Source of the DNA: a virus
Length of the DNA stretch: 64,000 nt
Reading direction: 5' to 3' (one strand)
Virus record (IMG/VR): IMGVR_UViG_3300009135_000001
Location: 1 to 64,000 of that record
Shown here: piece by piece, positions 1-64,000 of the stretch
Position numbering within the stretch: position 1 is the stretch's first letter
How the letters are laid out: the number at the start of each line of letters is the position of its first letter
The notes under the pieces: model-generated
Seen by the model: only the letters and a program-made list of their open reading frames with translations
Database searches by the model: none
Told to the model about the DNA's origin: nothing
Position numbers and translations under genes: made by a program

Positions 1-462
1 CGGCTCATCGAAGTCACCCGTAATGTGACCGACGCCACTGGGCTCCCAGCACTTCGTGCGATCCGCTTGGTAAATCGTAGGGCGCTAGATCAGGCTAACC
101 CTGACTGGCCCACCGATACCACCAACGCACAGGTCGAGAACTACATGTTCGACTCGCGCAACCCCAAAGAATTTATGGTCTACCCTCCGCAACCAGCGGC
201 AGGGTTTGGCTTCGTCGAAGTCGTGTATTCAGCAGAACCTGCGGCCCTCGCCCTCGATTCTGACCCAATCGTCCTCGACGACTCGTACGCACCCGCACTG
301 GTAGATTATATTGTGTACCGCGCACTTAGTACTGACGCTGAGTACGGCACAAATCCTGCCCAAGTCGCGCAGCACTTCAACCAGTTCATGGGTGCCCTTA
401 CACAAAAGAGTGGGATTGACGCTGCTGTCGAACCTGCTCCCGCTACCACACCGAGTGAATAA
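1..462 (+). CDS. Head-tail adaptor protein (5' end outside window)
   Basis: The reading frame is open to the first base (codons before the GTG at 25 read RLIEVTRN), so the gene starts outside the window. The protein resembles the small neck adaptors of podoviruses (DUF6682-like), which bind under the portal and join head to tail. Typical family features are the NRRALD segment, a predicted FDPR/YPPQP-like stretch (here FDSRNPKEF and YPPQPA) and a C-terminal helix region containing DYIVYRALSKDAEY-like residues. It overlaps the next gene by one base (TAATG), which indicates translational coupling. The family assignment is from memory of related phage proteins; the role is inferred from position just after the (missing) capsid genes. 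Confidence 0.7.
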   Translation, partial: RLIEVTRNVTDATGLPALRAIRLVNRRALDQANPDWPTDTTNAQVENYMFDSRNPKEFMVYPPQPAAGFGFVEVVYSAEPAALALDSDPIVLDDSYAPALVDYIVYRALSTDAEYGTNPAQVAQHFNQFMGALTQKSGIDAAVEPAPATTPSE

Positions 463-1175
463 TGCCTAATACCCTTGGATATTACTACCCACGGCTGAGG
501 CTCAGCGCTGCGCAAGCGCCCGAGATGTTGCTCGGCGACTCAGTACTTCGTGCGATGGCCACAATAGCTCGCGAGACAGGTGCTTTGCGACAAGACATAA
601 CGCCCATAGCATTCGTCGATGGGACAGCGACATACGCAGTTGCGATCGATGGCTTCAAAGTCATCGACTACACAAACGTATGGTTCATTGAGGATAGCAC
701 CAATACCTCAAAGACAGACGACGACGCCTTCCCGCTGGAACGCACTTCGCACAACGATATGCACGTCAAACTGCAAGATGACGATATCAGCCAGCGCCCT
801 GAAGTATGGTCGCACAGCGTAGGGGCAGCGGGCTCAATCTCAGTGTACCCGTTCAACATCAACCCTGCCTTGGCCAATGCACAGCTTCAAGCCACCGCAG
901 AGGTGGTTCCTATCCGCTTGGCAGCACAGAATTACAACATGGACGCTGACACAGCGCACTGGGGCTCGAACTCGTTCTACGAAATCAACGAAGAGTTGAT
1001 CTTCACCCTTGCACTGGCGTATCTGATGGAGTACCCGAATAAAGGGTGGTCGAACCGTACGTACGCCATGGAGCTCAAACGCCAAGCCAGTTTCGCCATA
1101 GGAGAGCAGAAGTCGCTTGCAAATGACGACATGCGTTCCGGATATCCAAGGGCCGTGAAATATGGCGGCTATTAG
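462..1175 (+). CDS. Neck/head-tail connector protein
   Basis: A 237-residue protein directly coupled to the upstream adaptor by a TAATG overlap. The N-terminal part (YYYPRLRLSAAQAPEMLLGDSVLRA) looks like the start of phage neck proteins that carry an alpha-helical core and a beta-rich loop. No catalytic motif is visible. It ends in TAG inside the start region of the following tail gene. I infer a structural role in the neck from its position between the adaptor and the tail genes; a P22 gp4/gp10-like accessory role is possible but not shown. Confidence 0.55.
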   Translation: MPNTLGYYYPRLRLSAAQAPEMLLGDSVLRAMATIARETGALRQDITPIAFVDGTATYAVAIDGFKVIDYTNVWFIEDSTNTSKTDDDAFPLERTSHNDMHVKLQDDDISQRPEVWSHSVGAAGSISVYPFNINPALANAQLQATAEVVPIRLAAQNYNMDADTAHWGSNSFYEINEELIFTLALAYLMEYPNKGWSNRTYAMELKRQASFAIGEQKSLANDDMRSGYPRAVKYGGY

Positions 1176-2832
1176 GCTCAACTCGTTTCGGGGCAAACGA
1201 CCTTACGTAATCTCTGAACATCTGCTTGGATTGAGCGATGCTTCGGACTGCACCGACGTTACATTTGAATCAGGACTACTGAAAGGTATCGACGACGATA
1301 TCGTCACGGTAGCAGCTGATGCTGGCATCGCCAACAGTGAGACCCTGTATCAGTACTACAACGGCACCTGGTATTCGTTCGACGACGACACTGACATTGT
1401 CACAGCGACGAAGTCAGCCAGCGACGAAACCATCATGTACACCGACGGTATCAACGAACCTCGCTTTACGAATGGCGCATTGATCGGTGGCGGTACTGGA
1501 ATCAGCGCGTACCGCACCTTGGGCATAACCGCACCGACCGTAGCACCCACAATCGCCGCGAACGGCACAGCGGATGCTGACCCTGTATACGACACACGTT
1601 CGTACGTATACACGTGGTTGGACAGTGTGTCAGGCCATGAGTCTGCCCCCAGCCCTACATCGAACATCCTGACTATAGACGTCGTAGGCCAGACTGTGGA
1701 TGTCACAGTTTCGACTACCGCGCCCGTGGACGGCACATACAACATTGATAAGAAGCGCATCTACCGTACAGTAACAGGTACAGCTACCACCGCGTTTCAG
1801 TTCGTGGCCGAGATAACCCTCGCTGCGTCTAACCCATACAACGATTCGTTTGCTTCGCTTGAACTCGGCGAAGAGATCACTACTCAGGACTACGAGCGCC
1901 CACCGCTCCTTATGAAAGGTATTACTGCTCATCCAGCAGGTTTCTTCGTAGGATTCGAGGAAAACACCATGTGCTTCTCAGAGCCCGGGTTTTTCTACGC
2001 GTGGCCACTGAAATACAGATTTGAGTTGGAGTTTCCTATTGTTGGCATCGCAACCATTGGTGGCTACATAGCTGTCATGACAGAAGGTGTACCGTACCTG
2101 ATCTCAGGCACATCGCCGTATAACATGGTGCCTCGGAAGATGGACGCGTACTACCCGTGTGTATCGAAGCGTTCTATCGTTGAGATGGGCGGTTACTGCG
2201 TATACGCAGCGGAAGATGCGCTCGTGCAGATATCTCCACAAGGCGCAGTACCAATCTCCAAAGGACTAATGTCTCGCGAGCAATGGCAGGACGCAACACC
2301 GTCGGGCATCTTCGGTACTCGCTGGCGCAACCTGTATTTGGCCGTGTACCCAACGTATATGGATATTTGGGCACCGACGAATCCAGAAGTGGGGCTTACC
2401 ACTATAACCGTTGTGTACAAATCAACATTCACAAAAGCATCCTCTGGTGATACGTTTTTCGTCAACTCGTCCAATGAAATCATAAATTTCGCCGAGAACA
2501 CAACTTCTTCGACTACGTGGGAGTGGGTGAGCAAGCCCATCATGTTCGGCAAACCTATCAACTTCGCGTGCATGCGCACTATAGGAGCCTTTGGTGGCAC
2601 AGTGACTATCGCTCAAGATGAGACTGCGCAGTCCACTACTGGCGATTCGTACTCGTATACCACGCCAAATAACGCGCTCGTTAACAACACACCGATTCGA
2701 CTACCGTCTGGAATTAAGTACAAAGGCGTTCGAATAACAATCAATGGCGGAGCAGGCGACGAAGTACAGGAACTACACTTCGCCACGTCCATAGGAGAAT
2801 TGCCAGGGACAGCAGGCGACGGGGAGAAATAA
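1162..2832 (+). CDS. Tail structural protein, beta-propeller-like
   Basis: A 556-residue, beta-rich protein that overlaps the preceding gene by 14 bases. The N-terminus (LNSFRGKRPYVISEHLL) resembles the start of podovirus tail hub or stabilisation proteins, which begin with a short RGxRP-type segment, and the body has repeated aromatic/hydroxyl-rich strands of the kind seen in beta-propellers. No enzymatic motif is seen. Its place right after the neck genes suggests a tail tube or tail-accessory subunit comparable in position to P22 gp10. The exact class is uncertain. Confidence 0.5.
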   Translation: MAAIRLNSFRGKRPYVISEHLLGLSDASDCTDVTFESGLLKGIDDDIVTVAADAGIANSETLYQYYNGTWYSFDDDTDIVTATKSASDETIMYTDGINEPRFTNGALIGGGTGISAYRTLGITAPTVAPTIAANGTADADPVYDTRSYVYTWLDSVSGHESAPSPTSNILTIDVVGQTVDVTVSTTAPVDGTYNIDKKRIYRTVTGTATTAFQFVAEITLAASNPYNDSFASLELGEEITTQDYERPPLLMKGITAHPAGFFVGFEENTMCFSEPGFFYAWPLKYRFELEFPIVGIATIGGYIAVMTEGVPYLISGTSPYNMVPRKMDAYYPCVSKRSIVEMGGYCVYAAEDALVQISPQGAVPISKGLMSREQWQDATPSGIFGTRWRNLYLAVYPTYMDIWAPTNPEVGLTTITVVYKSTFTKASSGDTFFVNSSNEIINFAENTTSSTTWEWVSKPIMFGKPINFACMRTIGAFGGTVTIAQDETAQSTTGDSYSYTTPNNALVNNTPIRLPSGIKYKGVRITINGGAGDEVQELHFATSIGELPGTAGDGEK

Positions 2833-2835
2833 ACA

Positions 2836-5475
2836 ATGGTCCAGGCAATCACGACCATCAGCGGAATCCCTGCGATTCCCGCAATCCAGATCCAGGACAA
2901 GAACCTTCAGGGCATGCTCGACGCTCTCAAAGAGTCCGTCGAAGTTCTGACTGGTGCTCGCGGCGATCCTAACTCACGCGCACTGACCTATGGAGAAGCG
3001 ACCGAAAACGGTCTGACTGACTTGTTCGTGACGAACAGAGTGGTGGAGACGGCCCAAGGGTCGCAACAATCCGTCACGCTCACAGGCGATATCACAGGCA
3101 TAGGAATCTTTAGTGAGACCGGTACCGTCACAGTTCCTACCATTATCGCCCTCCCGAATGTGGTTTGCATCGACGGCGGCACTGCGTCAGAAACATACCC
3201 AGGCGCAGTAACTGGCCCGTATGGCGTAGCTGTTGCGGCTGAAACACCCGTCGCCCCCACAGGGGAGTACTGCCCCGGCCACACGTATACATACCTCTCG
3301 CCGACGACATGGAGAGTAACAGGCGTCGATGCGACGAAACTATTCCGCGTTGGCAGGCGGTTACACTTTATTGAAGGCGACAACGACTACTACGGGACTA
3401 TCACCGTATCCGTGTATTCAGCCTCCAACACCAACCTCACCATGTCTATGGACACCGGTAGTCTCACCGCTAGCGTCACAGAAGTTTGTATGACTACCGG
3501 AGCCACGGGTATCTGGGACGCTATTGTCGCCGACCCGTTCTCAGGCGGTCGGATCAACAGTATTGCCACCGGTCAGATCGGGGCTACCCAATGGTGGGTA
3601 ATAGTCGGAAACACAGGGAAGCTCGCTACGTCTACTGATGCAGGTCTCACTTGGACTCTCCGTACACTGACAACCACTGAACACCTGAACACAATCGCGT
3701 ATGATCACACCAACGAAGAGTTTTGGGTTGGCGGCGACGCAGGCGTAATCGTCGATAGCGCCGACGGCACTACGTGGAGCGAGGACACTACATCGATCCC
3801 AGGATTAGGCGGCACCGGCAACCACAATGTCGTCGGTATAATTTGGAACTCCACCAACGCCGCTGTAGAAATATACTACAAAGATACCGTCTCCAACTAC
3901 AGGTCTGCGGCGACTACTGATGGCGGCACAACTTGGACAGATTATGCTACGCTCGGGCAATTCAGTTTCAACGATTGCTTGGAACCCGCCCGCGCATCCG
4001 CAGGCAATACAACAGGAGCTGGTAAATACACCACCACCTTAAACAATACTAGTGTATACGTCGCCTCCAGCCACACCGATACAAGCTGGTCCATTTCTTA
4101 CGGCGCAGGCACAGGCAATATAGTCAGTGCCATGGCAATATTCCACGATGGCACAGGCCAATCTGTTGTTTTAGGTGCCTTCAACGGTAATATAACAGGG
4201 TCGGCGATTTGGACTGGCGACCAAACTGATGGTCTTTTCACTGACCCAATCAACCACTTCGCGTGGTCCGACACCCACCAGCGTTTGGTATGCGTGGGCG
4301 ACAACGGGACAATAGGTTACCAAGATCTAGGCGATAAGGAAAACAGCAACGCATGGACGTCCGTAACTGGCGGCTTCTCGCCCATCGCCGAGATAACTAG
4401 CGTAGAGTGGAATACTGCCGACGGTATTTTCGTAGCAGTAGCCGCCGACGGGGCTATATGCCGCAGTTCTACTGGTATCGGCCCCACCGTCGATGCCGTC
4501 ACCCACGACGGGTTCACACTGATTGCATCGGACCCATTCAGCGGCGGGCAAATTAACAGGATCATATCAGGCGTTATCGCCGGTACAGTCTGGTGGGTTG
4601 CCATCGGCGACAACGGTAAGCTCTACACCTCCACTGACAAAGGTGTTACCTGGACTGTACGGACTACCAGTACAACCGCCAACCTGCTTTCGATTGGTTA
4701 CAACTCCACCGACGAACAGTTCGTCGTAGGCGCAGTAGGCGGTGAGTTCTTGGATAGTACCAACGGCACTACGTGGACACGGGACAACACAACTATCGCA
4801 GCGCTTGGCCACTCCGGTGTGGACGACGTGTGGGGTATCGTGTGGTCCCCGACCGATGCTCTGTGGCACTGGATAATTCACTCCAATCCTGGGACAGCTA
4901 TGCGGACGTACACCACCACCAACGCGGTGACTACTTTCACGTCCCGCGACATCGGCATCGTTTTCCATGCTGGCGGAAGTAGCAAACTCCAAGCCACAGG
5001 CAACGTAATTGCTTGGACCTCCACCGAAGACACGCAGTACCACATCGGTGCGACGGACACTACAGACTCAGTCTATGCTTCCTTCGCCGACGCCTCAGAT
5101 ATGATGGGCCACGGGTTCGCCGCTGGCACCGGCTCATTCACACACGACTACATCGTCGGTAAGGCTGACGGCAACACATACCGCATGGGTTCTACAACCG
5201 GCGGGGCAACCACCCGCCACAGCGCGAAGCCTCACTCAGATACTTGGCGCGGTTTTGATAGCAGCACCATAGGAACCAAAAGATGGATAGGCGTAGGCGA
5301 CAACGGCCAAATGTGGACAGTTGAAACAGCTTTTTTCGAAAGCGGTAAGTGGGAAGAAATCATCGACCCTTTCACTGCGCACATACGTGATGTACACTAT
5401 AACGCTACGGATGCCTACTGGATTGCAGTCGGCAGTAACGGGCAAATCGCCAGAAGCCCAGACGGGATAAGCTAG
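2836..5475 (+). CDS. Tail spike/fibre protein with BNR-type propeller repeats
   Basis: An 879-residue protein. From about residue 230 it carries repeated blocks of the sialidase/Ycf48 BNR type: a core such as GNTGKLATSTDAGLTW recurs as GDNGKLYTSTDKGVTW (near residue 595) and degenerate forms GDNGTIGY, GDNGQMWT and GSNGQIARSPDG near the C-terminus. The block with FVVGAVGGEFLDS repeats the earlier FWVGGDAGVIVDS, so the central region is an internal duplication. BNR propellers in phages usually bind or cut host surface glycans, so this is a receptor-binding candidate. It stops at TAG, overlapping the GTG start of the next gene. Confidence 0.6.
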   Translation: MVQAITTISGIPAIPAIQIQDKNLQGMLDALKESVEVLTGARGDPNSRALTYGEATENGLTDLFVTNRVVETAQGSQQSVTLTGDITGIGIFSETGTVTVPTIIALPNVVCIDGGTASETYPGAVTGPYGVAVAAETPVAPTGEYCPGHTYTYLSPTTWRVTGVDATKLFRVGRRLHFIEGDNDYYGTITVSVYSASNTNLTMSMDTGSLTASVTEVCMTTGATGIWDAIVADPFSGGRINSIATGQIGATQWWVIVGNTGKLATSTDAGLTWTLRTLTTTEHLNTIAYDHTNEEFWVGGDAGVIVDSADGTTWSEDTTSIPGLGGTGNHNVVGIIWNSTNAAVEIYYKDTVSNYRSAATTDGGTTWTDYATLGQFSFNDCLEPARASAGNTTGAGKYTTTLNNTSVYVASSHTDTSWSISYGAGTGNIVSAMAIFHDGTGQSVVLGAFNGNITGSAIWTGDQTDGLFTDPINHFAWSDTHQRLVCVGDNGTIGYQDLGDKENSNAWTSVTGGFSPIAEITSVEWNTADGIFVAVAADGAICRSSTGIGPTVDAVTHDGFTLIASDPFSGGQINRIISGVIAGTVWWVAIGDNGKLYTSTDKGVTWTVRTTSTTANLLSIGYNSTDEQFVVGAVGGEFLDSTNGTTWTRDNTTIAALGHSGVDDVWGIVWSPTDALWHWIIHSNPGTAMRTYTTTNAVTTFTSRDIGIVFHAGGSSKLQATGNVIAWTSTEDTQYHIGATDTTDSVYASFADASDMMGHGFAAGTGSFTHDYIVGKADGNTYRMGSTTGGATTRHSAKPHSDTWRGFDSSTIGTKRWIGVGDNGQMWTVETAFFESGKWEEIIDPFTAHIRDVHYNATDAYWIAVGSNGQIARSPDGIS

Positions 5476-5741
5476 TGGCACAGCACATAGTACAACTACA
5501 GATGCGTCGAGATACGGCGGCTAACTGGACCACTGCCGACACTGTATTACTCGCCAGTGAGATAGGGTTCGAGACTGACACCGGTTGGCATAAGATCGGT
5601 GACGGTTCTACCGCGTGGACGTCGCTTCCCTATTACCACGGAGCGCCGTGGCTACAGGGCGTGGATGCAGGCACCCCCACATCAACTTACCCCGGTGAGC
5701 CGACCGACCCATACTTCGGCGTCATGAGCACCGCTCCGTAA
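5475..5741 (+). CDS. Short fibre module with Mtd-like N-terminal domain
   Basis: Starts with GTG overlapping the upstream TAG (TAGTG). The 88 residues consist almost only of a module with RRDTAANWTTADTVLLASEIG, FETDTGWHKIGDGSTAW and YYHGAPWLQG segments. This is the pattern of the major tropism determinant N-terminal domain (Mtd_N) found at the base of many phage fibres, where it mediates trimerisation and attachment to the virion. It ends at a GVMSTAP tail and couples to the next gene by TAATG. It looks like a stand-alone or C-terminally lost copy of the module heading the next two genes. Confidence 0.7.
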   Translation: MAQHIVQLQMRRDTAANWTTADTVLLASEIGFETDTGWHKIGDGSTAWTSLPYYHGAPWLQGVDAGTPTSTYPGEPTDPYFGVMSTAP

Positions 5742-7123
5742 TGGCTGGCCCCATTATCCAACTAGCGATGCGTCGCGATGTTGCGGCGGATTGGACATCA
5801 AACGACCCAATACTAGCCTCAGGCGAGATCGGGTATGAAACCGATACTGGCTGGCACAAGATGGGTGATGGGTCATCCACATGGACAGAATTGGGTTATT
5901 ACCACGGCCCGCCTTGGTTGGAAGGCTGGGACGGCGGCACACCCAGTTCAACGTTTCCAGGTACGCCTATACCGGCTGATAAATTCGGCGTTATGAGTTC
6001 CGTTGATTTAGGTATACTTCCGCCGATCTCGCTGGACCTTAGCGAAGGCTGGGACATTATGGATGCTGTCGGCCGCGCTGATCCTGCTGATGGCGGCACA
6101 ATCGCAGTTGTCGGCAGCAAGACTGGCGCTACATTCGACTTGGGCATTTTGAATATCTCGACCAATACCATGACCGTGATATCAGATGCCTTCGCCGGTA
6201 CTGGGATGACGGTCTGCTCGGGTATCGATTATGATGCGTCCAGCGGAGTATATGTAGTGCTCCGCAGAAACTCTGTCGGCAATACTTACCACACTTACTG
6301 GGCGGATACTGGTGATCTGGACGGAAACTGGACGCAGACCACTAACCCCGGCACGACCTCGCACGGCGCTTACGGTTTGTGGTTCGATGAAAATCATGGA
6401 ATTTGGTACTGGTCAACTGGTGCAAGACTATATGTATCGGCTGACGGCAAGACTTTTTATAACCAAACTATGTACTACGACCCATTCGGTACGTTCAATG
6501 CCTCGCTTGCCAAATGTTTTATGCACAGCGATCTTTTTGTCGCTGACACTGCTTTTTTGGGCGCTAACGGCGAAAGAATTATGGGCTCAAAACCGAATGA
6601 TCAGACGATGCCAATCAACGCCGCATCCCCCTACGGGGAGTTCTGGGAAGGTTACCAACTTGACGGTGGGGGCTTAATAGATTCAGGCAACCCTGAGTGG
6701 ACTTCGTGCATGGTTTTTGAAGATGAAATGTATCTCGGCAGTAATGGCGGGGAAATAATAAAGACCGCTACTGGAGCACGGGGGATAGGCAACTGGAGTG
6801 TTGTATCAGCAGATCAAGCGGGGTCATCATCGAACGAGATTATTGATGCTGGTGGGTTTTGGTATTTTATGACCGTTATTAACGGCGTGTTTTGGGCTTG
6901 TGAGAGTGCTGGCGGCGCTGGAAACTGGTATCGATACGGAACAGGCGGCGCGCCTACCGGGTACGGCTGGGTGCAAGACGACACCGGCCCGTTTGGGGTA
7001 ACGGTAATATCAGGCGCGGGCGAAGCCATGAGGGCTATGCGAACTCCAGACATGCAGTTTGCTTATGTTGGCCGGGAAACTTTGGCGGCTTCTGATTACC
7101 ACTGCTACTTTAATACAAGCTGA
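5741..7123 (+). CDS. Fibre protein: Mtd-like N-terminus plus propeller-like body
   Basis: A 460-residue protein. Residues 1 to about 85 repeat the Mtd_N-like module of the upstream gene (RRDVAADWTSNDPILASGEI, then DTGWHKMGDGSSTW and GVMSS). The remaining part is rich in Gly, Trp and Tyr and contains strand-turn repeats such as RLYVSADGKTF that resemble BNR propeller blades. I infer a receptor-binding fibre tip. The module boundary coincides with the end of the short upstream paralogue, which suggests exchange of tip domains behind a constant base. Confidence 0.65.
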   Translation: MAGPIIQLAMRRDVAADWTSNDPILASGEIGYETDTGWHKMGDGSSTWTELGYYHGPPWLEGWDGGTPSSTFPGTPIPADKFGVMSSVDLGILPPISLDLSEGWDIMDAVGRADPADGGTIAVVGSKTGATFDLGILNISTNTMTVISDAFAGTGMTVCSGIDYDASSGVYVVLRRNSVGNTYHTYWADTGDLDGNWTQTTNPGTTSHGAYGLWFDENHGIWYWSTGARLYVSADGKTFYNQTMYYDPFGTFNASLAKCFMHSDLFVADTAFLGANGERIMGSKPNDQTMPINAASPYGEFWEGYQLDGGGLIDSGNPEWTSCMVFEDEMYLGSNGGEIIKTATGARGIGNWSVVSADQAGSSSNEIIDAGGFWYFMTVINGVFWACESAGGAGNWYRYGTGGAPTGYGWVQDDTGPFGVTVISGAGEAMRAMRTPDMQFAYVGRETLAASDYHCYFNTS

Positions 7124-7124
7124 T

Positions 7125-8645
7125 ATGACTGGGTTACTAACATCACAACTACAAGTGCGACGAGACCTCGCTGCTGACTGGGTTACAGCAAACCCAGTGC
7201 TGGCATCGGGCGAGATCGGCCAAGAGTCCGACACCCTGTTCCATAAGATCGGCGACGGCGTCACTGCGTGGAACTCTCTGATCTATTACCACGGCCCACC
7301 GTGGCTCCAAGGAGCTGATGGCGGAGCACCAAGTACGACGTACGGAGTGGGGCCGAATGGCAGTTACCACGGAGTAATGTCGAGCGCCCCCGGCCCTATC
7401 ACGGAAAATAGTACAAAGGACGACCCTGATTGGGCCAACGTTCAAATATACGGCGTAGGCTACGATGGTGACGACACTATGATAGTGAGCCTTTACCACT
7501 ACCCATCTTTCGAGCGCCGGGTGTATGTGTGTGGTGCTGACTTAGTAGATCCGGTGTCATTCGATATGAATGATATCACGGGCTGGACAAGTGGCATCTT
7601 TCAACAGTTCAGTCACATTCAATGGTCACCCAAATTAAGTCGATGGGTTGGATATACTGGTCGAGGTCAAGGTTTTTACTGCGACGGTGATCCGTCGGTA
7701 GGAGCGAACTGGATTGAAATAACCTATCCCACAAATAGACCGAGCATGGGTGCCTTTATCAACGTCAGGAATATGATCTGGTCTTATACGTTTGAGATGT
7801 TTATAACTATGCAAGACGGACATCTTGCCGAGAGTTTGGAAATATCTATTGATGGTATTACTTGGTACAGGTGGGCTGATTACGAAGCACTTGGTGGTTC
7901 TTTGCCCAACCGTATGGATCGATTTACTGAGCATTATATTAATAGCGCTCAGAGAAATCTGATTTGGCAACAAGAAAGTTATAATCAAAAAGACGGTAGT
8001 GCAGGAGCGGGAATTCTTGGTGGCGGCAACAGCGCACCGGAAAATTGGACGTATAGTGGTCTAAACGGCATAATACGAAACACTTCAAACGTTACTTTAA
8101 ACGCCGCAGCTAGCGATGGCAATGTTCTTACTGTAGTTACTCTTAATGAACTCAACTGTACAGAGTTTTCTCTCAGCCATCCTGATCGTTGGGGGCCAGA
8201 CGGGAACTCTAATCAAGGCTGGCTAGACCCAGATATGGGTTGGGCTGCTTTTGGTTACCAAAAAACTATAATTATGTATCTCCCTCAGTTTGCTCGGCCT
8301 TGGAAAATTTTCAGAGAGGATAATACTACAACCCCAGAAAATACTAATCATGGTTGGTGGGATGCTGCAAGCATAGATTATGCACCGACCCGTACTTCAG
8401 GAAACGCACCACAGTTTCAATTATGTACTGACGAACCGTTCGCTAGTTTGAACACTGAATATTTTGCAGATTACTTACACAGACCTGCAAGTATCCAGAT
8501 CGGCTTTGGTTCAGCGTGGATAATATACGATACCGGCCACCCCACCATAGCAAACCACGTCCTTGGCGAAAACGGTTGGTTTGTAGTTATGCGAACAGAC
8601 ATCAGTCGTGAGAATGATTACCTCATATTCAGGAAACCGGGGTAG
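7125..8645 (+). CDS. Fibre protein: Mtd-like N-terminus plus divergent tip
   Basis: The ATG at 7125, just after the upstream stop TGA (7121-7123), gives 506 residues; an upstream in-frame ATG at 7059 would lie within the previous gene and is less likely. Residues 1 to about 80 are a third copy of the Mtd_N-like module (VRRDLAADWVTANPVLASGE, LFHKIGDGVTAW, YYHGPPWLQG). The rest shares the composition of the upstream tip but is clearly diverged and more AT-rich in codon choice than the structural genes to its left, which may reflect separate acquisition of the tip. Terminates at TAG. Confidence 0.65.
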   Translation: MTGLLTSQLQVRRDLAADWVTANPVLASGEIGQESDTLFHKIGDGVTAWNSLIYYHGPPWLQGADGGAPSTTYGVGPNGSYHGVMSSAPGPITENSTKDDPDWANVQIYGVGYDGDDTMIVSLYHYPSFERRVYVCGADLVDPVSFDMNDITGWTSGIFQQFSHIQWSPKLSRWVGYTGRGQGFYCDGDPSVGANWIEITYPTNRPSMGAFINVRNMIWSYTFEMFITMQDGHLAESLEISIDGITWYRWADYEALGGSLPNRMDRFTEHYINSAQRNLIWQQESYNQKDGSAGAGILGGGNSAPENWTYSGLNGIIRNTSNVTLNAAASDGNVLTVVTLNELNCTEFSLSHPDRWGPDGNSNQGWLDPDMGWAAFGYQKTIIMYLPQFARPWKIFREDNTTTPENTNHGWWDAASIDYAPTRTSGNAPQFQLCTDEPFASLNTEYFADYLHRPASIQIGFGSAWIIYDTGHPTIANHVLGENGWFVVMRTDISRENDYLIFRKPG

Positions 8646-8674
8646 CCCCACAACCTTGAGAGTATATTACACCA

Positions 8675-8881
8675 ATGCCTAATGTAGCAGAGATACAAAT
8701 TCAGGTACGAAAAGGTACCGCCGCTGAGTGGACAAGCGCAAATCCAGTTTTACTTGCAGGTGAGATCGGGTTCGAAACAGACACAAGATACTGGAAGGTC
8801 GGTGACGGCACTACCGCGTGGACAGCGTTGTTGCGAATGAACCCTGAACCACCGTCCAACTTTTTACTAATGGGAGGCTAA
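8675..8881 (+). CDS. Small Mtd-like N-terminal module protein
   Basis: A 68-residue fourth copy of the Mtd_N-like module (VRKGTAAEWTSANPVLLAGE, YWKVGDGTTAW) with no tip domain. It sits 29 bases after the preceding gene and 1 base before the next. It may form a small virion base protein, or it may be the remnant of a fibre whose tip was lost. The module match is clear; the role is inferred. Confidence 0.65.
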   Translation: MPNVAEIQIQVRKGTAAEWTSANPVLLAGEIGFETDTRYWKVGDGTTAWTALLRMNPEPPSNFLLMGG

Positions 8882-8882
8882 C

Positions 8883-9215
8883 ATGGCCGAAAGTTCATAT
8901 CTGGTGTTAGGGCAATCAGCTCCAGCGGCAGCAACACCCGACGACTTATATACAGTCGCAGCATTGACTATGACTGTTGCCAGCACACTTATAGTCTGTA
9001 ACAGGTCTGCCACTACCACCAAGTTTCGTATCTCTGTACGCCCAGCTGGTGCAGCCCAAGCGGACGAGCATTATATTTACTACGACGTACCCATTACGGG
9101 GTTTAACGCATTCCACGCCACTATAGGTCTGACGTTAGCCACAACAGACGTCGTGACTGTGTACGCCACAGACGCCACGCTATCTTTTTCTTTGTTCGGC
9201 CAGGAGATCGTTTAA
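8883..9215 (+). CDS. Small virion-associated protein, beta-sandwich-like
   Basis: A 110-residue protein of alternating hydrophobic and polar residues with no catalytic motif. The pattern YTVAALTMTVASTLIVCNRS followed by TTKFRISVRPAG resembles small phage adaptor or decoration proteins that present interface strands. It starts 2 bases after the preceding stop and overlaps the next ATG by one base (TAATG), so it is part of the fibre operon. Confidence 0.45.
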   Translation: MAESSYLVLGQSAPAAATPDDLYTVAALTMTVASTLIVCNRSATTTKFRISVRPAGAAQADEHYIYYDVPITGFNAFHATIGLTLATTDVVTVYATDATLSFSLFGQEIV

Positions 9216-9832
9216 TGAGCCAAATGTTTGCTTTCGCAGTTGAGATCAATGATCTGACCGCCAGTGTCGTTTGGGCCAATGTTCCTGACGCCAATATCAC
9301 AGAGAGCTCAGTGACGCAGCACGAAGCAGCTATCGACCATGACCTGCTACTGAACTATGCCGCCGCAGAACACTTCCTGGAATCCGCGATCAGCATACCG
9401 CTGACGCAAGGCGCAAACGACGTTACAGCGCTTGCTGCTGAGCTGAACCTGCTCGACCTAGCTGGGCGAACGGCTGGCGACATACTGTCAGCAGACACAG
9501 CGTCAACCGCTAGCTGGAAGGCACCGCCTGCCGAAACCAACGACCTGAGCGCAGCCGTAACGTGGGCCAATGTCCCAGACGCTAATATCACGGAGGGTTC
9601 TGTAACACAGCACGAAGCAGCTCTCACTATAACCCAAGCACAAGGTATCACGGTCTCGGAGACTTCGACCAACCTGCTGGATATCACCCACGCAATCAAC
9701 ACCGGTGCCCTCAAAGTAGCGAGCTACCAAGTGTGGGACAGCACAAACCTCCAACCAGTATGGGCCGCAGGTGACACCGACGGCGCTGTTTGGGTTGACG
9801 GAGCAGGCACCACAGTTCATACTCCAGTATGA
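9215..9832 (+). CDS. Tail fibre repeat protein
   Basis: A 205-residue protein with two copies of a repeat built around VWANVPDANITESSVTQHEAA (residues about 20-40) and TWANVPDANITEGSVTQHEAA (about 107-128). This repeat type occurs in shafts of phage tail fibres. A short C-terminal domain ends in GAGTTVHTPV. It overlaps the amidoligase gene by four bases (ATGA). Confidence 0.6.
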   Translation: MSQMFAFAVEINDLTASVVWANVPDANITESSVTQHEAAIDHDLLLNYAAAEHFLESAISIPLTQGANDVTALAAELNLLDLAGRTAGDILSADTASTASWKAPPAETNDLSAAVTWANVPDANITEGSVTQHEAALTITQAQGITVSETSTNLLDITHAINTGALKVASYQVWDSTNLQPVWAAGDTDGAVWVDGAGTTVHTPV

Positions 9833-10830
9833 TCTTAACTAATGAAGAGGTTGACGATCTCTTCAAAGGCACAACCTTCGGAATTGAGTTCGATTGTGGG
9901 GAGTTCGACAGAAAGGCAATTCTCCCGCACGGGCACACGTGGTGCACCGACGAGGTGGCGTCGCACAGTGGGGCCGGAATTGGCGCTGATCCGACGTTGC
10001 GCTACAATATGTTCGGAGGGGAAGTGCAGACTGCGCCAGCAGACTCGGAAGAACAGCTCTTCAATTACGTTGACGACATCCTACGGGCCGTGCTCCCAAG
10101 CGACCGGTTGCGGTTCGCGTCAACCATCCACGTCCACGTGCGTATACCGAAACTGCTGGAGCGCCCCGACCTCATTAAAGACCTCGTAAGGTGGGCTACC
10201 TTGTGGACACCTGAGCTCTCGAAGCACTGGTATCGGTGGGAGAACACTGACTACAGCCACTTGCCAGAAGAAGCGCGGTGGTATTACAAATGGTCCGAAG
10301 ATTGTAATCTGCGCGTCAAGTCGCAGATTTACAACCAAGCCGCCCTCGATCGCATGGACGCAGCACCTGGCACTCCGAGGGAAATAGCTTGTGCCCTACA
10401 CGACAACCCTATCGACTGGAAGAATGAATGGACGTACGACCTGAATAACAAAGGCCGTGTCCACCGCCCCGCCATCAACTTCGGCCACTTGGCGCTGAAC
10501 GAGACCATTGAGTTCCGCTGCTTCCAAGCAACCACGGACAGAGCTATTCTCCGCAATATATGCGGAGTTCCGCTCCGTATTCTCCGCATGGCTCTCACGA
10601 ATGATCCAGACCCTTGTCGCGCAGTACGTGGTACGAAGCTCCAAGATAACTTCACATTGATCTACGGTGGCGATACTGAGAGCAAGCTAATAGCTGCGGG
10701 CAGGACAAGTTTGTATTACAATAGCTATACCGATTACCGTAACCGAATAGCAGTCATGCTACTCAGGAAAGAGATAACCGTTGCAGACCTCAACTACCCC
10801 CAATATTGGTTGGATAGAGGATTCCAATAA
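9829..10830 (+). CDS. Amidoligase-family enzyme (Amidoligase_2-like)
   Basis: A 333-residue protein with the hallmarks of the COOH-NH2 ligase superfamily related to gamma-glutamylcysteine synthetase: an N-terminal FGIEFDCGEF strand (residues about 16-25) supplying acidic metal/ATP ligands, HVHV at about 101-104, and ETIEFRCF at about 225-232 with the conserved E-F-R. Enzymes of this family use ATP to form an isopeptide or amide bond between a carboxyl and an amino group. Phage members are known from comparative genomics and are suspected to modify peptides or proteins. The gene is coupled by ATGA to a fibre gene and followed by two GNAT-type genes, which suggests a modification cassette. The substrate cannot be told from sequence. 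Confidence 0.75.
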   Translation: MILTNEEVDDLFKGTTFGIEFDCGEFDRKAILPHGHTWCTDEVASHSGAGIGADPTLRYNMFGGEVQTAPADSEEQLFNYVDDILRAVLPSDRLRFASTIHVHVRIPKLLERPDLIKDLVRWATLWTPELSKHWYRWENTDYSHLPEEARWYYKWSEDCNLRVKSQIYNQAALDRMDAAPGTPREIACALHDNPIDWKNEWTYDLNNKGRVHRPAINFGHLALNETIEFRCFQATTDRAILRNICGVPLRILRMALTNDPDPCRAVRGTKLQDNFTLIYGGDTESKLIAAGRTSLYYNSYTDYRNRIAVMLLRKEITVADLNYPQYWLDRGFQ

Positions 10831-11584
10831 CCGCCCGCCCTCACTAGATATAGTCTGGGGGCGGTTCGCCGACAGTGAGTACCTTATACGTGAGTTCCCA
10901 GATGCCCCAGAAAACATTTTCAAGACCAACCGACACACAGTCTGGTTTCGAGCAGAAATTGACGGCTTCCCTATCTGCGTCTGTGCTGCGGAGATCAACG
11001 CGACCGCTAGGTGGACGTACCGCAGCGCGTATTGCATACCGGAATTCAGGGATCAGGGCATTTACGATGAGCTCCGAGAAGCGCGAGAAGACTTCATAAA
11101 AGATTACCACAGAGGAAGCGCAGTTATGCAATACCCTGATACATGGTTCAAAGACGAAGAAGAAACTGAACGGAGAGACAACCTCCTTATAGGCTTCTGG
11201 CCTACGCCTGAAACCAATGAAGTGAACTGGGCTGTGCATGAGCAGCACTTCCGTGCGCTCGCATGTACGTACAACGCTGAGATGCAGATCGTGGAGCAGC
11301 CTAGCCAGATCATTGTCGAGGACAAACGCCCGTGGATATCAATCGAGGAGTATAGAGAGGACAGCCCTGGCGTACCGTACGATGAGTTTGAGTTCCCTGA
11401 GAAAGCGATATACCTCGTAGGGAATTCGAACTGGCGTCACATGAGTGATGTATTCGAGGTTGACCACATTATCAATGTACCAACCCCGGGAGGATATGAC
11501 CACCCCCTATACGGGGATCAGGTCGCTACGATTGTTCTTCAGCAGCAGCTTGCTCAGCAGCTAAAAGGCGGTTGTGAAAAGTAG
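10781..11584 (+). CDS. GNAT-like acetyltransferase with extra C-terminal domain
   Basis: The only in-frame start is TTG at 10781, inside the end of the amidoligase gene, so the two are overlapped by 50 bases. Residues about 50-110 look like a GNAT fold: the strand VCAAEINATARWTYRSAYC is followed by PEFRDQGIYDELREAR, which matches the acetyl-CoA-binding R-x-x-G-x-A helix in degenerate form. The C-terminal 60 residues (YLVGNSNWRHM, then HIINVPTP and an amphipathic helix) do not belong to GNAT; they faintly recall the knot end of SPOUT methyltransferases, but this is only a suggestion. It likely works with the amidoligase. Confidence 0.5.
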   Translation: MQTSTTPNIGWIEDSNNRPPSLDIVWGRFADSEYLIREFPDAPENIFKTNRHTVWFRAEIDGFPICVCAAEINATARWTYRSAYCIPEFRDQGIYDELREAREDFIKDYHRGSAVMQYPDTWFKDEEETERRDNLLIGFWPTPETNEVNWAVHEQHFRALACTYNAEMQIVEQPSQIIVEDKRPWISIEEYREDSPGVPYDEFEFPEKAIYLVGNSNWRHMSDVFEVDHIINVPTPGGYDHPLYGDQVATIVLQQQLAQQLKGGCEK

Positions 11585-11738
11585 CCAGCTTAATCTTGAG
11601 CCCCACAATGATCTCAGCCTGTTCCACGGTAATGGGAACGGCTTTGACCAAATTGAGGGTATTCATGATATCGTTGGACGTTAACTCCACCGGATCTACT
11701 TCAGAGGTAGGCGGCGTACTATTAGGCTTTTCGTTCAT
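11526..11738 (-). CDS. Small antisense-strand protein, helical
   Basis: A 70-residue ORF on the opposite strand to the whole left block. It converges on and overlaps the 3' end of the GNAT-like gene by 59 bases. Its composition is protein-like: a polar N-terminus followed by two predicted amphipathic helices (ITVEQAEIIVGLKIKLATFH). Just upstream of its ATG there is a near-palindrome centred on TATGGTACCATA (about 11742-11753) and a weak promoter-like pair (TTGCAC, 18 bases, TACCAT). No ribosome binding site is evident. It may be a leaderless gene or a chance ORF. Confidence 0.4.
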   Translation of the reverse strand: MNEKPNSTPPTSEVDPVELTSNDIMNTLNLVKAVPITVEQAEIIVGLKIKLATFHNRLLAAEQAAAEEQS

Positions 11739-11803
11739 GCCTTATGGTACCATAGGGAAACAGCCCCGTGCAACGGTTTATACACTCCTTGGAGGAAAGC
11801 TAC

Positions 11804-12217
11804 GTGAAGTTTGATGTTTCCCAAGACCCGGAATACTTGGATATTGCAGCAGATATTATAGGCGTCCCGACATTCGACGCGGATATGACATACACAATAG
11901 GCGTGTTTGACGCTGCTTGTGAGTTCCAAGCTGTCATATTATTCAACAACTGGGAGGAGAAGAACGTGTCGATACACATCGCGTCCGTTTCTCCTAAGTG
12001 GGCAACCAGAGAAGTTCTCAAGGTAGCCTTCACGTACGCGTTCCTAGAACTCGGCGTGCAGCGTGTCACAGGCACGGTGCGCGAAAACAACACCAAGGCC
12101 CGCGCTTTGAATTTGCGCCTCGGCTTTAAACAGGAAGGCGTGATGCGCCAATTTTATGATACCGGGGAAAGTGACATTATCTTCGGTATGACCAAAGACG
12201 AGTGCAAGTGGATTTGA
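11804..12217 (+). CDS. GNAT family acetyltransferase (RimJ/RimL-like)
   Basis: I choose GTG at 11804 because a strong GGAGGA lies 7 bases upstream (11791-11796); this gives 137 residues. The C-terminal half contains the typical GNAT pattern VTGTVRENNTKARALNLRLG followed by FKQEGVMRQF, as in RimJ/RimL-type N-acetyltransferases, where asparagine-rich N-x-x-A/S-x-x-L-x-x-x-L-G-F binds acetyl-CoA. Similar GNATs occur among the tail genes of many podoviruses. Together with the amidoligase it forms a candidate virion or host protein modification cassette. It ends one base before the next ATG. Confidence 0.75.
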   Translation: MKFDVSQDPEYLDIAADIIGVPTFDADMTYTIGVFDAACEFQAVILFNNWEEKNVSIHIASVSPKWATREVLKVAFTYAFLELGVQRVTGTVRENNTKARALNLRLGFKQEGVMRQFYDTGESDIIFGMTKDECKWI

Positions 12218-12880
12218 ATGGGTAAAAAATCAAAAAAGGGTGAGACTCCTAAGCCGTCGAAGCAAGAAGTGGCGCTGGCTAATGTAGCTGAGAAGAAGTT
12301 TTCTCAGTACAAAAAGCTGTACCGCCCCCTCGCTAAAAAGAATTTGGCTCGCACCAAAGCAACGAAAGGAAGAATCAGAGAGAACCAAGGCATCGTTAAT
12401 GCTGATATCCAGCAGGGGGCCACAGGCCGTGACGCTGGTATCCTGCAAGCGAGCCTGTTCGGCCGAGGGCCGCAAGCAGGTTCTAGTAACCGGTCTATTT
12501 TCTCCCGTGGCGCAAGCGAAAAAGGTCTCGGCGTAGCCCGAGGCGCTGGTATGGCTCTTGCTAGGGCAGGCACTGAAACCCGTGGGAAAGAAGGTAAGCT
12601 GCGGCACATCGCGCTCGGCCACGGCATCGCCCGTGATAGCATGCAATCTCAAGCTACTCTGGCGTCAAATGCCACATCGAGAGCAATCCAACAGTCTCGA
12701 ATTGATTTGGAAAAAAGCAACCAGCTCGCAACTACTCTCGGCCAAGGTTTCGGCGCGTTCATGGGCATGGGCGGCAAAACGCCTAGCGGCGGCGGCGGGG
12801 GCACAATGCCTTCTGGCTTAGGCTCCGGCGGCACGTTCGGTTATTCGACCAATCCTAACGGCTATGTGGGTGGTTTCTAA
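12218..12880 (+). CDS. Internal virion protein, small
   Basis: A 220-residue protein with a very basic N-terminus (GKKSKKGETPKPSKQE), an Ala/Arg/Gln-rich helical middle and a Gly-rich C-terminus (GGKTPSGGGGGTMPSGLGSG). This layout and its position before two larger ejection proteins match the first of the internal core or ejection proteins of podoviruses (comparable in place to P22 gp7 or T7 gp14, no sequence identity claimed). It is coupled by TAATG to the next gene. Confidence 0.55.
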   Translation: MGKKSKKGETPKPSKQEVALANVAEKKFSQYKKLYRPLAKKNLARTKATKGRIRENQGIVNADIQQGATGRDAGILQASLFGRGPQAGSSNRSIFSRGASEKGLGVARGAGMALARAGTETRGKEGKLRHIALGHGIARDSMQSQATLASNATSRAIQQSRIDLEKSNQLATTLGQGFGAFMGMGGKTPSGGGGGTMPSGLGSGGTFGYSTNPNGYVGGF

Positions 12881-13563
12881 TGGCTTTAGGCGGCAAACTA
12901 GGAGAAAGATTTAACCCCGTGTCCCGCAATGGCAGGCAGGACAGCTATGGAAAAGGCGGGTTCCGCAAGTTCACTAAAAAGAAGAAGAAGGCGAAGACGA
13001 AGAGTCCAGACGCCATACTGGCTAATATTACGAATGAGGAGTTCGCGATATATGAGTCAGACTTCCTCCCCGTAGAGGAGCAGCTGATTGAAGAGGCTAC
13101 TGACAAACAGTCTGGGAACAAAGCAGCCGAGGCTGCGCTGAAAGATTCGCTAGAAGGATTCGACAGACAAAGAAAACAATTCGACCGTGGCCTTGGCCGC
13201 TCAGGTATAGAGACCACTGGCGCGCAACAAGCCAAACTCGACAAAGGTTTCGACAGAGCCAGGACCAGAGGCGGCGTAAACGCTGCGAACCTCGCACGTC
13301 GTAATCAGATACAAGAAGACGATGAAACTATTACTGACCTGGTTAATGCAGGGCAGAACCTACGTGGTGTATCATTACAAGGTCTCGGCGCGGCAAGTAA
13401 CATGCAGCACGCCCGTGAACAGCAAGGCCGCGCAAACAAGGCGCAGGCCAGTAGCAACTTCATGTCTAATGTAGGTACAGGCGCTGGCATTGGTTTCTCA
13501 ATTGGCGGGCCGGTTGGCGGTGCAGTAGGCGCTGGCGTCGGCGCACTGGTATCGTTGTTTTAG
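12880..13563 (+). CDS. Internal virion/DNA ejection protein with hydrophobic Gly-rich C-terminus
   Basis: A 227-residue protein: a basic N-terminus with a KKKKKAKTK run, long polar helices, and a C-terminus of alternating Gly and hydrophobic residues (GTGAGIGFSIGGPVGG and onward to the end) typical of proteins that insert into the host membrane to form the ejection channel. It stops at TAG (13561-13563). The following gene begins 9 bases later in the same frame with no other stop between, so amber readthrough would fuse the two proteins. Confidence 0.6.
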   Translation: MALGGKLGERFNPVSRNGRQDSYGKGGFRKFTKKKKKAKTKSPDAILANITNEEFAIYESDFLPVEEQLIEEATDKQSGNKAAEAALKDSLEGFDRQRKQFDRGLGRSGIETTGAQQAKLDKGFDRARTRGGVNAANLARRNQIQEDDETITDLVNAGQNLRGVSLQGLGAASNMQHAREQQGRANKAQASSNFMSNVGTGAGIGFSIGGPVGGAVGAGVGALVSLF

Positions 13564-13572
13564 GATTATAGA

Positions 13573-15570
13573 ATGGCATTTGGAACAGGTTTTTTACAAG
13601 GTCTACAAGTAGGGCAGCAGTATCAGCATAACCAAACGCTGATGAACCAGCGCCAAGAAGACCGCGACCGCGAGCAATACGGCCGTGATCTCGAAGCGCT
13701 GATGAACGACTGGAACAATACTAAAGGCGACCGCGACGACGACGAGTTTGTACAAAGCGATGAATTTCTTGCCCTCACGAAACGCCACCGTGGCAGCAAG
13801 GTTTTCGAGAAAGCCATGCAGACGGGTAACACCGGCGGCAAATACACAAAGATGCGCGACATCGTGCAGAACCCCAACGACCCTGACAAGACCGTACTCA
13901 TTGTAGACACCTACGACAAGGACGGTAAGCTGATAAGTAAAGGACGCCCTGTCACCGAAGGCAGGGGCTCACGCGAAGATGACCCTGGTGGCAGAGTCGC
14001 GCAGTTCAGCAGGAACGATATATACGCAGGCATCGTCGGCGCTATGCAGCAGTCAGGCGACTTCAAAGATCGCCGTGGCATCGCCGATCGATTTGAAGCC
14101 GCACTGATAAAGCCTGATCAAGCAACCAAAGGGTTAGGGGCCGGTGGGGCACCCGCTATTAGCGACCCGACTAAACCTACGCCTCCGGTCATTCCAAAAG
14201 AAGGCGCAGTCGAAGAAAGCGGCGCGAAAGCTACCCCTGTACCGGAAGAAGAGCAGGTTCCAGCAGAAGAGATTCCTACGGCTGAACAAGTTGAGGAAGA
14301 AGTCGGCGCGTTGCAACAGCGTTACGGCGTACTTCGTGCTGAGCTGGACGAACTACAAGACGTAGACGCCAGGCACTCTGGACAAATGACTCGCCAGCAG
14401 TATGTGCAACATCGCCGTGAACTGGGTCAGAAGACCGATGAGCTTACGCAGGTTCAAGGTGTGCTCGATGAATTGACCGGCTCGTCTACTGCGCGTAGAA
14501 TGGGCGCTTCACTGAGTGAAGTCCCCGGCAATATCGCCGAAGGCGTAGGTGAGTTTGGAGAAGCAATTGCTAACATCCCCGCTGTCAAAGGTGTTACAGA
14601 CGCAGTGTCCGAGTTCTTCGGTGGACTCACTTCTGGTGAGGGAACGCCACCTCCTCAGGGGACGAAGTCGAGCGAACGGTTTGAGCATGGGTCTGAAACT
14701 CAGGCTAACGCATCAAAGAAAGATAAAAAGGGACCCCTCGATCCAGCTAACCTTAAAGATCGTACACGAGCGCAACAGAATAAGATTGAACAAGTCGCAA
14801 AGGACACTGCCCTCGCCGTAGCGAATCAGCAGAAGCTGAACCGCAAGATGATGGGCGACTATCGGAAAGCCTTGCGGGCGCAGGTGCTGCACGGCGACAT
14901 CACTGTCGCACAGGCCACTACCAGCTACTACGCTGTGCTGGCGGCGAACAAATCGAAAGACAAGTTCAAGCTGCATCTCGATAGCTCGAATGGCGTAGCG
15001 TTCACCATCAATGAAGCCGATGGCACGGTCAGCCGCAGTAAGTATGCTGACGGTGCTAACGGTGATAAGACTGCGGCTGCGGCTTCTAAAGTAGAAGAGA
15101 AGCATTACAAGCGCCTCGAATCTGTCGCGAAGTACATCGAGACTCAGTTCGGCGAAGGTGAGGATGCTAACTTCATGGCTCTCGCTGACCAAACTTCTGA
15201 TGCGCTGAACATCTTGTCCACCCAACCTGGCTTCCACGCCACCATGCGCGATGCGTACGGCAGGTGGAAGGCTGACGCTGCATCCGAAGCAAACTGGAAT
15301 CCCTTCCTCAGCGTACGTGGTGCTCAGAACAAACGACCTAGCCTCACTCCTTACCTAGCCGCTAGAGTACTGGCTGTACCGGAAGGCGAACAGGAGGCTA
15401 TGAACGACTTTGCAGCTGAACTCGCGTACCTCAACGGTGGAAACACTTTGAGCGAAGCAGAGTGGGCGGGAATACTGGGCATGGCTCAAGAGAGAAAGAA
15501 CAGCGGTTTGCTTGGGCAGGAAGCCCTCACGTCAATAATTGAAGAAATCCGCGCAAGCGCAGGCCAGTAG
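13573..15570 (+). CDS. Internal virion protein, large, helical
   Basis: A 665-residue, charged and helix-rich protein. Notable parts are an N-terminal Gln-rich segment, an acidic Pro-rich linker (near residues 195-240), and predicted coiled coil (near 240-300). No catalytic motif is visible. Its place in the ejection gene set suggests an internal core or ejection protein. It is in the same frame as the upstream gene and separated from it only by TAG and three codons. A GGATTA sequence 7 bases before the ATG can serve as a weak ribosome binding site. Ends at TAG. Confidence 0.55.
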   Translation: MAFGTGFLQGLQVGQQYQHNQTLMNQRQEDRDREQYGRDLEALMNDWNNTKGDRDDDEFVQSDEFLALTKRHRGSKVFEKAMQTGNTGGKYTKMRDIVQNPNDPDKTVLIVDTYDKDGKLISKGRPVTEGRGSREDDPGGRVAQFSRNDIYAGIVGAMQQSGDFKDRRGIADRFEAALIKPDQATKGLGAGGAPAISDPTKPTPPVIPKEGAVEESGAKATPVPEEEQVPAEEIPTAEQVEEEVGALQQRYGVLRAELDELQDVDARHSGQMTRQQYVQHRRELGQKTDELTQVQGVLDELTGSSTARRMGASLSEVPGNIAEGVGEFGEAIANIPAVKGVTDAVSEFFGGLTSGEGTPPPQGTKSSERFEHGSETQANASKKDKKGPLDPANLKDRTRAQQNKIEQVAKDTALAVANQQKLNRKMMGDYRKALRAQVLHGDITVAQATTSYYAVLAANKSKDKFKLHLDSSNGVAFTINEADGTVSRSKYADGANGDKTAAAASKVEEKHYKRLESVAKYIETQFGEGEDANFMALADQTSDALNILSTQPGFHATMRDAYGRWKADAASEANWNPFLSVRGAQNKRPSLTPYLAARVLAVPEGEQEAMNDFAAELAYLNGGNTLSEAEWAGILGMAQERKNSGLLGQEALTSIIEEIRASAGQ

Positions 15571-15572
15571 CC

Positions 15573-17162
15573 ATGGCCGAGAACGGGTTCAAAAAGTTCT
15601 TAGCCGGGAAAGTCCGCGACGCGGACACTTTCGAAGATGAATCAGGAGAAGGCTTACGTCTGCTCGGCGTAGACGCGCCTGAGGCAGGCACCCCTGGAGG
15701 CGAAGCAGCCACATCTTTTGTAAAGAGCGCCTTGGACAAGCGCCAGCTTGAACTCAAAGATACTGGACGAACTGGCTACTACGGCAGAAAGCTCGTAGAG
15801 GGTAAGTTCTCTGACGCAGAAACCCCGCTCGGCGCTCACATGATAAGCCTCGGCCACGCCCGCCCATCGCCTGGCAGTGAGTTCGACGAACTAAACAACC
15901 TCGCAGAAAGCTCATCCACCACCTCCCGTGTGCTCGGTCTACAGGATCGTGGCGTACAGAATGAGATCGATCTTGACTTGAGTGGGAACAAAGCTTCTGA
16001 TTTCAGGAGTCGCAGAGGAACGTTCGGCAAAGCAGTCGGCCGTGGCGTTGACAACGTACAGCAGCTCGGTTACTCGGCAGCCAATGTCGGAGCGATGGCT
16101 CTCGGCGACCTGTTCGGGACTGAGATATTAGACTCTTGGGGCGAAGAAGGTTTGAAGCGGAATATGATAGAAGCCGCAATGAACCCCGCTGAAGTACAGA
16201 CATGGGACGATGTTGACAGTTTGTCAACTGGATTCACCTATGTGCTGGAGGCTCTCGGTGAGCAACTTCCTAACATAGCCACTTTGGTAGGCACTGGCGG
16301 CGTCGGTGCTGCCGCTAAGTTTGGCGTATCGAAGGCAGTACAGGCTGGTATCCAGAAGAAGCTTTCACAGTTGGCCCTCAAGCAGGGTAACAAAATGCAA
16401 GTCGCCAAGATGACGAAAGGCAGCTCCGGTTTCACCCCCGGTATAGCCGCTGGTTCATTCGGTTTTGGCACCGGTGAGATCGGAAATGAACTGAGGGACG
16501 CGGGTATTGATTCCCCCGCCACAGCTTTGTTGGGAGCAATTCCGTTTGCTGCTCTCGATACATTGGGCTTCCAGTCAACAATCGGAAGGTTATTCAAAGG
16601 CATAAATAAGGACATCGCCACTCAGTCCGTAAAGGACATCGCACGAAGTACATTCAGGGCAGCTGGCCTAGGTGCCGCTGCTGAGTCATCAACGGAGATG
16701 TTACAGGAGGTGATCACATTATCTGCCCGCGCATTCCACGATCCGACTTTCGAGATATTCAGCGATGAGAACTTGGCAAGAATCAAAGAAGCTGGTATAA
16801 AAGCAGGTATCGTAGGTGGCGTACTGGGCGGCGGCTCACAAGCTGCCGTATCAACTGTAGGCAAGCTCACACAACCGGCAGCACCATCGACGGAGACCGA
16901 GGGGGCGACGGCCCCACCGGGAGCTACACCACCTCCCGCAGCACCCGCTGCGGGAGTCACGACTTTTGCTCAACGGGATTCGAACTTCGAATACATACCA
17001 GATGAAGCTACTGTACCAGCTCAAAGCGTCTTCGAGGATGCCCCGGCCGATGCTGTCCTCTCAATTAAGGGTATGCTCAAAGAAGAGATTGAGCCAGCGC
17101 TTGCCGCCAACGAAAATCAAATTAACGCCTACGAGGCGTTAAAGGCGTGCCTAGCCTCATGA
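15573..17162 (+). CDS. SNase-domain ejection protein (nuclease fused to membrane-active protein)
   Basis: Residues about 8-100 match the staphylococcal nuclease fold: DADTF (D18), RLLGVDAPE (R29, D34, E37) and YYGR (R72) correspond to D21, R35, D40, E43 and R87 of SNase, so all metal-binding and catalytic residues seem present. The rest of the 529 residues has long Gly/Ala-rich amphipathic and hydrophobic helices (for example VGTGGVGAAAKFGVSKAVQA and AGIVGGVLGGGSQAAVS) like phage ejection proteins. I infer a virion protein that carries a Ca-dependent nuclease into the cell. The next gene overlaps by ATGA. Confidence 0.7.
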   Translation: MAENGFKKFLAGKVRDADTFEDESGEGLRLLGVDAPEAGTPGGEAATSFVKSALDKRQLELKDTGRTGYYGRKLVEGKFSDAETPLGAHMISLGHARPSPGSEFDELNNLAESSSTTSRVLGLQDRGVQNEIDLDLSGNKASDFRSRRGTFGKAVGRGVDNVQQLGYSAANVGAMALGDLFGTEILDSWGEEGLKRNMIEAAMNPAEVQTWDDVDSLSTGFTYVLEALGEQLPNIATLVGTGGVGAAAKFGVSKAVQAGIQKKLSQLALKQGNKMQVAKMTKGSSGFTPGIAAGSFGFGTGEIGNELRDAGIDSPATALLGAIPFAALDTLGFQSTIGRLFKGINKDIATQSVKDIARSTFRAAGLGAAAESSTEMLQEVITLSARAFHDPTFEIFSDENLARIKEAGIKAGIVGGVLGGGSQAAVSTVGKLTQPAAPSTETEGATAPPGATPPPAAPAAGVTTFAQRDSNFEYIPDEATVPAQSVFEDAPADAVLSIKGMLKEEIEPALAANENQINAYEALKACLAS

Positions 17163-17374
17163 AACTATCCCGCAGAAAACTAGCTGAGCTCCAGAACAAA
17201 GGCGTCATCAAGCAGGAACTGGACGGCTCTATCACTCAGGTTAAGGACATCCCAGGAACAGCCCCAGTCTCGCTATCTGATAATAAAAAGCGTTCGTGGA
17301 AGGTCCACGATTTCGAGCGTGACTGGGACGGTTTTATAACCGCCGTGGCCATCACTGAGACCACCGAATTATGA
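17159..17374 (+). CDS. Small conserved phage-like protein with W-x5-DFERDW motif
   Basis: I choose the ATG at 17159 (ATGA overlap with the upstream stop), giving 71 residues; a further ATG at 17147 is possible. The C-terminal half has SWKVHDFERDWDGFITAVAI, which resembles SRWTLFDFDRDWSTHNRYRT in the gene at 60390-60689. The shared W-x-x-x-DF-D/E-RDW pattern points to a small paralogous domain of unknown role. Overlaps the next gene by four bases. Confidence 0.55.
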   Translation: MKLSRRKLAELQNKGVIKQELDGSITQVKDIPGTAPVSLSDNKKRSWKVHDFERDWDGFITAVAITETTEL

Positions 17375-17619
17375 GCATTGCTGTGACAAACGACGAAATT
17401 GCCGACCGCCTCGCGAAACACGACGAGCGCATGACTAGCGTGGCCGCGACTGTGGAGAGAATTGAGAAAGAGCTGGAGCCGTTAACGGAACTGTACGAGG
17501 ACATCGCAGCAGTTGGCCGTTTCGGGAGAGGTTTAGGTAACATAATCAAGTGGTTTGGCGGTGTGGCTATAGCAGTCGCGGCGATTTGGGCCACCATCAA
17601 AGGGTATCGACCATGGTAA
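17371..17619 (+). CDS. Coiled-coil single-membrane-segment protein, holin/XhlA-like
   Basis: An 82-residue protein with a polar heptad-like helix (residues about 8-48, RLAKHDERMTSVAATVERIE) followed by one membrane segment (about 57-76, IIKWFGGVAIAVAAIWATI). This is the layout of XhlA-type haemolysin/holin accessory proteins. A role in lysis or in membrane attachment is inferred. It overlaps genes on both sides by a few bases. Confidence 0.5.
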   Translation: MSIAVTNDEIADRLAKHDERMTSVAATVERIEKELEPLTELYEDIAAVGRFGRGLGNIIKWFGGVAIAVAAIWATIKGYRPW

Positions 17620-17894
17620 AGTGGGCTAGAGAACATCCGTACAAAGCAGCAGTGCTAGGTTTGGCGCTCCTTATCATACTCACCGGAGCTCTCGAAGAAG
17701 TCAGAGCAGCTGAAAACCCAACAGTCCTAAACAAAACACCGTATGGTTTCACGTTTGGAATGGCCGACGGCAGCAGACGTTTCTGCGCTCTCGATTCGGA
17801 GACCACAGTTAAATGTGTAACTGACCAACAAACGATACTCAACTGTAAATACGAGGACGAACCGGTTTACTTCTCCGGTTGTAAGGAAGAATGA
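17613..17894 (+). CDS. Membrane-anchored or secreted small protein
   Basis: ATG at 17613 overlaps the preceding stop region. The 93 residues start with a basic segment and a hydrophobic stretch (YKAAVLGLALLIILTGALEE) ending near an ALEEVRAAE site, so it is either anchored or signal-peptide cleaved. The outer part contains four cysteines (FCAL, VKCV, LNCK, SGCK) that could form two disulphides in the periplasm. Followed with ATGA overlap by a second exported protein; the pair recalls the paired arrangement of accessory envelope proteins, but no spanin signature (lipobox) is seen. Confidence 0.5.
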   Translation: MVKWAREHPYKAAVLGLALLIILTGALEEVRAAENPTVLNKTPYGFTFGMADGSRRFCALDSETTVKCVTDQQTILNCKYEDEPVYFSGCKEE

Positions 17895-18175
17895 AGTGGC
17901 TCATCGTAGCGTTGGCATTTTTCGCAACCACTGCGACGGCTGAGCTGAATATAAAATATTTAGAACACGCGTTATTTATGACGGTGACTAAAGGCGAGCG
18001 ATCTGGGAAAATCGTTTGTCTCAATACGAAGCAGCCCAAAGGAGGGCTACCCACAGGTTGGAAAAAGCTGACCTGTAATAGTTTAGAATCGCCGGTGCAG
18101 TGGATAGCTTGCTTCGCGAATGTTGAAAAGAAATCTTTTTTGTGCGGCAAATTTAAAGTCGCTTTGAAAAACTAG
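17891..18175 (+). CDS. Secreted small protein with signal peptide
   Basis: A 94-residue protein starting with a clear signal peptide (MKWLIVALAFFATTATAE, predicted cut after ATA). The mature part has cysteines in IVCLNTK, LTCNS, IACFAN and FLCGKF. The function is unknown; a periplasmic role is inferred. Coupled to the gene before it by ATGA. Ends at TAG, and the AGGAG of the next gene starts within this stop. Confidence 0.5.
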   Translation: MKWLIVALAFFATTATAELNIKYLEHALFMTVTKGERSGKIVCLNTKQPKGGLPTGWKKLTCNSLESPVQWIACFANVEKKSFLCGKFKVALKN

Positions 18176-18187
18176 GAGTAATACTGA

Positions 18188-20596
18188 ATGGCACTTATCA
18201 CTGATCCCGATGACCTCTCGCAAGGTACCGAATACGTTGTCGCGAATATGGTTATCACGACTCCCGGCACCGGCGCGGATTCCCAGATTACGGGTACGAG
18301 CATGGGCTCCCTTGTCGCGACCGATTTCTTCGAAATCCGCGACCACTCTGATCCCCTAGCCAACGGCTTGTGGCAGGTTGTCACGGTTAACACCGACACC
18401 TCTGATTACGAGTGTGATAAAATCTCCAACGGCGCGGTACCGGCCACTGCTGGTTCTGAATCAGCTTCTTGGTTTGGTGGCGACGCTGCCATCACTGACG
18501 AGAAGTCTGTTTACTTCGACACGTTGGTTGAAGAAATCTGGCTCCTGGAGCAAGGCAACCTGTCTGTAGACGGTGTGACCATGCTGGCCCTGCACTCTTT
18601 CATTAAGAAGCGCTGGAAAGACGACCAACTCCTGATTGACTCTGGTGCCTTCCCGATGGTTGGTATCTCCTTCGCGGCTGGTCAGTGGGAATTCGGTGAA
18701 GACCCCTCAGGTAACAACTCTGACTGGTCTCTTAAAGTCGACGCTGGTTCAAGCACTGACTCCCCTCGCCTGATCCGAAACGCTGGTTGGAACCAGAAGA
18801 ACAACGCTGGTGTTACCACCGGTAAGTTCTTCAACGTAACCACTCTTGGCGTGTTCGAGGACACCGCTGACCAAGCGCTGTATTACTTCGGTAACGACTA
18901 CACTGTCGACAACACCGTAAACTTCGCCTTCACTGGCCCAGTTAACGAACCTGTTCAGTACTTCGATCTGATCGGCGACCTGTCTGGCGACAGCCCTGAC
19001 TTCCCGTCAACCACTACTATCACTCGTTCAACCGGCAGCTTCATCACTGACGGCTTCGTGGTAGGTGGCCAGATCACTGTTGCAGGTTCAACCACCAACG
19101 ACGGCACCTACACACTGAGTGTTGTGTCTGCTCTGAGCATGACCATCTCTACTACGTGGACGCTTGAAGCTTTCGCCGGTACCATCGCGGTCGACAACGC
19201 TAACGCTGTAAGCGTTCAGCTTCGTATTCGTGACGGTGATGCGAAAGGTAAAACCTTCCAGACTTCTGGTTTGGCAGAAGCGGGTGAAACCGCAGTTGCC
19301 TCCAAGGTTATCAAATTCCCGCTTGCGAACGCAGCTGACCAAAAGATCGACGTCACTGACGCGAACGTTGTTACCACCCCGTGGAATGAAGTGTGGATTC
19401 GTTACCTCGACCAAGCGTACAACCGCACAGTCGATAGCGCACGTGCTTTCGGTATCGTTGTCGACGCTGGTACTTACTCGCAGGCCAATGGTGCCGCAGC
19501 TACCACTTCTCGGTGGGACAGTGCTAACCTCAACCTCGGCGCAGGCGAAGCACTTGCCGACTACGCAGGTGGTACTCTGATCGTGCATGAAGGTGTGAAC
19601 GAAGGAAGCTACACTATCTCCGGTACTCCGGTGGATAATGCAAGCACCCTTGAGGTTACACTTGTAGGCACCCCACTGACCGTTTCTGGTTCAGATGAGT
19701 CGTACACAGTACAACGTGCTACGCCTCTTGGTGTATCCGCTCAGAACGTTTTCGAACGTGTGCAGTACGAACTGCGTCAAGCAACCGACATCAACAGCTC
19801 TGCTGACGGCTCTGTTATCGGTCTGATGACTGGTGAACTGGCAGCTTACGTTGGTGATAACGTCACCTTCGGCGGCGCTCTGTCAACCAACCCGAACGGT
19901 GGTGGTGATGGTGTTATCGTCGAGGGCTTCGATGCCAACGATACGAACAACATGTTCTTCATCCATAACGCAGGTGGCGCGGCAATCAACTTCCCGTTCG
20001 TTGCTGCTGGCAACCTGAACTTCAACGCGAACCTGACTGGCGACACCGATCCGGAATACTGGCTGTACTTCCAGTACACCGAGCGCACTACCAACTCTGA
20101 CATCGACACCGTCGGCCCAGCTGGCAGCTCGTACGACCTGGAAGGCACACTCGGTACGTACTTGGTCAACGACTACATTCGTATCAGTGGCTTCGCTCAG
20201 GCTGAGAACAACGGTTTGTTCCGTGTAACGGTCGTGAACGTTTCAGGGTCTGACTACACGGTCATCCGTGTCGATGGCGAAGCCGTCGGTACTGCTGAGA
20301 CCAACCAGACTGTCAGCGTGGATGAGAACCCGTACAACTCACCGGATGCGATCATCGTTAACGACAACGGTGGTTCACCGATCGTCGGCGCTGCGTCGTC
20401 TGCATCTATTGCTTTTGACTTCGATTACGACAATAATGTCCAAGGCGGCAGAACAACCGGAACGGCAGTCTGCGTGCTTAAGGCCAGCGGCTTAGAGCTT
20501 GGGCAATACGTCGAGATTCTGAACCAGCAAATCACTCGCGACACTGGTTTGTCATTCACAGCTACCTCGCCGTTGGAACGTAACTTTACTCCATAA
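18188..20596 (+). CDS. Large beta-rich virion protein, highly expressed
   Basis: An 802-residue protein with AGGAG 9 bases before ATG. It is made of Ig-like or spike-type beta repeats; SxT-rich sections such as GGQITVAGSTTNDGTYTLS occur more than once (later GGTLIVHEGVNEGSYTIS and ISGFAQAENNGLFRVTV). Codons are strikingly biased to preferred bacterial ones (CGT, GGT, AAC, GAC, CTG) compared with neighbours, which suggests a very abundant protein. A major tail or decoration/fibre protein is inferred. The end, SPLERNFTP, resembles the end of the gene at 20843 (SQRFDRNYIP), so both share a C-terminal attachment segment. Confidence 0.5.
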   Translation: MALITDPDDLSQGTEYVVANMVITTPGTGADSQITGTSMGSLVATDFFEIRDHSDPLANGLWQVVTVNTDTSDYECDKISNGAVPATAGSESASWFGGDAAITDEKSVYFDTLVEEIWLLEQGNLSVDGVTMLALHSFIKKRWKDDQLLIDSGAFPMVGISFAAGQWEFGEDPSGNNSDWSLKVDAGSSTDSPRLIRNAGWNQKNNAGVTTGKFFNVTTLGVFEDTADQALYYFGNDYTVDNTVNFAFTGPVNEPVQYFDLIGDLSGDSPDFPSTTTITRSTGSFITDGFVVGGQITVAGSTTNDGTYTLSVVSALSMTISTTWTLEAFAGTIAVDNANAVSVQLRIRDGDAKGKTFQTSGLAEAGETAVASKVIKFPLANAADQKIDVTDANVVTTPWNEVWIRYLDQAYNRTVDSARAFGIVVDAGTYSQANGAAATTSRWDSANLNLGAGEALADYAGGTLIVHEGVNEGSYTISGTPVDNASTLEVTLVGTPLTVSGSDESYTVQRATPLGVSAQNVFERVQYELRQATDINSSADGSVIGLMTGELAAYVGDNVTFGGALSTNPNGGGDGVIVEGFDANDTNNMFFIHNAGGAAINFPFVAAGNLNFNANLTGDTDPEYWLYFQYTERTTNSDIDTVGPAGSSYDLEGTLGTYLVNDYIRISGFAQAENNGLFRVTVVNVSGSDYTVIRVDGEAVGTAETNQTVSVDENPYNSPDAIIVNDNGGSPIVGAASSASIAFDFDYDNNVQGGRTTGTAVCVLKASGLELGQYVEILNQQITRDTGLSFTATSPLERNFTP

Positions 20597-20605
20597 TGAG
20601 GTACT

Positions 20606-20839
20606 ATGATCGACATCATTGTAAATACTCCGGAGGGTCACACCCTCCGGAATCCTATCTGGAAGGTCGACTCAGAACGTGACTTTGCTTTTGTTGACCT
20701 CCAGAGAGAGGTATGTCTAAAACTGGGGGTTGACCCCGCCCAGTATAAAATCCGCTTCGAGGGCGAGGACATGCATAACGGTGCACTTTGCCTGAACTAC
20801 CTAGACCAAGGCGACTCCGTCGATGTGGTGGAACGCTAA
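20606..20839 (+). CDS. Ubiquitin-like (beta-grasp) small protein
   Basis: A 77-residue protein with the order and spacing of the ubiquitin fold: strand 1 (IDIIVNTPEG), strand 2, a helix (FVDLQREVCLKLG), a turn with VDPAQYK where ubiquitin has IPPDQQR, strand IRFEGEDMHNG where ubiquitin has LIFAGKQLEDG, and SVDVVER where ubiquitin has TLHLVLR. It ends at Arg with no Gly-Gly tail, so conjugation in the normal way is unlikely unless processed. GAGG lies about 8 bases before the ATG. It sits between two fibre-like genes. Ubiquitin-fold proteins are known in phage tail assembly (lambda gpI); a chaperone or assembly role is inferred. Confidence 0.6.
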   Translation: MIDIIVNTPEGHTLRNPIWKVDSERDFAFVDLQREVCLKLGVDPAQYKIRFEGEDMHNGALCLNYLDQGDSVDVVER

Positions 20840-20842
20840 CTC

Positions 20843-22459
20843 GTGGCAGCTGCATCCTACACCACTGATTTAACTCTCATCGATGATGCTCAAGCAGTCG
20901 GTAACTTCGTTGCTTCTGGCGGCGGTGCGTCTGCACTGAATGATGAGACTGATTACTTCATCAACGACACCCAATGCGTAAGTAAGAACGGTTTTACGGC
21001 GACACAAAAAGGTATGCTGGCGGACGATGTGTCCGCGCCTAGCATTACAGCAGGTGATGCTGTCTTCATGTGGGCTCGTCAGGCTAACAGGAACATCCTC
21101 GACACAGTCGCCAACTCTGGTGGAGCTGTCATCATGGGAACGTCGAACAGTGTGTTCGCTGGTTTCAATGTTGATGGTAACAACGTCGATGGTAACGCTC
21201 TGTTAAGTTGGGTTAACTACGCAGTAGATCCAACCCAAAGCAGTTCATACACTTCAGGATCTCCCGGCGCAGCCAGCACTTGGGATCACTTCGGTTTTGA
21301 ATGGGCCATACTTGGTTCTGGCTCCCTGAAAGGAGCGCCTAATGCTATAGGCGTTATCCGTTATGGGAGAGAAATACGCTGCCAAGATGGTGACTTGGGT
21401 AACGGTTACGCTACATTCGACGGAGCGGCTGTCTTCGATGCGGGTATCACACGGCGTTGGGGCATATTGACTCCTATCTCAGGCGGTTATAACTTCCATG
21501 GTAACTTCGTCATGGGGTTGGTTGGTACAGCAGTAGATTTCCGAGACTCAGATAGAAACATCTTGGTGCTTGAAGACCCGTTCGTACCTGTCGGCTTCAA
21601 CGAATTCGAGATCATCAACGCGAGTTCTAACGTAGAGTGGACCGGTATTTCAATTGAAGCACTGGGTACGACCTCACCGTTCACCCTGACCCTGAATGTC
21701 GGCACCTTTACTGGCGACTTGTGTACGTTCAAAGGAGCTGGTACTACAGTATTCACCAGCACCGGAGCATGCACCAACTCCACATGGCAGGACAGCGACC
21801 AGATAACTCTCGGTGAAGCTGACATCAGCGGTTCCAGTATCCTGACTCCTACAGTAGCTATTGACGAAGGAGCTGTCTTCGACGACCGTACTACCACCGC
21901 TACCACAGCGCTGACTGAATACACCAACTGCATCTTCTCTAAGGGCGCTACCGCACACCACGCCATTGAGTTCGGCACCGGCGTTGACGACGACCTCACT
22001 CTGGAAGGTGTGGAGTTCACTGGTTTCTCCTCTACCGCCGAGGCAAACGACGCAACACTACGTTTCAACGCTACGGGAGGCTCGCTGACGCTCACTTTGA
22101 TTAACTGCACTGTGGACGGAGCAGCGGCCACTACCAGCAACGTGGGTGTTGACGACGCGGCGGGCATCACCGTCACACTCAGTACAGACATTGTAGGAAC
22201 TTTTACCGGAATGAGGGACAACAGCGAAGTCCGCGTTTACACAGCAGGTACTAGTACTGAGCTTGCAGGTGTCGAAAACGCGACCGCTGGTAGCACTGAC
22301 GACCGTAGTTTCGCCGCCACCATCGCGGGCGGCACAAGCGTGGACTACACGATTGTGAACGAGACGTACGAGATCGTGAGAGTAGAAGGTTTCACCTGGC
22401 CCACCACGGCGCAGGATATCCCGATCTCTCAGCGGTTTGACCGAAATTACATACCGTAA
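20843..22459 (+). CDS. Fibre-like beta-rich virion protein
   Basis: Starts at GTG (20843) three bases after the ubiquitin-like gene. The 538 residues are beta-rich, with many Thr/Gly/Asn turns compatible with a right-handed helix in the second half (segments such as LTLEGVEFTGFSS and LTLINCTVDGAAA repeat the expose-and-turn pattern). The C-terminus DIPISQRFDRNYIP resembles that of the 802-residue protein. Likely a tail fibre or head decoration subunit. Coupled by TAATG to the next gene. Confidence 0.5.
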   Translation: MAAASYTTDLTLIDDAQAVGNFVASGGGASALNDETDYFINDTQCVSKNGFTATQKGMLADDVSAPSITAGDAVFMWARQANRNILDTVANSGGAVIMGTSNSVFAGFNVDGNNVDGNALLSWVNYAVDPTQSSSYTSGSPGAASTWDHFGFEWAILGSGSLKGAPNAIGVIRYGREIRCQDGDLGNGYATFDGAAVFDAGITRRWGILTPISGGYNFHGNFVMGLVGTAVDFRDSDRNILVLEDPFVPVGFNEFEIINASSNVEWTGISIEALGTTSPFTLTLNVGTFTGDLCTFKGAGTTVFTSTGACTNSTWQDSDQITLGEADISGSSILTPTVAIDEGAVFDDRTTTATTALTEYTNCIFSKGATAHHAIEFGTGVDDDLTLEGVEFTGFSSTAEANDATLRFNATGGSLTLTLINCTVDGAAATTSNVGVDDAAGITVTLSTDIVGTFTGMRDNSEVRVYTAGTSTELAGVENATAGSTDDRSFAATIAGGTSVDYTIVNETYEIVRVEGFTWPTTAQDIPISQRFDRNYIP

Positions 22460-23691
22460 TGGCCGTTTCATTCGACGGGCCAACCCTGACAATCACCCTC
22501 GAATCCGGTGTGACGTCGGTCGAGTGGACTACTGTTTATTCTGACTGGAAGCGGTGGGTGCAAGACGGTGGTGGACATGCTTACCCCCCAGCATTCAGGC
22601 CAGATGGTGGCTCACCTCTATCCGCTGTAATCGACCAAGGTAGATACTACTTCCTTCAAAACAATCTCGGCTGGCGAATTAAGCCACCCGAAGAAGACAT
22701 AACTATCCAAGCATTAGGTAACTTGGCCCTTGAAGATGCTGATCTGCCTTCGATTCTACCAACGACTGGCGCTTTCACCGCTGCGATACTCGGCCTCCAG
22801 CCTATAACGCAGGGTGTCATACCAAGCATGAGGACCAACCTCGAATTCAATACGTTCCAAGGCGCGGTTTGTATCGACATGGCGAACAGAACTGGTAACG
22901 CGATAGCGGGAACCGGTTACTCTGGCGACGACCGTATTGGTACGCGCCGAGCACCTTGCGACAACCCGGAAGATGCTCTGACTATAGCCAACCGCGAGGG
23001 CTTGCACCAATTTATCATCGTATCGGATTTCGATGGGGCGGGTTACAACACAGATTTCAGCGACGGCTTTGCATTCATAGGCGACTCACCATTTATTGAC
23101 TTCGATATGACCAGTTCCCTTTCAATGAACAATTGCGACATTCACAACCTTAAAGTCGGCGGGGAATCTGATGGAGTCAACTTGTTAGAATCCTGTACTA
23201 TCAACGTCGTTAGCGGTTTCAACGGAACCATGCGCAGTTGTGAGTTGGATGGGACAATTGCCGTCAACGGTAGCTGCCGTATCCTTGACTGCTTCTCAGC
23301 GCGTACTGGTTTGGGTTACAGCACTATCACTGGGATCGCCAGTTTCAACGTACAGATTCGTAATCTGCGCGGCTCCATCGGGCTCGAAGACATGGTCGGT
23401 GGCAACCACTCTATCGGTATCGGCGGTGAGGGTCGGTTAATAATCGAGGCGAGTTGTACAGGTGGAAATATCTTCGGGCGCGGCCAACCGTACGACGTGG
23501 ACAACTTGGGTACCGCAACGTATGTCGACCAGACCGAGAGTAAGAAGAATACCCGTATGTACCAACGCATGGGTCTGGAAGTCGGACTCGATGTCATCAA
23601 CAACGTCGATGGCAGCTACACCTTCGATGACGTAGTGGTAGGCGCATCGATCGATGGTAGCGGAAACGTGACTCATAACAGGTCTGCCTAA
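22459..23691 (+). CDS. Fibre-like protein with parallel beta-helix
   Basis: A 410-residue protein. The N-terminal 85 residues (WKRWVQDGGGHAYPPAF, then YYFLQNNLGWRIKPPE) match a conserved phage virion module that starts many baseplate or fibre proteins. The middle (NNCDIHNLKVGGESDG, LLESCTINVVSGFNG, MRSCELDGTIAVNG, CRILDCFSARTG) shows short parallel beta-helix turns. C-terminus ends in NVTHNRSA. It is coupled with the genes on both sides, so a shared assembly is likely. Confidence 0.55.
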   Translation: MAVSFDGPTLTITLESGVTSVEWTTVYSDWKRWVQDGGGHAYPPAFRPDGGSPLSAVIDQGRYYFLQNNLGWRIKPPEEDITIQALGNLALEDADLPSILPTTGAFTAAILGLQPITQGVIPSMRTNLEFNTFQGAVCIDMANRTGNAIAGTGYSGDDRIGTRRAPCDNPEDALTIANREGLHQFIIVSDFDGAGYNTDFSDGFAFIGDSPFIDFDMTSSLSMNNCDIHNLKVGGESDGVNLLESCTINVVSGFNGTMRSCELDGTIAVNGSCRILDCFSARTGLGYSTITGIASFNVQIRNLRGSIGLEDMVGGNHSIGIGGEGRLIIEASCTGGNIFGRGQPYDVDNLGTATYVDQTESKKNTRMYQRMGLEVGLDVINNVDGSYTFDDVVVGASIDGSGNVTHNRSA

Positions 23692-23912
23692 TGTCCCGCG
23701 CAATAGGCATGGCTACACTCGGCGTCATCTGCCCTGAGTCCCGAGCACTTGGTATGGCGTCACTTGGTGTTATCTGCGATGCCACCGTGGTTGTAGCGAA
23801 AGCTGCTGTAGCCCTCGATGGCGGTGGGTATGATCAGTACAGAGATGAACATGACGTTATGGACATCATTTCAATTATAATTGCTTCAGGGGTGCTAGAT
23901 GGCAAGCCTTAA
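23691..23912 (+). CDS. Small protein with duplicated IGMATLGVIC motif
   Basis: A 73-residue protein containing two copies of RA-I/L-GMA-T/S-LGVIC (residues 3-14 and 18-29), each ending in cysteine, followed by a polar C-terminus. The duplication is direct and recent-looking in sequence. Function unknown; the hydrophobic repeats could form a short hairpin. Overlaps genes on both sides by a few bases. Confidence 0.5.
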   Translation: MSRAIGMATLGVICPESRALGMASLGVICDATVVVAKAAVALDGGGYDQYRDEHDVMDIISIIIASGVLDGKP

Positions 23913-26900
23913 ATCCTGCCTGGCCAAAGTTAAGAAAGCTGGTTTCGACACCAGCACGCTACCCCTGTCTGAGCTAGAAATATCCAGCAACCCCACTGCG
24001 GTCATAGACTCAGAGCTTACACAACTTCGTCAGGAACACGAAGAACTTTTCACTACGCGTGAACGCCTGATGGAACAGGTGCGTCAATTCTCCCCGGAGA
24101 TGAACGAAGCTATTCAGGAGCATATCGATGAAGAAATCCAAATTAATAAACCCTCCAGGCCGATTGGGCCCAAACAACCCACCCCCGGAGAGCAGGCGGG
24201 GCTTGCTGGTAGGAATGCTGTTGGCCTCCCTAAACAGCCACAGAAACAGACCCCCCGTCCTCTTGCAAACCTTGAGCAAGCAGTCGAGACAAAGAAAGCC
24301 ACGGTTGGAGAAGAAGAGGCGGCTAAAGTCAGCAAAACTATGGCGGTCTTACGTCGAGCTCAGCGGGATGGCAAGGAGTACCACGAGCTAAGTACTGGGT
24401 ACGCAGTACGAAAGGCTGTGGCTGCTGGCAAAATGAAAGAGATACGGGCGATGTTTCCTGAGGAGACATCTAATACTGCGGCCATGAAGAAGTTCCAACA
24501 GGTCGCCAAAAATCAAACCTCTACGGAGAAGAAAGATGATTCACCGGTATTTAACAAGCGACAAGAGAAACAACTTGGTGCATTCAACAAAGACACCATC
24601 GCACAGAGAAGCGATGAAGTGGCACCTCGTGGAGAAAAGGAAACTAGCGATGATTCGCAACTTGAAGGCGTCACCGAGCAAGAACAACAGCCAGTCGAAG
24701 TTCGCATCGAGCCGTACGTCAATAAGAAAGGCAAATCTACGGAACTTAGCGGCGTGGTTGGCATCGCCCGGCGGATCAAGAACCTTATCCCCGGCGCAAC
24801 AATGTTCAGAGAAAGCGCAGGTGGGGGGCTAAGCACCTATGTCATCAAAGTGGATAATGCAGAGCAGGGCGCGTATGATGGAACACCGCAACAACTTGCG
24901 GCCCAGCTTACCAAGACCTTCACTGACGGCAAACGTACGGACAAGAATAGACTCATCCTATATGACAAAAGCGGAGAGGCAATTCCTGTTAACTCCCGGG
25001 AAATCACCAAACTTGGCGCTATCGTCGACCAAACCACACAAGACGCTTCCATGGCTCCGGTCGAGAAGTCAGGCAAACAATTCAATGCTGGCCTAGCCTT
25101 CCTGATGGTTGAGGGCAACCTGTCCCTCCAGAAAGTCAGGACAAAAGCGAAAGCAAAGAAGCCGCCCTCACCGTTGGACAACAAGTCTATCAACGAGGCG
25201 TGGAACATGCTGCCGAAATTCCTTCGCAGCGTTATCAAACAGCTGACGTGGATGACCCCCGCTGACAAAGTGATAATCATCGAGAAGCACGGTGTTGAAC
25301 CACTGGGCCTGGCGCAGCAAGCGAACAGCTGGATATTCATCAACAAAGAAAAGCTGGCTAAGAGCAAGCATGGCGACCTCAATGCGCAGGTTGTCCTGCT
25401 GCATGAGTCTGGACATATTGCTGACGCTGAGTTGAACTACGAGCCACGTAACGATTGGCTCACCAACGACATGCTGGTGAAGTATTACCAGTCCGGTACG
25501 AACCCGAAAGATCCGATGCATCAGGTCTTCAAGCGTATCTTCAACCCCGATGGGAACTATACGCAGGAAGAGTGGCGCAAGGAAGTTGTGGCCCAGCTCT
25601 ACATGGCGTATCATTTGTACCCTGACCAATTAAAAGCGTACAGTCCCGAGGGCTATGCGTTAGCGGAGAGAATCAATGACGAGCTACAGCTCAAAGCAGA
25701 CTTCCTCGCCAGAGAGCAAGAGGCTCGCGAGGCAAGCGGTGCGGCAGGAAGAGGCCGAAGTGATGGGCAAAGCCAAGGCGTTGCGGAATCGCAAGAAAAA
25801 GCAGAAGGAAGCGAAGGAAATCTTGACCTTAGCACCGTAATCGATGGCCGTGGGACAACCGTTGCACAAGCTGCTGAATACATATCTACCCGTAAGAAAA
25901 AACCGGCAGATTTCGACCCGCGTGATATTGAGGAAGTTGCGGGTGAGGTCGAAGGTGAAGCAGACACCCGAGCCTTTGAAACTGACGATGCGCAAGCGGC
26001 TCGCAGCTCTGGACGCTCTAAGACCGCACCTGAGCTTATCGGGGAGACACTTCGTCCGAAGACGGTTAATCCGTCCAATGAGGAAGCAAAGCGTGTCTTC
26101 GATGCGTCAACCGAGCGTAAGGCATTCGGGAAGATACCGTCAGCGTTCATCGCTGTTACCAATAAACTATTCGGCCAACTGGGTATCAAGACTAAAGTTC
26201 TTGTGGTTGATAAGGCCGGGGCGCAGGAACTGCTCAAGGAAACGGGGCTTCCGTCTCAATGGGCGGACAATCTCAAGCAGGCTATAAACGACGAGCCTGT
26301 CGGGCGGCTCATGCTATCCGACAGCAGCAACGCGAACGAACGCTTTGCTATCATCTACATCGACACCAAACAAACCCCCGCTAAAACACAGCGTGCGCTG
26401 CTCCACGAGCTTGGTCACATCGTGCAACTTGCGAAGTTAGATCAAGCCTCGCCTGAGATTCAAAAGGCTCTCAGGGACGCACACGAGGGCTCACAGACCC
26501 AAAAGGAATTCGAGGAGTGGTTCGCGGATCAACTTCTCCAGTGGGTTGACAGCAAAAAAGCTCCCAAAGGCGTGCTCGAACAGTTCTTCAAGGAGTTGGC
26601 ACGAGTCTTGCGTCGGGTCTACAACAAATTCAGCGGGGCGCATCCTACTTATGAGCAATTTATGGATAGCTTGGTTGCTGCAAACCAGCTTAAGAGAGGA
26701 ATGCAGAAGCCAGCATCGGGGAAACATCGTCGTGATTGGATTGAAGACATGCGTAACAGCGTGGATTCGCCGTTCCTTGCTCCGCAAGAGCGCTCTTTCT
26801 ACAATTTCAACGGTGATCCGTCCCCTACCAGGGCTGGAGTATCCAGTAAAGCTGAGAAAGTTCTCGACTGGGGTAAAGAAAAGGCCTCAGGAACCAAAGA

Positions 26901-28809
26901 AGCGCTAGGAGAAATCTTCTCACCCGCTCATCAGATCATCACACAGACTTCTGACGCCTATTTGCGTGCAAATGGACTCGCTTGGCTCGCAGATCACTTC
27001 CACAAACGCCCGGATGTAAGCACTTCTCGTACTGGCCCCACCATCGAGCAGGAAATTCGTGGAGAATTCGGCCAGTTTGAGGCTGATATCGACAAGGTTC
27101 TTGGAAAGATGCCAAAAGGCACACGTATTTTCAACCACGTCGACCGTAAAGACCCGAAATATGCTCAAGCTGTTCAGGATTTGCTCAGCCAGAGCGACAA
27201 TCCTAACGCTTTGGCGAAGCAGGTGCGCGACTACTTCGCGATGATGGAGAATTATTTACGCAAAAACGGTGTTCAGCTGAAGAAAAGACGCAAATACTTC
27301 CCGATAATGCTCGACAAGCACCAGTGGATGGCGAATCACGACAAAGTTGTCGAAATAGCCATGACCAAACTCGGCAAAACCCGAGCAGAAGCAGAGAATA
27401 TGTACCTGGCGGTCGCCAACGACCCGTCGACGTTCGCCGACATGTCGACAGAATACGATCCACGGACGACTGCAACCTTTGGCCACGCCAAAAGCAGGGA
27501 GTTCGGGGTGAAGGAACACTTGGCGTTCGCCGAATTCATCGATACTGACCTCGCGTCTGTGGTCAAGAACTACACCCACAGCGCTGTCAAGCATGTCGTT
27601 GTCAACAGACAGTTCGGTGCTCTTGGCACGAAAGCCGGTCAAGTCGATCCACTGATTAACCTAAAAACGCAAATGACGAAGGCTCTGATCGCTGGTGAGA
27701 TAACGCAGGAGGTCTATGACCGCACCTGGAACACTGTTATTCCCGGTATGTTCGGGCAGCTGGGCGCTAATATGAACCCAACCCTTCGTAAAATGCAGTC
27801 AGGTCTGATATTCTTCCAGAATGTCAGACTCCTCGGAACCGCCGTACTCTCTTCACTCGTCGATCCCGTACACGTTCTGTACAGAAGTGGAACTCTCCGG
27901 GGCCAGTGGACCAATCTTCGAAAGGCAATGGGGGAACTTAACGATAAGGAGGCGCAGCTCTTCTACCGGACGCTTGGTATCATTCGGGACGATCTCACAG
28001 AGGCAATTGTTAATGACCCTACGCATACACAGTTTTACGCGCCCAAGATTAGAAGCCTTAACGAAACGTTTTTCCGACTGAACGGGATGCAAGCGCTGAC
28101 TAACCTCGGCCGCATGTTCTCTTTCAGTGCTGGTAGGCAGTTCATCATGGAAGCTGCCAAAAATAATGACACGAAGCGCCTTGCAGAAATGGGACTTACC
28201 CGACAAGAAGTACTCGACTGGGATAGCCGTGGGCAACCGTTCGCCCTCGACAATCCGGTAGACGCTAACGTGCTATACGCGCTGCACCAGTTTGTAGATG
28301 AGTCAATCCTCCGCCCGAGCGCAGCAATGCGCCCTGCGTGGATGTCCGATCAGCGATGGTTGCTCATTGCAAACCTCAAGTCCTTCATCTTCACCTACCA
28401 CGAGACGATCCTACGTCGTATCTGGAGCCAAGTACGAGCTGGTGAGATCAAAGACCCTGCGGTACTCCTGCCGTTCGTAGCCTTCGCAGCCGTCGCACTT
28501 GGTGTGTCGATGTTCGGTTACGAGGCACGTAGACAGATCATGAACGCTGGTGATATCCCCCCATACGCCCGAGCCGATGCCATGGACTACATATGGGAGG
28601 GCTTACAACGTACCGGCGCACTTGGTACTATGCAGTTCCTGGTTGACGCGATGGAGGCTGAGAGCAGAGGCAAGATGGCGTTGTTCTCAGTACTAGGTCC
28701 GACGGCTTCGCAGTTCGAGATGCTAATGACTAAGGATCTGAGCTACTCCATTCCACGTTCCCTGCCTATATTCGCCCAGAGCGCTGCTCTACGTGAGTGG
28801 GTGCGATAA
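23899..28809 (+). CDS. Giant polyvalent-type protein with two zincin-like metallopeptidase domains
   Basis: A 1636-residue protein. Two zinc-protease motifs are visible: LLHESGHIAD with H-E-x-x-H at residue about 502, and LLHELGHIVQ at about 836 followed by EEWFADQ as a possible third ligand. A long helical C-terminal region contains hydrophobic segments (near residues 1530-1550, VLLPFVAFAAVALGVSMFG) and resembles the large C-terminal modules of phage polyvalent proteins, which are injected with the DNA. I infer an ejected protein that acts on host proteins early in infection. Peptidase activity is inferred from motifs only. An AGGGG is found about 7 bases before the ATG. Confidence 0.65.
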   Translation: MASLKSCLAKVKKAGFDTSTLPLSELEISSNPTAVIDSELTQLRQEHEELFTTRERLMEQVRQFSPEMNEAIQEHIDEEIQINKPSRPIGPKQPTPGEQAGLAGRNAVGLPKQPQKQTPRPLANLEQAVETKKATVGEEEAAKVSKTMAVLRRAQRDGKEYHELSTGYAVRKAVAAGKMKEIRAMFPEETSNTAAMKKFQQVAKNQTSTEKKDDSPVFNKRQEKQLGAFNKDTIAQRSDEVAPRGEKETSDDSQLEGVTEQEQQPVEVRIEPYVNKKGKSTELSGVVGIARRIKNLIPGATMFRESAGGGLSTYVIKVDNAEQGAYDGTPQQLAAQLTKTFTDGKRTDKNRLILYDKSGEAIPVNSREITKLGAIVDQTTQDASMAPVEKSGKQFNAGLAFLMVEGNLSLQKVRTKAKAKKPPSPLDNKSINEAWNMLPKFLRSVIKQLTWMTPADKVIIIEKHGVEPLGLAQQANSWIFINKEKLAKSKHGDLNAQVVLLHESGHIADAELNYEPRNDWLTNDMLVKYYQSGTNPKDPMHQVFKRIFNPDGNYTQEEWRKEVVAQLYMAYHLYPDQLKAYSPEGYALAERINDELQLKADFLAREQEAREASGAAGRGRSDGQSQGVAESQEKAEGSEGNLDLSTVIDGRGTTVAQAAEYISTRKKKPADFDPRDIEEVAGEVEGEADTRAFETDDAQAARSSGRSKTAPELIGETLRPKTVNPSNEEAKRVFDASTERKAFGKIPSAFIAVTNKLFGQLGIKTKVLVVDKAGAQELLKETGLPSQWADNLKQAINDEPVGRLMLSDSSNANERFAIIYIDTKQTPAKTQRALLHELGHIVQLAKLDQASPEIQKALRDAHEGSQTQKEFEEWFADQLLQWVDSKKAPKGVLEQFFKELARVLRRVYNKFSGAHPTYEQFMDSLVAANQLKRGMQKPASGKHRRDWIEDMRNSVDSPFLAPQERSFYNFNGDPSPTRAGVSSKAEKVLDWGKEKASGTKEALGEIFSPAHQIITQTSDAYLRANGLAWLADHFHKRPDVSTSRTGPTIEQEIRGEFGQFEADIDKVLGKMPKGTRIFNHVDRKDPKYAQAVQDLLSQSDNPNALAKQVRDYFAMMENYLRKNGVQLKKRRKYFPIMLDKHQWMANHDKVVEIAMTKLGKTRAEAENMYLAVANDPSTFADMSTEYDPRTTATFGHAKSREFGVKEHLAFAEFIDTDLASVVKNYTHSAVKHVVVNRQFGALGTKAGQVDPLINLKTQMTKALIAGEITQEVYDRTWNTVIPGMFGQLGANMNPTLRKMQSGLIFFQNVRLLGTAVLSSLVDPVHVLYRSGTLRGQWTNLRKAMGELNDKEAQLFYRTLGIIRDDLTEAIVNDPTHTQFYAPKIRSLNETFFRLNGMQALTNLGRMFSFSAGRQFIMEAAKNNDTKRLAEMGLTRQEVLDWDSRGQPFALDNPVDANVLYALHQFVDESILRPSAAMRPAWMSDQRWLLIANLKSFIFTYHETILRRIWSQVRAGEIKDPAVLLPFVAFAAVALGVSMFGYEARRQIMNAGDIPPYARADAMDYIWEGLQRTGALGTMQFLVDAMEAESRGKMALFSVLGPTASQFEMLMTKDLSYSIPRSLPIFAQSAALREWVR

Positions 28810-28829
28810 AAAAGCCCCCACCCCACTAA

Positions 28830-28864
28830 GTACAATGTACAAAGGACAAAGTAGACAGGGACGT
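28830..28864. repeat. Heptad GTAC array A
   Basis: Five unspaced 7-bp units on the plus strand: GTACAAT, GTACAAA, GGACAAA, GTAGACA, GGGACGT. The core GTAC (or one-base variants) returns every 7 bases. The array lies in the 81-bp gap before the endolysin gene. See the finding on heptad arrays for the full set. Confidence 0.6.
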
Positions 28865-28890
28865 CACCTTCTTAATTTACGGAATTTGAC

Positions 28891-29247
28891 ATGAGAAAAC
28901 TATCGAAACACTTCGCCCGCGAGGAATTTGCGTGTAAGTGCGGATGCGGCTTCGACGTCGTCGACGCTCAGCTCCTGGAAATGCTCGAAGAGATTCGAGA
29001 ATGGGTTAACAAGCCGGTGAAGATCAACTCTGCGGCGCGCTGTGAGAAGCATAATAAAGGCGTGGGAGGCAGCCCCACTAGTCAACACTTATTGGGGAAG
29101 GCGGCTGATATTCGAATAGATGGTGAACAGCCTGGCTATATAGGGAGTTATGTGGATGCGTTAAGGAAGCATTCTTTTGGCGTGGGAGTATATGAGACGT
29201 TTACTCATATCGATAGCAGAGCTGAGAAAGCTCGGTGGAAGGGTTGA
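28891..29247 (+). CDS. Endolysin, peptidase M15 family
   Basis: A 118-residue protein of the peptidase M15_3 type, which cuts peptide stems of peptidoglycan. Zinc ligands H66 (SQHLLGKAADI), D73 and H106 (FTHIDSR) are present, with the N-terminal SKHFAREEF and CEKHN segments usual in the family. No signal peptide is seen, so release needs a holin. It is the first of a lysis cassette; the following small ORF overlaps its stop as TTGA. Confidence 0.85.
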   Translation: MRKLSKHFAREEFACKCGCGFDVVDAQLLEMLEEIREWVNKPVKINSAARCEKHNKGVGGSPTSQHLLGKAADIRIDGEQPGYIGSYVDALRKHSFGVGVYETFTHIDSRAEKARWKG

Positions 29248-29405
29248 ACTGGAGAAGTACTAAATTTGCGCAGACCAGTTTCATACTGGTGGCTGCGGTA
29301 ATCCTGAAAGGGATGGAAGTCATCGACGACTATACTTTTGGTATGGTTGTTGCTTTTGGTTTGGGTAATTACGCCCACCATGACGTGAAACAGAAAGGAA
29401 TCTAA
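29244..29405 (+). CDS. Small membrane protein, holin/antiholin candidate
   Basis: A 53-residue reading frame starts with TTG overlapping the endolysin stop (TTGA) and ends at TAA overlapping the ATG of the next gene. It codes for NWRSTKFAQTSFILVAAVIL, a short charged link, and a second hydrophobic part (YTFGMVVAFGLGN) with a basic tail (HHDVKQKGI). Two short membrane segments and its place between endolysin and holin fit a holin or antiholin. Too short to be certain, but both boundaries are coupled to real genes. Confidence 0.6.
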   Translation: MNWRSTKFAQTSFILVAAVILKGMEVIDDYTFGMVVAFGLGNYAHHDVKQKGI

Positions 29406-29791
29406 TGCTAGGCTTTTTGAAACTACTGGTCTCTCCGATAACATCTATCTTTCAGACTGTGCAAGAGCGGAAGCTGTTGAAACAGGAAGGTGAGTTTAAG
29501 CTTGCTCGTGGTGAGCAGGTGAGTCGTCAAGAATGGGAGGCGATGGGAGTTCAGGCAGGGAATAATTCCTGGAAGGATGAGTATATTACGGTGATCGTGA
29601 CTTTCCCGATACCGTACATTTTTATTGGTAACACAGTTTACGCGTTTACTGGTGACTCGAAGATACTGGACGCGAATAGGGCAGCTCTGGCTGACCTCGG
29701 TGCTCTTATGGATACCCCGTACGGGCAATTAGTTTTTGCGGTGGCCTTGGCTGCTATAGGTTTAAAATCAGTTAAAGGAATGTTCAAATGA
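29405..29791 (+). CDS. Holin, 3TM/GTA-type
   Basis: A 128-residue protein with an N-terminal amphipathic helix, a central SWKDEYITVIVTFPIPYIF segment and a C-terminal membrane stretch (LVFAVALAAIGLKSVKG). The W-x-DEY-x8-P pattern is that of the Holin_3TM (GTA holin) superfamily. Position directly behind the endolysin supports this. Holins collect in the inner membrane and open holes that let the endolysin reach the wall. Confidence 0.65.
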   Translation: MLGFLKLLVSPITSIFQTVQERKLLKQEGEFKLARGEQVSRQEWEAMGVQAGNNSWKDEYITVIVTFPIPYIFIGNTVYAFTGDSKILDANRAALADLGALMDTPYGQLVFAVALAAIGLKSVKGMFK

Positions 29792-30156
29792 GCAAAGTGA
29801 CAGAAGACAAAAATAAATTGAGAGATGTTCTGATAAAAAGCTATCGGAATAAAGCGAAGGATAAGATCGTGAAGAAAGCGATCAAGAAAAGGATCTCGGA
29901 CAAGAAGGCCCAGAAGAAAGGAATGAAGTTGGGGAAAGTGCGGAGCCATAATTTGAAGCAACCGTTGCATACGGAAGCGAGTGGAGCACTGAAGGCGAGG
30001 AAAGAAAGGCGAGGAGCTAACGATCGGAAGAATGATGCCGCGAGAAAGGCCGCGAAACCGACGGTAAGAGATAGAATTAAGAAGAATGTATTCGGTTTGG
30101 GCAAAGCTGTATCGAATATCATGAAGATGAAGAACGATCCGAAGAAAAACCCGTAG
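29788..30156 (+). CDS. Highly basic small protein
   Basis: A 122-residue protein with about one third Lys and Arg (for example KDKIVKKAIKKRISDKKAQK), no hydrophobic core and no Cys. It could bind nucleic acid or be a packaged internal protein. It is the last gene of the rightward block, coupled by ATGA to the holin. Confidence 0.5.
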   Translation: MSKVTEDKNKLRDVLIKSYRNKAKDKIVKKAIKKRISDKKAQKKGMKLGKVRSHNLKQPLHTEASGALKARKERRGANDRKNDAARKAAKPTVRDRIKKNVFGLGKAVSNIMKMKNDPKKNP

Positions 30157-30177
30157 TACCCGCGCTGTACGTGAATG

Positions 30178-30227
30178 AACGGCCCCTATGCCCTTGCGAG
30201 TTTAATTCCAGGAGCGTAGAGGCCGTA
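30178..30227. terminator. Possible bidirectional terminator between convergent operons
   Basis: Inverted repeat with arms AACGGCCCCTATGC and GCGTAGAGGCCGTA (11 of 14 pairs when folded) and a 22-base loop, located between the end of the rightward operon (30156) and the end of the leftward block (30254). There is no clear U-run on either side, so it is a weak call. The remainder of this gap holds nothing else I recognise. Confidence 0.35.
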
Positions 30228-30253
30228 TTTCGACATTAAAATACCTATATAAA

Positions 30254-30580
30254 TCAATAACCTACGAAATTAGCTGATCCTGGGATCAGACCGTATCTGT
30301 GGGCCAAAAGGTGTAATCTGTGGGATTCCAGGTGATCACCACCTGAATAAAGGTAAGAAATTTTCTTGTCGTCGAGACTTTGGGAGTATACGAGGTCGAG
30401 ATTGATTATGTTGAGGGCGGTGTGGAGGTTGTGACGTTTGGAGGCGAGTTCTGAATATGTTATCTGTTCTCCTTTAATTTTGTTTCTGCGATTGAGAACC
30501 ATTTTTTTATGGCGTCTCGGCCCTTTGTCTAGCCACCAAAATAAAATGAGGACTAGTACTATTAGTACCAGCCAGTTCAT
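30254..30580 (-). CDS. Membrane-anchored small protein
   Basis: A 108-residue protein with a membrane segment at the N-terminus (NWLVLIVLVLILFWWL) followed by a basic stretch (KGPRRHKKMVLNRRNK) and a soluble C-terminal part. The positive-inside rule puts the soluble part in the cytoplasm. It is the last gene of the leftward block and follows directly on the upstream small gene (TAA then ATG). Function unknown. Confidence 0.55.
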   Translation of the reverse strand: MNWLVLIVLVLILFWWLDKGPRRHKKMVLNRRNKIKGEQITYSELASKRHNLHTALNIINLDLVYSQSLDDKKISYLYSGGDHLESHRLHLLAHRYGLIPGSANFVGY

Positions 30581-30760
30581 TTATTTAAACTCTAGATCAA
30601 AATCTTCGCGGATCTCCATGACCACTTCGGCAGGAGAGAATTGGGGGTATTCAACTTTCAGTTGGTTTTCTGTTTGAATTCCTACGGACTGTAAGTCGAC
30701 ACCAAAGGACTCAGAGACGAGCCTGTTGGTTCTGTCGTAGTAGGAAGGGCATTGGTTCAT
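30581..30760 (-). CDS. Small acidic protein (59 residues)
   Basis: ATG at 30760 and TAA at 30581-30583, immediately before the ATG of the membrane protein gene, so the pair is tightly coupled. The 59 residues read MNQCPSYYDRTNRLVSESFG to FDLEFK at the end. The composition is protein-like and acidic. Function unknown. Confidence 0.5.
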   Translation of the reverse strand: MNQCPSYYDRTNRLVSESFGVDLQSVGIQTENQLKVEYPQFSPAEVVMEIREDFDLEFK

Positions 30761-30846
30761 AGCATAGCTCCAAATTATGGCCGCAGTTACCCACGGCGGG
30801 GTTTACAAGGGAATGGGTAATTTTACGCTGAAATGCGTAGGACTGC

Positions 30847-31170
30847 TTAAACGTCGCCGGGGTCGATACCTAGCATAACGTAGTTCACGATCTTATCGTG
30901 GTCAGTGATGGCTTCCTCAGGGTCGCTATAACGCCATTGAAACTGGTCGTATGCTCCCCCGAAGATCATGGTTTCGAACAGGACAGCGGGACTGTCACCG
31001 GAAGTATCGAAACTGTGGTCGATCCCAAGGAAGACAGTTGAGATGCGCGCTTGGCGTACATTGGTTTGTTTCATTAGCCTGTTGTTCGAGTGTTCGAACC
31101 AGTCGGCCCATTCTTCAATGTTTTCCGCTTTGCGAACGGTCTTACCATCGTCTTCGAGAATATAATGCAT
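30847..31170 (-). CDS. Conserved phage protein (STVFLGIDHSF family)
   Basis: A 107-residue protein containing ARISTVFLGIDHSF and LFETMIFGG and WRYSDPEEA. This combination recurs as a short hypothetical protein in many unrelated phages, so it is a real family of unknown role. The 86 bases above it (30761-30846) hold no gene. Confidence 0.7.
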   Translation of the reverse strand: MHYILEDDGKTVRKAENIEEWADWFEHSNNRLMKQTNVRQARISTVFLGIDHSFDTSGDSPAVLFETMIFGGAYDQFQWRYSDPEEAITDHDKIVNYVMLGIDPGDV

Positions 31171-31172
31171 GT

Positions 31173-31415
31173 TTAGTTGTCCAGGTTACGACGCCAAGCG
31201 GCGTAGTCAAAAAGTGGGATTTGGTGTTTGCGGGTGGTATCTGCCATATCCAAGTATGTTACTGTAAGGTATGCGCCTGCAAAGGTCAAATCAGTCAGCT
31301 GATAAAAATTGGTGATCCCGATCCATGCCATGAAGTCTTCTTTGTTTTCATGGATGAATAGGTGGTGTTCTTCGATTAAATGTACTGCACGTAGGATACT
31401 CTTGGCTTGGTTCAT
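31173..31415 (-). CDS. Hypothetical protein (80 residues)
   Basis: Not recognised. An 80-residue soluble protein with helix-rich N-terminus (AKSILRAVHLIEEHHLFIHE) and a beta-rich C-terminus. It begins with an ATGA overlap with the AP2 gene above it and is followed after 2 bases by the next gene. Confidence 0.5.
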   Translation of the reverse strand: MNQAKSILRAVHLIEEHHLFIHENKEDFMAWIGITNFYQLTDLTFAGAYLTVTYLDMADTTRKHQIPLFDYAAWRRNLDN

Positions 31416-31732
31416 AGGATGCTCAGGGTTGTGATCAGGTCTTCGGTGTTGGCGGTTTTGAGGTCAAGTTCTTCAAGCTTTTTGGATGCAGCATTTCGCT
31501 GTATCTCTTTGGCCTCTTCATATGCTGCAATGCTGGAATGGAAGCTTTTGAAGTAACCCAAAAAGATAACCGTACCGGATTTGTAAAGACGAACCCGCCA
31601 CCGTTTTTTGGCAGCTTCATAATAGATACCTTTCGGGATGTCGCTTTTGTACTTCCGATAAAATTTCTTATCGGGTAGCACTAACGCGGCGCTTAAAAGC
31701 CCGCCAGTGGTCGTCGTTTGGAGCGAGCGCAT
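31412..31732 (-). CDS. AP2-domain protein
   Basis: A 106-residue protein whose residues about 33-72 read KGIYYEAAKKRWRVRL, then LGYFKSFHSSIAAYEEAKE. This is the three-strand plus helix pattern of the AP2/ERF DNA-binding domain that accompanies many phage homing endonucleases; no nuclease domain is attached. The ATG at 31732 overlaps the upstream gene by 65 bases; a GTG at 31681 would cut the overlap to 14 bases, and neither has a good ribosome binding site. Likely a DNA-binding protein or a homing endonuclease remnant. Confidence 0.6.
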   Translation of the reverse strand: MRSLQTTTTGGLLSAALVLPDKKFYRKYKSDIPKGIYYEAAKKRWRVRLYKSGTVIFLGYFKSFHSSIAAYEEAKEIQRNAASKKLEELDLKTANTEDLITTLSIL

Positions 31733-32087
31733 AGAGAAAAATGTCTAAAATTGATGGAGCGAATCCTGAGAAGAAATCATACTCAGGGATTTGTTCAGCA
31801 TATACTTCAATTTTGTTCGGTTGTGACATTAGTTCATCTACCATCATTCTGATGATCGCCCTTTTTTCCGGTTCTAACGGGAAGAATGGGGGGTGCGGAT
31901 ATTTGTCGTCGAGATATTGTATGCAAGTCGACATACCGCGAATTTCTAAATTTTTATCCCTAATCATTATGCCTGGGGAATCGAGGATGATCCCACACTC
32001 TGTAGCCATCAGGTCTTTTCTGGCTAGACACTCCTTGATAACGGGATACATCACGTCATCAGGGTTGTAAATTTTTATTGGCCGCAT
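31668..32087 (-). CDS. SspA/glutathione S-transferase-like protein
   Basis: A 139-residue protein with the GST N-terminal pattern: strand RDKNLEIRGM, then the helix CIQYLDDKYPHPPFFPLEPE, very like the SspA segment E-S-R-I-I-x-E-Y-L-D-E-R-F-P-H-P-P. A C-terminal SILDIFLYALAP matches the helix 6 motif of GST proteins. The first strand is atypical and the protein is shorter than SspA (about 210 residues). SspA binds RNA polymerase and is required for late transcription of phage P1, so a transcription role is possible. Inference from motifs only. Confidence 0.55.
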   Translation of the reverse strand: MRPIKIYNPDDVMYPVIKECLARKDLMATECGIILDSPGIMIRDKNLEIRGMSTCIQYLDDKYPHPPFFPLEPEKRAIIRMMVDELMSQPNKIEVYAEQIPEYDFFSGFAPSILDIFLYALAPNDDHWRAFKRRVSATR

Positions 32088-32455
32088 GTGAATTCAGATA
32101 TCCAGTCAGCTATTTCTTGGCAGCTGATTGCTTTGCTGAGGTCGATAGGCGCAAACATGTCTCCGCCTGTAAGTATAACTCCAGTTCTAGTCCCGAGTCC
32201 CACAATAACTGCCACGTTACGTCCTTGTTCCATTCTGTCACGGAGCCATTTCTTTTGTAGCTCAGACAGTGCAGGAGGTTGTTTCGTAGACTTTGGCGGC
32301 TTCGGTAAATGCTTGTATTCGATCCAAAGGTCCGCCATTGGGCCTGAATAATATGCGTCAGGAACTCCAGCGGTGAACCGGTCGGAAATTTTCCAAGTAT
32401 AGACAGTATGTCGGAGTAACTTTCCAATTTTTCTGGTGTATCCTGATTCATTCAT
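32075..32455 (-). CDS. Small PD-(D/E)XK nuclease (VRR-NUC/resolvase-like)
   Basis: I choose the ATG at 32455 (126 residues) rather than the one at 32527, because the upstream ORF part has no similarity and would overlap the previous gene. The fold shows RFTAGVPDAYY (conserved D) and LWIEYKHLPKP (E-x-K), as in VRR-NUC and small Holliday junction resolvase-like nucleases. Such proteins cut branched DNA during replication or recombination. The start is 13 bases from the next gene's stop. Confidence 0.65.
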   Translation of the reverse strand: MNESGYTRKIGKLLRHTVYTWKISDRFTAGVPDAYYSGPMADLWIEYKHLPKPPKSTKQPPALSELQKKWLRDRMEQGRNVAVIVGLGTRTGVILTGGDMFAPIDLSKAISCQEIADWISEFTCGQ

Positions 32456-32461
32456 AGTGTC

Positions 32462-32481
32462 GCCCCACCCGTAGGTGGGGC
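32462..32481 (-). terminator. Strong hairpin in front of nuclease gene
   Basis: Perfect 7-bp stem CCCCACC / GGTGGGG with loop CGTA (reading plus strand), lying between the stop of the 32491 gene and the start of the nuclease gene. It lacks a U-run, so it may be a weak terminator or a translational control hairpin. Confidence 0.4.
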
Positions 32482-32490
32482 TGTCTCTGC

Positions 32491-33126
32491 CTAGAGCATG
32501 TTTTGCGCACGACTGCGCAGGTTCCAATGAGATTCCATCTTCTCATTTTCCCCTACTGCTTTCAAGCGGCAGGTGGGGAATGAAGCAGATGGATCGAAGG
32601 TGATTTCTGTTACCAGGTTGATAGGTAGAACAGTGTTCTTGTTGCAAGAGTCCATGTAGGCACCGAAAGACTTCAATGCAGTCGGCGTCAGATCCAGTGT
32701 ATAGATCGGCGCGTTGGCATCGGCGTCAGGAGTAACCAGAGCAAGGCGGACTTTGTTTTGGCAAGCTTTGCCGCCACGTCCGTTTGCTGCTGAACCCCAG
32801 TCGTTCATCGGGCAGCCATCACAGGATGGTGCGATCGGGTTTTCGATTTCAGGGGCCGGTTTCAACCCATCTTGGCTCTCGCTGGTTGCGGAGCAGTCAG
32901 GGCGGTTACTTGATTGCCCATCCCACATAGCCTTGTAATAGGTGTTATTGAACCGGTAATCCAGGATAACCGCTGTAAGGGTGTTGTTCTTTACCTTTTC
33001 CCCGTCGGGAAGGGTGAACTCTTTGCCCTTTGTATTGATCCGTCCACCGGAAGGCAGGATATTCGTCTTCTGCTTTTCGATTTCCTTCGCAATTTGTTTT
33101 TGTAATGTTGCTAATTGTTGTGACAT
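32491..33126 (-). CDS. Zinc-ribbon phage protein, candidate ssDNA-binding protein
   Basis: A 211-residue protein with a Cys cluster CDGCPMNDWGSAANGRGGKA followed by CQNK. This pattern is common in phage proteins found beside helicase and polymerase genes that are thought to bind single-stranded DNA. A beta-rich C-terminal part and a charged N-terminal helix are compatible with this. The function is inferred from the neighbourhood. Confidence 0.55.
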   Translation of the reverse strand: MSQQLATLQKQIAKEIEKQKTNILPSGGRINTKGKEFTLPDGEKVKNNTLTAVILDYRFNNTYYKAMWDGQSSNRPDCSATSESQDGLKPAPEIENPIAPSCDGCPMNDWGSAANGRGGKACQNKVRLALVTPDADANAPIYTLDLTPTALKSFGAYMDSCNKNTVLPINLVTEITFDPSASFPTCRLKAVGENEKMESHWNLRSRAQNML

Positions 33127-33133
33127 CTAGACC

Positions 33134-33499
33134 TCAGTTTTTACGTAAAGATAACGTGCGCTTTGTAAATGGTCGCAACCCAGGCACGTCTTCGCCTGAC
33201 TCACGTAATTCTCTGTAGGATCGCACTGCTGGTCTTCGTTCTAGCAGATGCAGATCACCAGTTTTCAATATATGATCGAAGAATACTTCGTCGTTCTCGA
33301 TCACCGGCACGACCGATTCCGTGATAGAAACAGTTGCTGTGTGACCACGGGCCCCTGGTAGATCTTGTTCCTCTAACATTTCGAATATGTTTTCCTCTTC
33401 CTCGTCCATTATTTTTCTTATCTTCGATATTTCTTTTTCCAACTCCCGCTTTTTTTCGCGGAGGTTGTGGAGCTTATCTATTGCTGCGCCTAAATTCAT
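33134..33499 (-). CDS. Coiled-coil protein next to helicase
   Basis: A 121-residue protein with a heptad-type helix at the N-terminus (NLREKKRELEKEISKIRK) and a beta-rich part (HTATVSITESVVPVIEN). A protein of this layout often stands between SSB-like and helicase genes in phages. Function not known. Confidence 0.55.
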   Translation of the reverse strand: MNLGAAIDKLHNLREKKRELEKEISKIRKIMDEEEENIFEMLEEQDLPGARGHTATVSITESVVPVIENDEVFFDHILKTGDLHLLERRPAVRSYRELRESGEDVPGLRPFTKRTLSLRKN

Positions 33500-33500
33500 T

Positions 33501-34877
33501 TTACATTCCTAATATGTCGAGAAGGGAGGCTTGCTGATCGATCTTCCCTTGGAGTTTATTATACACGTGTTCTTCCAGCGTTGCACTTGCGGTGATGTGG
33601 ATAGTTTCGGTCTTCCTCGTCTGCCCAGCGCGGTATATCCGCCGGTTGAACTGTTCGTATTGCTCCGACGACCATGTTGGCGAGCTCCATATCGTGGTAG
33701 TACCCCGAGTAAGAGTTAAACCATGGGCCGCTGAGCGAGGATGGGCAAAGATGACCTTGATCACCCCGTTCTGAAAATCTTCGACCACTTTTTGACGTTG
33801 AGCGTCGTTCGCCGCCCCATTTATTACGCCATACGGAATCTTCTCCTTTGTCGCCAGCAGTTCCAATTCCGCCAATTGGTGGCCCCAGTTGTAAGCGACT
33901 ACGCATGAGTCACGCTCTTTGACCAGTTGGATTATCAATTCGTACCGAGCTGTATCGAATAGTTCTGCCGTACTGTCGTTTTTGTACACGCTTCCTGAGG
34001 ACAACTGTAACAATTTGCCCGTTAATACGGCGGCGTTCGCTGCGGTTATGTCCTCCGTAGCCAGTTGGATCAAAGCATGCTCTGCCAGAATATCGTATTG
34101 CTTCCTCAAAGCGAAAGGTAGGTCGAATGTTACGTCCGTCTTGAAATGTCCTGGTATGTCTATACATTGTTCAAATACGTTCCTGATTGTGATGTCTGAG
34201 AGTAAGTCAGCTACGGCTTCGATGGCACCTTCCTTGTCTTGCCATCGTACCATTTGCGCCCCACGTCCTACTCTGATGGGTTCGCATACGGAGTTACGAA
34301 ATCTCCAGTACGAAGTGCCAAGTCTCTCCCCGTCGTCGAGGATGAATGCTTGGTTCCATATGTCAGTGACTGTGTTCGGTGCTGGTGTTCCGGTCATTAC
34401 TACTCGGTGATCAAAGTGACCAGCAATCCGTTTGACTGCCTTACTACGTTGAGCGCTGGGGTTTTTATATGCCGTCGATTCGTCAATGACAATATCTGTG
34501 ATTTCCAGATACGCCCACGGATTGTCGCGTAGCCACTTGACCGCATCATGATTTGTGATGTAGATATCGGCTTCTTCTTGGAATGCTTTTTGTCTGTTGT
34601 TGGCATACGCTACACTGTATTTTAACTCTGGCTGGAACCTGACGATATCATGTCCCCATGCGGGCTCCAGGATTGATTTGGGGGCCAAGACCAGACATTT
34701 ACGAGAGGGGTCTCTTCGTAGTCTCTCAGCGAACCCGTCAAGGTAAGCACGTGTCTTACCTGTTCCAGGGTCGGACATATCGAAAATCGCCTCGTGTCCG
34801 ACTTGAAATTCAGTGGATTTTGTTTGGTGCTCATAAGCTGGTGGGATTTGATCCTTAGGCAGAGTGAAGTTTGGCAT
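33501..34877 (-). CDS. SNF2-type DNA helicase/ATPase
   Basis: A 458-residue helicase of the SF2/SNF2 type. Motifs seen in order: Walker A DPGTGKT (about 36-42), LAPKSIL, DE-type Walker B VIDEST (about 130), VMTGTPAPN (motif III), RSAAHGLTL and QFNRRIYRAGQT (motif VI with the arginine finger). Phage relatives (compare T4 UvsW) remodel or unwind DNA during replication and repair. It overlaps the methyltransferase-like gene by 23 bases. Confidence 0.85.
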   Translation of the reverse strand: MPNFTLPKDQIPPAYEHQTKSTEFQVGHEAIFDMSDPGTGKTRAYLDGFAERLRRDPSRKCLVLAPKSILEPAWGHDIVRFQPELKYSVAYANNRQKAFQEEADIYITNHDAVKWLRDNPWAYLEITDIVIDESTAYKNPSAQRSKAVKRIAGHFDHRVVMTGTPAPNTVTDIWNQAFILDDGERLGTSYWRFRNSVCEPIRVGRGAQMVRWQDKEGAIEAVADLLSDITIRNVFEQCIDIPGHFKTDVTFDLPFALRKQYDILAEHALIQLATEDITAANAAVLTGKLLQLSSGSVYKNDSTAELFDTARYELIIQLVKERDSCVVAYNWGHQLAELELLATKEKIPYGVINGAANDAQRQKVVEDFQNGVIKVIFAHPRSAAHGLTLTRGTTTIWSSPTWSSEQYEQFNRRIYRAGQTRKTETIHITASATLEEHVYNKLQGKIDQQASLLDILGM

Positions 34878-35562
34878 TTAGCGTTTTTCCATTAGCGGTA
34901 TATACCGCTTGAGCGAATCCGCGTGGGGTAGCAGAACGGATGTTTTTCGTTTTGAGGCTCTTGCCTCCGAGTTTCGTATGTTGAAGAGACGCCCCGGTTT
35001 GGGGCTTAACAGGGAGTTTTTCCGGCATCTTAAAGTCACCGCCAGTCCAAAGGCACGTTTTTTTCGTGTAGGCGTCTCTTGCAGCAATGTTCTCGGGGTA
35101 TAGCGGGTGGATGTCGTCACTTGGCAAATAGCCTCCGTATTCAAATGGGTCGAACATGTAGTCTGGTTTGCCGCAGTAGGTTGAGAACGTGCTGATTGGG
35201 TTCTCGATAAAATAAGGACACCCGAGCCACTCTCCCAGTTCACGACAAGTCGCGAATAAATCGAGGGAGAGCGATAGCGCTCGGGGGCCTTTCTTCTGAA
35301 ACCACAACGCGCCACTGACGGCAACGTTGGTGCATTCGGGAAAGCTACCCATGAAAGCAACCCGACCAACGATTTCGCGTGGTGGTATCCAGCCGTTTCG
35401 AATATCCGCGCCCACTTTGAATAGCCCAGGTCGGGCGGGGTCTTCGTATATTCCTGTTTTGTGTTGTCGATCGACGATATAACATTCGTATCCAGCGTCC
35501 AGCCAGGGCTGAGCCATGATACCTGTTAGATCGAAAAGAAATACTGCTACGTTTTTTTGCAT
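34855..35562 (-). CDS. C5-cytosine methyltransferase-like phage protein
   Basis: A 235-residue protein with a Rossmann-like start (VFLFDLTGIMAQPWLDAG), FPECTNVAVSG where a PPC-type motif IV is expected, and YFIENP where C5 methyltransferases have ENV. The ending KLGGKSLKTKNIRSATPRGF is typical of a conserved phage family annotated as methylase-like. The putative catalytic Cys is kept, but the pro-pro is not. It may methylate DNA, or be a relative with another substrate. Confidence 0.6.
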   Translation of the reverse strand: MQKNVAVFLFDLTGIMAQPWLDAGYECYIVDRQHKTGIYEDPARPGLFKVGADIRNGWIPPREIVGRVAFMGSFPECTNVAVSGALWFQKKGPRALSLSLDLFATCRELGEWLGCPYFIENPISTFSTYCGKPDYMFDPFEYGGYLPSDDIHPLYPENIAARDAYTKKTCLWTGGDFKMPEKLPVKPQTGASLQHTKLGGKSLKTKNIRSATPRGFAQAVYTANGKTLNAKLHSA

Positions 35563-35711
35563 TTATTTTTTCCAAAGATTGCGTCCCATTTTTCCTGTGA
35601 GATTTCAGGTGCTTCTCTGCGTCGGCGGCTGCCTTTTCCGCCAGTTTTATCGGTGTGTATTCCGCCGTTGTATTGGCGTTTTTCACTGATTACGTTTGGT
35701 ACTTTTTTCAT
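35547..35711 (-). CDS. Small basic phage protein (54 residues)
   Basis: ATG at 35711 overlaps the previous stop by ATGA and the TAG at 35547 lies inside the start of the methyltransferase-like gene. The 54 residues contain the basic run KTGGKGSRRRREAPEISQEK and end in KWDAIFGKNKCKKT. Both boundaries are coupled to real genes. Likely a DNA- or protein-binding peptide; function unknown. Confidence 0.55.
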   Translation of the reverse strand: MKKVPNVISEKRQYNGGIHTDKTGGKGSRRRREAPEISQEKWDAIFGKNKCKKT

Positions 35712-36010
35712 AGGATTCTCAGTGGTGTCATTTTGTTTGCGAGATACCAGGTCCCACCTTGGGACTTAGGGCGTTCTTCACTCGTGTACTCCTCGATCTC
35801 AACCTCAACCCATTGTCGATCTCCATTATTGCTGAGGTGCGGTGCAGATGGTTGGGGGCAGCAATGGAATCCGGGGCGTACTTTGTAGCCCATCGTGGGG
35901 TGGCTTTCCGCTTCGTACGTCGTGCCAAGTGCGAGGCGCAAAGGTCTGTTGATGAATAGTGGTCCAAGTGTTCCGTCCTTTCGTTGTTTCATAAGTTTGT
36001 ATGCGATCAT
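35708..36010 (-). CDS. Conserved phage protein (100 residues)
   Basis: A conserved short protein family in phages, recognised by AYKLMKQRKDGTLGPLFINR and RPGFHCCPQPSAPHLS and SQGGTWYLANK. Function unknown. It overlaps the small gene before it and the Cas4-like gene after it by four bases each. Confidence 0.65.
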   Translation of the reverse strand: MIAYKLMKQRKDGTLGPLFINRPLRLALGTTYEAESHPTMGYKVRPGFHCCPQPSAPHLSNNGDRQWVEVEIEEYTSEERPKSQGGTWYLANKMTPLRIL

Positions 36011-36726
36011 AAATCAGGGTCCACTGCGTATTGGCATTTGCCGTTACCGTTAGCGACACCGTAGTCGCAGTACAGGCAATTCATTTTGTTTGGTTTGGGT
36101 GGGAAGTCAACTGTTGACGTCATTTTTTCGGCCCTTTTGTTGAAGGATGCCATTTGAGCCGTCAATTGGAGCCTGTTGTACGAACGCTTTTTTGTTTTGC
36201 CTTCGTCTAGGTACCAGAATTCGACAGTAATGCTTTGGGCCTTCGGATATAAACACATTAGCGCCACAGCGTATAGTGCCCCCTGTTGCGAGTGAGGAAC
36301 TTCGTTCCCCCATGATTTCCCAGTCTTGTAGTCGATTATGGTAAAAGTAGTCTCGTCGTGCTGAATTACTGCGTCTATCTTGCTCATGTGCCATACCGTC
36401 CCCCAGTCAGTGTAACCACAAGGTTCCCAATTCGATGTAAAGCCCCAGCCTTCTTCCACCGTGACTTGACCCTCGTGGAACAGCTCTCGCAAAGACTCGA
36501 ATTGAGAGGTGAATCGTTTGATTGACCGAGGCATGTCGGGCACTTCTCCTCGGACATAATCCTCAGCTTCTTTGTGGATAATGTTCCCTCGAACGAGTGG
36601 GTGTTTCTCGTCAGTGATTTCGTCAACGGGGACTCGTTGGATTCGTTTGAGGTATTGGGCATAGGGGCATTTCTCGAATTGTTTGAGAGAGCTAAAGCTC
36701 CACGTTTGGATATTTCTGTTTGCCAT
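36007..36726 (-). CDS. PD-(D/E)XK exonuclease, Cas4/RecB-like with cysteine cluster
   Basis: A 239-residue nuclease. It has HKEAEDY (nuclease H), SKIDAV, FTIIDYKTGKS (D and the E/D-x-K core, about residue 130) and an Fe-S type cysteine set: C20 plus C-x-x-C and a last Cys near the end (MNCLYCDYG, KCQYA). This is the Cas4-like / AddB-type 5' to 3' exonuclease layout, probably used in phage recombination or host DNA breakdown. Adjacent to helicase genes in a replication block. Confidence 0.75.
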   Translation of the reverse strand: MANRNIQTWSFSSLKQFEKCPYAQYLKRIQRVPVDEITDEKHPLVRGNIIHKEAEDYVRGEVPDMPRSIKRFTSQFESLRELFHEGQVTVEEGWGFTSNWEPCGYTDWGTVWHMSKIDAVIQHDETTFTIIDYKTGKSWGNEVPHSQQGALYAVALMCLYPKAQSITVEFWYLDEGKTKKRSYNRLQLTAQMASFNKRAEKMTSTVDFPPKPNKMNCLYCDYGVANGNGKCQYAVDPDL

Positions 36727-36925
36727 TGAAGTACCTCCGTAAGAGAATGCTGATTGTAAGTGAACTTACGGTGAAGATGAGAGTCATGGTGAAGCTGTCA
36801 CCATTCTCGATCATCCCGCTGTTTATCATAGGCCAGATGACCCACCGAGTGATAGCCATAGCGATTACGAATTTGATCGCGGTTTTGACTACCTCTTCGA
36901 TGATTGATTCTTTATGACTTTGCAT
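36692..36925 (-). CDS. Two-segment membrane protein (DUF7220-like)
   Basis: A 77-residue protein starting MQSHKESIIEEVVKTAIKF with two membrane segments (AIKFVIAMAITRWVIWPMI and TLIFTVSSLTISILLRR). The N-terminus and ending pattern match a family of small phage membrane proteins (DUF7220). Function unknown. It overlaps the Cas4-like gene by 35 bases. Confidence 0.65.
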   Translation of the reverse strand: MQSHKESIIEEVVKTAIKFVIAMAITRWVIWPMINSGMIENGDSFTMTLIFTVSSLTISILLRRYFNGKQKYPNVEL

Positions 36926-37595
36926 AGTTTTGCTCGAATAGGTTTATTTTACTTTTGCTTCCGTGGACATCGATTGCGATATTTGGTGCCAGGACAGAAG
37001 CTCCCCCGCAGAGTCGGCAGCTAGCGCATTCAACCCCTTTGTGAGAAGGACAATAGATTTCGCCTTTGAGAAGCGGGTCGCCGTCTCGTTTGACTCGATA
37101 TGTCCGCCATCCGAGATGAACTGCTTTATGATATTCTTCCTCTGAGTCGACAGATGCCATGCATAGTTCTTTGAATCTATCATCGCACGTAGTCCATTGA
37201 TGCGTGTACCCAGTATGATTCGGGGCCTCCGTCCGGGTTAGCAGTGCTTGCCAGTGCCCAAATGGTATGGCAGTAGGGTCTCCGTATGCACCTAGTCTGA
37301 GGGGCAAGCCCTTCGATTTGTTGGATAAGCTCTTTGGTGGGAATTTCTGGATGGCGGTTGGGGCTTGGTGTGTCAGTACATAACACGTTCCCGCGTTCTT
37401 TGGCCTGTGAATACAGTCCCCGCATATTGATTTGTCCGCGCCACTTTTGCAGGCTTCGGTTGGTGTAAGACCGTCAACCACGATCCAGGTTTGGAGCATG
37501 TCGCCGGTTTTACGGTTAGAGGAGTTCTCGGTTATATAGCCCTTTATTGGGTTGCCGTCGATTTGGGACGGCCCTTCGTAGAATAGTTCTGCCAT
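36912..37595 (-). CDS. Conserved cysteine-rich phage protein (227 residues)
   Basis: The protein carries GDCIHRP, GTCYV and C-terminal ECASCRLCGG motifs that can bind zinc. The beginning SSNRKTGDMLQTWIV and later QALLTRT fit a conserved phage family of unknown function (sometimes filed under DUF7227; not checked). Stands between the membrane protein and the primase-helicase. Confidence 0.55.
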   Translation of the reverse strand: MAELFYEGPSQIDGNPIKGYITENSSNRKTGDMLQTWIVVDGLTPTEACKSGADKSICGDCIHRPKNAGTCYVLTHQAPTAIQKFPPKSLSNKSKGLPLRLGAYGDPTAIPFGHWQALLTRTEAPNHTGYTHQWTTCDDRFKELCMASVDSEEEYHKAVHLGWRTYRVKRDGDPLLKGEIYCPSHKGVECASCRLCGGASVLAPNIAIDVHGSKSKINLFEQNYAKS

Positions 37596-37598
37596 AGT

Positions 37599-39914
37599 TC
37601 ATTTTATTTTTACGACTTTGTCCGTTGTCTGTTGTGCCTTGAAGTAATCTTCCATTTTTAACTTCGGGAAACGTGTGACATAGCCTTTGGTAATGAGGCC
37701 GTCAATACGTTTGCGAGAGCTCTCAAGGTCGTGGTATGTGCACATCCTTGAGAATTTAGTTGCTGACATGAGTTTGTTGTTCTGTAAGAACTTGTAAGCT
37801 GATTGCAGTTCGTCGCGTGGTATAAAATCTACGCCGTTGTCAGCCCAAGCTTTAACTACTTTTTTGTATTCTTCAGCCGCCATGTCGAATGACGTGTTGT
37901 CGCTGTTGTCGACGAATTCCAAAAAGAATTCAATGTTACCTGCTTTGATTGCGTTGAAGAACAGGTCGACTGAGTTGAAAGACTTGTCTATTAGATTCGA
38001 ACGCGCCTTGTTTTTAAGTACAGTTCTTGCTTGGAGTCTATCCACTGAGTAGGCTGCCAGGTAGCTGGCAAACTCGGCCAACTCTGTAGCAACAGTTTCG
38101 ACTTGCAGGTCTGTGATTTCCAACCGCGTATTTTGCGGCGGTGCGATGTTAAAACGCCGATCGGTAGGGGATAGTGGAACAGCCGTACCGGCGTTAGTTG
38201 CCATGATAGTATTGAGATAAGAGTCAACTTCGTACTCATTAGTTCGCATACGGCGTATGGAAATTCTCTCCTCCGTGATGATATTTTTAATCTTGTTGTG
38301 GAGTTTCTCCAGTTGGCGGCCGTCGTGTATGTTGAACTCGTCGATGAACAAGAATATCGCTTCTTCAAATCTTGCATTGAATAGGTCTTCCAGGTTCTCG
38401 GTAGTAATGCGAGCAACATACCGCTCACCGAATAAGGGGCTTAAGATTTTGTCGACAAGTAAGCCTTTTCCCGTCCCTTCGATCCCCGAGAACAGCCACG
38501 CTGTTTTTGATTTCATACGAGTCTGAAAAATGAATGCAAGCCAGTTTAAAAAATGCTCGTACGTTTGAAGGTCGACTGTGATACTCCTTAAGATCAAATC
38601 TATATTCGGGGGCACCACAGCCGTGGGGGAAGTAATGCCATTTCTTAGGTATGATGTTGGAACGAATTTGTTTGCCCATTGGTCGGTGAAGTCTATGACT
38701 TTTGTAGTTGTAGGATCGAATTGATAGTCCCAATCTGGGACTTCTTCAGGCATGGGTATGTTGTGGTTGCCGAGGAAATCTTCTAATTTAACTTTGCTCG
38801 AAGTTGCGCGGATCTTGACAGTGTCTCCCGCAACATCATAGATTCCGTTGTAGTACTCGTCAGAGTCAATATCTCTAAATATGACAGGAATGTGAGAGCG
38901 CGCTGCCGTTGCCTTTTGGTAGCTGATTCCTTGGTAGTACCCTGGGTCGATGTCCCTGAGTTTAACGAGTGGATGTCCTTTAAAATTTCTAAGGACATCG
39001 GGGTTTTGCTTTTCATAATAGTATCCCCATGAAGGGTTATCCCCCACTATGTTACAGCGCACGTAGTCGCCGTGATCCATTGTCTCTAGGATGATCATGG
39101 GGTCAGGGTTGAGAAGGACTTCTTCCGCGCCGTATGGCTTGTACTTTGCGTTCGTTACTTTGAGACCGCCTAGCTTGCGGAGGTCATCAATTTTGGTTTG
39201 CAAATCCGTTTTGTTTTTACTCGGATTCGGGCTCGGGGTGAACGAGGAAGTGTCTGCGCCCAGCACCACTAAGTCGAAGTATTGCGTTACCGGTGCGGAC
39301 AAGTTTATCAGGGTAGGGGGAGAGATGTATATCAGCTTGTCGTTCTGGCAGGTTGAAATGTCGAGTGGCCATATGAGGGAGTGGCCATTCTTTGCTAGGG
39401 TCAATTGATTCGCCAGTGCGGGCGTTGTAAAATTTACTTCCTTTAGCCATTCTTTTAACGCCCCTGGTGAGCTCGGTGAAGCCAGCTTGAAATACAAGTG
39501 ACCACGCAACCCGGCGTTCCCCTTAATGCCTGCGCTATTAGAGTGCTGGAATATGTACGAGGTGTCTTGAAACATCGGGCCGAGGCAGCGAATGAAATCT
39601 GGGATGTCAACGAATCCGGAATCGAAGTCGAGGTCGAGACAGATCCATTGGGTGGAGTCTGTGGGGTTTGTCTTCCCACGACGTTCTTCACCATTAAGTT
39701 CATCCGTAAGAACTCCTTTGAGTGCACATCTACCCAGCCCTGCGTGTTTGGTGAGGGCAGTGTAGAGTTCTGTAATTGAGTTAACGTCTTCACGGTGGCT
39801 GTTGAATCTCTTTACGAGTGGGTAAGGTTTGGTTGTTATGTTGCCGTTAGCGTCGGCTTCGTGAGTTTTACATAGAGCGGCACCACTGGCCGCTTCGAGG
39901 AAATCGATGAGCAT
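37599..39914 (-). CDS. Primase-helicase: AEP-type primase and SF3 helicase
   Basis: A 771-residue replication protein. The N-terminal domain has the archaeo-eukaryotic primase motifs ICLDLDFD (about 93-100) and GLRGHLYFKL, and PLDIST with an aspartate. The C-terminal helicase has Walker A SGIEGTGKG (about 480), Walker B FLFIDEF and a sensor region AMATNAG. This is the layout of phage and plasmid prim-pol/SF3 proteins that unwind and prime DNA at the fork. It pairs with the family A polymerase at 54770 to form the core replisome. Confidence 0.8.
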   Translation of the reverse strand: MLIDFLEAASGAALCKTHEADANGNITTKPYPLVKRFNSHREDVNSITELYTALTKHAGLGRCALKGVLTDELNGEERRGKTNPTDSTQWICLDLDFDSGFVDIPDFIRCLGPMFQDTSYIFQHSNSAGIKGNAGLRGHLYFKLASPSSPGALKEWLKEVNFTTPALANQLTLAKNGHSLIWPLDISTCQNDKLIYISPPTLINLSAPVTQYFDLVVLGADTSSFTPSPNPSKNKTDLQTKIDDLRKLGGLKVTNAKYKPYGAEEVLLNPDPMIILETMDHGDYVRCNIVGDNPSWGYYYEKQNPDVLRNFKGHPLVKLRDIDPGYYQGISYQKATAARSHIPVIFRDIDSDEYYNGIYDVAGDTVKIRATSSKVKLEDFLGNHNIPMPEEVPDWDYQFDPTTTKVIDFTDQWANKFVPTSYLRNGITSPTAVVPPNIDLILRSITVDLQTYEHFLNWLAFIFQTRMKSKTAWLFSGIEGTGKGLLVDKILSPLFGERYVARITTENLEDLFNARFEEAIFLFIDEFNIHDGRQLEKLHNKIKNIITEERISIRRMRTNEYEVDSYLNTIMATNAGTAVPLSPTDRRFNIAPPQNTRLEITDLQVETVATELAEFASYLAAYSVDRLQARTVLKNKARSNLIDKSFNSVDLFFNAIKAGNIEFFLEFVDNSDNTSFDMAAEEYKKVVKAWADNGVDFIPRDELQSAYKFLQNNKLMSATKFSRMCTYHDLESSRKRIDGLITKGYVTRFPKLKMEDYFKAQQTTDKVVKIK

Positions 39915-39928
39915 TGAATGTTCTCTGT

Positions 39929-40096
39929 TTATTCAGATGGGTAATCGGGCGACTCATCAGAGGGGTCAATAGTTAATTCGAGATCAGCTAATATATTTAA
40001 TTGATTTAATTTATCAACTGCTTGCTCCATTGTAGATAACTTTTCAGTGGTGTCCCGATCTACAATGTGACCATCATGGTAACTGAATCTTAACAT
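39929..40096 (-). CDS. Small acidic protein (55 residues)
   Basis: ATG at 40096, TAA at 39929-39931, 14 bases before the primase-helicase ATG. The 55 residues MLRFSYHDGHIVDRDTTEKL to the acidic end SDESPDYPSE are protein-like. Function unknown. Confidence 0.5.
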   Translation of the reverse strand: MLRFSYHDGHIVDRDTTEKLSTMEQAVDKLNQLNILADLELTIDPSDESPDYPSE

Positions 40097-40157
40097 AGTT
40101 CTTCTCGTTGTTGAAGAGTCATGTTAGCCCACGGGATAATGGACTGCCTAATTTGTT

Positions 40158-40186
40158 GGACCAGCTTTGCAGAACCCGGCTGGTCC
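40158..40186. promoter_or_regulatory. Hairpin in the gap before VWA gene's end
   Basis: Inverted repeat GGACCAGC / GCTGGTCC with a 13-base loop, in the 132-bp gap between two leftward genes (40097-40228). It has no U-run in either direction. The gap holds no other gene I can support. It could be a weak terminator or an RNA processing hairpin. Confidence 0.3.
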
Positions 40187-40228
40187 GGGGGCGGGCAGGA
40201 TAGGCATATGAAGGCCTGTCTGCGAGTG

Positions 40229-41440
40229 TTAAGCGTCCGATATTTCTAGGAACACTGATTCGCCGAATTCAGGCTCGGCCGATTCCCTGCACGTCCGAAT
40301 CCAAAGAGTCGGGTAGTCAGGTTCTGGAAAGTCTGTGTTTGCATATCCGTCCGTCAGGTATACAAGACATTCCGGTGGTGTTGTCATATTTTCTTGAACC
40401 CAATTAAAGACTGGTTCGAAGTCCGTTCCACCGTGACCGCGACATTTGAGCTGTAGTGGTAGGTCTGACGGCTCATATTCATCGGTCCGGTGGACGCGGG
40501 TGTTGCACATTAACACGGTCATTTTGCTTGGCGGGCAATCTTCCAAAATTGCATTGATTTCGCCCTGAAACTGCTTGATTTCTTCGTTCGAAACACTGCA
40601 CGAATCGTCTATTGCGATGACCACCTCGCCCATGGCTTCTGACCATGCGGAGGGGAGATACAAGCCCTGACTGATATAGCGTCTGTTGCCTTTTGCCCAT
40701 GTGTAATCCGATTTGTCTGATTGAGTTAAGAAGCGGCGTAGGATCTCTTTCCATTCGATCTTTGGAGCGAGGATATCCTGCATAAGTTCTTCTATTCCAC
40801 CTGGGAGGTTCCCTTGCATTTTGGCAGCTTTCGCGGCTTGTGCAGTTGAGATTTTCCAGTCGTCGTCAAGTTCCTTATCTGACTGTGGAGTTGTCTTTCC
40901 CTGGCCGTTTGATGGATCGTCTTTACCAGATCCTCCAGTTGGAGCGTCGTTAATTCCGGAAAAATTCGGTGGGCCTTCTCCATCGCCGTCTTTATCGTCA
41001 TCTTCGTCCTCCAGTTTGTTATAGACTACTTCTGCTGTCATGCCTTTGTATTGCATGTCACAGGGAGATTCCGGTGGAAGCTCTAAGTCTTTGCACTCAC
41101 TTAGGATGATGTTGACTACGTGATCGCAGGCTCTGTCCCATTTCTTGATTTCGCGCTCCCCACGACGTATGGGGTGACCAAGTGCGCAGTGCATCACGTT
41201 TTGTGCGATGCCTCCGACGAGTTGGAGTTCATTCAATTCATGGATGTTCTCAGGGTTGAAGAATAGGTTGACGCCGTCGACATGCATGTACTTGATTTGG
41301 TTAGTCGCGACGTAGTTGAGTTTCAAGGCTAACGACCCAAAGAATGGATGGTCAAGAACCAGGTTGGCTTTTGCTTTACGCAGCCCTTCGTGTATCAGCT
41401 TTGGGTCGATTGGTGGTTTTTCTTCGGTTTCGCTCATCAT
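40229..41440 (-). CDS. VWA protein with degenerate metallopeptidase domain (DUF2201-like)
   Basis: A 403-residue protein of the putative metallopeptidase plus VWA type that pairs with MoxR ATPases. The metallopeptidase part has QNVMHCALGHP at 81-90 where the family has HExxH, so two catalytic residues are replaced by Q and N. The VWA metal site is intact: DDSCS (D-x-S-x-S), GHGGTDF and LTDGY. An acidic linker separates the domains. A GGAG 5 bases upstream supports the start. With the MoxR ATPase at 44720 and the DUF3150 gene it forms a module likely remodelling protein complexes. Confidence 0.75.
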   Translation of the reverse strand: MMSETEEKPPIDPKLIHEGLRKAKANLVLDHPFFGSLALKLNYVATNQIKYMHVDGVNLFFNPENIHELNELQLVGGIAQNVMHCALGHPIRRGEREIKKWDRACDHVVNIILSECKDLELPPESPCDMQYKGMTAEVVYNKLEDEDDDKDGDGEGPPNFSGINDAPTGGSGKDDPSNGQGKTTPQSDKELDDDWKISTAQAAKAAKMQGNLPGGIEELMQDILAPKIEWKEILRRFLTQSDKSDYTWAKGNRRYISQGLYLPSAWSEAMGEVVIAIDDSCSVSNEEIKQFQGEINAILEDCPPSKMTVLMCNTRVHRTDEYEPSDLPLQLKCRGHGGTDFEPVFNWVQENMTTPPECLVYLTDGYANTDFPEPDYPTLWIRTCRESAEPEFGESVFLEISDA

Positions 41441-42143
41441 ATTTCTCCAGTATTGCGATTTTGTTAGCCCCTACCCTACGTAGGACCTTGTCGATAATTT
41501 TCTTTGGTTGGAAGTCACTGTCTCCGGTTCTACCATACCAGGAACCTTGTCCGAATAGGTGGGTCATGTCACAGACGTGCATCAGTGCCGTTAAGTTTTT
41601 CTTGATATCCTTCCCATCAAGTAGGTTCATCAAGATGTCGAGCTCGGTACCGGCGTGGCGCAGACTGTATCGGTTTTCACGATCGAACCTGAATGCTTCT
41701 TTGCCGAGTAATCGGAGCTGGGGTTGGACTTTCTTTCGAATACGGCGCGTGAGTTTGTGGAGTTCTTTGGTCTTCTCCTTGATGTTAGCGCCGCTGATGA
41801 TGTCGCCTGTTACTTCCCAGGTACCGTCTTTGTTGAATGTGAATGCGGAGTTTTTACCTAGGTAGTCGAGGCCGTTGAAAGTGAATACGCGGGGTTTTGA
41901 TTTTTTGATTACGAAGTCGGGTGGTGTAATTAAATTGATAAGGTCTACAACCCCACCGCTGAGACTTTCAGGGCTTAGCTTTAAGTCCCAAGATTCGTTA
42001 TCGTAGGAAATGACCTCAGCGCCATAATAGAGATTCATTTTGATTTGGCCTTGTGGGGCCTTGTGGTCATCTCGAAAACTGATCATTCTGTGATCATGTC
42101 GTTGGTTAGACAGTAATATCTGTTTTAGGGTATCGTGGTTCAT
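41376..42143 (-). CDS. MoxR-module protein, unknown (255 residues)
   Basis: Not recognised. A 255-residue protein that overlaps the VWA gene by 65 bases. The C-terminal half is basic and helical (LTRRIRKKVQPQLRLLGK). It stands inside the VWA to MoxR gene set, so I infer a part in the same system. Confidence 0.5.
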   Translation of the reverse strand: MNHDTLKQILLSNQRHDHRMISFRDDHKAPQGQIKMNLYYGAEVISYDNESWDLKLSPESLSGGVVDLINLITPPDFVIKKSKPRVFTFNGLDYLGKNSAFTFNKDGTWEVTGDIISGANIKEKTKELHKLTRRIRKKVQPQLRLLGKEAFRFDRENRYSLRHAGTELDILMNLLDGKDIKKNLTALMHVCDMTHLFGQGSWYGRTGDSDFQPKKIIDKVLRRVGANKIAILEKYDERNRRKTTNRPKADTRRAA

Positions 42144-42391
42144 GCAAGGTACTCCTTAACGGTTGAAAATTCGCTCAGCCTTTGCATAATGATTTTAGGC
42201 GCGAGCGGGTCAGTGGTGAGTTTGAGGACTTTGGCAATGGGAAAATACGATTTAAATCGGTGAACTTCAACCTGGTTCTCGTCGTAAATGACAAAATAGT
42301 CACCCCGAGGTGGCGGGTATAAAAATAGCGAGAAAAACCGTCCACCTTTAATTCTTCCTTTTGCTAGTTCTGCTGTGATGTTGATGCTCAT
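42140..42391 (-). CDS. Hypothetical protein (83 residues)
   Basis: Not recognised. An 83-residue protein with a beta-rich middle (FFSLFLYPPPRGDYFVIYDE). Coupled to its neighbours by 4-base and 44-base overlaps. Lies in the MoxR module. Confidence 0.45.
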   Translation of the reverse strand: MSINITAELAKGRIKGGRFFSLFLYPPPRGDYFVIYDENQVEVHRFKSYFPIAKVLKLTTDPLAPKIIMQRLSEFSTVKEYLA

Positions 42392-42587
42392 ATTTTTTCC
42401 TCAATGATCTCATTGAAATTTTTGTTCCTGGTTTTGGCATCCAGTCCTGATGTGGAACTGATGCGTGTACTTTTAGCCAGCCTGGCTGATCGTAGAAGCA
42501 CCACACATCCATGGTTTGCCTGATAGCATAGGCGCATTCATAAAGACGCGCTTTAACTATCGCTTCCTGTATCGACTTGGGCCCCAT
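42348..42587 (-). CDS. Hypothetical protein (79 residues)
   Basis: A 79-residue protein with helix SIQEAIVKARLYECAYAIRQ and a C-terminal LRKKYEHQHHSR. It shows weak similarity to the next upstream gene (42553), which has VILAKARVLGC and LRKRYG, so both may be copies of one small domain. Function unknown. Confidence 0.45.
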   Translation of the reverse strand: MGPKSIQEAIVKARLYECAYAIRQTMDVWCFYDQPGWLKVHASVPHQDWMPKPGTKISMRSLRKKYEHQHHSRTSKRKN

Positions 42588-42807
42588 ATCTCTTCCTCAG
42601 GTTTTTTAATTCACGTACGTCGTTGTCAATTTTGTGGTTTCTGTGAGGTGAGACCCACAGCTTCATTCCAGGCCTTGCGTACGCTGCTAGGAGGTTGTTG
42701 TCGTCGAGGAGATACATGCCTTTGTCAGAGGTCCAGTATTTAGTGCAACCTAATACCCGAGCTTTGGCCAGGATGACTTTCATCTCCTCTTCGGTGAATC
42801 TACTCAT
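42553..42807 (-). CDS. Hypothetical protein (84 residues)
   Basis: I choose the ATG at 42807 (MSRFTEEEMKVILAKARVLG), giving 84 residues; an earlier ATG at 42831 is possible. Possible paralogue of the 42348 gene, as noted there. Function unknown. Confidence 0.45.
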   Translation of the reverse strand: MSRFTEEEMKVILAKARVLGCTKYWTSDKGMYLLDDNNLLAAYARPGMKLWVSPHRNHKIDNDVRELKNLRKRYGAQVDTGSDS

Positions 42808-43645
42808 GCGGCAGCTGGCGGATGATCGCATCGGTTTTAGCGAGCGCCAATCGACAAGCTGTTCCGTTTTCCTTTACGGCTGCTGTATCTATGTTGAATA
42901 GTTGCCCTTTGATTTGTTGGGCGATTGCCATGAGTTTCACGTCGTCGGCGAAGTTCATTGATTCTATTTGATCAACCACTGTGACGAGGTTGTCGTGAAC
43001 TGTCGAACGGAAGACGCGACTTCCTGGATTTGATAGTGTCTGATGAAGCGAGTCGAGGCAGGCAGATGTGCGATTCCATAGGTCACGGGTTGCGTGTGTA
43101 GTGGCGAGTTGAAGCCGCCCTTCAAGGTCAGATTGTAACTCGGATAGTTGCTGTTGGGGGATGTCGACACGGAAGTCTCCTTGGTCAGGGACAGGGGTTA
43201 TGCGGTGTTCGAAGCGGAATTTGCCTCGTACTGCGTACTCGGGTGGGAAGTCCGAAATGTCGAACATGTCGCCTAATCGGTTCCTGGCATATTCAATGTA
43301 AGTTGGATATCCAACGATGAAGTTTTCGAGGGCTGTGTCAAAATCTTGACGGATCTTGCGCATACGAGCAGTGTATGCCGGGATTTTCTTGATTGGAAGT
43401 ATTCGCGTTCCAGACGCCTCGTTCCAGTCCAGGGTATTTGCGTAATGATAGTTGCGGGCTTCATTGACGAGTCGTTGAATGGTTTTGAGGGCATCTTTGT
43501 GTAACAGGTGTTTGTTGAATCGACCAGCGTCTTGGGTTGCACCATGACTTTCGTTGGTTTGACCACTGACTTTCTTGTCGAATTTTTGGAATGCGCACTG
43601 TGATATGTTCAGTGACACGAGGACTGTTTTAGTATTGAGGCTCAT
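42800..43645 (-). CDS. DUF3150-like protein of MoxR/VWA module
   Basis: A 281-residue protein with the features of DUF3150: start SLNISQCAFQKFDKKVSGQ, then NKHLLHKDALKTIQRLVNEA, NTLDWNEASGTRILPIK, and FRVDIPQQQLSELQSDLEGR. Proteins of this family are usually encoded with MoxR ATPases and VWA proteins in phages. Role unknown; perhaps the substrate adaptor of the ATPase. Confidence 0.65.
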   Translation of the reverse strand: MSLNTKTVLVSLNISQCAFQKFDKKVSGQTNESHGATQDAGRFNKHLLHKDALKTIQRLVNEARNYHYANTLDWNEASGTRILPIKKIPAYTARMRKIRQDFDTALENFIVGYPTYIEYARNRLGDMFDISDFPPEYAVRGKFRFEHRITPVPDQGDFRVDIPQQQLSELQSDLEGRLQLATTHATRDLWNRTSACLDSLHQTLSNPGSRVFRSTVHDNLVTVVDQIESMNFADDVKLMAIAQQIKGQLFNIDTAAVKENGTACRLALAKTDAIIRQLPHE

Positions 43646-43654
43646 ATTTTTCTC

Positions 43655-44272
43655 CTAGTTGTTAAAGAATTTTGCTCCTAGTAAGCGAGCTTTTGCTATC
43701 GCTGTGCTTGTTCCCGGTTTTGTTTCAATCGGGACGATAGGTTCTGGATTCTTTCTGCGTTCTGCTGATGCTTTCCGTAAGGCTTTTTCGTGGGCTAAGG
43801 CATCTATTACTTGTTGTTGGTTGCCTATGTGCGGGTGGTCCCTGATTAATTCTTGAAGCGAAGTGTAGTGTCGGTATAGTCTGCGGAGTGAGTGATCGCA
43901 TTCTTGTTTTAAAGCTCTTACTTCAACGTCATGCCGTACGAAATTTGAGTTCTTGGAGGCTCTGAGCTCCATCTGACAATCGTCGCCTTCGATTGTGAGG
44001 TGTTGTGATATTGTGATTTTCCCGCGTTTCATGTGTGCTATAGGACGTGGTAGTTTTATTTCTTCGTCGTTAAGGTGGCTGTAGATTTCGTTTACTTGAT
44101 CAAGTGAATCCTTTTTATGGGCTGGGGTTGAAACGTATGGGTTGGAGTTGACGATTGCGTGGTAAATTTCGTCGGCTGTTGGGTGTTTTGGTTTTGCAGT
44201 TGTTGGGTTCCAGGTATGGCTTGCTACCTCTTCGTTAATGATTCGATGGCGTAGTTGGTCACTTAGTTTCAT
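43655..44272 (-). CDS. MoxR-module protein, unknown (205 residues)
   Basis: Not recognised. A 205-residue, helix-rich charged protein with many histidines (IYHAIVNSNPY, LRRLYRHYTSLQELIR). Located between the DUF3150 and MoxR genes, so probably part of the module. Confidence 0.5.
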   Translation of the reverse strand: MKLSDQLRHRIINEEVASHTWNPTTAKPKHPTADEIYHAIVNSNPYVSTPAHKKDSLDQVNEIYSHLNDEEIKLPRPIAHMKRGKITISQHLTIEGDDCQMELRASKNSNFVRHDVEVRALKQECDHSLRRLYRHYTSLQELIRDHPHIGNQQQVIDALAHEKALRKASAERRKNPEPIVPIETKPGTSTAIAKARLLGAKFFNN

Positions 44273-44723
44273 TGGGTATAAACCTCTTGATTTCTGGTAA
44301 GCGCTGCAAAGCTTTTTCTACGGTTGTTTCCCTTAGCGCTATTTCTGCACCCCTTAGGAGAGCATTAGCGGCTTCATCCATTTCGTCTCTCCGTTTGAAA
44401 TAGTTGTAGATTGCTTCGGGCACGTCGTCGGGACTGGTTTCGATGGTTAAGTAATAAGAATTTTGGTCGTCGCTTATTCGGAGAACTCCGTACGCTTCGT
44501 TCGGCAATTCTAACCTGAATGATCCTACGTTTGTTATCCGTACGTTAGCGTGGCTCCACGAACATTCATAGAAAAACTTGTGAATGGATGGGTCCATTTT
44601 GAGATGGTCGGCGAGATGTAAGCAAGTCTGCCAATCAGGAACCGAAAGCCGTTCCTTGGCTTCGTTGAAAAAGTTCCTGATGTTAACGCGAACCGTGCGC
44701 CGTATTTTTTCGTTTGTTCTCAC
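44259..44723 (-). CDS. MoxR-coupled protein, unknown
   Basis: A GTG at 44723 overlaps the MoxR stop (GTGA), giving 154 residues; an ATG at 44753 would start inside the MoxR gene. The protein has a central beta part (NVRITNVGSFRLEL, YYLTIETSPDD) and helices at the end. Function unknown. Confidence 0.5.
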   Translation of the reverse strand: MRTNEKIRRTVRVNIRNFFNEAKERLSVPDWQTCLHLADHLKMDPSIHKFFYECSWSHANVRITNVGSFRLELPNEAYGVLRISDDQNSYYLTIETSPDDVPEAIYNYFKRRDEMDEAANALLRGAEIALRETTVEKALQRLPEIKRFIPNETK

Positions 44724-45709
44724 AATAGGATGTCCGTGTTGTCGGCGATCCACTCGGCCATTTCCTTGGTCTCAAGAAGATCTGGTGAACGTTGGATGGT
44801 CATCTTGACCGTCGGTACCTGGAATTCATCAGGCATACGGCGCAGATATTCGTTGACCTTCGGAATGTTCTTGTCGGTCATGTGCTCTGAAAGCATACCT
44901 GCGGTAGCGTAAAGTGATGCTGGCTCTGATGGCATTGGAGTGCCTTTCGGGTCTTTTTCGATAGACTCGATGTCGGGCAGATCACGATAGATACGAATGT
45001 ATGACATGAATTCGCCTGCTGCTGCCTCACCCACTGTGGCAATTAACATTTCGTATTCCAGGTCAGGTGTTGCAGAGTTCAGGATGCGAGATGCATAGGC
45101 CCAAGTACGAGGTGTAGCGAACTGACGTGCGTCGGATGCAGCGTGGTCTTCTTCGTGCAACATTTCAGGACGAAAGCGCATGAAAGAGATAATTTCAGGA
45201 CGTACGTTGTTGCTGTTCGCCCAGTCAACCCAGTCTTGAAGTTGGGGTTCGAAATCGATGTGGATCAGCCTGTTGTTCAGTGCTGATGACATCTTGTTGG
45301 CGAGGGCACGATCTTTCGCACGGTTGCCTGCGCAGATGATACGCCATCCTTCGGGCAGTGTGTAGTCACCCACTTTGCGATCGAGGATCAGTTGGTAGGC
45401 AGCTGCTTGTACTGCATGAGAGGCCTGGTTGATTTCATCAAAGAAGATAACACCTTCAGGCTCAACATCGGGGTTGGGTAAGAAATGCGGGACGTTCCAT
45501 ACTGTGTAGCCATCGACACATGACGGGATGCCACGGATGTCAACGGGGTCCATTTGAGACAGACGTACGTCTCGGACAGGGAAGGATTTGCCAGCGGCGA
45601 CTTGGAAAACGACTTCGGATTTACCGACGCCTGGGGCTCCCCATATCATTACGGGGATATCGGCATCAATACCGATGTTGATAGCTGCTTCAGCTTTTGA
45701 CGGATTCAT
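44720..45709 (-). CDS. MoxR-type AAA+ ATPase
   Basis: A 329-residue ATPase with Walker A GAPGVGKS (24-31), Walker B VIFFDEIN (about 85-92), sensor 1 region ICAGNRAKDRA and an arginine-rich lid. MoxR ATPases act with VWA proteins to remodel or insert metal into protein complexes. Here the VWA partner is at 40229. It heads a leftward set of eight genes ending at 40229. Confidence 0.85.
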   Translation of the reverse strand: MNPSKAEAAINIGIDADIPVMIWGAPGVGKSEVVFQVAAGKSFPVRDVRLSQMDPVDIRGIPSCVDGYTVWNVPHFLPNPDVEPEGVIFFDEINQASHAVQAAAYQLILDRKVGDYTLPEGWRIICAGNRAKDRALANKMSSALNNRLIHIDFEPQLQDWVDWANSNNVRPEIISFMRFRPEMLHEEDHAASDARQFATPRTWAYASRILNSATPDLEYEMLIATVGEAAAGEFMSYIRIYRDLPDIESIEKDPKGTPMPSEPASLYATAGMLSEHMTDKNIPKVNEYLRRMPDEFQVPTVKMTIQRSPDLLETKEMAEWIADNTDILL

Positions 45710-45718
45710 ATTTTGCTC

Positions 45719-46066
45719 CTAGTGGATGGTTGTGTCAGGTGGTGTTTTCTTGAGTTCTCCGGAATCACCGTCGACTTCATGTACACCTTCTGGTTCGTCG
45801 CCTTTGTGAACTTTTTCAAGTATTTCAGGCAACTGCTCCAGAGTTTTCTCAATGATGTGAGGTATTTGGTCGGTTGCGTTCAAGGAGGTGGTTATAACGA
45901 TAACGCCTTCGCCTGGTTGAGTCAGGATCATTGCGTTGGATTGATCAGTCTCAGCGTAAAGCTGGCATATGACTGAGGAAAGGATTGCGATACCTTTTTC
46001 TGGTCCCATGGATTCCATGATAGACGCAGTAAGTGCATCGATGGTTTCTACATCTTGCTTACTCAT
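45719..46066 (-). CDS. Hypothetical acidic protein (115 residues)
   Basis: I choose ATG at 46066 with a GGAG 5 bases upstream; ATG at 46102 lies in the terminator region. A 115-residue acidic protein of beta/helix composition (MILTQPGEGVIVITTSLNA). Function unknown. Starts 19 bases below the terminator at 46085. Confidence 0.55.
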   Translation of the reverse strand: MSKQDVETIDALTASIMESMGPEKGIAILSSVICQLYAETDQSNAMILTQPGEGVIVITTSLNATDQIPHIIEKTLEQLPEILEKVHKGDEPEGVHEVDGDSGELKKTPPDTTIH

Positions 46067-46084
46067 AATTTTCTCCGGTTGAAT

Positions 46085-46117
46085 AAAAAACGCCCACGAC
46101 AAGGTTCTGCGTGGGCG
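46085..46117 (-). terminator. Rho-independent terminator
   Basis: Reading minus strand: CGCCCACG, loop, CGTGGGCG, then TTTTTT. An 8-bp GC stem followed by a run of T. It ends transcription coming from the leftward genes above (46151 and beyond), so the block below (46066 down) probably has its own promoter or is reached by readthrough. Confidence 0.8.
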
Positions 46118-46150
46118 AAAGAAAGCCAGGAAAGAGGAGGGAGGAGTTTC

Positions 46151-46504
46151 CTAGCTTTTATGCTTGTCGATAATTTTTGTCAGGTCTGAAACAGCAGCGC
46201 CTAATTCGTCGGCTAGGAGTTCATCAACGACTCCTTTGAAGTTATTAGGTTCGTACTTTTTGATCAGCTTTTCGATAATGCTGGTAGCTACTTTTTCTTG
46301 TGTTTTCATCAGTTCAAAAGTCATGAAACCTTTTTGAAACCACCTGTAAGCAACCCAGACGTGGAAGCTTGCTAGTATTCCCATGAGGCTGAAGGCAACG
46401 TCAGCGCGATTGATCGCGTTTAAGTCAATACTTACTGCGTACATGATAGCGATGGCGGTGACCAGGATCATAGGGCCAACAAATAGTTTCAGTGAGGTTT
46501 TCAT
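46151..46504 (-). CDS. Membrane protein, two segments
   Basis: A 117-residue protein with two membrane segments (about 5-26 and 34-55, such as LVTAIAIMYAVSI and LMGILASFHVWVAY) and a C-terminal helical cytoplasmic part. Function unknown. It is the last gene before the terminator. Confidence 0.55.
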   Translation of the reverse strand: MKTSLKLFVGPMILVTAIAIMYAVSIDLNAINRADVAFSLMGILASFHVWVAYRWFQKGFMTFELMKTQEKVATSIIEKLIKKYEPNNFKGVVDELLADELGAAVSDLTKIIDKHKS

Positions 46505-46508
46505 AATT

Positions 46509-47066
46509 TTATCCGTGTAGTTGATGATAGCAGTGCTGCACCATTATAGCTTGTTTAATAGCATCATCTCTTGCATCGTGCGCTGTACCGGCCTCGACAT
46601 TGGGCATGGGGTCGTCGGGGTAGGCAAGCTCGATAGTTGTTCTGAGAGACCGGTGCTGATGGTAAGCAAAAGGCGAACCATCACTAATTGACTTAAGAGC
46701 ATCATTGAGAATGACAATATCAAAATCAGGGTCGTTTGCATAATATCTATCCGCAGTTTTGCTTTCAAGCCACATTCTATATTTCAGAAGGGCGGTGTTT
46801 AAAGGCATCAGTGGATCGCGGAAGAGCGATTTCTGGGCGTCTTTTGATTGTTTCAGCCACCACGCGATGGTACTGGCGGACATCGTTCTGCCAAACTTTT
46901 CGTTTGACTCTAGTGATATATTTACGTTGAATGAATTCGAATCGTCAAAGTCCGTGTGTTCGTTTTTACCTGCTACGTCGAAATGTACTGCGCCGATCGA
47001 TACGATGGCTGCGGTTGGTACTATGTCCATCGTCTCGATGTCCACCATTATTGCTGGTCGTTTCAT
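46509..47066 (-). CDS. 3'-5' exonuclease, DEDD family
   Basis: A 185-residue protein with AIMVDIET (DEDD motif I), DPDFDIVILNDAL (motif II) and AHDARDDAIKQA (motif III with D and the H-x4-D of DEDDh). It resembles phage exonucleases of the DexA/RNase T group that degrade DNA or RNA ends. A terminal ATGA-type overlap connects it to the next gene. Confidence 0.75.
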   Translation of the reverse strand: MKRPAIMVDIETMDIVPTAAIVSIGAVHFDVAGKNEHTDFDDSNSFNVNISLESNEKFGRTMSASTIAWWLKQSKDAQKSLFRDPLMPLNTALLKYRMWLESKTADRYYANDPDFDIVILNDALKSISDGSPFAYHQHRSLRTTIELAYPDDPMPNVEAGTAHDARDDAIKQAIMVQHCYHQLHG

Positions 47067-47302
47067 GCGTTGTTGGATTCCAATATGCGGCGTTTACCTA
47101 GGAGCTCGTCGGCTTGTTTCTTGAAGAAGTCCCAGTCTTTAGCCAGAATTAATACTTTAGCACTTCCTTGGCCTATAGCCAAGCGTAGTTGGCCATGTAC
47201 CATGCTTGCTGCAATAGCTGTGTGCTTTATTTCATCGGTGCCGACACTGTGTTCAACTGAGTGACCCACTACCCGAGGAGCGATTATTGCTTTACTTTTC
47301 AC
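47063..47302 (-). CDS. Hypothetical protein with DWDF-KKQ-DEL motif
   Basis: A 79-residue protein ending in DWDFFKKQADELLGKRRIL. The gene at 47642 ends with nearly the same motif (DWDFIKKQIDELIGKKRLL), so the two are paralogues. Function unknown. Confidence 0.5.
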   Translation of the reverse strand: MKSKAIIAPRVVGHSVEHSVGTDEIKHTAIAASMVHGQLRLAIGQGSAKVLILAKDWDFFKKQADELLGKRRILESNNA

Positions 47303-47520
47303 GGGGTGGTTCGTGCTGGATGTTGTGCGCCTTCGAAGTCGATGTGAACGAGGTTACAGTCGTGACGACGGCACCAAATCTGTAGGCCTTTCTCACTGAA
47401 TCCGAACTCCAGGTCAGCCCATTCCGCTGGAGAAACTCCGTCAGGGAGTTCTTTGAGGCACATCCCGCAGTGCATGTAGGATACGATTTCATTGGGTTCT
47501 TTTTCTGCTGGTTCGCTCAT
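47299..47520 (-). CDS. Small zinc-binding-type protein
   Basis: A 73-residue protein with MHCGMCLKELPDG and a second pair WCRRHDCN, giving four potential zinc ligands. Similar small zinc proteins are common in phages. Function unknown. Confidence 0.55.
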   Translation of the reverse strand: MSEPAEKEPNEIVSYMHCGMCLKELPDGVSPAEWADLEFGFSEKGLQIWCRRHDCNLVHIDFEGAQHPARTTP

Positions 47521-47645
47521 GAGAATAGTCCTGTTATGTGTTTGGCGATCAGTTTGATTCCTTCACGCATTTGAATGTAGTTGACGAGGAAGTACCAGAC
47601 CATTAGACCGTATACGAGCCAAGTGGGAATTGTGATTGTGATCAT
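47517..47645 (-). CDS. Small membrane protein (42 residues)
   Basis: A 42-residue ORF: ATG at 47645 overlaps the upstream stop by ATGA and its own TGA overlaps the ATG of the zinc protein gene. It codes for a single membrane segment (IPTWLVYGLMVWYFLVNYI) and a short basic tail. Coupling on both sides supports a real gene. Confidence 0.55.
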   Translation of the reverse strand: MITITIPTWLVYGLMVWYFLVNYIQMREGIKLIAKHITGLFS

Positions 47646-47908
47646 TTGAGCAGTCTCTTTTTGCCGATTAGTTCGTCGATTTGTTTCTTGATGAAGTCCC
47701 AGTCATCGGTGAAAAACGTAAGCTGGTTTTTTGCGTCCTTGTTTTGCGCAAGGGATACATACTGTCGGCCCTCTTGGTTATCAGAGACGTGAATAAGTGT
47801 CCGCGACTGTGTCGGATTAGGCGTGTCCCTGTGCTGGATACTAACGCCGGTGATGTGCGTCGGAGTTTCATTTGGCGCTTTTTCGGCCATTTTTTGTGCT
47901 GTGTTCAT
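47642..47908 (-). CDS. Hypothetical protein with DWDF-KKQ-DEL motif
   Basis: ATG at 47908 with AGGAAAA about 4 bases upstream gives 88 residues. C-terminal DWDFIKKQIDELIGKKRLLK makes it a paralogue of the 47063 gene. Function unknown. Overlaps the HNH gene by 41 bases. Confidence 0.5.
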   Translation of the reverse strand: MNTAQKMAEKAPNETPTHITGVSIQHRDTPNPTQSRTLIHVSDNQEGRQYVSLAQNKDAKNQLTFFTDDWDFIKKQIDELIGKKRLLK

Positions 47909-48272
47909 GATTTTTTCCTGTGTGGTAATCGTTGATACCGTAGAGTTCCCATTCAAAATGGATTTCACGGTGACAGTTGGCGCAGAGAAGATCGCATTTG
48001 TCCAACTCCGCTTGAAGTGAGGTATATGATTTTCCAAGCGACGTTCCAATGCTGAAGCTTTTCTCCGAGGGCACGCGATGATGAAACTCCAGTGATGTTA
48101 TGCATTTCTTGTATGCACATATCGCGCATTTCCCACCCAGGTATTCCACGGCCCATATCTTTTTCTTTTTCCGATGTCTGGTTACCGCTTCTTGATTGCA
48201 TTTTCTGCATCTCCAACGATTGTCATTGAACATATGGTCGGTGAAACCGTGTGTCGTGCACTTTTCTTTCAT
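47868..48272 (-). CDS. HNH endonuclease
   Basis: I choose ATG at 48272 (134 residues). The HNH fold is recognised by KCAICAYKKC, LEFHHRVPSEK and LLCANCHREIHFE: two CxxC zinc pairs, the H-H and N-H residues. A free-standing HNH nuclease of the homing endonuclease type. It lies in a region of small genes and overlaps both neighbours. Confidence 0.75.
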   Translation of the reverse strand: MKEKCTTHGFTDHMFNDNRWRCRKCNQEAVTRHRKKKKIWAVEYLGGKCAICAYKKCITSLEFHHRVPSEKSFSIGTSLGKSYTSLQAELDKCDLLCANCHREIHFEWELYGINDYHTGKNHEHSTKNGRKSAK

Positions 48273-48537
48273 AGAGATTTTCTTCCTGCATCCATCGCTG
48301 CCAATTTTTGTAATACCAGATGTTGAACATCCAGGCCCCACTTTTCTTTTGCCACATGATCGGGTAACTGCGCGTGTCGTGACCTTCCGGTAAGAACCAT
48401 GTACCGTCCTCTTGGCGGAATCCTGCCAAGCGCAAAGTGCTACGTACTACGTCTACGCGGTCGGGTCGCACTCGTGCGTTGTGGCCTCGGTTAAGTAGCG
48501 CTTGTTTGACGTATAGCAGGTTATCTTCCATGCTCAT
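48223..48537 (-). CDS. Hypothetical protein (104 residues)
   Basis: Not recognised. A 104-residue protein with a helix start and aromatic stretch (MFNIWYYKNWQRWMQEENLY). Overlaps the HNH gene by 50 bases and the upstream gene by 4. Confidence 0.45.
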   Translation of the reverse strand: MSMEDNLLYVKQALLNRGHNARVRPDRVDVVRSTLRLAGFRQEDGTWFLPEGHDTRSYPIMWQKKSGAWMFNIWYYKNWQRWMQEENLYERKVHDTRFHRPYVQ

Positions 48538-48713
48538 TGTGTTGCTTGATATACTGCTTCAGCCATGGCAACTGAGATGTTAGGGATGTCGATGTAAGCG
48601 ACTTCACAGCCCGCATTTTCCAGGTCAGCTTTGTGCTTAAGGGCGTTGACGGCGGTATTGAAAAATTCAATGGTTTTTTCTTTGCAGTCGATGTCATAGA
48701 CGATGATAGCCAT
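48534..48713 (-). CDS. Hypothetical protein (59 residues)
   Basis: ATG at 48713 overlaps the stop of the upstream gene by TAATG. A 59-residue beta/helix protein (IIVYDIDCKEKTIEFFN). Function unknown. Confidence 0.5.
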   Translation of the reverse strand: MAIIVYDIDCKEKTIEFFNTAVNALKHKADLENAGCEVAYIDIPNISVAMAEAVYQATQ

Positions 48714-49213
48714 TAGTTGTCGAACCAGTAGACCATACGAATGTGGTCCATGTTTTGGGCGTCGATGATGTGGTTCCATTTGAGTTTGCGTTGGATGTGG
48801 GCATCAAGTGCGTTGTGCATTTCAGTAAGTGGTGAGTCTGCTCCGCGAAGTACGCGGTACTGTGCCGCCATGTGGCGAAACTCTGTGGCGGTACACCAGT
48901 TGGGTGAGTGTGCGTCGCAATCCCAGCGTTTGAATTCTGCTGTGATTTCAGGGCAACTGTCTTGTGGAAATCCTTTTTTTACGATGTAGGGGCCAGGTGC
49001 TTCGCCGCGTACTCCATCTGATAGAATGGAGAATTTTTCGTACCATCGGTTGTCGTCGAATTCTACAACTATGAATCGTTCGCCGTCGTATTCTTCGTCG
49101 CCGAGTTTGGTGTCGGGAATGAAGTAGTCGTTCTTTTCATAGAAGTCGAATGTTTCCCAGCGTTGTTTGTTCTCGTTGTATTTTTCGAGAAAGATGTGTA
49201 TATCGCATCCCAT
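48713..49213 (-). CDS. Conserved phage protein, MGCDIH family
   Basis: A 166-residue protein that begins MGCDIHIFLEKYNENK, a start found in many phage proteins of unknown function. Further conserved elements are NWCTATEFRHM and HIRMVYWFDN. Role unknown. Confidence 0.65.
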   Translation of the reverse strand: MGCDIHIFLEKYNENKQRWETFDFYEKNDYFIPDTKLGDEEYDGERFIVVEFDDNRWYEKFSILSDGVRGEAPGPYIVKKGFPQDSCPEITAEFKRWDCDAHSPNWCTATEFRHMAAQYRVLRGADSPLTEMHNALDAHIQRKLKWNHIIDAQNMDHIRMVYWFDN

Positions 49214-49238
49214 AATATTTTCTCCTCAGAATAAAAAT

Positions 49239-49331
49239 TGAACGGCCTGGACTCGAACCAGGGTCTTCTCACTCCAGGCACTTTATTACCCTTCACTGCG
49301 CAGACGTGTTTCCCGCTTACACCACCGCTAT
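49239..49331 (-). tRNA. tRNA-like element, class II size, anticodon not resolved
   Basis: Minus strand. A T arm CCTGG-TTCGAGT-CCAGG is perfect, the D stem GTGT/ACAC is 4 bp, and 5 of 7 acceptor pairs form (5' AGCGG with 3' CCGTT). The total length of 93 bases suits a tRNA with a long variable arm (Leu or Ser). I could not find an anticodon stem with a standard 7-base loop. It may be degenerate, or have an unusual central domain. There is no encoded CCA (the discriminator is followed by TTT). Confidence 0.4.
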
Positions 49332-49382
49332 TTGGGCTACGGGCCCGTACGAGCTAACGCCCATTATGGCGCGCCCGCACTT

Positions 49383-49607
49383 TCATTTGGTGGGGTGTCT
49401 GCTCAAGCTGTCTTTCAGGTAAGTGACTTGGCGGGCACGCTTTGCTAACGCTTTGTTAGCGCGTTGGACTTCACCCAGGTATATGAGTGACTGAAGGCGA
49501 TAACGATCGGCGAGAACAGCATTTTGAGTTGCCAGGTTCTTGTAATAGCCGAGTTGGCCTTCGTAATTGGGTGTTTCAGGTTTTTCAGTGAGTTCAAGGT
49601 GTTTCAT
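49383..49607 (-). CDS. Hypothetical helical protein (74 residues)
   Basis: A 74-residue protein rich in helix (YKNLATQNAVLADRYRLQSL). Function unknown. Ends 52 bases above the tRNA-like element. Confidence 0.5.
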   Translation of the reverse strand: MKHLELTEKPETPNYEGQLGYYKNLATQNAVLADRYRLQSLIYLGEVQRANKALAKRARQVTYLKDSLSRHPTK

Positions 49608-49609
49608 GA

Positions 49610-49795
49610 TTATTCCTGTAGGTTGTACTTGTTGTAGAGATCAGCTATTTGCTGACGGTGTTGAGATGTGAGAGGTTGGTCAACTTCGATGGAACGAAGG
49701 TAGTCGAGAAGATCTTTGTCAGGATCTGTGATGAATGGTGAGTTGTTGAGAGAGTGGTATATGTGGTTGATTTTGTCGATTTCTTCGATGTTCAT
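49610..49795 (-). CDS. Hypothetical helical protein (61 residues)
   Basis: A 61-residue acidic, helical protein (IDKINHIYHSLNNSPFITDP). Overlaps the upstream gene by four bases. Function unknown. Confidence 0.5.
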   Translation of the reverse strand: MNIEEIDKINHIYHSLNNSPFITDPDKDLLDYLRSIEVDQPLTSQHRQQIADLYNKYNLQE

Positions 49796-50121
49796 TTTTT
49801 GAGACCTCTAAGATATTCTTCAAGTCGCCGTTGTTTAAACACCCATATGTATTCTACGTCGATGGGTGCGGCGGGGTTTTTAACAGCTGATTGTGGATAG
49901 TGCCGCATGCCGTCTTGCCATAGAATTCGTTCGTATGGGTCAGGTTTGTTGGCCCAAAAGACTGTTTCTACTTCTTTGGCGGGTATTTCGAGTGCGTTTT
50001 TACCGTGCTTGCGAACTCCAGGTACTAGCCGGAGTGAGGCGCGTAAGGCTTCCACATGTTTGGGTTTGACGATAGCTAGATGATCGTCTGTTTCTTGGTG
50101 TTTTAGGTATTTCTCAAACAT
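49792..50121 (-). CDS. Hypothetical protein (109 residues)
   Basis: I choose ATG at 50121 (MFEKYLKHQETDDHLAIVKP), which starts just below the tRNA-Asn gene. A 109-residue basic protein. Function unknown. Confidence 0.5.
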   Translation of the reverse strand: MFEKYLKHQETDDHLAIVKPKHVEALRASLRLVPGVRKHGKNALEIPAKEVETVFWANKPDPYERILWQDGMRHYPQSAVKNPAAPIDVEYIWVFKQRRLEEYLRGLKK

Positions 50122-50124
50122 GGT

Positions 50125-50199
50125 TGGCTCCAGAGCTTGGGATCGAACCAAGGACAGCCGACTTAACAGGCCGGGGCTCTACCTCTGAGCTACTCTGGA
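50125..50199 (-). tRNA. tRNA-Asn (GTT)
   Basis: Minus strand cloverleaf with TCCAGAG/CTCTGGA acceptor, GCTC/GAGC D stem, CCGGC/GTCGG anticodon stem with one mismatch-like pair, loop CTGTTAA (anticodon GTT), CTTGG/CCAAG T stem, discriminator G and encoded CCA. A functional-looking tRNA. Confidence 0.85.
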
Positions 50200-50269
50200 T
50201 CGGATTGAATTTGTTCCCCTGAGGACTTAAACCTCTCCCACCGCGAGGACCACAGTGTTTGCAAACTAT

Positions 50270-50737
50270 TTAGCAGAATTTTTCCCACGAAAAGCAGTTA
50301 CTGTTTTCTGGATTGCCACGTCCGCCATCGCCGCCACCAGATGAACCAGCGCCAGAGCCAGAGCCACCAGAGCTACCAGACCCACCGCCGCTTCCACCAG
50401 AGGATGAACCGCCAGAGTTACCACCACCAGAATTGCCGCCACCGCTATTACCGCCGTTGCCATTGCCATTTCCGTTGCCGTTTCCATTGCCGTTACCTCC
50501 GCCGTTGTTCCCACCTTGGGAGCCGCCAGCGTTGCCGTTGTTAGAATCGTTGCCTTGGTTGCCAGGGCCTGAGTTGCCGTGACCATTGCCGCTGTTACCG
50601 CCGCCATGACCATGACCGTTACCTTGACTTCCGCCATTGACACCACCAGCACCGTGGCCGTTGTTGTCGCCTTTGCCAGCTAAGACTGGTTGTGCGCATA
50701 GCAGGAGTGCTACGAACATTGCATATACTAATTTCAT
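50270..50737 (-). CDS. Secreted Gly/Asn/Ser-rich low-complexity protein
   Basis: ATG at 50737 with AGGAG upstream gives 155 residues. A signal peptide (MKLVYAMFVALLLCAQPVLA) is followed by about 125 residues made nearly only of Gly, Asn, Ser and His, then a C-terminal tail NCFSWEKFC. Repeats such as NGNGNG and GGNSGGGNSGG are prominent. Export to the periplasm or outside is predicted; function unknown. It sits between tRNA genes. The plus-strand proline-rich reading frame over it is a shadow. Confidence 0.55.
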   Translation of the reverse strand: MKLVYAMFVALLLCAQPVLAGKGDNNGHGAGGVNGGSQGNGHGHGGGNSGNGHGNSGPGNQGNDSNNGNAGGSQGGNNGGGNGNGNGNGNGNGNGGNSGGGNSGGGNSGGSSSGGSGGGSGSSGGSGSGAGSSGGGDGGRGNPENSNCFSWEKFC

Positions 50738-50761
50738 TGGATTTCTCCTGTTGTGTAAAAT

Positions 50762-50834
50762 TGGCGAAGCGTGAAGGGTTCGAACCTCCTCGTTTCGGTT
50801 TTGGAAACCTAACCGTCCCAAGACTGTACGCTCC
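50762..50834 (-). tRNA. tRNA-Trp (CCA) like, structurally unusual
   Basis: Minus strand. Acceptor GGAGCGT/ACGCTTC (7 pairs, one G-U), T arm GGAGG-TTCGAAC-CCTTC, encoded CCA. The loop TTCCAAA gives anticodon CCA with T33 and A37 if the stem TAGGT/ACCGA (one A-G mismatch) is used. The D arm is reduced (GTC-TTGG-GAC). The total of 73 bases is 3 short of standard. Trp is the likely identity. Confidence 0.6.
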
Positions 50835-50838
50835 AAGT

Positions 50839-50909
50839 TGGTAGCGGAGGGGGGTATCGAACCCCGCTCACCACAGGATATGAACCTGAGTGTACGCCCG
50901 TTCCCCGCG
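50839..50909 (-). tRNA. tRNA-Met (CAT) like, structurally unusual
   Basis: Minus strand. CAGG-TTCATAT-CCTG gives anticodon CAT with T33 and A37. The acceptor CGCGGGG/CTCCGCT pairs at 6 of 7 positions, the T stem GGGG/CCCC is 4 bp, CCA is encoded. The D arm is not clearly formed. 71 bases. An initiator or elongator Met identity cannot be told apart. Confidence 0.6.
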
Positions 50910-50910
50910 A

Positions 50911-51201
50911 TTAATCGTCTAGCTTACCATACATGTGCATTGGTTGTGGGTCGACTGGTGTGTTTTCCAGTTCTTTGCGAGCGAATTCTTCCTGAATGTC
51001 CAGGACATGCCGTGCTTTGGCGATGTCTTCGATGTGTTGTTCGAAGGTGCCTTTGTGGCGGCGCAGGTATTTGTCGACTTTGCAATACACAGCGGCTTGA
51101 AGCCCTGCATAACCAAAGTTGTTGTATGTTGCTTCGAGCGGCTGGACTTTCATGTTTTTGTAGTGCCCGCCACCAATTTGTTCTTTCAGAGGTGATGTCA
51201 T
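50911..51201 (-). CDS. DUF3310-family phage protein
   Basis: A 96-residue protein with GGGHYKNMKVQPLEATYNNF and a helical part YLRRHKGTFEQHIEDIAKA. This is the DUF3310 (SaV-like) family of small phage proteins, often called nucleotide kinase-like though activity is not shown. Coupled to the gene above by ATGA. Confidence 0.75.
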   Translation of the reverse strand: MTSPLKEQIGGGHYKNMKVQPLEATYNNFGYAGLQAAVYCKVDKYLRRHKGTFEQHIEDIAKARHVLDIQEEFARKELENTPVDPQPMHMYGKLDD

Positions 51202-51440
51202 TTAGTGCGTTTCCGGTTGTCGAGGATTTTCATCGCTCGGGTGATTGAGTGGGCTACAGCCTGACGGTTGAACACTTCTGCCCGCCCCACAGTGTTGACG
51301 TGGGAGTCCAGGAACTGCTGGAGCTCATAGTCGACTGTTTCTCCGTCTTCAACCGGCACAACGAACTCGATGTTGTAAACGATGCTGGATTGTTCGGCTG
51401 GGGAGAGGGGAGTGTATTTAGTAATTTTTGGGGTAGGCAT
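51198..51440 (-). CDS. Hypothetical protein (80 residues)
   Basis: An 80-residue protein with beta part (SSIVYNIEFVVPVEDGETVD) and a helical end. It lies inside the 3' part of another leftward reading frame (51254-51595) in a different frame; the two overlap for 187 bases. Function unknown. Confidence 0.5.
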   Translation of the reverse strand: MPTPKITKYTPLSPAEQSSIVYNIEFVVPVEDGETVDYELQQFLDSHVNTVGRAEVFNRQAVAHSITRAMKILDNRKRTK

Positions 51441-51595
51441 AGGACGTGGACCTTTTGGTTGTAATGTATTTGATAGCGTCCTATCTCATGGACGCGGGAT
51501 TGGCGACACTCAGTGAAGTGCATTGTACGCTTATCTCTGTGTAATTCAACTGTCGGGTCGCTTGCGAGTAATACTATGAGTGTGTACCAGATCAT
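51254..51595 (-). CDS. Hypothetical protein, overlapping frame, N-terminal membrane segment
   Basis: ATG at 51595 overlaps the upstream stop by ATGA. The first 50 residues (IWYTLIVLLASDPTVELHRD, then CRQSRVHEIG) resemble a common small phage protein with a Cys. The rest runs in a frame overlapping the 51198 gene and has low-complexity sequence. Either a true overlapping gene or a gene that ended earlier and gained an extension. Confidence 0.4.
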   Translation of the reverse strand: MIWYTLIVLLASDPTVELHRDKRTMHFTECRQSRVHEIGRYQIHYNQKVHVLCLPQKLLNTLPSPQPNNPASFTTSSSLCRLKTEKQSTMSSSSSWTPTSTLWGGQKCSTVRL

Positions 51596-51780
51596 TGCGT
51601 TTCACAATATGTGTAGTTAGCAGGATCGGTCCAGCAGATTGTTTGCTTGGGTTTGGCGGGGTATTCGTACTGATAGACGTGTTCGCAGTGCTGATACCCT
51701 TCGTCATCAGTCCAGCAGACTTGGGCTCCGTAGCATGCGGTTGACATTGCCATCAGTGCTATCAGTATTAGGCTTTTCAT
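51592..51780 (-). CDS. Secreted small cysteine protein
   Basis: A 62-residue protein with a signal peptide (MKSLILIALMAMSTACYGAQ) and repeats of a CWTDDEGYQHCE type (VCWTDDEGYQHCEH and ICWTDPANYTYCET). The two halves are an internal duplication with a C-W-T-D motif. Likely periplasmic; function unknown. Confidence 0.55.
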   Translation of the reverse strand: MKSLILIALMAMSTACYGAQVCWTDDEGYQHCEHVYQYEYPAKPKQTICWTDPANYTYCETQ

Positions 51781-51880
51781 ATTTCTCTTTCCTGCGATAT
51801 TTGGTGCGATCGCGATGCGTTTGAGTGAGGCGTGTGGTCTTGCCTTTCCTTACAGTACTCTTCGGAGGGTTTTTAGGCAT
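51707..51880 (-). CDS. Possible basic small protein (57 residues)
   Basis: ATG at 51880 with GAGGTG 9 bases upstream. The first 36 residues (MPKNPPKSTVRKGKTTRLTQ, then THRDRTKYRRKEKYEKP) are basic and plausible; the rest overlaps the secreted protein gene in another frame. It fills the gap between two genes. Tentative. Confidence 0.35.
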   Translation of the reverse strand: MPKNPPKSTVRKGKTTRLTQTHRDRTKYRRKEKYEKPNTDSTDGNVNRMLRSPSLLD

Positions 51881-52134
51881 TTGCTTAGCACCTCGATGTT
51901 GTGTTCGGCAGTTACAGCATTCTGTTTGTGCTCGATGACCAGGTGTTGCAGCTGGCTGATGATGTAGCGGGCTGTATCCTTCGTACCTTCGAGAGCTCGT
52001 CTGTCTGCATAGCTCTCATGGCATTGTGCTGTGTACCGTTCACGAAGTGCTTGGTGCCGTGTCACTAGGTTCTCGATCTCGAACTTCATTGTTTCGAGGT
52101 AATCCTTGCGCTTTTCGGGAGTATCGAGGTCCAT
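51850..52134 (-). CDS. Hypothetical helical protein (94 residues)
   Basis: A 94-residue charged helical protein (IENLVTRHQALRERYTAQCH and LQHLVIEHKQNAVTAEHNIE). Coiled-coil likely. Its start overlaps the stop of the membrane protein gene above. Function unknown. Confidence 0.5.
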   Translation of the reverse strand: MDLDTPEKRKDYLETMKFEIENLVTRHQALRERYTAQCHESYADRRALEGTKDTARYIISQLQHLVIEHKQNAVTAEHNIEVLSKCLKTLRRVL

Positions 52135-52526
52135 TACAGCAACCCGCGCATGTACTCAAGTAAGTACACTTTCGGCGCGATGAATATGAATAGGGCGTCG
52201 ACCAAGAATATGAGTATGCCGCAAGCTATGAATATGCCTGAGAGTACCCATTTGAAGAAGGTTAAGAAGAACTCTTCGTCGCTGCCGTGATGTTCGCCGT
52301 CGCCGAGATATGCGGTTACTTTACCCCAAAAGAACCAAGCTGCTCCTATGAAAACAGTGGCCAGGAATAAGTTCTTTGAGAAGTGCCACATCAGCAGTTG
52401 TTCGATAACTTCGGGCAGTTCGGCTGATAGGAAGTTGATAGCGGTGTCAGCGCCGTCGATGGTTTTGTCGATCAACGCTGCTAGTGCTTCGTTCAACGGA
52501 TCAGGTGTTGTTTTCTCCTCGCTCAT
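52134..52526 (-). CDS. Membrane protein, three segments
   Basis: A 130-residue protein with an amphipathic N-terminal half and three membrane stretches (NLFLATVFIGAAWFFW, FFLTFFKWVLSGIFIAC and ILIFLVDALFIFIAP). Function unknown. Confidence 0.55.
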   Translation of the reverse strand: MSEEKTTPDPLNEALAALIDKTIDGADTAINFLSAELPEVIEQLLMWHFSKNLFLATVFIGAAWFFWGKVTAYLGDGEHHGSDEEFFLTFFKWVLSGIFIACGILIFLVDALFIFIAPKVYLLEYMRGLL

Positions 52527-52833
52527 TTTCTAATTCCTCTATAAGTTTACGAAGGCCCACTACAAAGAGTGGACCGGGGTCACCGGACTCACCAGTGAAC
52601 ACAGATGCGGGGTATTTCTCCAGGAACTTCTTCGTGATCTCCACGAACTCGTTGAAGTTATACTCACGCGTCAATAATTCCTGAATATGGCGAATCTGAG
52701 CACAGCGGATGTACTCACTCCGCTCTTCTTTCCATATGACGACCTCGTCTTCTTGTAGTGGCGCATGGCCACGCAGGTTCTCCCTGCTCAGCGTGACGAG
52801 GTCTTTCCATTCTTCTGAGTAGTCGTGTTTCAT
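52501..52833 (-). CDS. Hypothetical charged helical protein (110 residues)
   Basis: A 110-residue, acidic helix-rich protein (ENLRGHAPLQEDEVVIWKEE). The stop lies inside the next gene's start (26-base overlap). Function unknown. Confidence 0.5.
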   Translation of the reverse strand: MKHDYSEEWKDLVTLSRENLRGHAPLQEDEVVIWKEERSEYIRCAQIRHIQELLTREYNFNEFVEITKKFLEKYPASVFTGESGDPGPLFVVGLRKLIEELENERGENNT

Positions 52834-53025
52834 CTATCTTACCAGGTGGCTGACTTGTACGGTGATCAGTTCATCGACCTCAACACCAGTGTCGCGGTCA
52901 AACTCCCAACCACCACGTGCGATGATCAGGTCGTCAGTGACTCTCTCGACAACGAGGTCCATGGGTATCGTGCCAGCGAGCATCCGATGAATGGTGTCGC
53001 CAGCCTGCACGTCACGGAAGCTCAT
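52834..53025 (-). CDS. Hypothetical protein, SH3/KOW-like beta (63 residues)
   Basis: A 63-residue protein with a beta-strand layout DVQAGDTIHRMLAGT, LVVERVTDDLIIARG, WEFDRDTGVEVDE typical of small SH3-like barrels. Function unknown. Overlaps its upstream neighbour by ATGA. Confidence 0.5.
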   Translation of the reverse strand: MSFRDVQAGDTIHRMLAGTIPMDLVVERVTDDLIIARGGWEFDRDTGVEVDELITVQVSHLVR

Positions 53026-53204
53026 GTGGTGTGGACTTCAGCGATACCGCGTTGGCGTGTGATGCTCTTGACGCCCATTGCGCTGTTGAAGTTCTTGTCG
53101 ACCCAGGCCATGACTGCGGTCCAGTCATCTGCGACGACGTTGTATGTGTTGCCAGATAGGGCTTCGACTTTGAATAGGCGTTGGGGGGTTTTGTCTTTGC
53201 TCAT
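53022..53204 (-). CDS. Hypothetical protein (60 residues)
   Basis: A 60-residue protein (QRLFKVEALSGNTYNVVADD). Coupled at both ends. Function unknown. Confidence 0.5.
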   Translation of the reverse strand: MSKDKTPQRLFKVEALSGNTYNVVADDWTAVMAWVDKNFNSAMGVKSITRQRGIAEVHTT

Positions 53205-53350
53205 GATAGTATTAGATATCCGTGGATGATGGTTGAAAGGATGAAGGCCCAGCCGATGATCTTGGCTTGGATGCCTGGCATGTTGTCGGGATCACTTATA
53301 GCCATGATGACTGCTGTGATGATGACTATGATGAATGTAAATATCTGCAT
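53201..53350 (-). CDS. Small membrane protein (49 residues)
   Basis: ATG at 53350 with GGAGACC about 6 bases upstream; an earlier in-frame ATG at 53479 would cover the array B region. The 49 residues have two membrane stretches (FTFIIVIITAVIMAIS and IGWAFILSTIIHGYLIL). First gene below the large intergenic region. Confidence 0.55.
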   Translation of the reverse strand: MQIFTFIIVIITAVIMAISDPDNMPGIQAKIIGWAFILSTIIHGYLILS

Positions 53351-53388
53351 TTTTGGTCTCCAGACCGTGTCACTTCCAAAGCGACACA

Positions 53389-53409
53389 GTACGTTGTACG
53401 AGGTACTTT
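53389..53409. repeat. Heptad GTAC array B
   Basis: Three unspaced units: GTACGTT, GTACGAG, GTACTTT. Located in the 5' leader of the small membrane protein gene. Confidence 0.6.
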
Positions 53410-53591
53410 GCGTCCAGGTTTCGATGAAAAGCTCGAATCCTAAATGCGAATGATTCTCAATAAGTGCTGTTTTGTGCACACTTTGAGGGGGTGCTGTGCC
53501 ACTTCATGGCAGGGTGATGTTCTCACTTTGTTCTCACCCTCGCGGTGGAACGCGAGCATTATTGGGGGGGTAAGTCGTTGTAAAGTAACGA

Positions 53592-53620
53592 ATTACTAAA
53601 TATATACATTTTAGGTACAA
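53592..53620 (-). promoter_or_regulatory. Candidate leftward promoter with -35 inside array C
   Basis: Minus strand: -35 TTGTAC, 17-base spacer, -10 AGTAAT (4 of 6). The -35 is formed by the first unit of array C, so binding to the array would cover it. Region 53480-53738 contains this promoter, the array, the long inverted repeat, and a third copy of the outer arm (CTGTGCCACTT at 53494-53504). No gene is seen in it. Confidence 0.4.
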
Positions 53621-53649
53621 AGTACAAAGTACTAAGTACGAAGTGCTGT
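53615..53649. repeat. Heptad GTAC array C
   Basis: Five unspaced units: GTACAAA twice, GTACTAA, GTACGAA, GTGCTGT. The most regular of the arrays. It borders the long inverted repeat. Confidence 0.75.
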
Positions 53650-53736
53650 GCCACTTTGCCTCCATGTTGGCCCACAGAAATTAAAAAACTGTAAATATAA
53701 TTTCCGTGGCCAAACATAGGAGTAAAGTGGCACAGC
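53645..53736. repeat. Long inverted repeat (about 38-bp arms)
   Basis: Outer arms CTGTGCCACTTT (53646-53657) and AAAGTGGCACAG (53724-53735) are perfect inverted copies. Inner arms CCATGTTGGCCCACAGAAATTA (up to 53683) and its inverted near-copy from 53698 pair except for a few bases. The loop is AT-rich and short (53684-53697). One DNA strand or RNA could fold into a large stem. Possibilities are replication origin, terminator, or structured RNA. Confidence 0.7.
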
Positions 53737-53738
53737 TG

Positions 53739-54398
53739 TTAAAGGTCATCGATATCCCAAATCTCAGCCTGACCGTGGTCAAGAACTAGGACTTCCTCGG
53801 TACGACCAAGGCAATCGATATTGTAGGAATTTCCATTTTGGATAATTCCCGGAAGCGCGTCGATAGGCCGATGATTTGAATGACCAACGATCTGTGGCGT
53901 CGCAGTCGGTTCAAATTCTCTCCACCAGTCACACCAGTAGAGACCACCGACAGCATCTCGCCCCCCTCGTGCACGACCAATTTGGTCATAATCTTCTGCA
54001 TCGAGATATTCCTCCAGGGTTTGGCCAGAGGCGTCAAGCAGTTTCTGCGAGACACCGGCATGAGAAATCAGCCAGTCATCGACCCAGATGTAATCAAGCA
54101 GGGGGCTCATATCAACTGTTTGGTGAAGTTGATCGGCTAACTCATAAGAGTAGCCAGAGCACTGCATGTGGCGATCTTGGTATGACCGCTCATGATTACC
54201 TTGGAGAGCCCATACACGATCGGGCTGGGCGCGTACAGCACCTAGCACTAGGTTGATTGTATGAAGCTGCTCGACCATCTTACGATCGAAGCTGTCCAGG
54301 TAGTCGCCGATGAAGACGATCTTGTGTTCAGACTTGAGGACTCTCTCCACTAGTTCGTACTGACCGTGGAGATCCCCCACCACTACTAGCTTCTTCAT
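53739..54398 (-). CDS. Calcineurin-like metallophosphatase
   Basis: ATG at 54398 with a GGAG 7 bases upstream gives 219 residues. Motifs GDLHGQ (8-13), FIGDYLD, LQGNHER, ISHAGVS and IVGHSNH are the metal-binding set of PPP-type serine/threonine or Ap4A phosphatases. Phage relatives (such as lambda PP) dephosphorylate proteins or nucleotides. The stop lies at the border of the long inverted repeat. Confidence 0.8.
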   Translation of the reverse strand: MKKLVVVGDLHGQYELVERVLKSEHKIVFIGDYLDSFDRKMVEQLHTINLVLGAVRAQPDRVWALQGNHERSYQDRHMQCSGYSYELADQLHQTVDMSPLLDYIWVDDWLISHAGVSQKLLDASGQTLEEYLDAEDYDQIGRARGGRDAVGGLYWCDWWREFEPTATPQIVGHSNHRPIDALPGIIQNGNSYNIDCLGRTEEVLVLDHGQAEIWDIDDL

Positions 54399-54759
54399 TT
54401 TCTTTCTCCTTCTGACGTTTGGTGTAGTTTTCATACCCAGCTTGTTGCATGAGCATGAAGAATGTGTATGCAGCTGCTAAGCCGTACCAGCCAGGGTACA
54501 GTAGCATGCCGATCATACCCATATCATATGTGATATCGACCCATCGGGGTAGATAAGTGAATGTCGCTGTTTCTTTCTTGTAGACCTCATCAACACATTT
54601 GTCACTGAATAAGGCCAGAGCCAAGATTGCGAAGAGTATTACAACAAATGTTATAATATGCTCAGCGGGTTTGTACCCCTCGAATACAGCTAGGTAGGTA
54701 GTACCAGCGAACAAGCCGTTGATGAAAGCCCATCGGGATAGTGCTTTGAACTTTTTCAT
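54328..54759 (-). CDS. Membrane protein (143 residues)
   Basis: I choose ATG at 54759 (MKKFKALSRWAFINGLFAGT). Membrane segments at about 9-24, 34-52 and 84-104 (HIITFVVILFAILALALF, then MIGMLLYPGWYGLAAAYTFF). The soluble C-terminal tail overlaps the phosphatase gene by 71 bases. Function unknown. Confidence 0.5.
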   Translation of the reverse strand: MKKFKALSRWAFINGLFAGTTYLAVFEGYKPAEHIITFVVILFAILALALFSDKCVDEVYKKETATFTYLPRWVDITYDMGMIGMLLYPGWYGLAAAYTFFMLMQQAGYENYTKRQKEKENEEASSGGGSPRSVRTSGESPQV

Positions 54760-54769
54760 ATTTACTTCC

Positions 54770-56593
54770 TCATTTTGAGTAATTGAGTGCGTGGCCACCT
54801 TCGGCCGCTAACGGGAGGTCTTGGGCCCAAGCTGGTGGCGTGGACATGACTTCGTTGATGTATGCCGTAACTCCCGGTGCGTCTTCTGTACGACATATTG
54901 CGATGATTTCGTCGTGTGTACTGCTAACCACTCGGATTTTGCATTTCTGATCGACGGCATAGATTTGCTCAGCAATAATGACGCGGGCGAGGGCCTGGAT
55001 GATGTTCTCAAGGATTATGCCTCCGTAGAGTTTCTTGCCATTGTCGTAAACCCAAGACGCTTCTTCGTCGTCCCATCGTAGGTCATTATAATGGAGGCAC
55101 ATGCCATTTGGGAGCTCGATAGCACCATTTCCGAAGATGAGACCGTTGAATTCGTAAGGCGTCTCACTTTTAATACGTGGTATAAGGTCATTGAGCCTAT
55201 TCCACATGCTTTGAGTCTTGCTGTTTGTGTGCCGCCATTTGTTAACTGCATCTTGGGCCTCTAACTGAGTGAGATGGACAGGGGGAGTACCCATGAAGCC
55301 AAGAGCTGCATTAACACGCAACTTCCGCCAACCCATATTATAGCCAAGAGCCAGTTCAAGCATCTTGCCAAAGAACCGTTCGTGAATATGATTTTGTTTA
55401 TTGCACTCGTAGCCATAGTGATTGCTAGCAGCATATAGATAAACGTCGCCACCGGCGCGAAGTATGTTGAGCTTGTTATGTTCACCACAGAACCAGGCGT
55501 TAAGCCTAAGCTCGATTTGTGCACTGTCAACAACAACAATGGAATAACCCCGAGGAGCATAGATAGAACGCCTAAGTACACCACTGTTAGGATTATGTGG
55601 GTTGAATCGCGGTAAGTTCTGGACATTTAAACCATCCGCACCTGACCATCTGCCAGTGTGCGCTCCGTAGTAGTTGAGTGGCATGGGCATTGTGCCCTTG
55701 ATGCCTATTTCATAAAATGCCAAGGCGCGGGTCAGCTCAATGGTTGATTTGACCACACGCCTAGCATCCCAAACCTCCTTAAACTCAGGATGGTCAGCCT
55801 GGAGCTCACGATACTTGAGGTCGTCCTTTGCTAAGGCAAAAGTCTGTTTCTCTGTCGTTTTGCTCGTCTTCATGGGTATCTTCATACCCTGGCTTTCAAT
55901 CCATGCAGCGAACTGAGGGTTGGAAGACAACACTGTCTTGGACACTGGACATATAGATAGTAGCTCGTCACGTTGATCTTCGAGGCGTTGTATTTCGCCT
56001 TCCAGTAGATCTGTATCTAACCGGAGGACTGGCTCGGCTGCCATCCTTGTGGTGAGGGACGACAGATAGCGTTCTTGTTCAGGTAGTACATCTTTTAACA
56101 GCTCGTACAGCTGCCAGGTTAGTTCTACATCTTGGATGCAGTACCGTTTGAGGATTTGGTTTTCTTCTTCCGTAAGAACTCTCTTACCTTTCGTTTGATC
56201 GAGCCCGGTAAGTTTACCTTGTGTGAGCCCGAGTATGCGTGTCGCACAATTCTCCAGAGTTTTTCGTTCTGAAGCTGGCAGAAGTACGTTAGCCACTGAT
56301 TTTGTGTCGAAGTACTGACAAGGCCTATGCCCATAAATGTCGTTGAGGATGAATCCATCAAAGTTGAGGTTATGACCCACGAGGATGGAGGTACTCCATG
56401 AAATGCTAGACAGCGCATCGCGTATTGCCTCTTCACCGTAAGTATATCGGGTAGGTTGGCTGCCTTGTTTGATTCCAACACCCTGCACCTTGAATCTAGC
56501 GTCTCGTATATAGATTGCGGTCTTGATCTTTCGGAGTGAGTAGTCTTTGTCATAGTATGTTTCAAAGTCCAGAGTTACTGGTTGTAATTGCAT
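54770..56593 (-). CDS. DNA polymerase family A with 3'-5' exonuclease
   Basis: A 607-residue DNA polymerase I-like protein. Exonuclease motifs LDFETYY (8-14), VGHNLNFDG (72-80) and the YCIQDVELTW region (about 150) are in place. Polymerase motif A VVDSAQIELRL (usually DYSQIELR; here S and A replace Y and S around about 354), motif B with RFFGKMLELALGYNMG and motif C SSTHDEI (about 560). The set is complete, so it should be the phage replicative polymerase. Confidence 0.85.
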   Translation of the reverse strand: MQLQPVTLDFETYYDKDYSLRKIKTAIYIRDARFKVQGVGIKQGSQPTRYTYGEEAIRDALSSISWSTSILVGHNLNFDGFILNDIYGHRPCQYFDTKSVANVLLPASERKTLENCATRILGLTQGKLTGLDQTKGKRVLTEEENQILKRYCIQDVELTWQLYELLKDVLPEQERYLSSLTTRMAAEPVLRLDTDLLEGEIQRLEDQRDELLSICPVSKTVLSSNPQFAAWIESQGMKIPMKTSKTTEKQTFALAKDDLKYRELQADHPEFKEVWDARRVVKSTIELTRALAFYEIGIKGTMPMPLNYYGAHTGRWSGADGLNVQNLPRFNPHNPNSGVLRRSIYAPRGYSIVVVDSAQIELRLNAWFCGEHNKLNILRAGGDVYLYAASNHYGYECNKQNHIHERFFGKMLELALGYNMGWRKLRVNAALGFMGTPPVHLTQLEAQDAVNKWRHTNSKTQSMWNRLNDLIPRIKSETPYEFNGLIFGNGAIELPNGMCLHYNDLRWDDEEASWVYDNGKKLYGGIILENIIQALARVIIAEQIYAVDQKCKIRVVSSTHDEIIAICRTEDAPGVTAYINEVMSTPPAWAQDLPLAAEGGHALNYSK

Positions 56594-56887
56594 TTAGTCT
56601 GCCCAAATATAGTGAATCTGATAGTTATCCCCCTCGGGTTGTTTCTCATTGTTGAACTTCCAGTCATGTACGAAACAGGATGCTGCTGATACGCAATCTA
56701 GGTTGGTGTACTCACTGTTATTATACACGAGCCTGGCAGGTATTAAACCAGTACTGTGGTCGCCGTCATCGTCATACTTGACACCAAACTTCTCATCGCC
56801 AAGCAAACGCCAGTCAGCAACTATTTTTTGACGGATACTCACACTGCACCACCACTGCAAGTTCCAATTGCAATACAGAATGTCCAT
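56594..56887 (-). CDS. Hypothetical protein (97 residues)
   Basis: ATG at 56887 with a GGTGGG 8 bases upstream; a GTG at 56899 is alternative. A 97-residue tryptophan-rich protein (MDILYCNWNLQWWCSVSIRQ). Function unknown. Confidence 0.5.
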   Translation of the reverse strand: MDILYCNWNLQWWCSVSIRQKIVADWRLLGDEKFGVKYDDDGDHSTGLIPARLVYNNSEYTNLDCVSAASCFVHDWKFNNEKQPEGDNYQIHYIWAD

Positions 56888-56991
56888 ATGGCTACCCACC
56901 CCACTGACTCTTGGAGCTTCTGGATTCCCCGGGCTATACGTTCGAGTTCCCGGGCTTTGGTAGCTTCGGCTGCGATTTGTTGGGGGTCCAT
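56839..56991 (-). CDS. Small protein with C-terminal membrane segment (50 residues)
   Basis: ATG at 56991 preceded by a perfect AGGAGG 6 bases upstream. Codes for a charged helix (QQIAAEATKARELERIARGI) and a membrane segment (GWVAIWTFCIAIGTC). It overlaps the following gene by 49 bases. The ribosome binding site makes it likely real. Confidence 0.6.
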   Translation of the reverse strand: MDPQQIAAEATKARELERIARGIQKLQESVGWVAIWTFCIAIGTCSGGAV

Positions 56992-57006
56992 GGGTGCCTC
57001 CTGAGC

Positions 57007-57038
57007 AAAAAAAATGACGCTACCAGTGAAGGTAGCGC
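57007..57038 (-). terminator. Rho-independent terminator
   Basis: Minus strand: GCGCTACC, loop TTCACT, GGTAGCGT, followed by TTTTTTTT (A-run at 57007-57014 on plus). Located after the gene at 57049. Strong hairpin with a U-run. Confidence 0.85.
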
Positions 57039-57048
57039 CGAAGTGAGG

Positions 57049-57246
57049 CTAGTGGTAGCCCCAGGCAGAGTAACAACGGTCTTTCTCCTCGTCTTCAGGA
57101 GAGCGATATACACCGTCTGCACCGTTAGTAGCAGGATCGAAGGTCTCGAATTTGTGATCTCCGAGTGCGTTCAGCAGTTCAGAGGCTTCAGCCTCATCTG
57201 TGGTGCTGATGGTATGCCCTGATGGGCCGATGAATTCATAGATCAT
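57049..57246 (-). CDS. Hypothetical small acidic protein (65 residues)
   Basis: A 65-residue protein (IYEFIGPSGHTISTTDEAEA). Between two terminators. Function unknown. Confidence 0.5.
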   Translation of the reverse strand: MIYEFIGPSGHTISTTDEAEASELLNALGDHKFETFDPATNGADGVYRSPEDEEKDRCYSAWGYH

Positions 57247-57274
57247 GTGATCTCCAATGTATTATGGAAATGAT

Positions 57275-57298
57275 GGGGAGCACCTTACGATGCTCCCC
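57275..57298 (-). terminator. Hairpin after the 57305 gene
   Basis: GGGGAGCA / TGCTCCCC stem of 8 bp with an 8-base loop. There is no strong U-run, so it may be an attenuating hairpin rather than a full terminator. Confidence 0.5.
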
Positions 57299-57304
57299 GT
57301 TGTC

Positions 57305-58117
57305 CTAGTCTTCCTCGTTAATGGGGAAAACCTGTGACTCGATGACCGAAAGCTCCTCATGAGCTTCAAGTATCAGTTTAACCTGACCAGCCTCCTTGGC
57401 ACGTACGGCGTCGTAGAAAGCACCGTATTGGTTAGTTGTGGCTCCTGGATCTCCAAGTGCCCATACCATCGGACGAAGGACGTCCTTGAGGACAAGAATG
57501 TCTCCCGGGCTGACTTTGGCCATTTCGGAAGCGGGGCAATCGATCATGCCAATTACCGCCTTTTCCATGTCGGCTTGGTTCAGCCAGTCGGTCTTGTAGC
57601 TGACAAATGTCTCAGCGATGACCTTTTTAACGCCAGCATCATCAGTAGCCGCAGTAAGGGCTGCGAGTGCTTCGGAATCTGAACGGTTGGTAACTCCGTT
57701 GCAGAGGCGTTTGCAGGCATTCATGATTGACTCCTGCATGTAGGTGGGTGAGCTCGGAACGAACTCGTAATCCAGAGCCAGTGAGATCAGAGCGAGTGCA
57801 ATTGCTCCGCCATCACGTTCATCTCGTTCGTACTTCGGTGCTGACAGTACAGATGACTCTGAGGCCTGCGTCATCCAGCCGCCCTCGGACTGTGTGAGTT
57901 CACCAGCGGCAGCACGTCGGTTAGCGAAGAAGGCTTCACCTTGATCGTTACGCGCTTTCCAGGCTGCTGCGTTGATACCTGCACGGAACAGCTGGAAGCT
58001 GAGGCTGCGTTTGGCCAACGGTGAGTCGTGGAAGATGGGGTGGATGAGGTCGTCACCAAGCTGTGTGAAGTGAACTTCGGCAGGCATGTGAGCGTTTACG
58101 TTGGTATTGTCGTTCAT
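57305..58117 (-). CDS. Large early protein, unknown (270 residues)
   Basis: ATG at 58117 with GGAG 6 bases upstream. A 270-residue helical, acidic protein with no recognised domain (for example MTQASESSVLSAPKYERDER). Flanked by hairpins on both sides and near the leftward promoter, so it is probably an early, well-expressed gene. Function unknown. Confidence 0.5.
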   Translation of the reverse strand: MNDNTNVNAHMPAEVHFTQLGDDLIHPIFHDSPLAKRSLSFQLFRAGINAAAWKARNDQGEAFFANRRAAAGELTQSEGGWMTQASESSVLSAPKYERDERDGGAIALALISLALDYEFVPSSPTYMQESIMNACKRLCNGVTNRSDSEALAALTAATDDAGVKKVIAETFVSYKTDWLNQADMEKAVIGMIDCPASEMAKVSPGDILVLKDVLRPMVWALGDPGATTNQYGAFYDAVRAKEAGQVKLILEAHEELSVIESQVFPINEED

Positions 58118-58171
58118 GGGATTCTCCATTGTTGAACGTTAAGTATCAATCCGAAGGATCGATTTCATGGG

Positions 58172-58206
58172 TAAAACCAGTGGACGAGCCTGCGAGGCCT
58201 GTCCAC
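58172..58206 (-). terminator. Terminator-like hairpin
   Basis: Minus strand: GTGGAC plus AGGCC, loop TCGCA, GGCTC plus GTCCAC, then TGGTTTT. A long stem with one mismatch and a short T-run, between the genes at 58218 and 57305. Confidence 0.55.
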
Positions 58207-58217
58207 CGGTAGTTCAG

Positions 58218-58439
58218 TCATTTTGGTCCTTCGATGACTTCTTGCAGTTGATTGTAAGCAGAGACTAGCTCTTCGATATCTACTACTGTGCCCTGCTGGT
58301 CTAGCTCGATATTGATGCTTTGCGGGGTGTAGATGTGGATGCCATGACAACCGTTGTCGACGGTAGTGCCATGTACCCCGATAGTGATGTCAGGGTATGT
58401 ATCTTTGCTGAGAGTGTACGGTACGCTAACAGATTTCAT
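58218..58439 (-). CDS. Small early protein (73 residues)
   Basis: A 73-residue beta-rich protein (HIYTPQSINIELDQQGTVVD). Located early in the leftward operon. Function unknown. Confidence 0.5.
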   Translation of the reverse strand: MKSVSVPYTLSKDTYPDITIGVHGTTVDNGCHGIHIYTPQSINIELDQQGTVVDIEELVSAYNQLQEVIEGPK

Positions 58440-58546
58440 GTTAACTCCTTAGTCAGTGAGAATGAGGTAGTACCACATCATGTGCTATGAAACTGTAAGA
58501 CACACAATATGTTGTGGTATGGGCTAGGGCCTGGTACAGCATGCAA

Positions 58547-58657
58547 TTAGTACGCTATAGCAGCGCCCAAGAGCACGCCTACTGGGTACGCCGAGACGAT
58601 GATCCATAGTACGATGAACGTGGTACTGCGTACGTAGTGTATAGTGCTATGTGACAT
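58547..58657 (-). CDS. Possible membrane peptide (36 residues)
   Basis: ATG at 58657 with AGGAG 7 bases upstream, TAA at 58547-58549. The 36 residues form one membrane segment (FIVLWIIVSAYPVGVLL). It lies over heptad array D, so the reading frame is partly made from repeat units; the ribosome binding site is the main support. The region 58440-58546 has no other gene. Confidence 0.4.
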   Translation of the reverse strand: MSHSTIHYVRSTTFIVLWIIVSAYPVGVLLGAAIAY

Positions 58658-58661
58658 GGTA
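58609..58661. repeat. Heptad GTAC array D
   Basis: Units GTACGAT, GAACGTG, GTACTGC, GTACGTA, GTGTATA, GTGCTAT, GTGACAT, with a last GGTATTA. The longest array, about 8 units, just downstream of the candidate leftward promoter. Confidence 0.65.
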
Positions 58662-58688
58662 TTACTCCTGTTGTGGGTGAGTTCATGA

Positions 58689-58697
58689 TATATACCA
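58689..58697 (-). promoter_or_regulatory. Candidate leftward early promoter (extended -10)
   Basis: Minus strand TGGTATATA, an extended -10 (TG-N-TATATA), with a poor -35. The start would be about 20-25 bases before the AGGAG and ATG at 58657, and array D covers the transcribed leader. It would drive the leftward operon from 58439 downward. Confidence 0.35.
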
Positions 58698-58714
58698 GTT
58701 GCTGAGCTTGCGAG

Positions 58715-58763
58715 GCACTGCGCACGTGGCACTGTGTACATCGTGTGTAGAGGAACGTTTGGG
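58715..58763. repeat. Heptad GYAC array E
   Basis: Units GCACTGC, GCACGTG, GCACTGT, GTACATC, GTGTGTA, GAGGAAC, GTTTGGG. Four clear units, then decay. Lies just upstream of the leftward promoter. Confidence 0.6.
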
Positions 58764-58779
58764 GCCCCATATTGGCGTT

Positions 58780-58828
58780 GTACTTTGAACTTGGTACGGT
58801 GTACATCGGAATCGGTGCGGAGTCGGAA
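58780..58828. repeat. Heptad GYAC array F
   Basis: Units GTACTTT, GAACTTG, GTACGGT, GTACATC, GGAATCG, GTGCGGA, GTCGGAA. Seven units in register, about 100 bp upstream of the strong rightward promoter. The part between 58664 and 58925 contains no credible gene. Confidence 0.65.
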
Positions 58829-58925
58829 ATCTGGGACAGGGGTATGTGGAATATGGACGACCAGAACGCATATTTCGCACGAAAAAAATTTTTTGGATAT
58901 TTTTGGGTATTTTTTTGGGTATCGC

Positions 58926-58954
58926 TTGACATATGTATAGGAAATCCCTATATT
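58926..58954 (+). promoter_or_regulatory. Strong sigma-70 type rightward promoter
   Basis: TTGACA (perfect -35), exactly 17 bases, TATATT (5 of 6 of the -10 consensus). Upstream is AT-rich with A and T tracts (UP-element-like). It would start transcription near 58961 and read through the 59000 gene, both tRNAs and on to the terminase genes. Confidence 0.75.
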
Positions 58955-58999
58955 GTATGCATGACTTAGATAACTAGACAGAAAAACCCGTTTCTTCGA

Positions 59000-59404
59000 G
59001 TGAAATTGAAAGACCTCGCCCATGAGGCTCGAATGATTCGAATAGAAGAGACCAGGGCTAATAAAAGTCACAACTACCAGCTCCAAAACGAATTACATGC
59101 ACACAGGGTCGGACCTTTGCGTTCCCACACCCGTGAGACCTTGCTCTCCTACATGTACTTGCGTGGTTACCCCTACGATGCCGTGGAGGTCACTGGTAGT
59201 AAGGAGATATCACCCACAGGAAAGAAAAACATCCGCCGCATGTGCAAAAAGTACGGCGGAGTAGAAATGACGCTCGATGAATGGATTTCGGGTAATCGAT
59301 TAAGGCGGGGTAGCTCAGGAGCACAGAGCGCCATTAACTTGGAGGTCGTAAGTTCAACTCTTACCCCCGCCACCAAATTTGCCTCGTTAGCTCAGTCTGG
59401 TTAG
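59000..59404 (+). CDS. Conserved phage protein; frame runs through a tRNA gene
   Basis: GTG at 59000 gives 134 residues. The first about 100 residues (KLKDLAHEARMIRIEETRAN, HRVGPLRSHTRETLLSYMYL) match a family of small phage proteins located just before the terminase genes, which normally end near a KYGGVEMTLDEWI-type C-terminus. Here there is no stop until inside the second tRNA (59402-59404), so the last 35 codons lie over the tRNA-like gene at 59304. Either the true stop was lost or the long form is made. No ribosome binding site is clear. Confidence 0.55.
   Translation: MKLKDLAHEARMIRIEETRANKSHNYQLQNELHAHRVGPLRSHTRETLLSYMYLRGYPYDAVEVTGSKEISPTGKKNIRRMCKKYGGVEMTLDEWISGNRLRRGSSGAQSAINLEVVSSTLTPATKFASLAQSG
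59304..59375 (+). tRNA. tRNA-like gene with shortened anticodon arm
   Basis: Plus strand. GGCGGGG/CCCCGCC acceptor, GCTC/GAGC D stem, GTAAG-TTCAACT-CTTAC T arm, discriminator A and encoded CCA are all perfect. Between the D and T arms only 18 bases are present instead of about 23; the only pairing found is CCA/TGG around a 6-base loop TTAACT. Therefore the anticodon cannot be read with confidence. Confidence 0.6.
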
Positions 59405-59458
59405 AGCGCCGCGCACTAAACGCGGATGTCGGAGGTTCGAATCCTTCACGAGGCACCA
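59381..59458 (+). tRNA. tRNA with anticodon CTA (amber), A at position 33
   Basis: Plus strand. All arms are perfect: GCCTCGT/ACGAGGC acceptor, GCTC/GAGC D stem, CCGCG/CGCGG anticodon stem, GGAGG/CCTTC T stem (one G-U), discriminator A, encoded CCA. The 7-base loop is CACTAAA, which places CTA at 34-36 (59416-59418), reading UAG, and A at position 33 instead of the near-universal U. The identity cannot be told. Confidence 0.75.
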
Positions 59459-59462
59459 ATTT

Positions 59463-59480
59463 TATACCCGATCGGGTATA
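59463..59480. promoter_or_regulatory. Perfect palindrome, operator-like (copy 1)
   Basis: TATACCC-GATC-GGGTATA, an 18-bp perfect palindrome just after the second tRNA. Copy 2 follows 27 bp downstream (centre to centre). Likely a dimer-binding operator. Confidence 0.6.
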
Positions 59481-59489
59481 TTCTCACTT

Positions 59490-59507
59490 TATACCCTTGC
59501 GGGTATA
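59490..59507. promoter_or_regulatory. Palindrome, operator-like (copy 2)
   Basis: TATACCC-TTGC-GGGTATA, the same 7-base arms with a different centre. Together with copy 1 forms a tandem operator pair before the terminase genes. Could also act as small RNA hairpins. Confidence 0.6.
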
Positions 59508-59565
59508 CGCCAAATGTGTCATATAACGGTCATAAAGCGGCTTAATGCGCCATATATGAGACATA

Positions 59566-59607
59566 GCACCTTGCACTTCGTACCAAGTACGTCGTACTAT
59601 GGCAGTC
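59566..59607. repeat. Heptad GYAC array G
   Basis: Units GCACCTT, GCACTTC, GTACCAA, GTACGTC, GTACTAT, GGCAGTC. Six units ending 28 bases before the ATG of the terminase small subunit gene. Confidence 0.65.
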
Positions 59608-59635
59608 CCACAGCCCTACCAAGCATAATGCGAAG

Positions 59636-60136
59636 ATGACAAAACAATTGGTAGTAAAAAAAGACGTTGAAACAATGCTCGCCGATTTAACGGACATGCA
59701 ACGTGGATACGCAGAAGCCCGGTTACACGGCCTTTCTCCACTTGACGCGGCTAAGGCAGCAGGATTCAGTCACCCATCAATACAATGTCACGCATACGAG
59801 AAACACCCGAAGATCTCTCCGATTATCAGTATGGCTACTTCAGCCAGCTTGGAACGCTACCAGCTCTCCAGAGACGATGTAGTGAGTGGTTTCATGGACG
59901 CTGTGAGCGCGGCGGGGTCGAGTACCGAACTTACAGCAGCCTGGCGAGAAATTGGGAAGATGTTAGGTCACTACGCTCCGGAGCAACACGAGCACCGAGT
60001 CGCAGTCGAGAATATGACTTTGAACAAGCTGGAGACGATGTCGGACAGGGACTTGGCGGAGCTCGCAGAAATGGACGAATTTACTTTACCGAGGGATCAC
60101 GAGTTAGTAGCGAAGTACGAGGTACTTGAGGAATGA
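59636..60136 (+). CDS. Terminase small subunit
   Basis: A 166-residue protein whose N-terminal part (LADLTDMQRGYAEARLHGLS, PLDAAKAAGFSHPSIQCHAY) is the DNA-binding helix-turn-helix of phage small terminases. It binds the packaging site and recruits the large subunit encoded just downstream. The start ATG is at 59636 with only a weak ribosome binding site. Three ORFs stand between it and the large subunit's full gene, coupled by 4-base overlaps. Confidence 0.75.
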   Translation: MTKQLVVKKDVETMLADLTDMQRGYAEARLHGLSPLDAAKAAGFSHPSIQCHAYEKHPKISPIISMATSASLERYQLSRDDVVSGFMDAVSAAGSSTELTAAWREIGKMLGHYAPEQHEHRVAVENMTLNKLETMSDRDLAELAEMDEFTLPRDHELVAKYEVLEE

Positions 60137-60393
60137 CACTACAGGAAATAGCGCTGGTCCTAGCCATATCCACACCCGTGGCGGCTGGTATGGGCACAGG
60201 AGCGAAATTGTACGGAGACGCGAACTGGTGGGTCAGCGCAGCTGATTACAACACCACGGAGCTGGAGAAAGTACAGAATGAGAAGTCGCTGTTGGAATTT
60301 GACAAGCAGAATGGTACGCTTACACCACGTGGGGCGCTTGAGCTCCAGCAATTGAAAGATCGGGAGAAACGGTTACTTTTGAAGTTGCAATGA
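60133..60393 (+). CDS. Membrane/coiled-coil protein, spanin-like layout
   Basis: An 86-residue protein with an N-terminal hydrophobic segment (ALVLAISTPVAAGMGTGA) and a polar coiled-coil tail (ELEKVQNEKSLLEFDKQ, then ELQQLKDREKRLLL). The shape is that of an inner-membrane spanin or a membrane-tethered packaging helper. Its position between terminase genes argues against lysis. Function unknown. Confidence 0.45.
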   Translation: MTLQEIALVLAISTPVAAGMGTGAKLYGDANWWVSAADYNTTELEKVQNEKSLLEFDKQNGTLTPRGALELQQLKDREKRLLLKLQ

Positions 60394-60689
60394 GTGATGC
60401 GTATATAAAGAAGTATGAGAAAAACCATTCTGCCCTCAGGCGAGCGCCTGTTGACGAACTACCGAACAACTGCGGACCAAAGTCGCGTAAGCGGGCTAAG
60501 CCTTATAAGATCGAGTCGCGTTGGACGTTATTTGACTTCGACCGTGATTGGTCTACCCATAATCGCTATCGAACTGCTAAAGCCAGAGACCAAGCCCTCC
60601 GCAAGCTGCGACGTGACGAAGTACTGCGTACCGAGTGGATTAAACAACAGACAGGCAGGACTAGGCGCTCCTGCGTCGAATATCGATGA
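60390..60689 (+). CDS. Basic protein with W-x4-DFDRDW motif
   Basis: A 99-residue, Arg/Lys-rich protein. The central SRWTLFDFDRDWSTHNRYRT shares its W-x-DF-D-RDW pattern with the gene at 17159. The rest is basic helix (KARDQALRKLRRDEVLRTEW). Coupled at both ends (ATGA). Function unknown; may bind DNA at packaging. Confidence 0.5.
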   Translation: MSDAYIKKYEKNHSALRRAPVDELPNNCGPKSRKRAKPYKIESRWTLFDFDRDWSTHNRYRTAKARDQALRKLRRDEVLRTEWIKQQTGRTRRSCVEYR

Positions 60690-62497
60690 CTGATGCTCTC
60701 GTTTGCAAAACTTGTGGGTTTACCAGCACGCAGATCAACAAATTTGGTTACGCGAAAGATATCTGCTCTACATGTAAATCTAAAGCAGATTCTCTGGCAC
60801 TTAAAAGTAACGCAGCCAAGCGTCGTAGCGACGTCGATAAGGCAAGCGCACGAAAGGCAGCTAGGAAACTTGCAGCTTCCCAAAAGCGCAAAGCTGCCGT
60901 TACAAAACGTAAGGCTGAAAAGCAGAAAGCAAAAGACGCTGTTAAGGTTGAGCGCGCCGCCGTACGCCAGGTTACCGCCTCTAATGCGAGAATTAACATC
61001 GCGAAAAGAGAGCTGGCGATCAGACACCTGTCTCGACAGCATATGCTTCCATTCGTACTACGCATGGAGCCCGATGACTATCTTCCGGGGTGGGTGCATA
61101 AAGATATATGTCAACGGCTGGAGCAGTTTGAGAAAGATATCCTTGCAAAGAAGTCTCCACGACTTATGTTGCAGATGCCACCTCGGCATGGGAAATCTCA
61201 GCTCGCGTCTGTAAACTTCCCCGCATGGTACCTCGGACGGAACCCTAAACACGAAATTATAAGTGCGACGTACGCAGGATCGCTTGCGAAGGACTTCTCC
61301 AAAAAAGTAAGGGGGTTGATGCGTGAACCACGATTCAAACAAGTATTCCCAAAATGCAACCTTAACAAAGACTCTCAGAACATCGACGGATGGAACACGA
61401 CCGTCGGAGGCAGCTATGTACCTGCGGGCGTTGATGGTGGCATCACTGGTAAGGGAGCCCATTGTCTTATCATCGATGACCCTGTCAAAAACGCTGAGGA
61501 GGCCGAGTCGGCAACCCAGCGTGCGAGCGTACAGAGCTGGTATAGCTCGACGGCGTATACACGGCTTGCCCCTGGTGGAGGCGTCCTCATTATCCAAACT
61601 CGCTGGCATGACGACGACCTGAGTGGCTGGCTTGAAAACAAGATGCACGCTGGAGACGGGGAAAACTGGGAAATCGTCCGGTACCCTGCAATCGCGCTTA
61701 AAAATGAGCGTTATCGTAACAAGGGTGAAGCGCTTCACCCGGAGCGCTACGACGCAAACGCCCTTACAAGAATTGAAAGAGCTGTTGGACCTAGAGTGTG
61801 GGACGCTCTCTACCAGCAGCACCCAGTCGCAGAAGACGGAACCTACTTCACCAAAGACATGATGCACTACTATACGGGCAGCCCACCGGCCCGTATGCAT
61901 TACTATGCTGCATGGGACTTTGCCATTGGTAAACTCGATCGAAACGATTATACTGTAGGCATCACCGTAGGCGTGGATATGGAAGACAACATATGGGTTG
62001 TCGACTGTCGGCGCGGAAGGTGGGATGCGTTTGAGATTGCTGAACAAGTAGTCGATATGCACAAAGAATACGACGCTCATGTGACCGGGATAGAACGCGG
62101 TCAGTTGAGTATGGCTATTGGGCCATACCTGGATAAGAGGATATCGGAAGAGAAGGCGTACAGCTTGGCTCTGAAAGATCTCCCACCAGGGAAAAGAGAT
62201 AAGGAATCCCGCGCCCGCGTAATACAGGGCCGGATGAGACAGGGCAAGGTGTTCTTTCCGAAGAACGCGCTCTGGATGACAGAAATGAAAGAGGAAATGA
62301 TGAAGTTTCCTCTAGGCCAGCACGACGACATGGTTGACGCGCTGGCATACATAGGCTTACTCTTGCAAGATATGTCGCCACCACCGGAGTTGAAAGACCC
62401 AGACCCTTGGCAAAAGGGATGGAGGAAGCGCATGAAAACACAACTGACCGTACCACGTGCAGGGATAGCGCACGGCGGCTCATTTATGAGACGATAA
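60686..62497 (+). CDS. Terminase large subunit
   Basis: A 603-residue packaging ATPase-nuclease. An N-terminal zinc ribbon-like part (CKTCGFTSTQINKFGYAKDI, CSTC) and a basic linker precede the motor. Walker A PPRHGKS (about 165), Walker B CLIIDDP (about 262), and the RNase H-like nuclease with YAAWDFAIGK (about 410) and HDDMVDALAY (about 546). The N-terminal basic extension is longer than usual. It cuts concatemeric DNA and pumps it into proheads through the portal encoded next. Confidence 0.9.
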   Translation: MTDALVCKTCGFTSTQINKFGYAKDICSTCKSKADSLALKSNAAKRRSDVDKASARKAARKLAASQKRKAAVTKRKAEKQKAKDAVKVERAAVRQVTASNARINIAKRELAIRHLSRQHMLPFVLRMEPDDYLPGWVHKDICQRLEQFEKDILAKKSPRLMLQMPPRHGKSQLASVNFPAWYLGRNPKHEIISATYAGSLAKDFSKKVRGLMREPRFKQVFPKCNLNKDSQNIDGWNTTVGGSYVPAGVDGGITGKGAHCLIIDDPVKNAEEAESATQRASVQSWYSSTAYTRLAPGGGVLIIQTRWHDDDLSGWLENKMHAGDGENWEIVRYPAIALKNERYRNKGEALHPERYDANALTRIERAVGPRVWDALYQQHPVAEDGTYFTKDMMHYYTGSPPARMHYYAAWDFAIGKLDRNDYTVGITVGVDMEDNIWVVDCRRGRWDAFEIAEQVVDMHKEYDAHVTGIERGQLSMAIGPYLDKRISEEKAYSLALKDLPPGKRDKESRARVIQGRMRQGKVFFPKNALWMTEMKEEMMKFPLGQHDDMVDALAYIGLLLQDMSPPPELKDPDPWQKGWRKRMKTQLTVPRAGIAHGGSFMRR

Positions 62498-62844
62498 TGA
62501 AAGTTAAAAGCGTAACACTTGAAACAGACAAAGGTGACGAGGTCACCATGAGCTTCGACGAGGTTGAAGACTTCATGAAGGCCATGCGCAGGCTGAAGAA
62601 GTCCTGTGCTGAACCGAAGCCTGAACGTGACGAACCAACTGAGCTGCAACAGCTCCAGGTAGAAATCCTTAGACTACAGGCTGAGGAAGCTCGTCGGCAA
62701 ATGCAGCCACAGCAAATTCCGCAGTGGCCGCAACAACCAATCATCACGTACGGCCCGACCACTGTCGACACTGTTGGCCAGCTTATTGGCACCACAGTCG
62801 TTCAGAATGATATGGGTATGCTTGTAGGGAGCCAATCCGCTTGA
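62497..62844 (+). CDS. Small protein between terminase and portal
   Basis: ATG at 62497 overlaps the terminase stop (TAATG); 115 residues. An N-terminal beta part (KVKSVTLETDKGDEVTMSFD), a coiled-coil (LQQLQVEILRLQAEEARRQM) and a Pro/Gln-rich stretch (QPQQIPQWPQQP) are seen. Role in head assembly is inferred from position. Confidence 0.5.
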   Translation: MKVKSVTLETDKGDEVTMSFDEVEDFMKAMRRLKKSCAEPKPERDEPTELQQLQVEILRLQAEEARRQMQPQQIPQWPQQPIITYGPTTVDTVGQLIGTTVVQNDMGMLVGSQSA

Positions 62845-63092
62845 GCCTAGAACAGCGCAGAGGCAAGTTTAAAATGCATTCGGACGTTGTGTTTAGCAAC
62901 GACCCGATGGTTGACGCGTTCTTCCGTCAGATACGGATTTACGATGCCAACAAGAAAGACGACGTCGTCCACTACAAAGGAGTGTCCCTGGTTTTCGAAG
63001 AGATCCTGGACGATGTGGTGGAGCCGTCGTATGACCTATACGTAGAATCTGGCATGCTGTATGCCGAGCGTAACGACTTTCAGGAAAAATAA
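62841..63092 (+). CDS. Small protein upstream of portal
   Basis: Starts at TTG (TTGA overlap). 83 acidic residues (FRQIRIYDANKKDDVVHYKG). Likely a small head protein. Coupled to the portal by TAATG. Function unknown. Confidence 0.5.
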   Translation: MSLEQRRGKFKMHSDVVFSNDPMVDAFFRQIRIYDANKKDDVVHYKGVSLVFEEILDDVVEPSYDLYVESGMLYAERNDFQEK

Positions 63093-64000
63093 TGTCAGTA
63101 GAAGCTACAGGGATGGCCGACAAAGCGGCCAAAGATAACTGGAACGCATACCAGCGCTCCAAGGACGCAGGCCACGATACCTACGTATCTATGGCTAAGA
63201 AGTGCGACCGCTTCTACCAAGGTGGTGGGCAGCAGTGGGAACTGGAAGACAGATCCTTTCTTGAAGCCCTAGGCAAACCGGTCCTCGAAATTAACCTGAT
63301 CCTCAGCACCGTTAACGCGCTGTTGGGCGAACAATCATCTCAGCGAGTAGACATTGTATACAAGCCGAAAAAGAAAGCCGCCGATGAGACAGCCGAGGCC
63401 ATGTCAGCCGTCGCGCTGGCGATACAAGATGACAACAGATTCGACTGGGTCGAGTCCCAAATCTTTGCCGACGGTATTATTCAAGACCGTGGATTCTACG
63501 ATGTTAGGATTGACTTCGCGAAAGATATCACCGGAGAAGTTCGCATCACCGCAGAAGACCCGATCAACATTATGCTCGATCCGGATGCGAAGGAGTACGA
63601 CCCTTCGACCTGGAACGAAGTTATAAAGACCAAGTGGATGACGCTTGATCAAGTAGAGGAGCAGTATGGTGCAGATAAGCGAAAGAAAGTCGAAGCGTTC
63701 GTCAACACATCAAACACCTTTGGGTCCGATTCAATCACCCTTGAGGAAGAGACCTTTGGCGAAAGCGACCAATGGTTCGGCGAATGGCAACAAAACGACG
63801 ATTCGCGAGACGTCCGCAGAGTCCGAATCATTGAGAGACAGTTTAAGAAACTTGGCACTCAACGGGTTTGGATCGACAACGAAACCGGCGACATCTCGGA
63901 GATCCCAGAAATGGTTACAGATCTCAGAGCAGACAACATCGCCGAAGAACAAAATCTTAGTGTTTCTACCCGTCGGAAAAGACGTATCCGATGGACTGTA
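63092..64000 (+). CDS. Portal protein (3' end outside window)
   Basis: ATG at 63092, open through the last base of the window (about 303 codons seen). The N-terminal region FLEALGKPVLEINLILSTVN, then ALLGEQSSQRVDIVYKPKKK, is the typical start of P22 gp1-like portals (N-x-x-P/I-T-V-N-x-L-x-G-x-x-x-x-x-R-x-D-I). It is followed by IIQDRGFYDVRIDF and EDPINIMLDPDAKEYD, also standard. The portal forms the dodecameric ring at the head vertex for DNA packaging and tail attachment. Confidence 0.85.
   Translation, partial: MSVEATGMADKAAKDNWNAYQRSKDAGHDTYVSMAKKCDRFYQGGGQQWELEDRSFLEALGKPVLEINLILSTVNALLGEQSSQRVDIVYKPKKKAADETAEAMSAVALAIQDDNRFDWVESQIFADGIIQDRGFYDVRIDFAKDITGEVRITAEDPINIMLDPDAKEYDPSTWNEVIKTKWMTLDQVEEQYGADKRKKVEAFVNTSNTFGSDSITLEEETFGESDQWFGEWQQNDDSRDVRRVRIIERQFKKLGTQRVWIDNETGDISEIPEMVTDLRADNIAEEQNLSVSTRRKRRIRWTV

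Follow-up and report, generated by a model that had tools for sequence, protein, structure and literature searches.

Phased arrays of a 7-bp palindromic box in a tailed-phage genome are putative binding sites of a cooperative regulator

Why does a phage genome carry GTAC and GCAC cores at exact 7-base steps, concentrated in a divergent control region, and which protein might read them? The window analyzed here, a stretch of 64,000 nucleotides, is part of a 75,483-bp viral contig whose end copies its first 6,052 bases exactly; because its ends thus wrap round, the genome can be regarded as essentially complete at about 68,874 bp. Behind these identical bases the overlapping ends diverge inside a tail-fibre gene (window 5741–7123 and L006 11615–12481), which is present as two alleles within one assembly. 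The genome is that of a tailed phage with an internal virion protein, tail fibres, a DNA polymerase, a primase-like protein and a terminase, and its nearest described relative according to TerL is Aeromonas phage phiA008 (45%). The TerL proteins of four viral contigs (L007 to L010) are 86–88% identical to that of this phage; G001, one of the four relatives at this level, is 68,696 bp long and appears to be an entire genome bearing a short end repeat. Searches with the DNA polymerase, the 1636-aa protein and a 274-aa protein retrieved no new clade members. The gene sets of the phage and its relatives, which are few, were called from open reading frames. They include a DNA methyltransferase (PHROG 757; window 34855–35562) that is 89% identical in G001.

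All seven arrays of the original prediction were located at their places, and the exact 7-base phasing of GTAC or GCAC (GYAC) holds overall, but some arrays contain non-GYAC units. The array at 28830 has two exact consecutive GYAC cores followed by GGAC, those at 53389, 58715 and 59566 have three, four and five, respectively, and the one at 53615 has four plus GTGC; the arrays at 58609 and 58780 carry three exact GTAC apiece, interrupted by one GAAC. A whole-genome scan of the phage and its relatives against a shuffled control, as had been proposed, placed the arrays far above chance. Runs of at least three GYAC at 7-bp steps occur 13 times on both strands of the 68,874-bp genome versus 0.03 in dinucleotide-based shuffles, and 15 times in G001 (TerL 86% identical). 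On the plus strand, period 7 yields 24 runs of at least two and seven of at least three, compared with no more than 11 and none at any other period in the range 5–13. When four cores are taken as a window and 13 or more of the 16 positions must match, period 7 has 86 windows in the phage and 90 in G001 versus 0–16 at other periods, except 14, so that the enriched periods are 7 and its multiple 14 only. A control with the reversed pattern gave zero matches in the phage or its relatives. Shuffles and period controls together rule out a chance origin. Phasing is the enriched property because GTAC as such is not over-represented (0.97), which also led us to reject the idea of a methylation site GTAC that is present in excess. 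GYAC pairs that stand alone in genes are flanked by C at –4 (76% of the cases) and by G at +14 (67%), positions outside the search pattern, and the typical site thus consists of three abutting palindromic ACnnnGY boxes (21 bp). The palindromic GTAC core, initially described as the unit, is better written in this form, GTAC being where two boxes meet. Three-box sites that match at 11/12 or better occur 28 times in this phage and 21 times in its relative. The arrays have not been lost in close relatives and are kept in L007, L008, L009 and L010 while their spacers change; none was detected in 18 remote relatives.

The divergent region upstream of the leftward operon holds three long arrays, namely, array A (58609–58661, boxes 58611–58652), array B (58715–58763, boxes 58710–58744) and array C (58780–58828, boxes 58775–58809). 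Array D (59559–59607, boxes 59561–59602) ends roughly 35 nt ahead of the start codon of terS (59636), and a similar site with similar spacing to terS is found in G001 and L007. Two long arrays are found ahead of the leftward unit beginning at 53350; an array of three to four boxes (53384–53411) lies 34 nt before the start codon and is classified as intergenic because it is located upstream of the conserved ATG of its ORF, and a five-box array between leftward genes (53615–53653) has a homologous counterpart in G001 (51124–51165). Another array (28816–28854) separates the gene of the 1636-aa protein from that of an endolysin-like M15 peptidase at 28891, and one that was absent from the original list (48423–48454) is intergenic and about 82 nt upstream of the gene at 47868–48341. 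Every one of the longest arrays, i.e. those with at least 35 bp of boxes, is located between genes.

Array C is surrounded in three relatives by a conserved noncoding element (58757–58900; TTTGGGGCCCCATATTGGC ... ACGACCA). A small conserved ORF over this array (58579–58932) was rejected, as the differences are even across codon positions and indels are present. The number of promoter-like matches near the arrays is at chance level, and the sole strong one is a sigma-70-like TTGACA-17-TATATT on the plus strand (58926–58954; 11/12, a consensus match only). The insert that separates arrays C and D (window 58960–59460) is different in each relative while the arrays persist; in this phage it comprises an ORF and tRNAs, in L007 an HNH-like ORF (recognized by eye) and in G001 nothing obvious. 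One tRNA gene (59381–59458) has the amber-suppressor type anticodon CTA and is called Pyl by ARAGORN, an odd tRNA-like gene adjoins it (59304–59375), and the TAG stop is still used at 19 of 87 conserved gene ends. Two palindromes TATACCC-N4-GGGTATA (window 59463–59507), together with GGGTAT half-sites at 58905 and 58917, constitute a second, operator-like motif of the control region.

The view that the arrays are only intergenic proved to be wrong. Three-box sites at 11/12 or better are present 18 times in conserved genes of this phage and 11 times in those of G001, where 3.8 and 2.8, respectively, are expected. Nor are phased cores equally frequent in shuffled coding sequence: GYAC pairs with period 7 occur 36 times in conserved genes versus 9.6 ± 2.8 after shuffling of synonymous codons within each gene, a procedure that preserves protein and codon usage, not codon context, and the corresponding numbers in G001 are 23 versus 5.2 ± 2.0. 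Coding pairs at spacings of 6, 8, 9, 10 and 11 are without excess. Synonymous third positions differ less often at the cores (27%) than in the flanks (44%, p=0.005), and the comparison of cores with spacers (27% vs. 37%, p=0.26) is not significant alone. Several in-gene sites occupy the same place in both phages. At 24380–24407 (G001: 20813) the core changes preserve a GTRC pattern, and at 35910–35937 (33334) substitutions fall on Y and spacer positions. The three-box site at 48845–48865 is identical in sequence in G001 (46952), the one at 10358–10378 is conserved (7018), that at 28613–28633 has a counterpart (25046) and that at 10619–10639 a weaker one (7279).

Which phage protein could bind these sites? 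The profile scans recognized no immunity repressor among the matches listed, and no obvious regulator was seen in the segment missing from the window, 4.9 kb of L006. The best phage-encoded candidate is a stand-alone AP2/ERF-fold protein of 106 aa (pI 9.7; 31412–31732, minus strand), whose predicted link to the sites is circumstantial. AlphaFold produced a poor model without an alignment (pLDDT 52) and, based on a two-sequence alignment, a three-stranded sheet plus helix with a pLDDT of 80–88 over residues 31–80. In this medium-confidence model, sheet and helix match solved AP2 domains, which are its best matches in the PDB, and its top viral match carries an AP2/ERF annotation. The Pfam AP2 score is below the cut-off, and no relatives of the protein were found among the viral contigs searched. 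Between the phages, whose whole proteins share only 65% identity, the stretch IPKGIYYE-AKKRWRVRLYK-GTV-FLGY is nearly invariant, as would be expected of two proteins that read the same DNA sequence. Plants, apicomplexans and phage homing endonucleases are the best-known sources of AP2 domains, and to our knowledge a free-standing AP2 domain as phage transcription regulator would be new. The gene overlaps that of an SspA/MglA-like protein of 139 aa (31668–32087, minus strand), a candidate RNA-polymerase co-regulator. This protein is shorter than SspA, and the similarity to SspA 3lyp (E 2.8e-5, YPHPP motif aligned) covers the PHP-containing segment with only about 45 aligned residues. Both genes are absent from array-less relatives, which counts little because these are very distant (TerL about 55%) and most genes differ.

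To judge from the sequence, the arrays are real, selected-looking and genome-wide putative protein-binding sites, whose binder and role we infer. We consider it probable that they represent operators of a cooperatively binding regulator. A small sequence-specific protein would bind the tandem abutting ACnnnGY boxes, usually at least three, and thereby control the phage transcription units. Its cooperative binding would proceed along the helix, with 7 bp corresponding to about two thirds of a turn. The long arrays of the divergent region and those preceding terS, the 53.35-kb leftward unit and the lysis genes may set transcription, and the three-box sites within genes may act as secondary sites for pausing, silencing or DNA organization. 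The protein encoded at 31412–31732 is the most likely phage-encoded binder, and the adjacent SspA-like protein perhaps contacts the host RNA polymerase. If the boxes in genes indeed reflect codon choice, they would document a DNA-binding system that extends over the genome of a phage in which no repressor was recognized, and the AP2/SspA-like gene pair provides a concrete candidate that is quick to test.

A host protein such as a nucleoid protein, a silencer or a global regulator could also read the arrays, the phages having evolved or kept its sites. This possibility, to which we assign a distinctly lower probability, is a serious rival because a second lineage carries the same heptads. Two viral contigs from the set with varied spacers, G016 (53,196 bp) and G017 (15,960 bp), have GYAC heptads with independent spacers at many places. 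The TerL of G016 is only 27% identical to that of this phage, its coding sequences show a comparable excess (19 vs. 5.3 ± 2.2, control region excluded), and its largest array, of 13 heptads, is located in the divergent region, upstream of the terL operon. G016 encodes an HNH-AP2 endonuclease and no free-standing AP2 protein, which speaks against the AP2 assignment. That two unrelated phages have the motif in common points either to convergence on similar regulators or to a single host reader used by both. Some bacterial genomes, e.g. an Acidimicrobiia MAG (G010), likewise hold GYAC arrays with independent spacers. However, the arrays of the sampled bacterial genomes are, unlike those of the phages, confined to intergenic DNA (G010: 51 intergenic, and 8 coding vs. 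9.2 expected), and among 274 genomes from the Thiohalocapsa class, only 5 hold arrays whose spacers are phage-like, those listed being largely microsatellites. Thiohalocapsa, Sedimenticola and Pelobacter were dismissed as sources of phage-like arrays because their arrays are mostly microsatellites. As a side observation, a pattern of four GCAC heptads matches more than 200 times in G010 (L356–L359); the spacers are independent, and the matches often form inverted pairs and are, in the sample that was read, in excess between genes only. A wider proposal, which we put forward as tentative and rather unlikely, is that at least two unrelated phage lineages have evolved a genome-wide ACnnnGY heptad code in control regions and, via codon choice, in genes, and that its reader is either a new type of regulator (e.g. 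a phage AP2/ERF factor plus SspA-like protein) or a shared host silencer.

The heptads might alternatively be functionless microsatellites born by slippage, an explanation that is improbable and strongly disfavored. Heptamers are the most abundant 5–11-nt repeats in most bacterial genomes surveyed (PMC4679880, PMC4692102), and GYAC heptads occur in many phyla, which made a test of the spacers necessary. Arrays grown by slippage should have neighboring 3-bp spacers that resemble each other. The identity of adjacent spacers is 0.27 in this phage (0.32 shuffled), 0.41 in G001 (0.35) and 0.33 in L007 (0.40), compared with 0.84 (0.31) for the heptad matches from the scan of bacterial genomes. Neighboring units of the phage arrays hence do not copy each other, and the statement that the arrays are not a simple duplication is borne out; by this test such an origin is rejected. 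Moreover, the phage heptads are not kept out of coding sequence: phased pairs are enriched in genes, whose reading frame a 7-bp indel disrupts, and in-gene arrays are found at homologous places in both phages.

A further alternative regards array C and the A/T-rich tract at 58885–58920 as a replication origin with iterons. The location of this array in the conserved noncoding block, followed by a AAAAAAATTTTTT-type sequence in three relatives, would agree with it, but the sites are distributed genome-wide including the structural genes and no iteron-type initiator was recognized, which makes an origin hardly probable. Even less credit can be given to a centromere bound by a ribbon-helix-helix (RHH) protein of the omega/ParB type with a ParA partner. 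Unspaced heptads would suit it, and the minimal parS of pSM19035 comprises four contiguous heptads (PMC9499535). However, many genes carry sites, no RHH protein was found in the phage or its relative (conserved ORFs; Pfam, PHROGs and NCBIfam profiles, among the matches listed), and the profile scans, which covered larger proteins partly, recognized no ParA-type ATPase among the matches listed; the sole ATPase match (44720–45709) is to general PHROG ATPase families. From the original inference of a global repressor or centromere system, regulator-bound, cooperative sites are supported as the likely reading, whereas an RHH protein and a centromere are not supported, a cryptic or host-encoded RHH protein being conceivable. 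RNA hairpins formed by the arrays are the least credible reading and disfavored, as folding scores are inconsistent, mild for two arrays (z about –2) and no better than those of shuffles for the remaining ones.

The comparison with known systems reveals partial likeness in every case. Bacterial heptanucleotide repeats, such as TAACTGA of Beggiatoaceae and GGGAATC of Xanthomonas, are mostly intergenic (PMC4679880, PMC4692102); they share the 7-bp unit and a partial heterogeneity of units and differ from the phage arrays with their independent spacers and excess in genes. The SspA family acts with small DNA-binding partners, namely, PigR in Francisella and, as proposed, Lpa of phage P1 (PMC2763202). 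The overlapping genes reported here also combine an SspA-like protein with a small, putatively DNA-binding protein, but both would be phage-encoded, the partner has an AP2 fold instead of a MerR-like one, and their function is predicted. The stoperators of cluster A mycobacteriophages, targets of the L5-type repressor, are asymmetric 13-mer single sites that are monomer-bound, transcription-oriented and located in promoters and short intergenic gaps (PMC9283540). With more than 20 sites over the phage genome, in promoters and elsewhere, they resemble the 28 sites of this phage and the 21 of its relative, whereas the boxes described here are tandem palindromes, many of them in genes, and an immunity repressor gene was not among the profile matches listed. 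The closest parallels are provided by operators with tandem boxes. MetJ binds arrays of met boxes, which are 8-bp palindromes in tandem. Its tandem palindromic boxes suit cooperative dimers as those of the phage would, but the period here is 7 instead of 8, the distribution is phage-wide and no MetJ-like protein was found. The omega protein (ParB, RHH) of plasmid pSM19035 recognizes tandem unspaced heptads in several arrays per replicon within regulatory regions, and unspaced 7-bp heptads in arrays are exactly what the phage exhibits; it differs in its palindromic ACnnnGY boxes, its additional sites within genes and the lack of RHH and ParA matches. At least one diagnostic feature of each system is thus missing, and the arrays would work most like the tandem-box operators of omega and MetJ, spread over the phage genome in the manner of stoperators.
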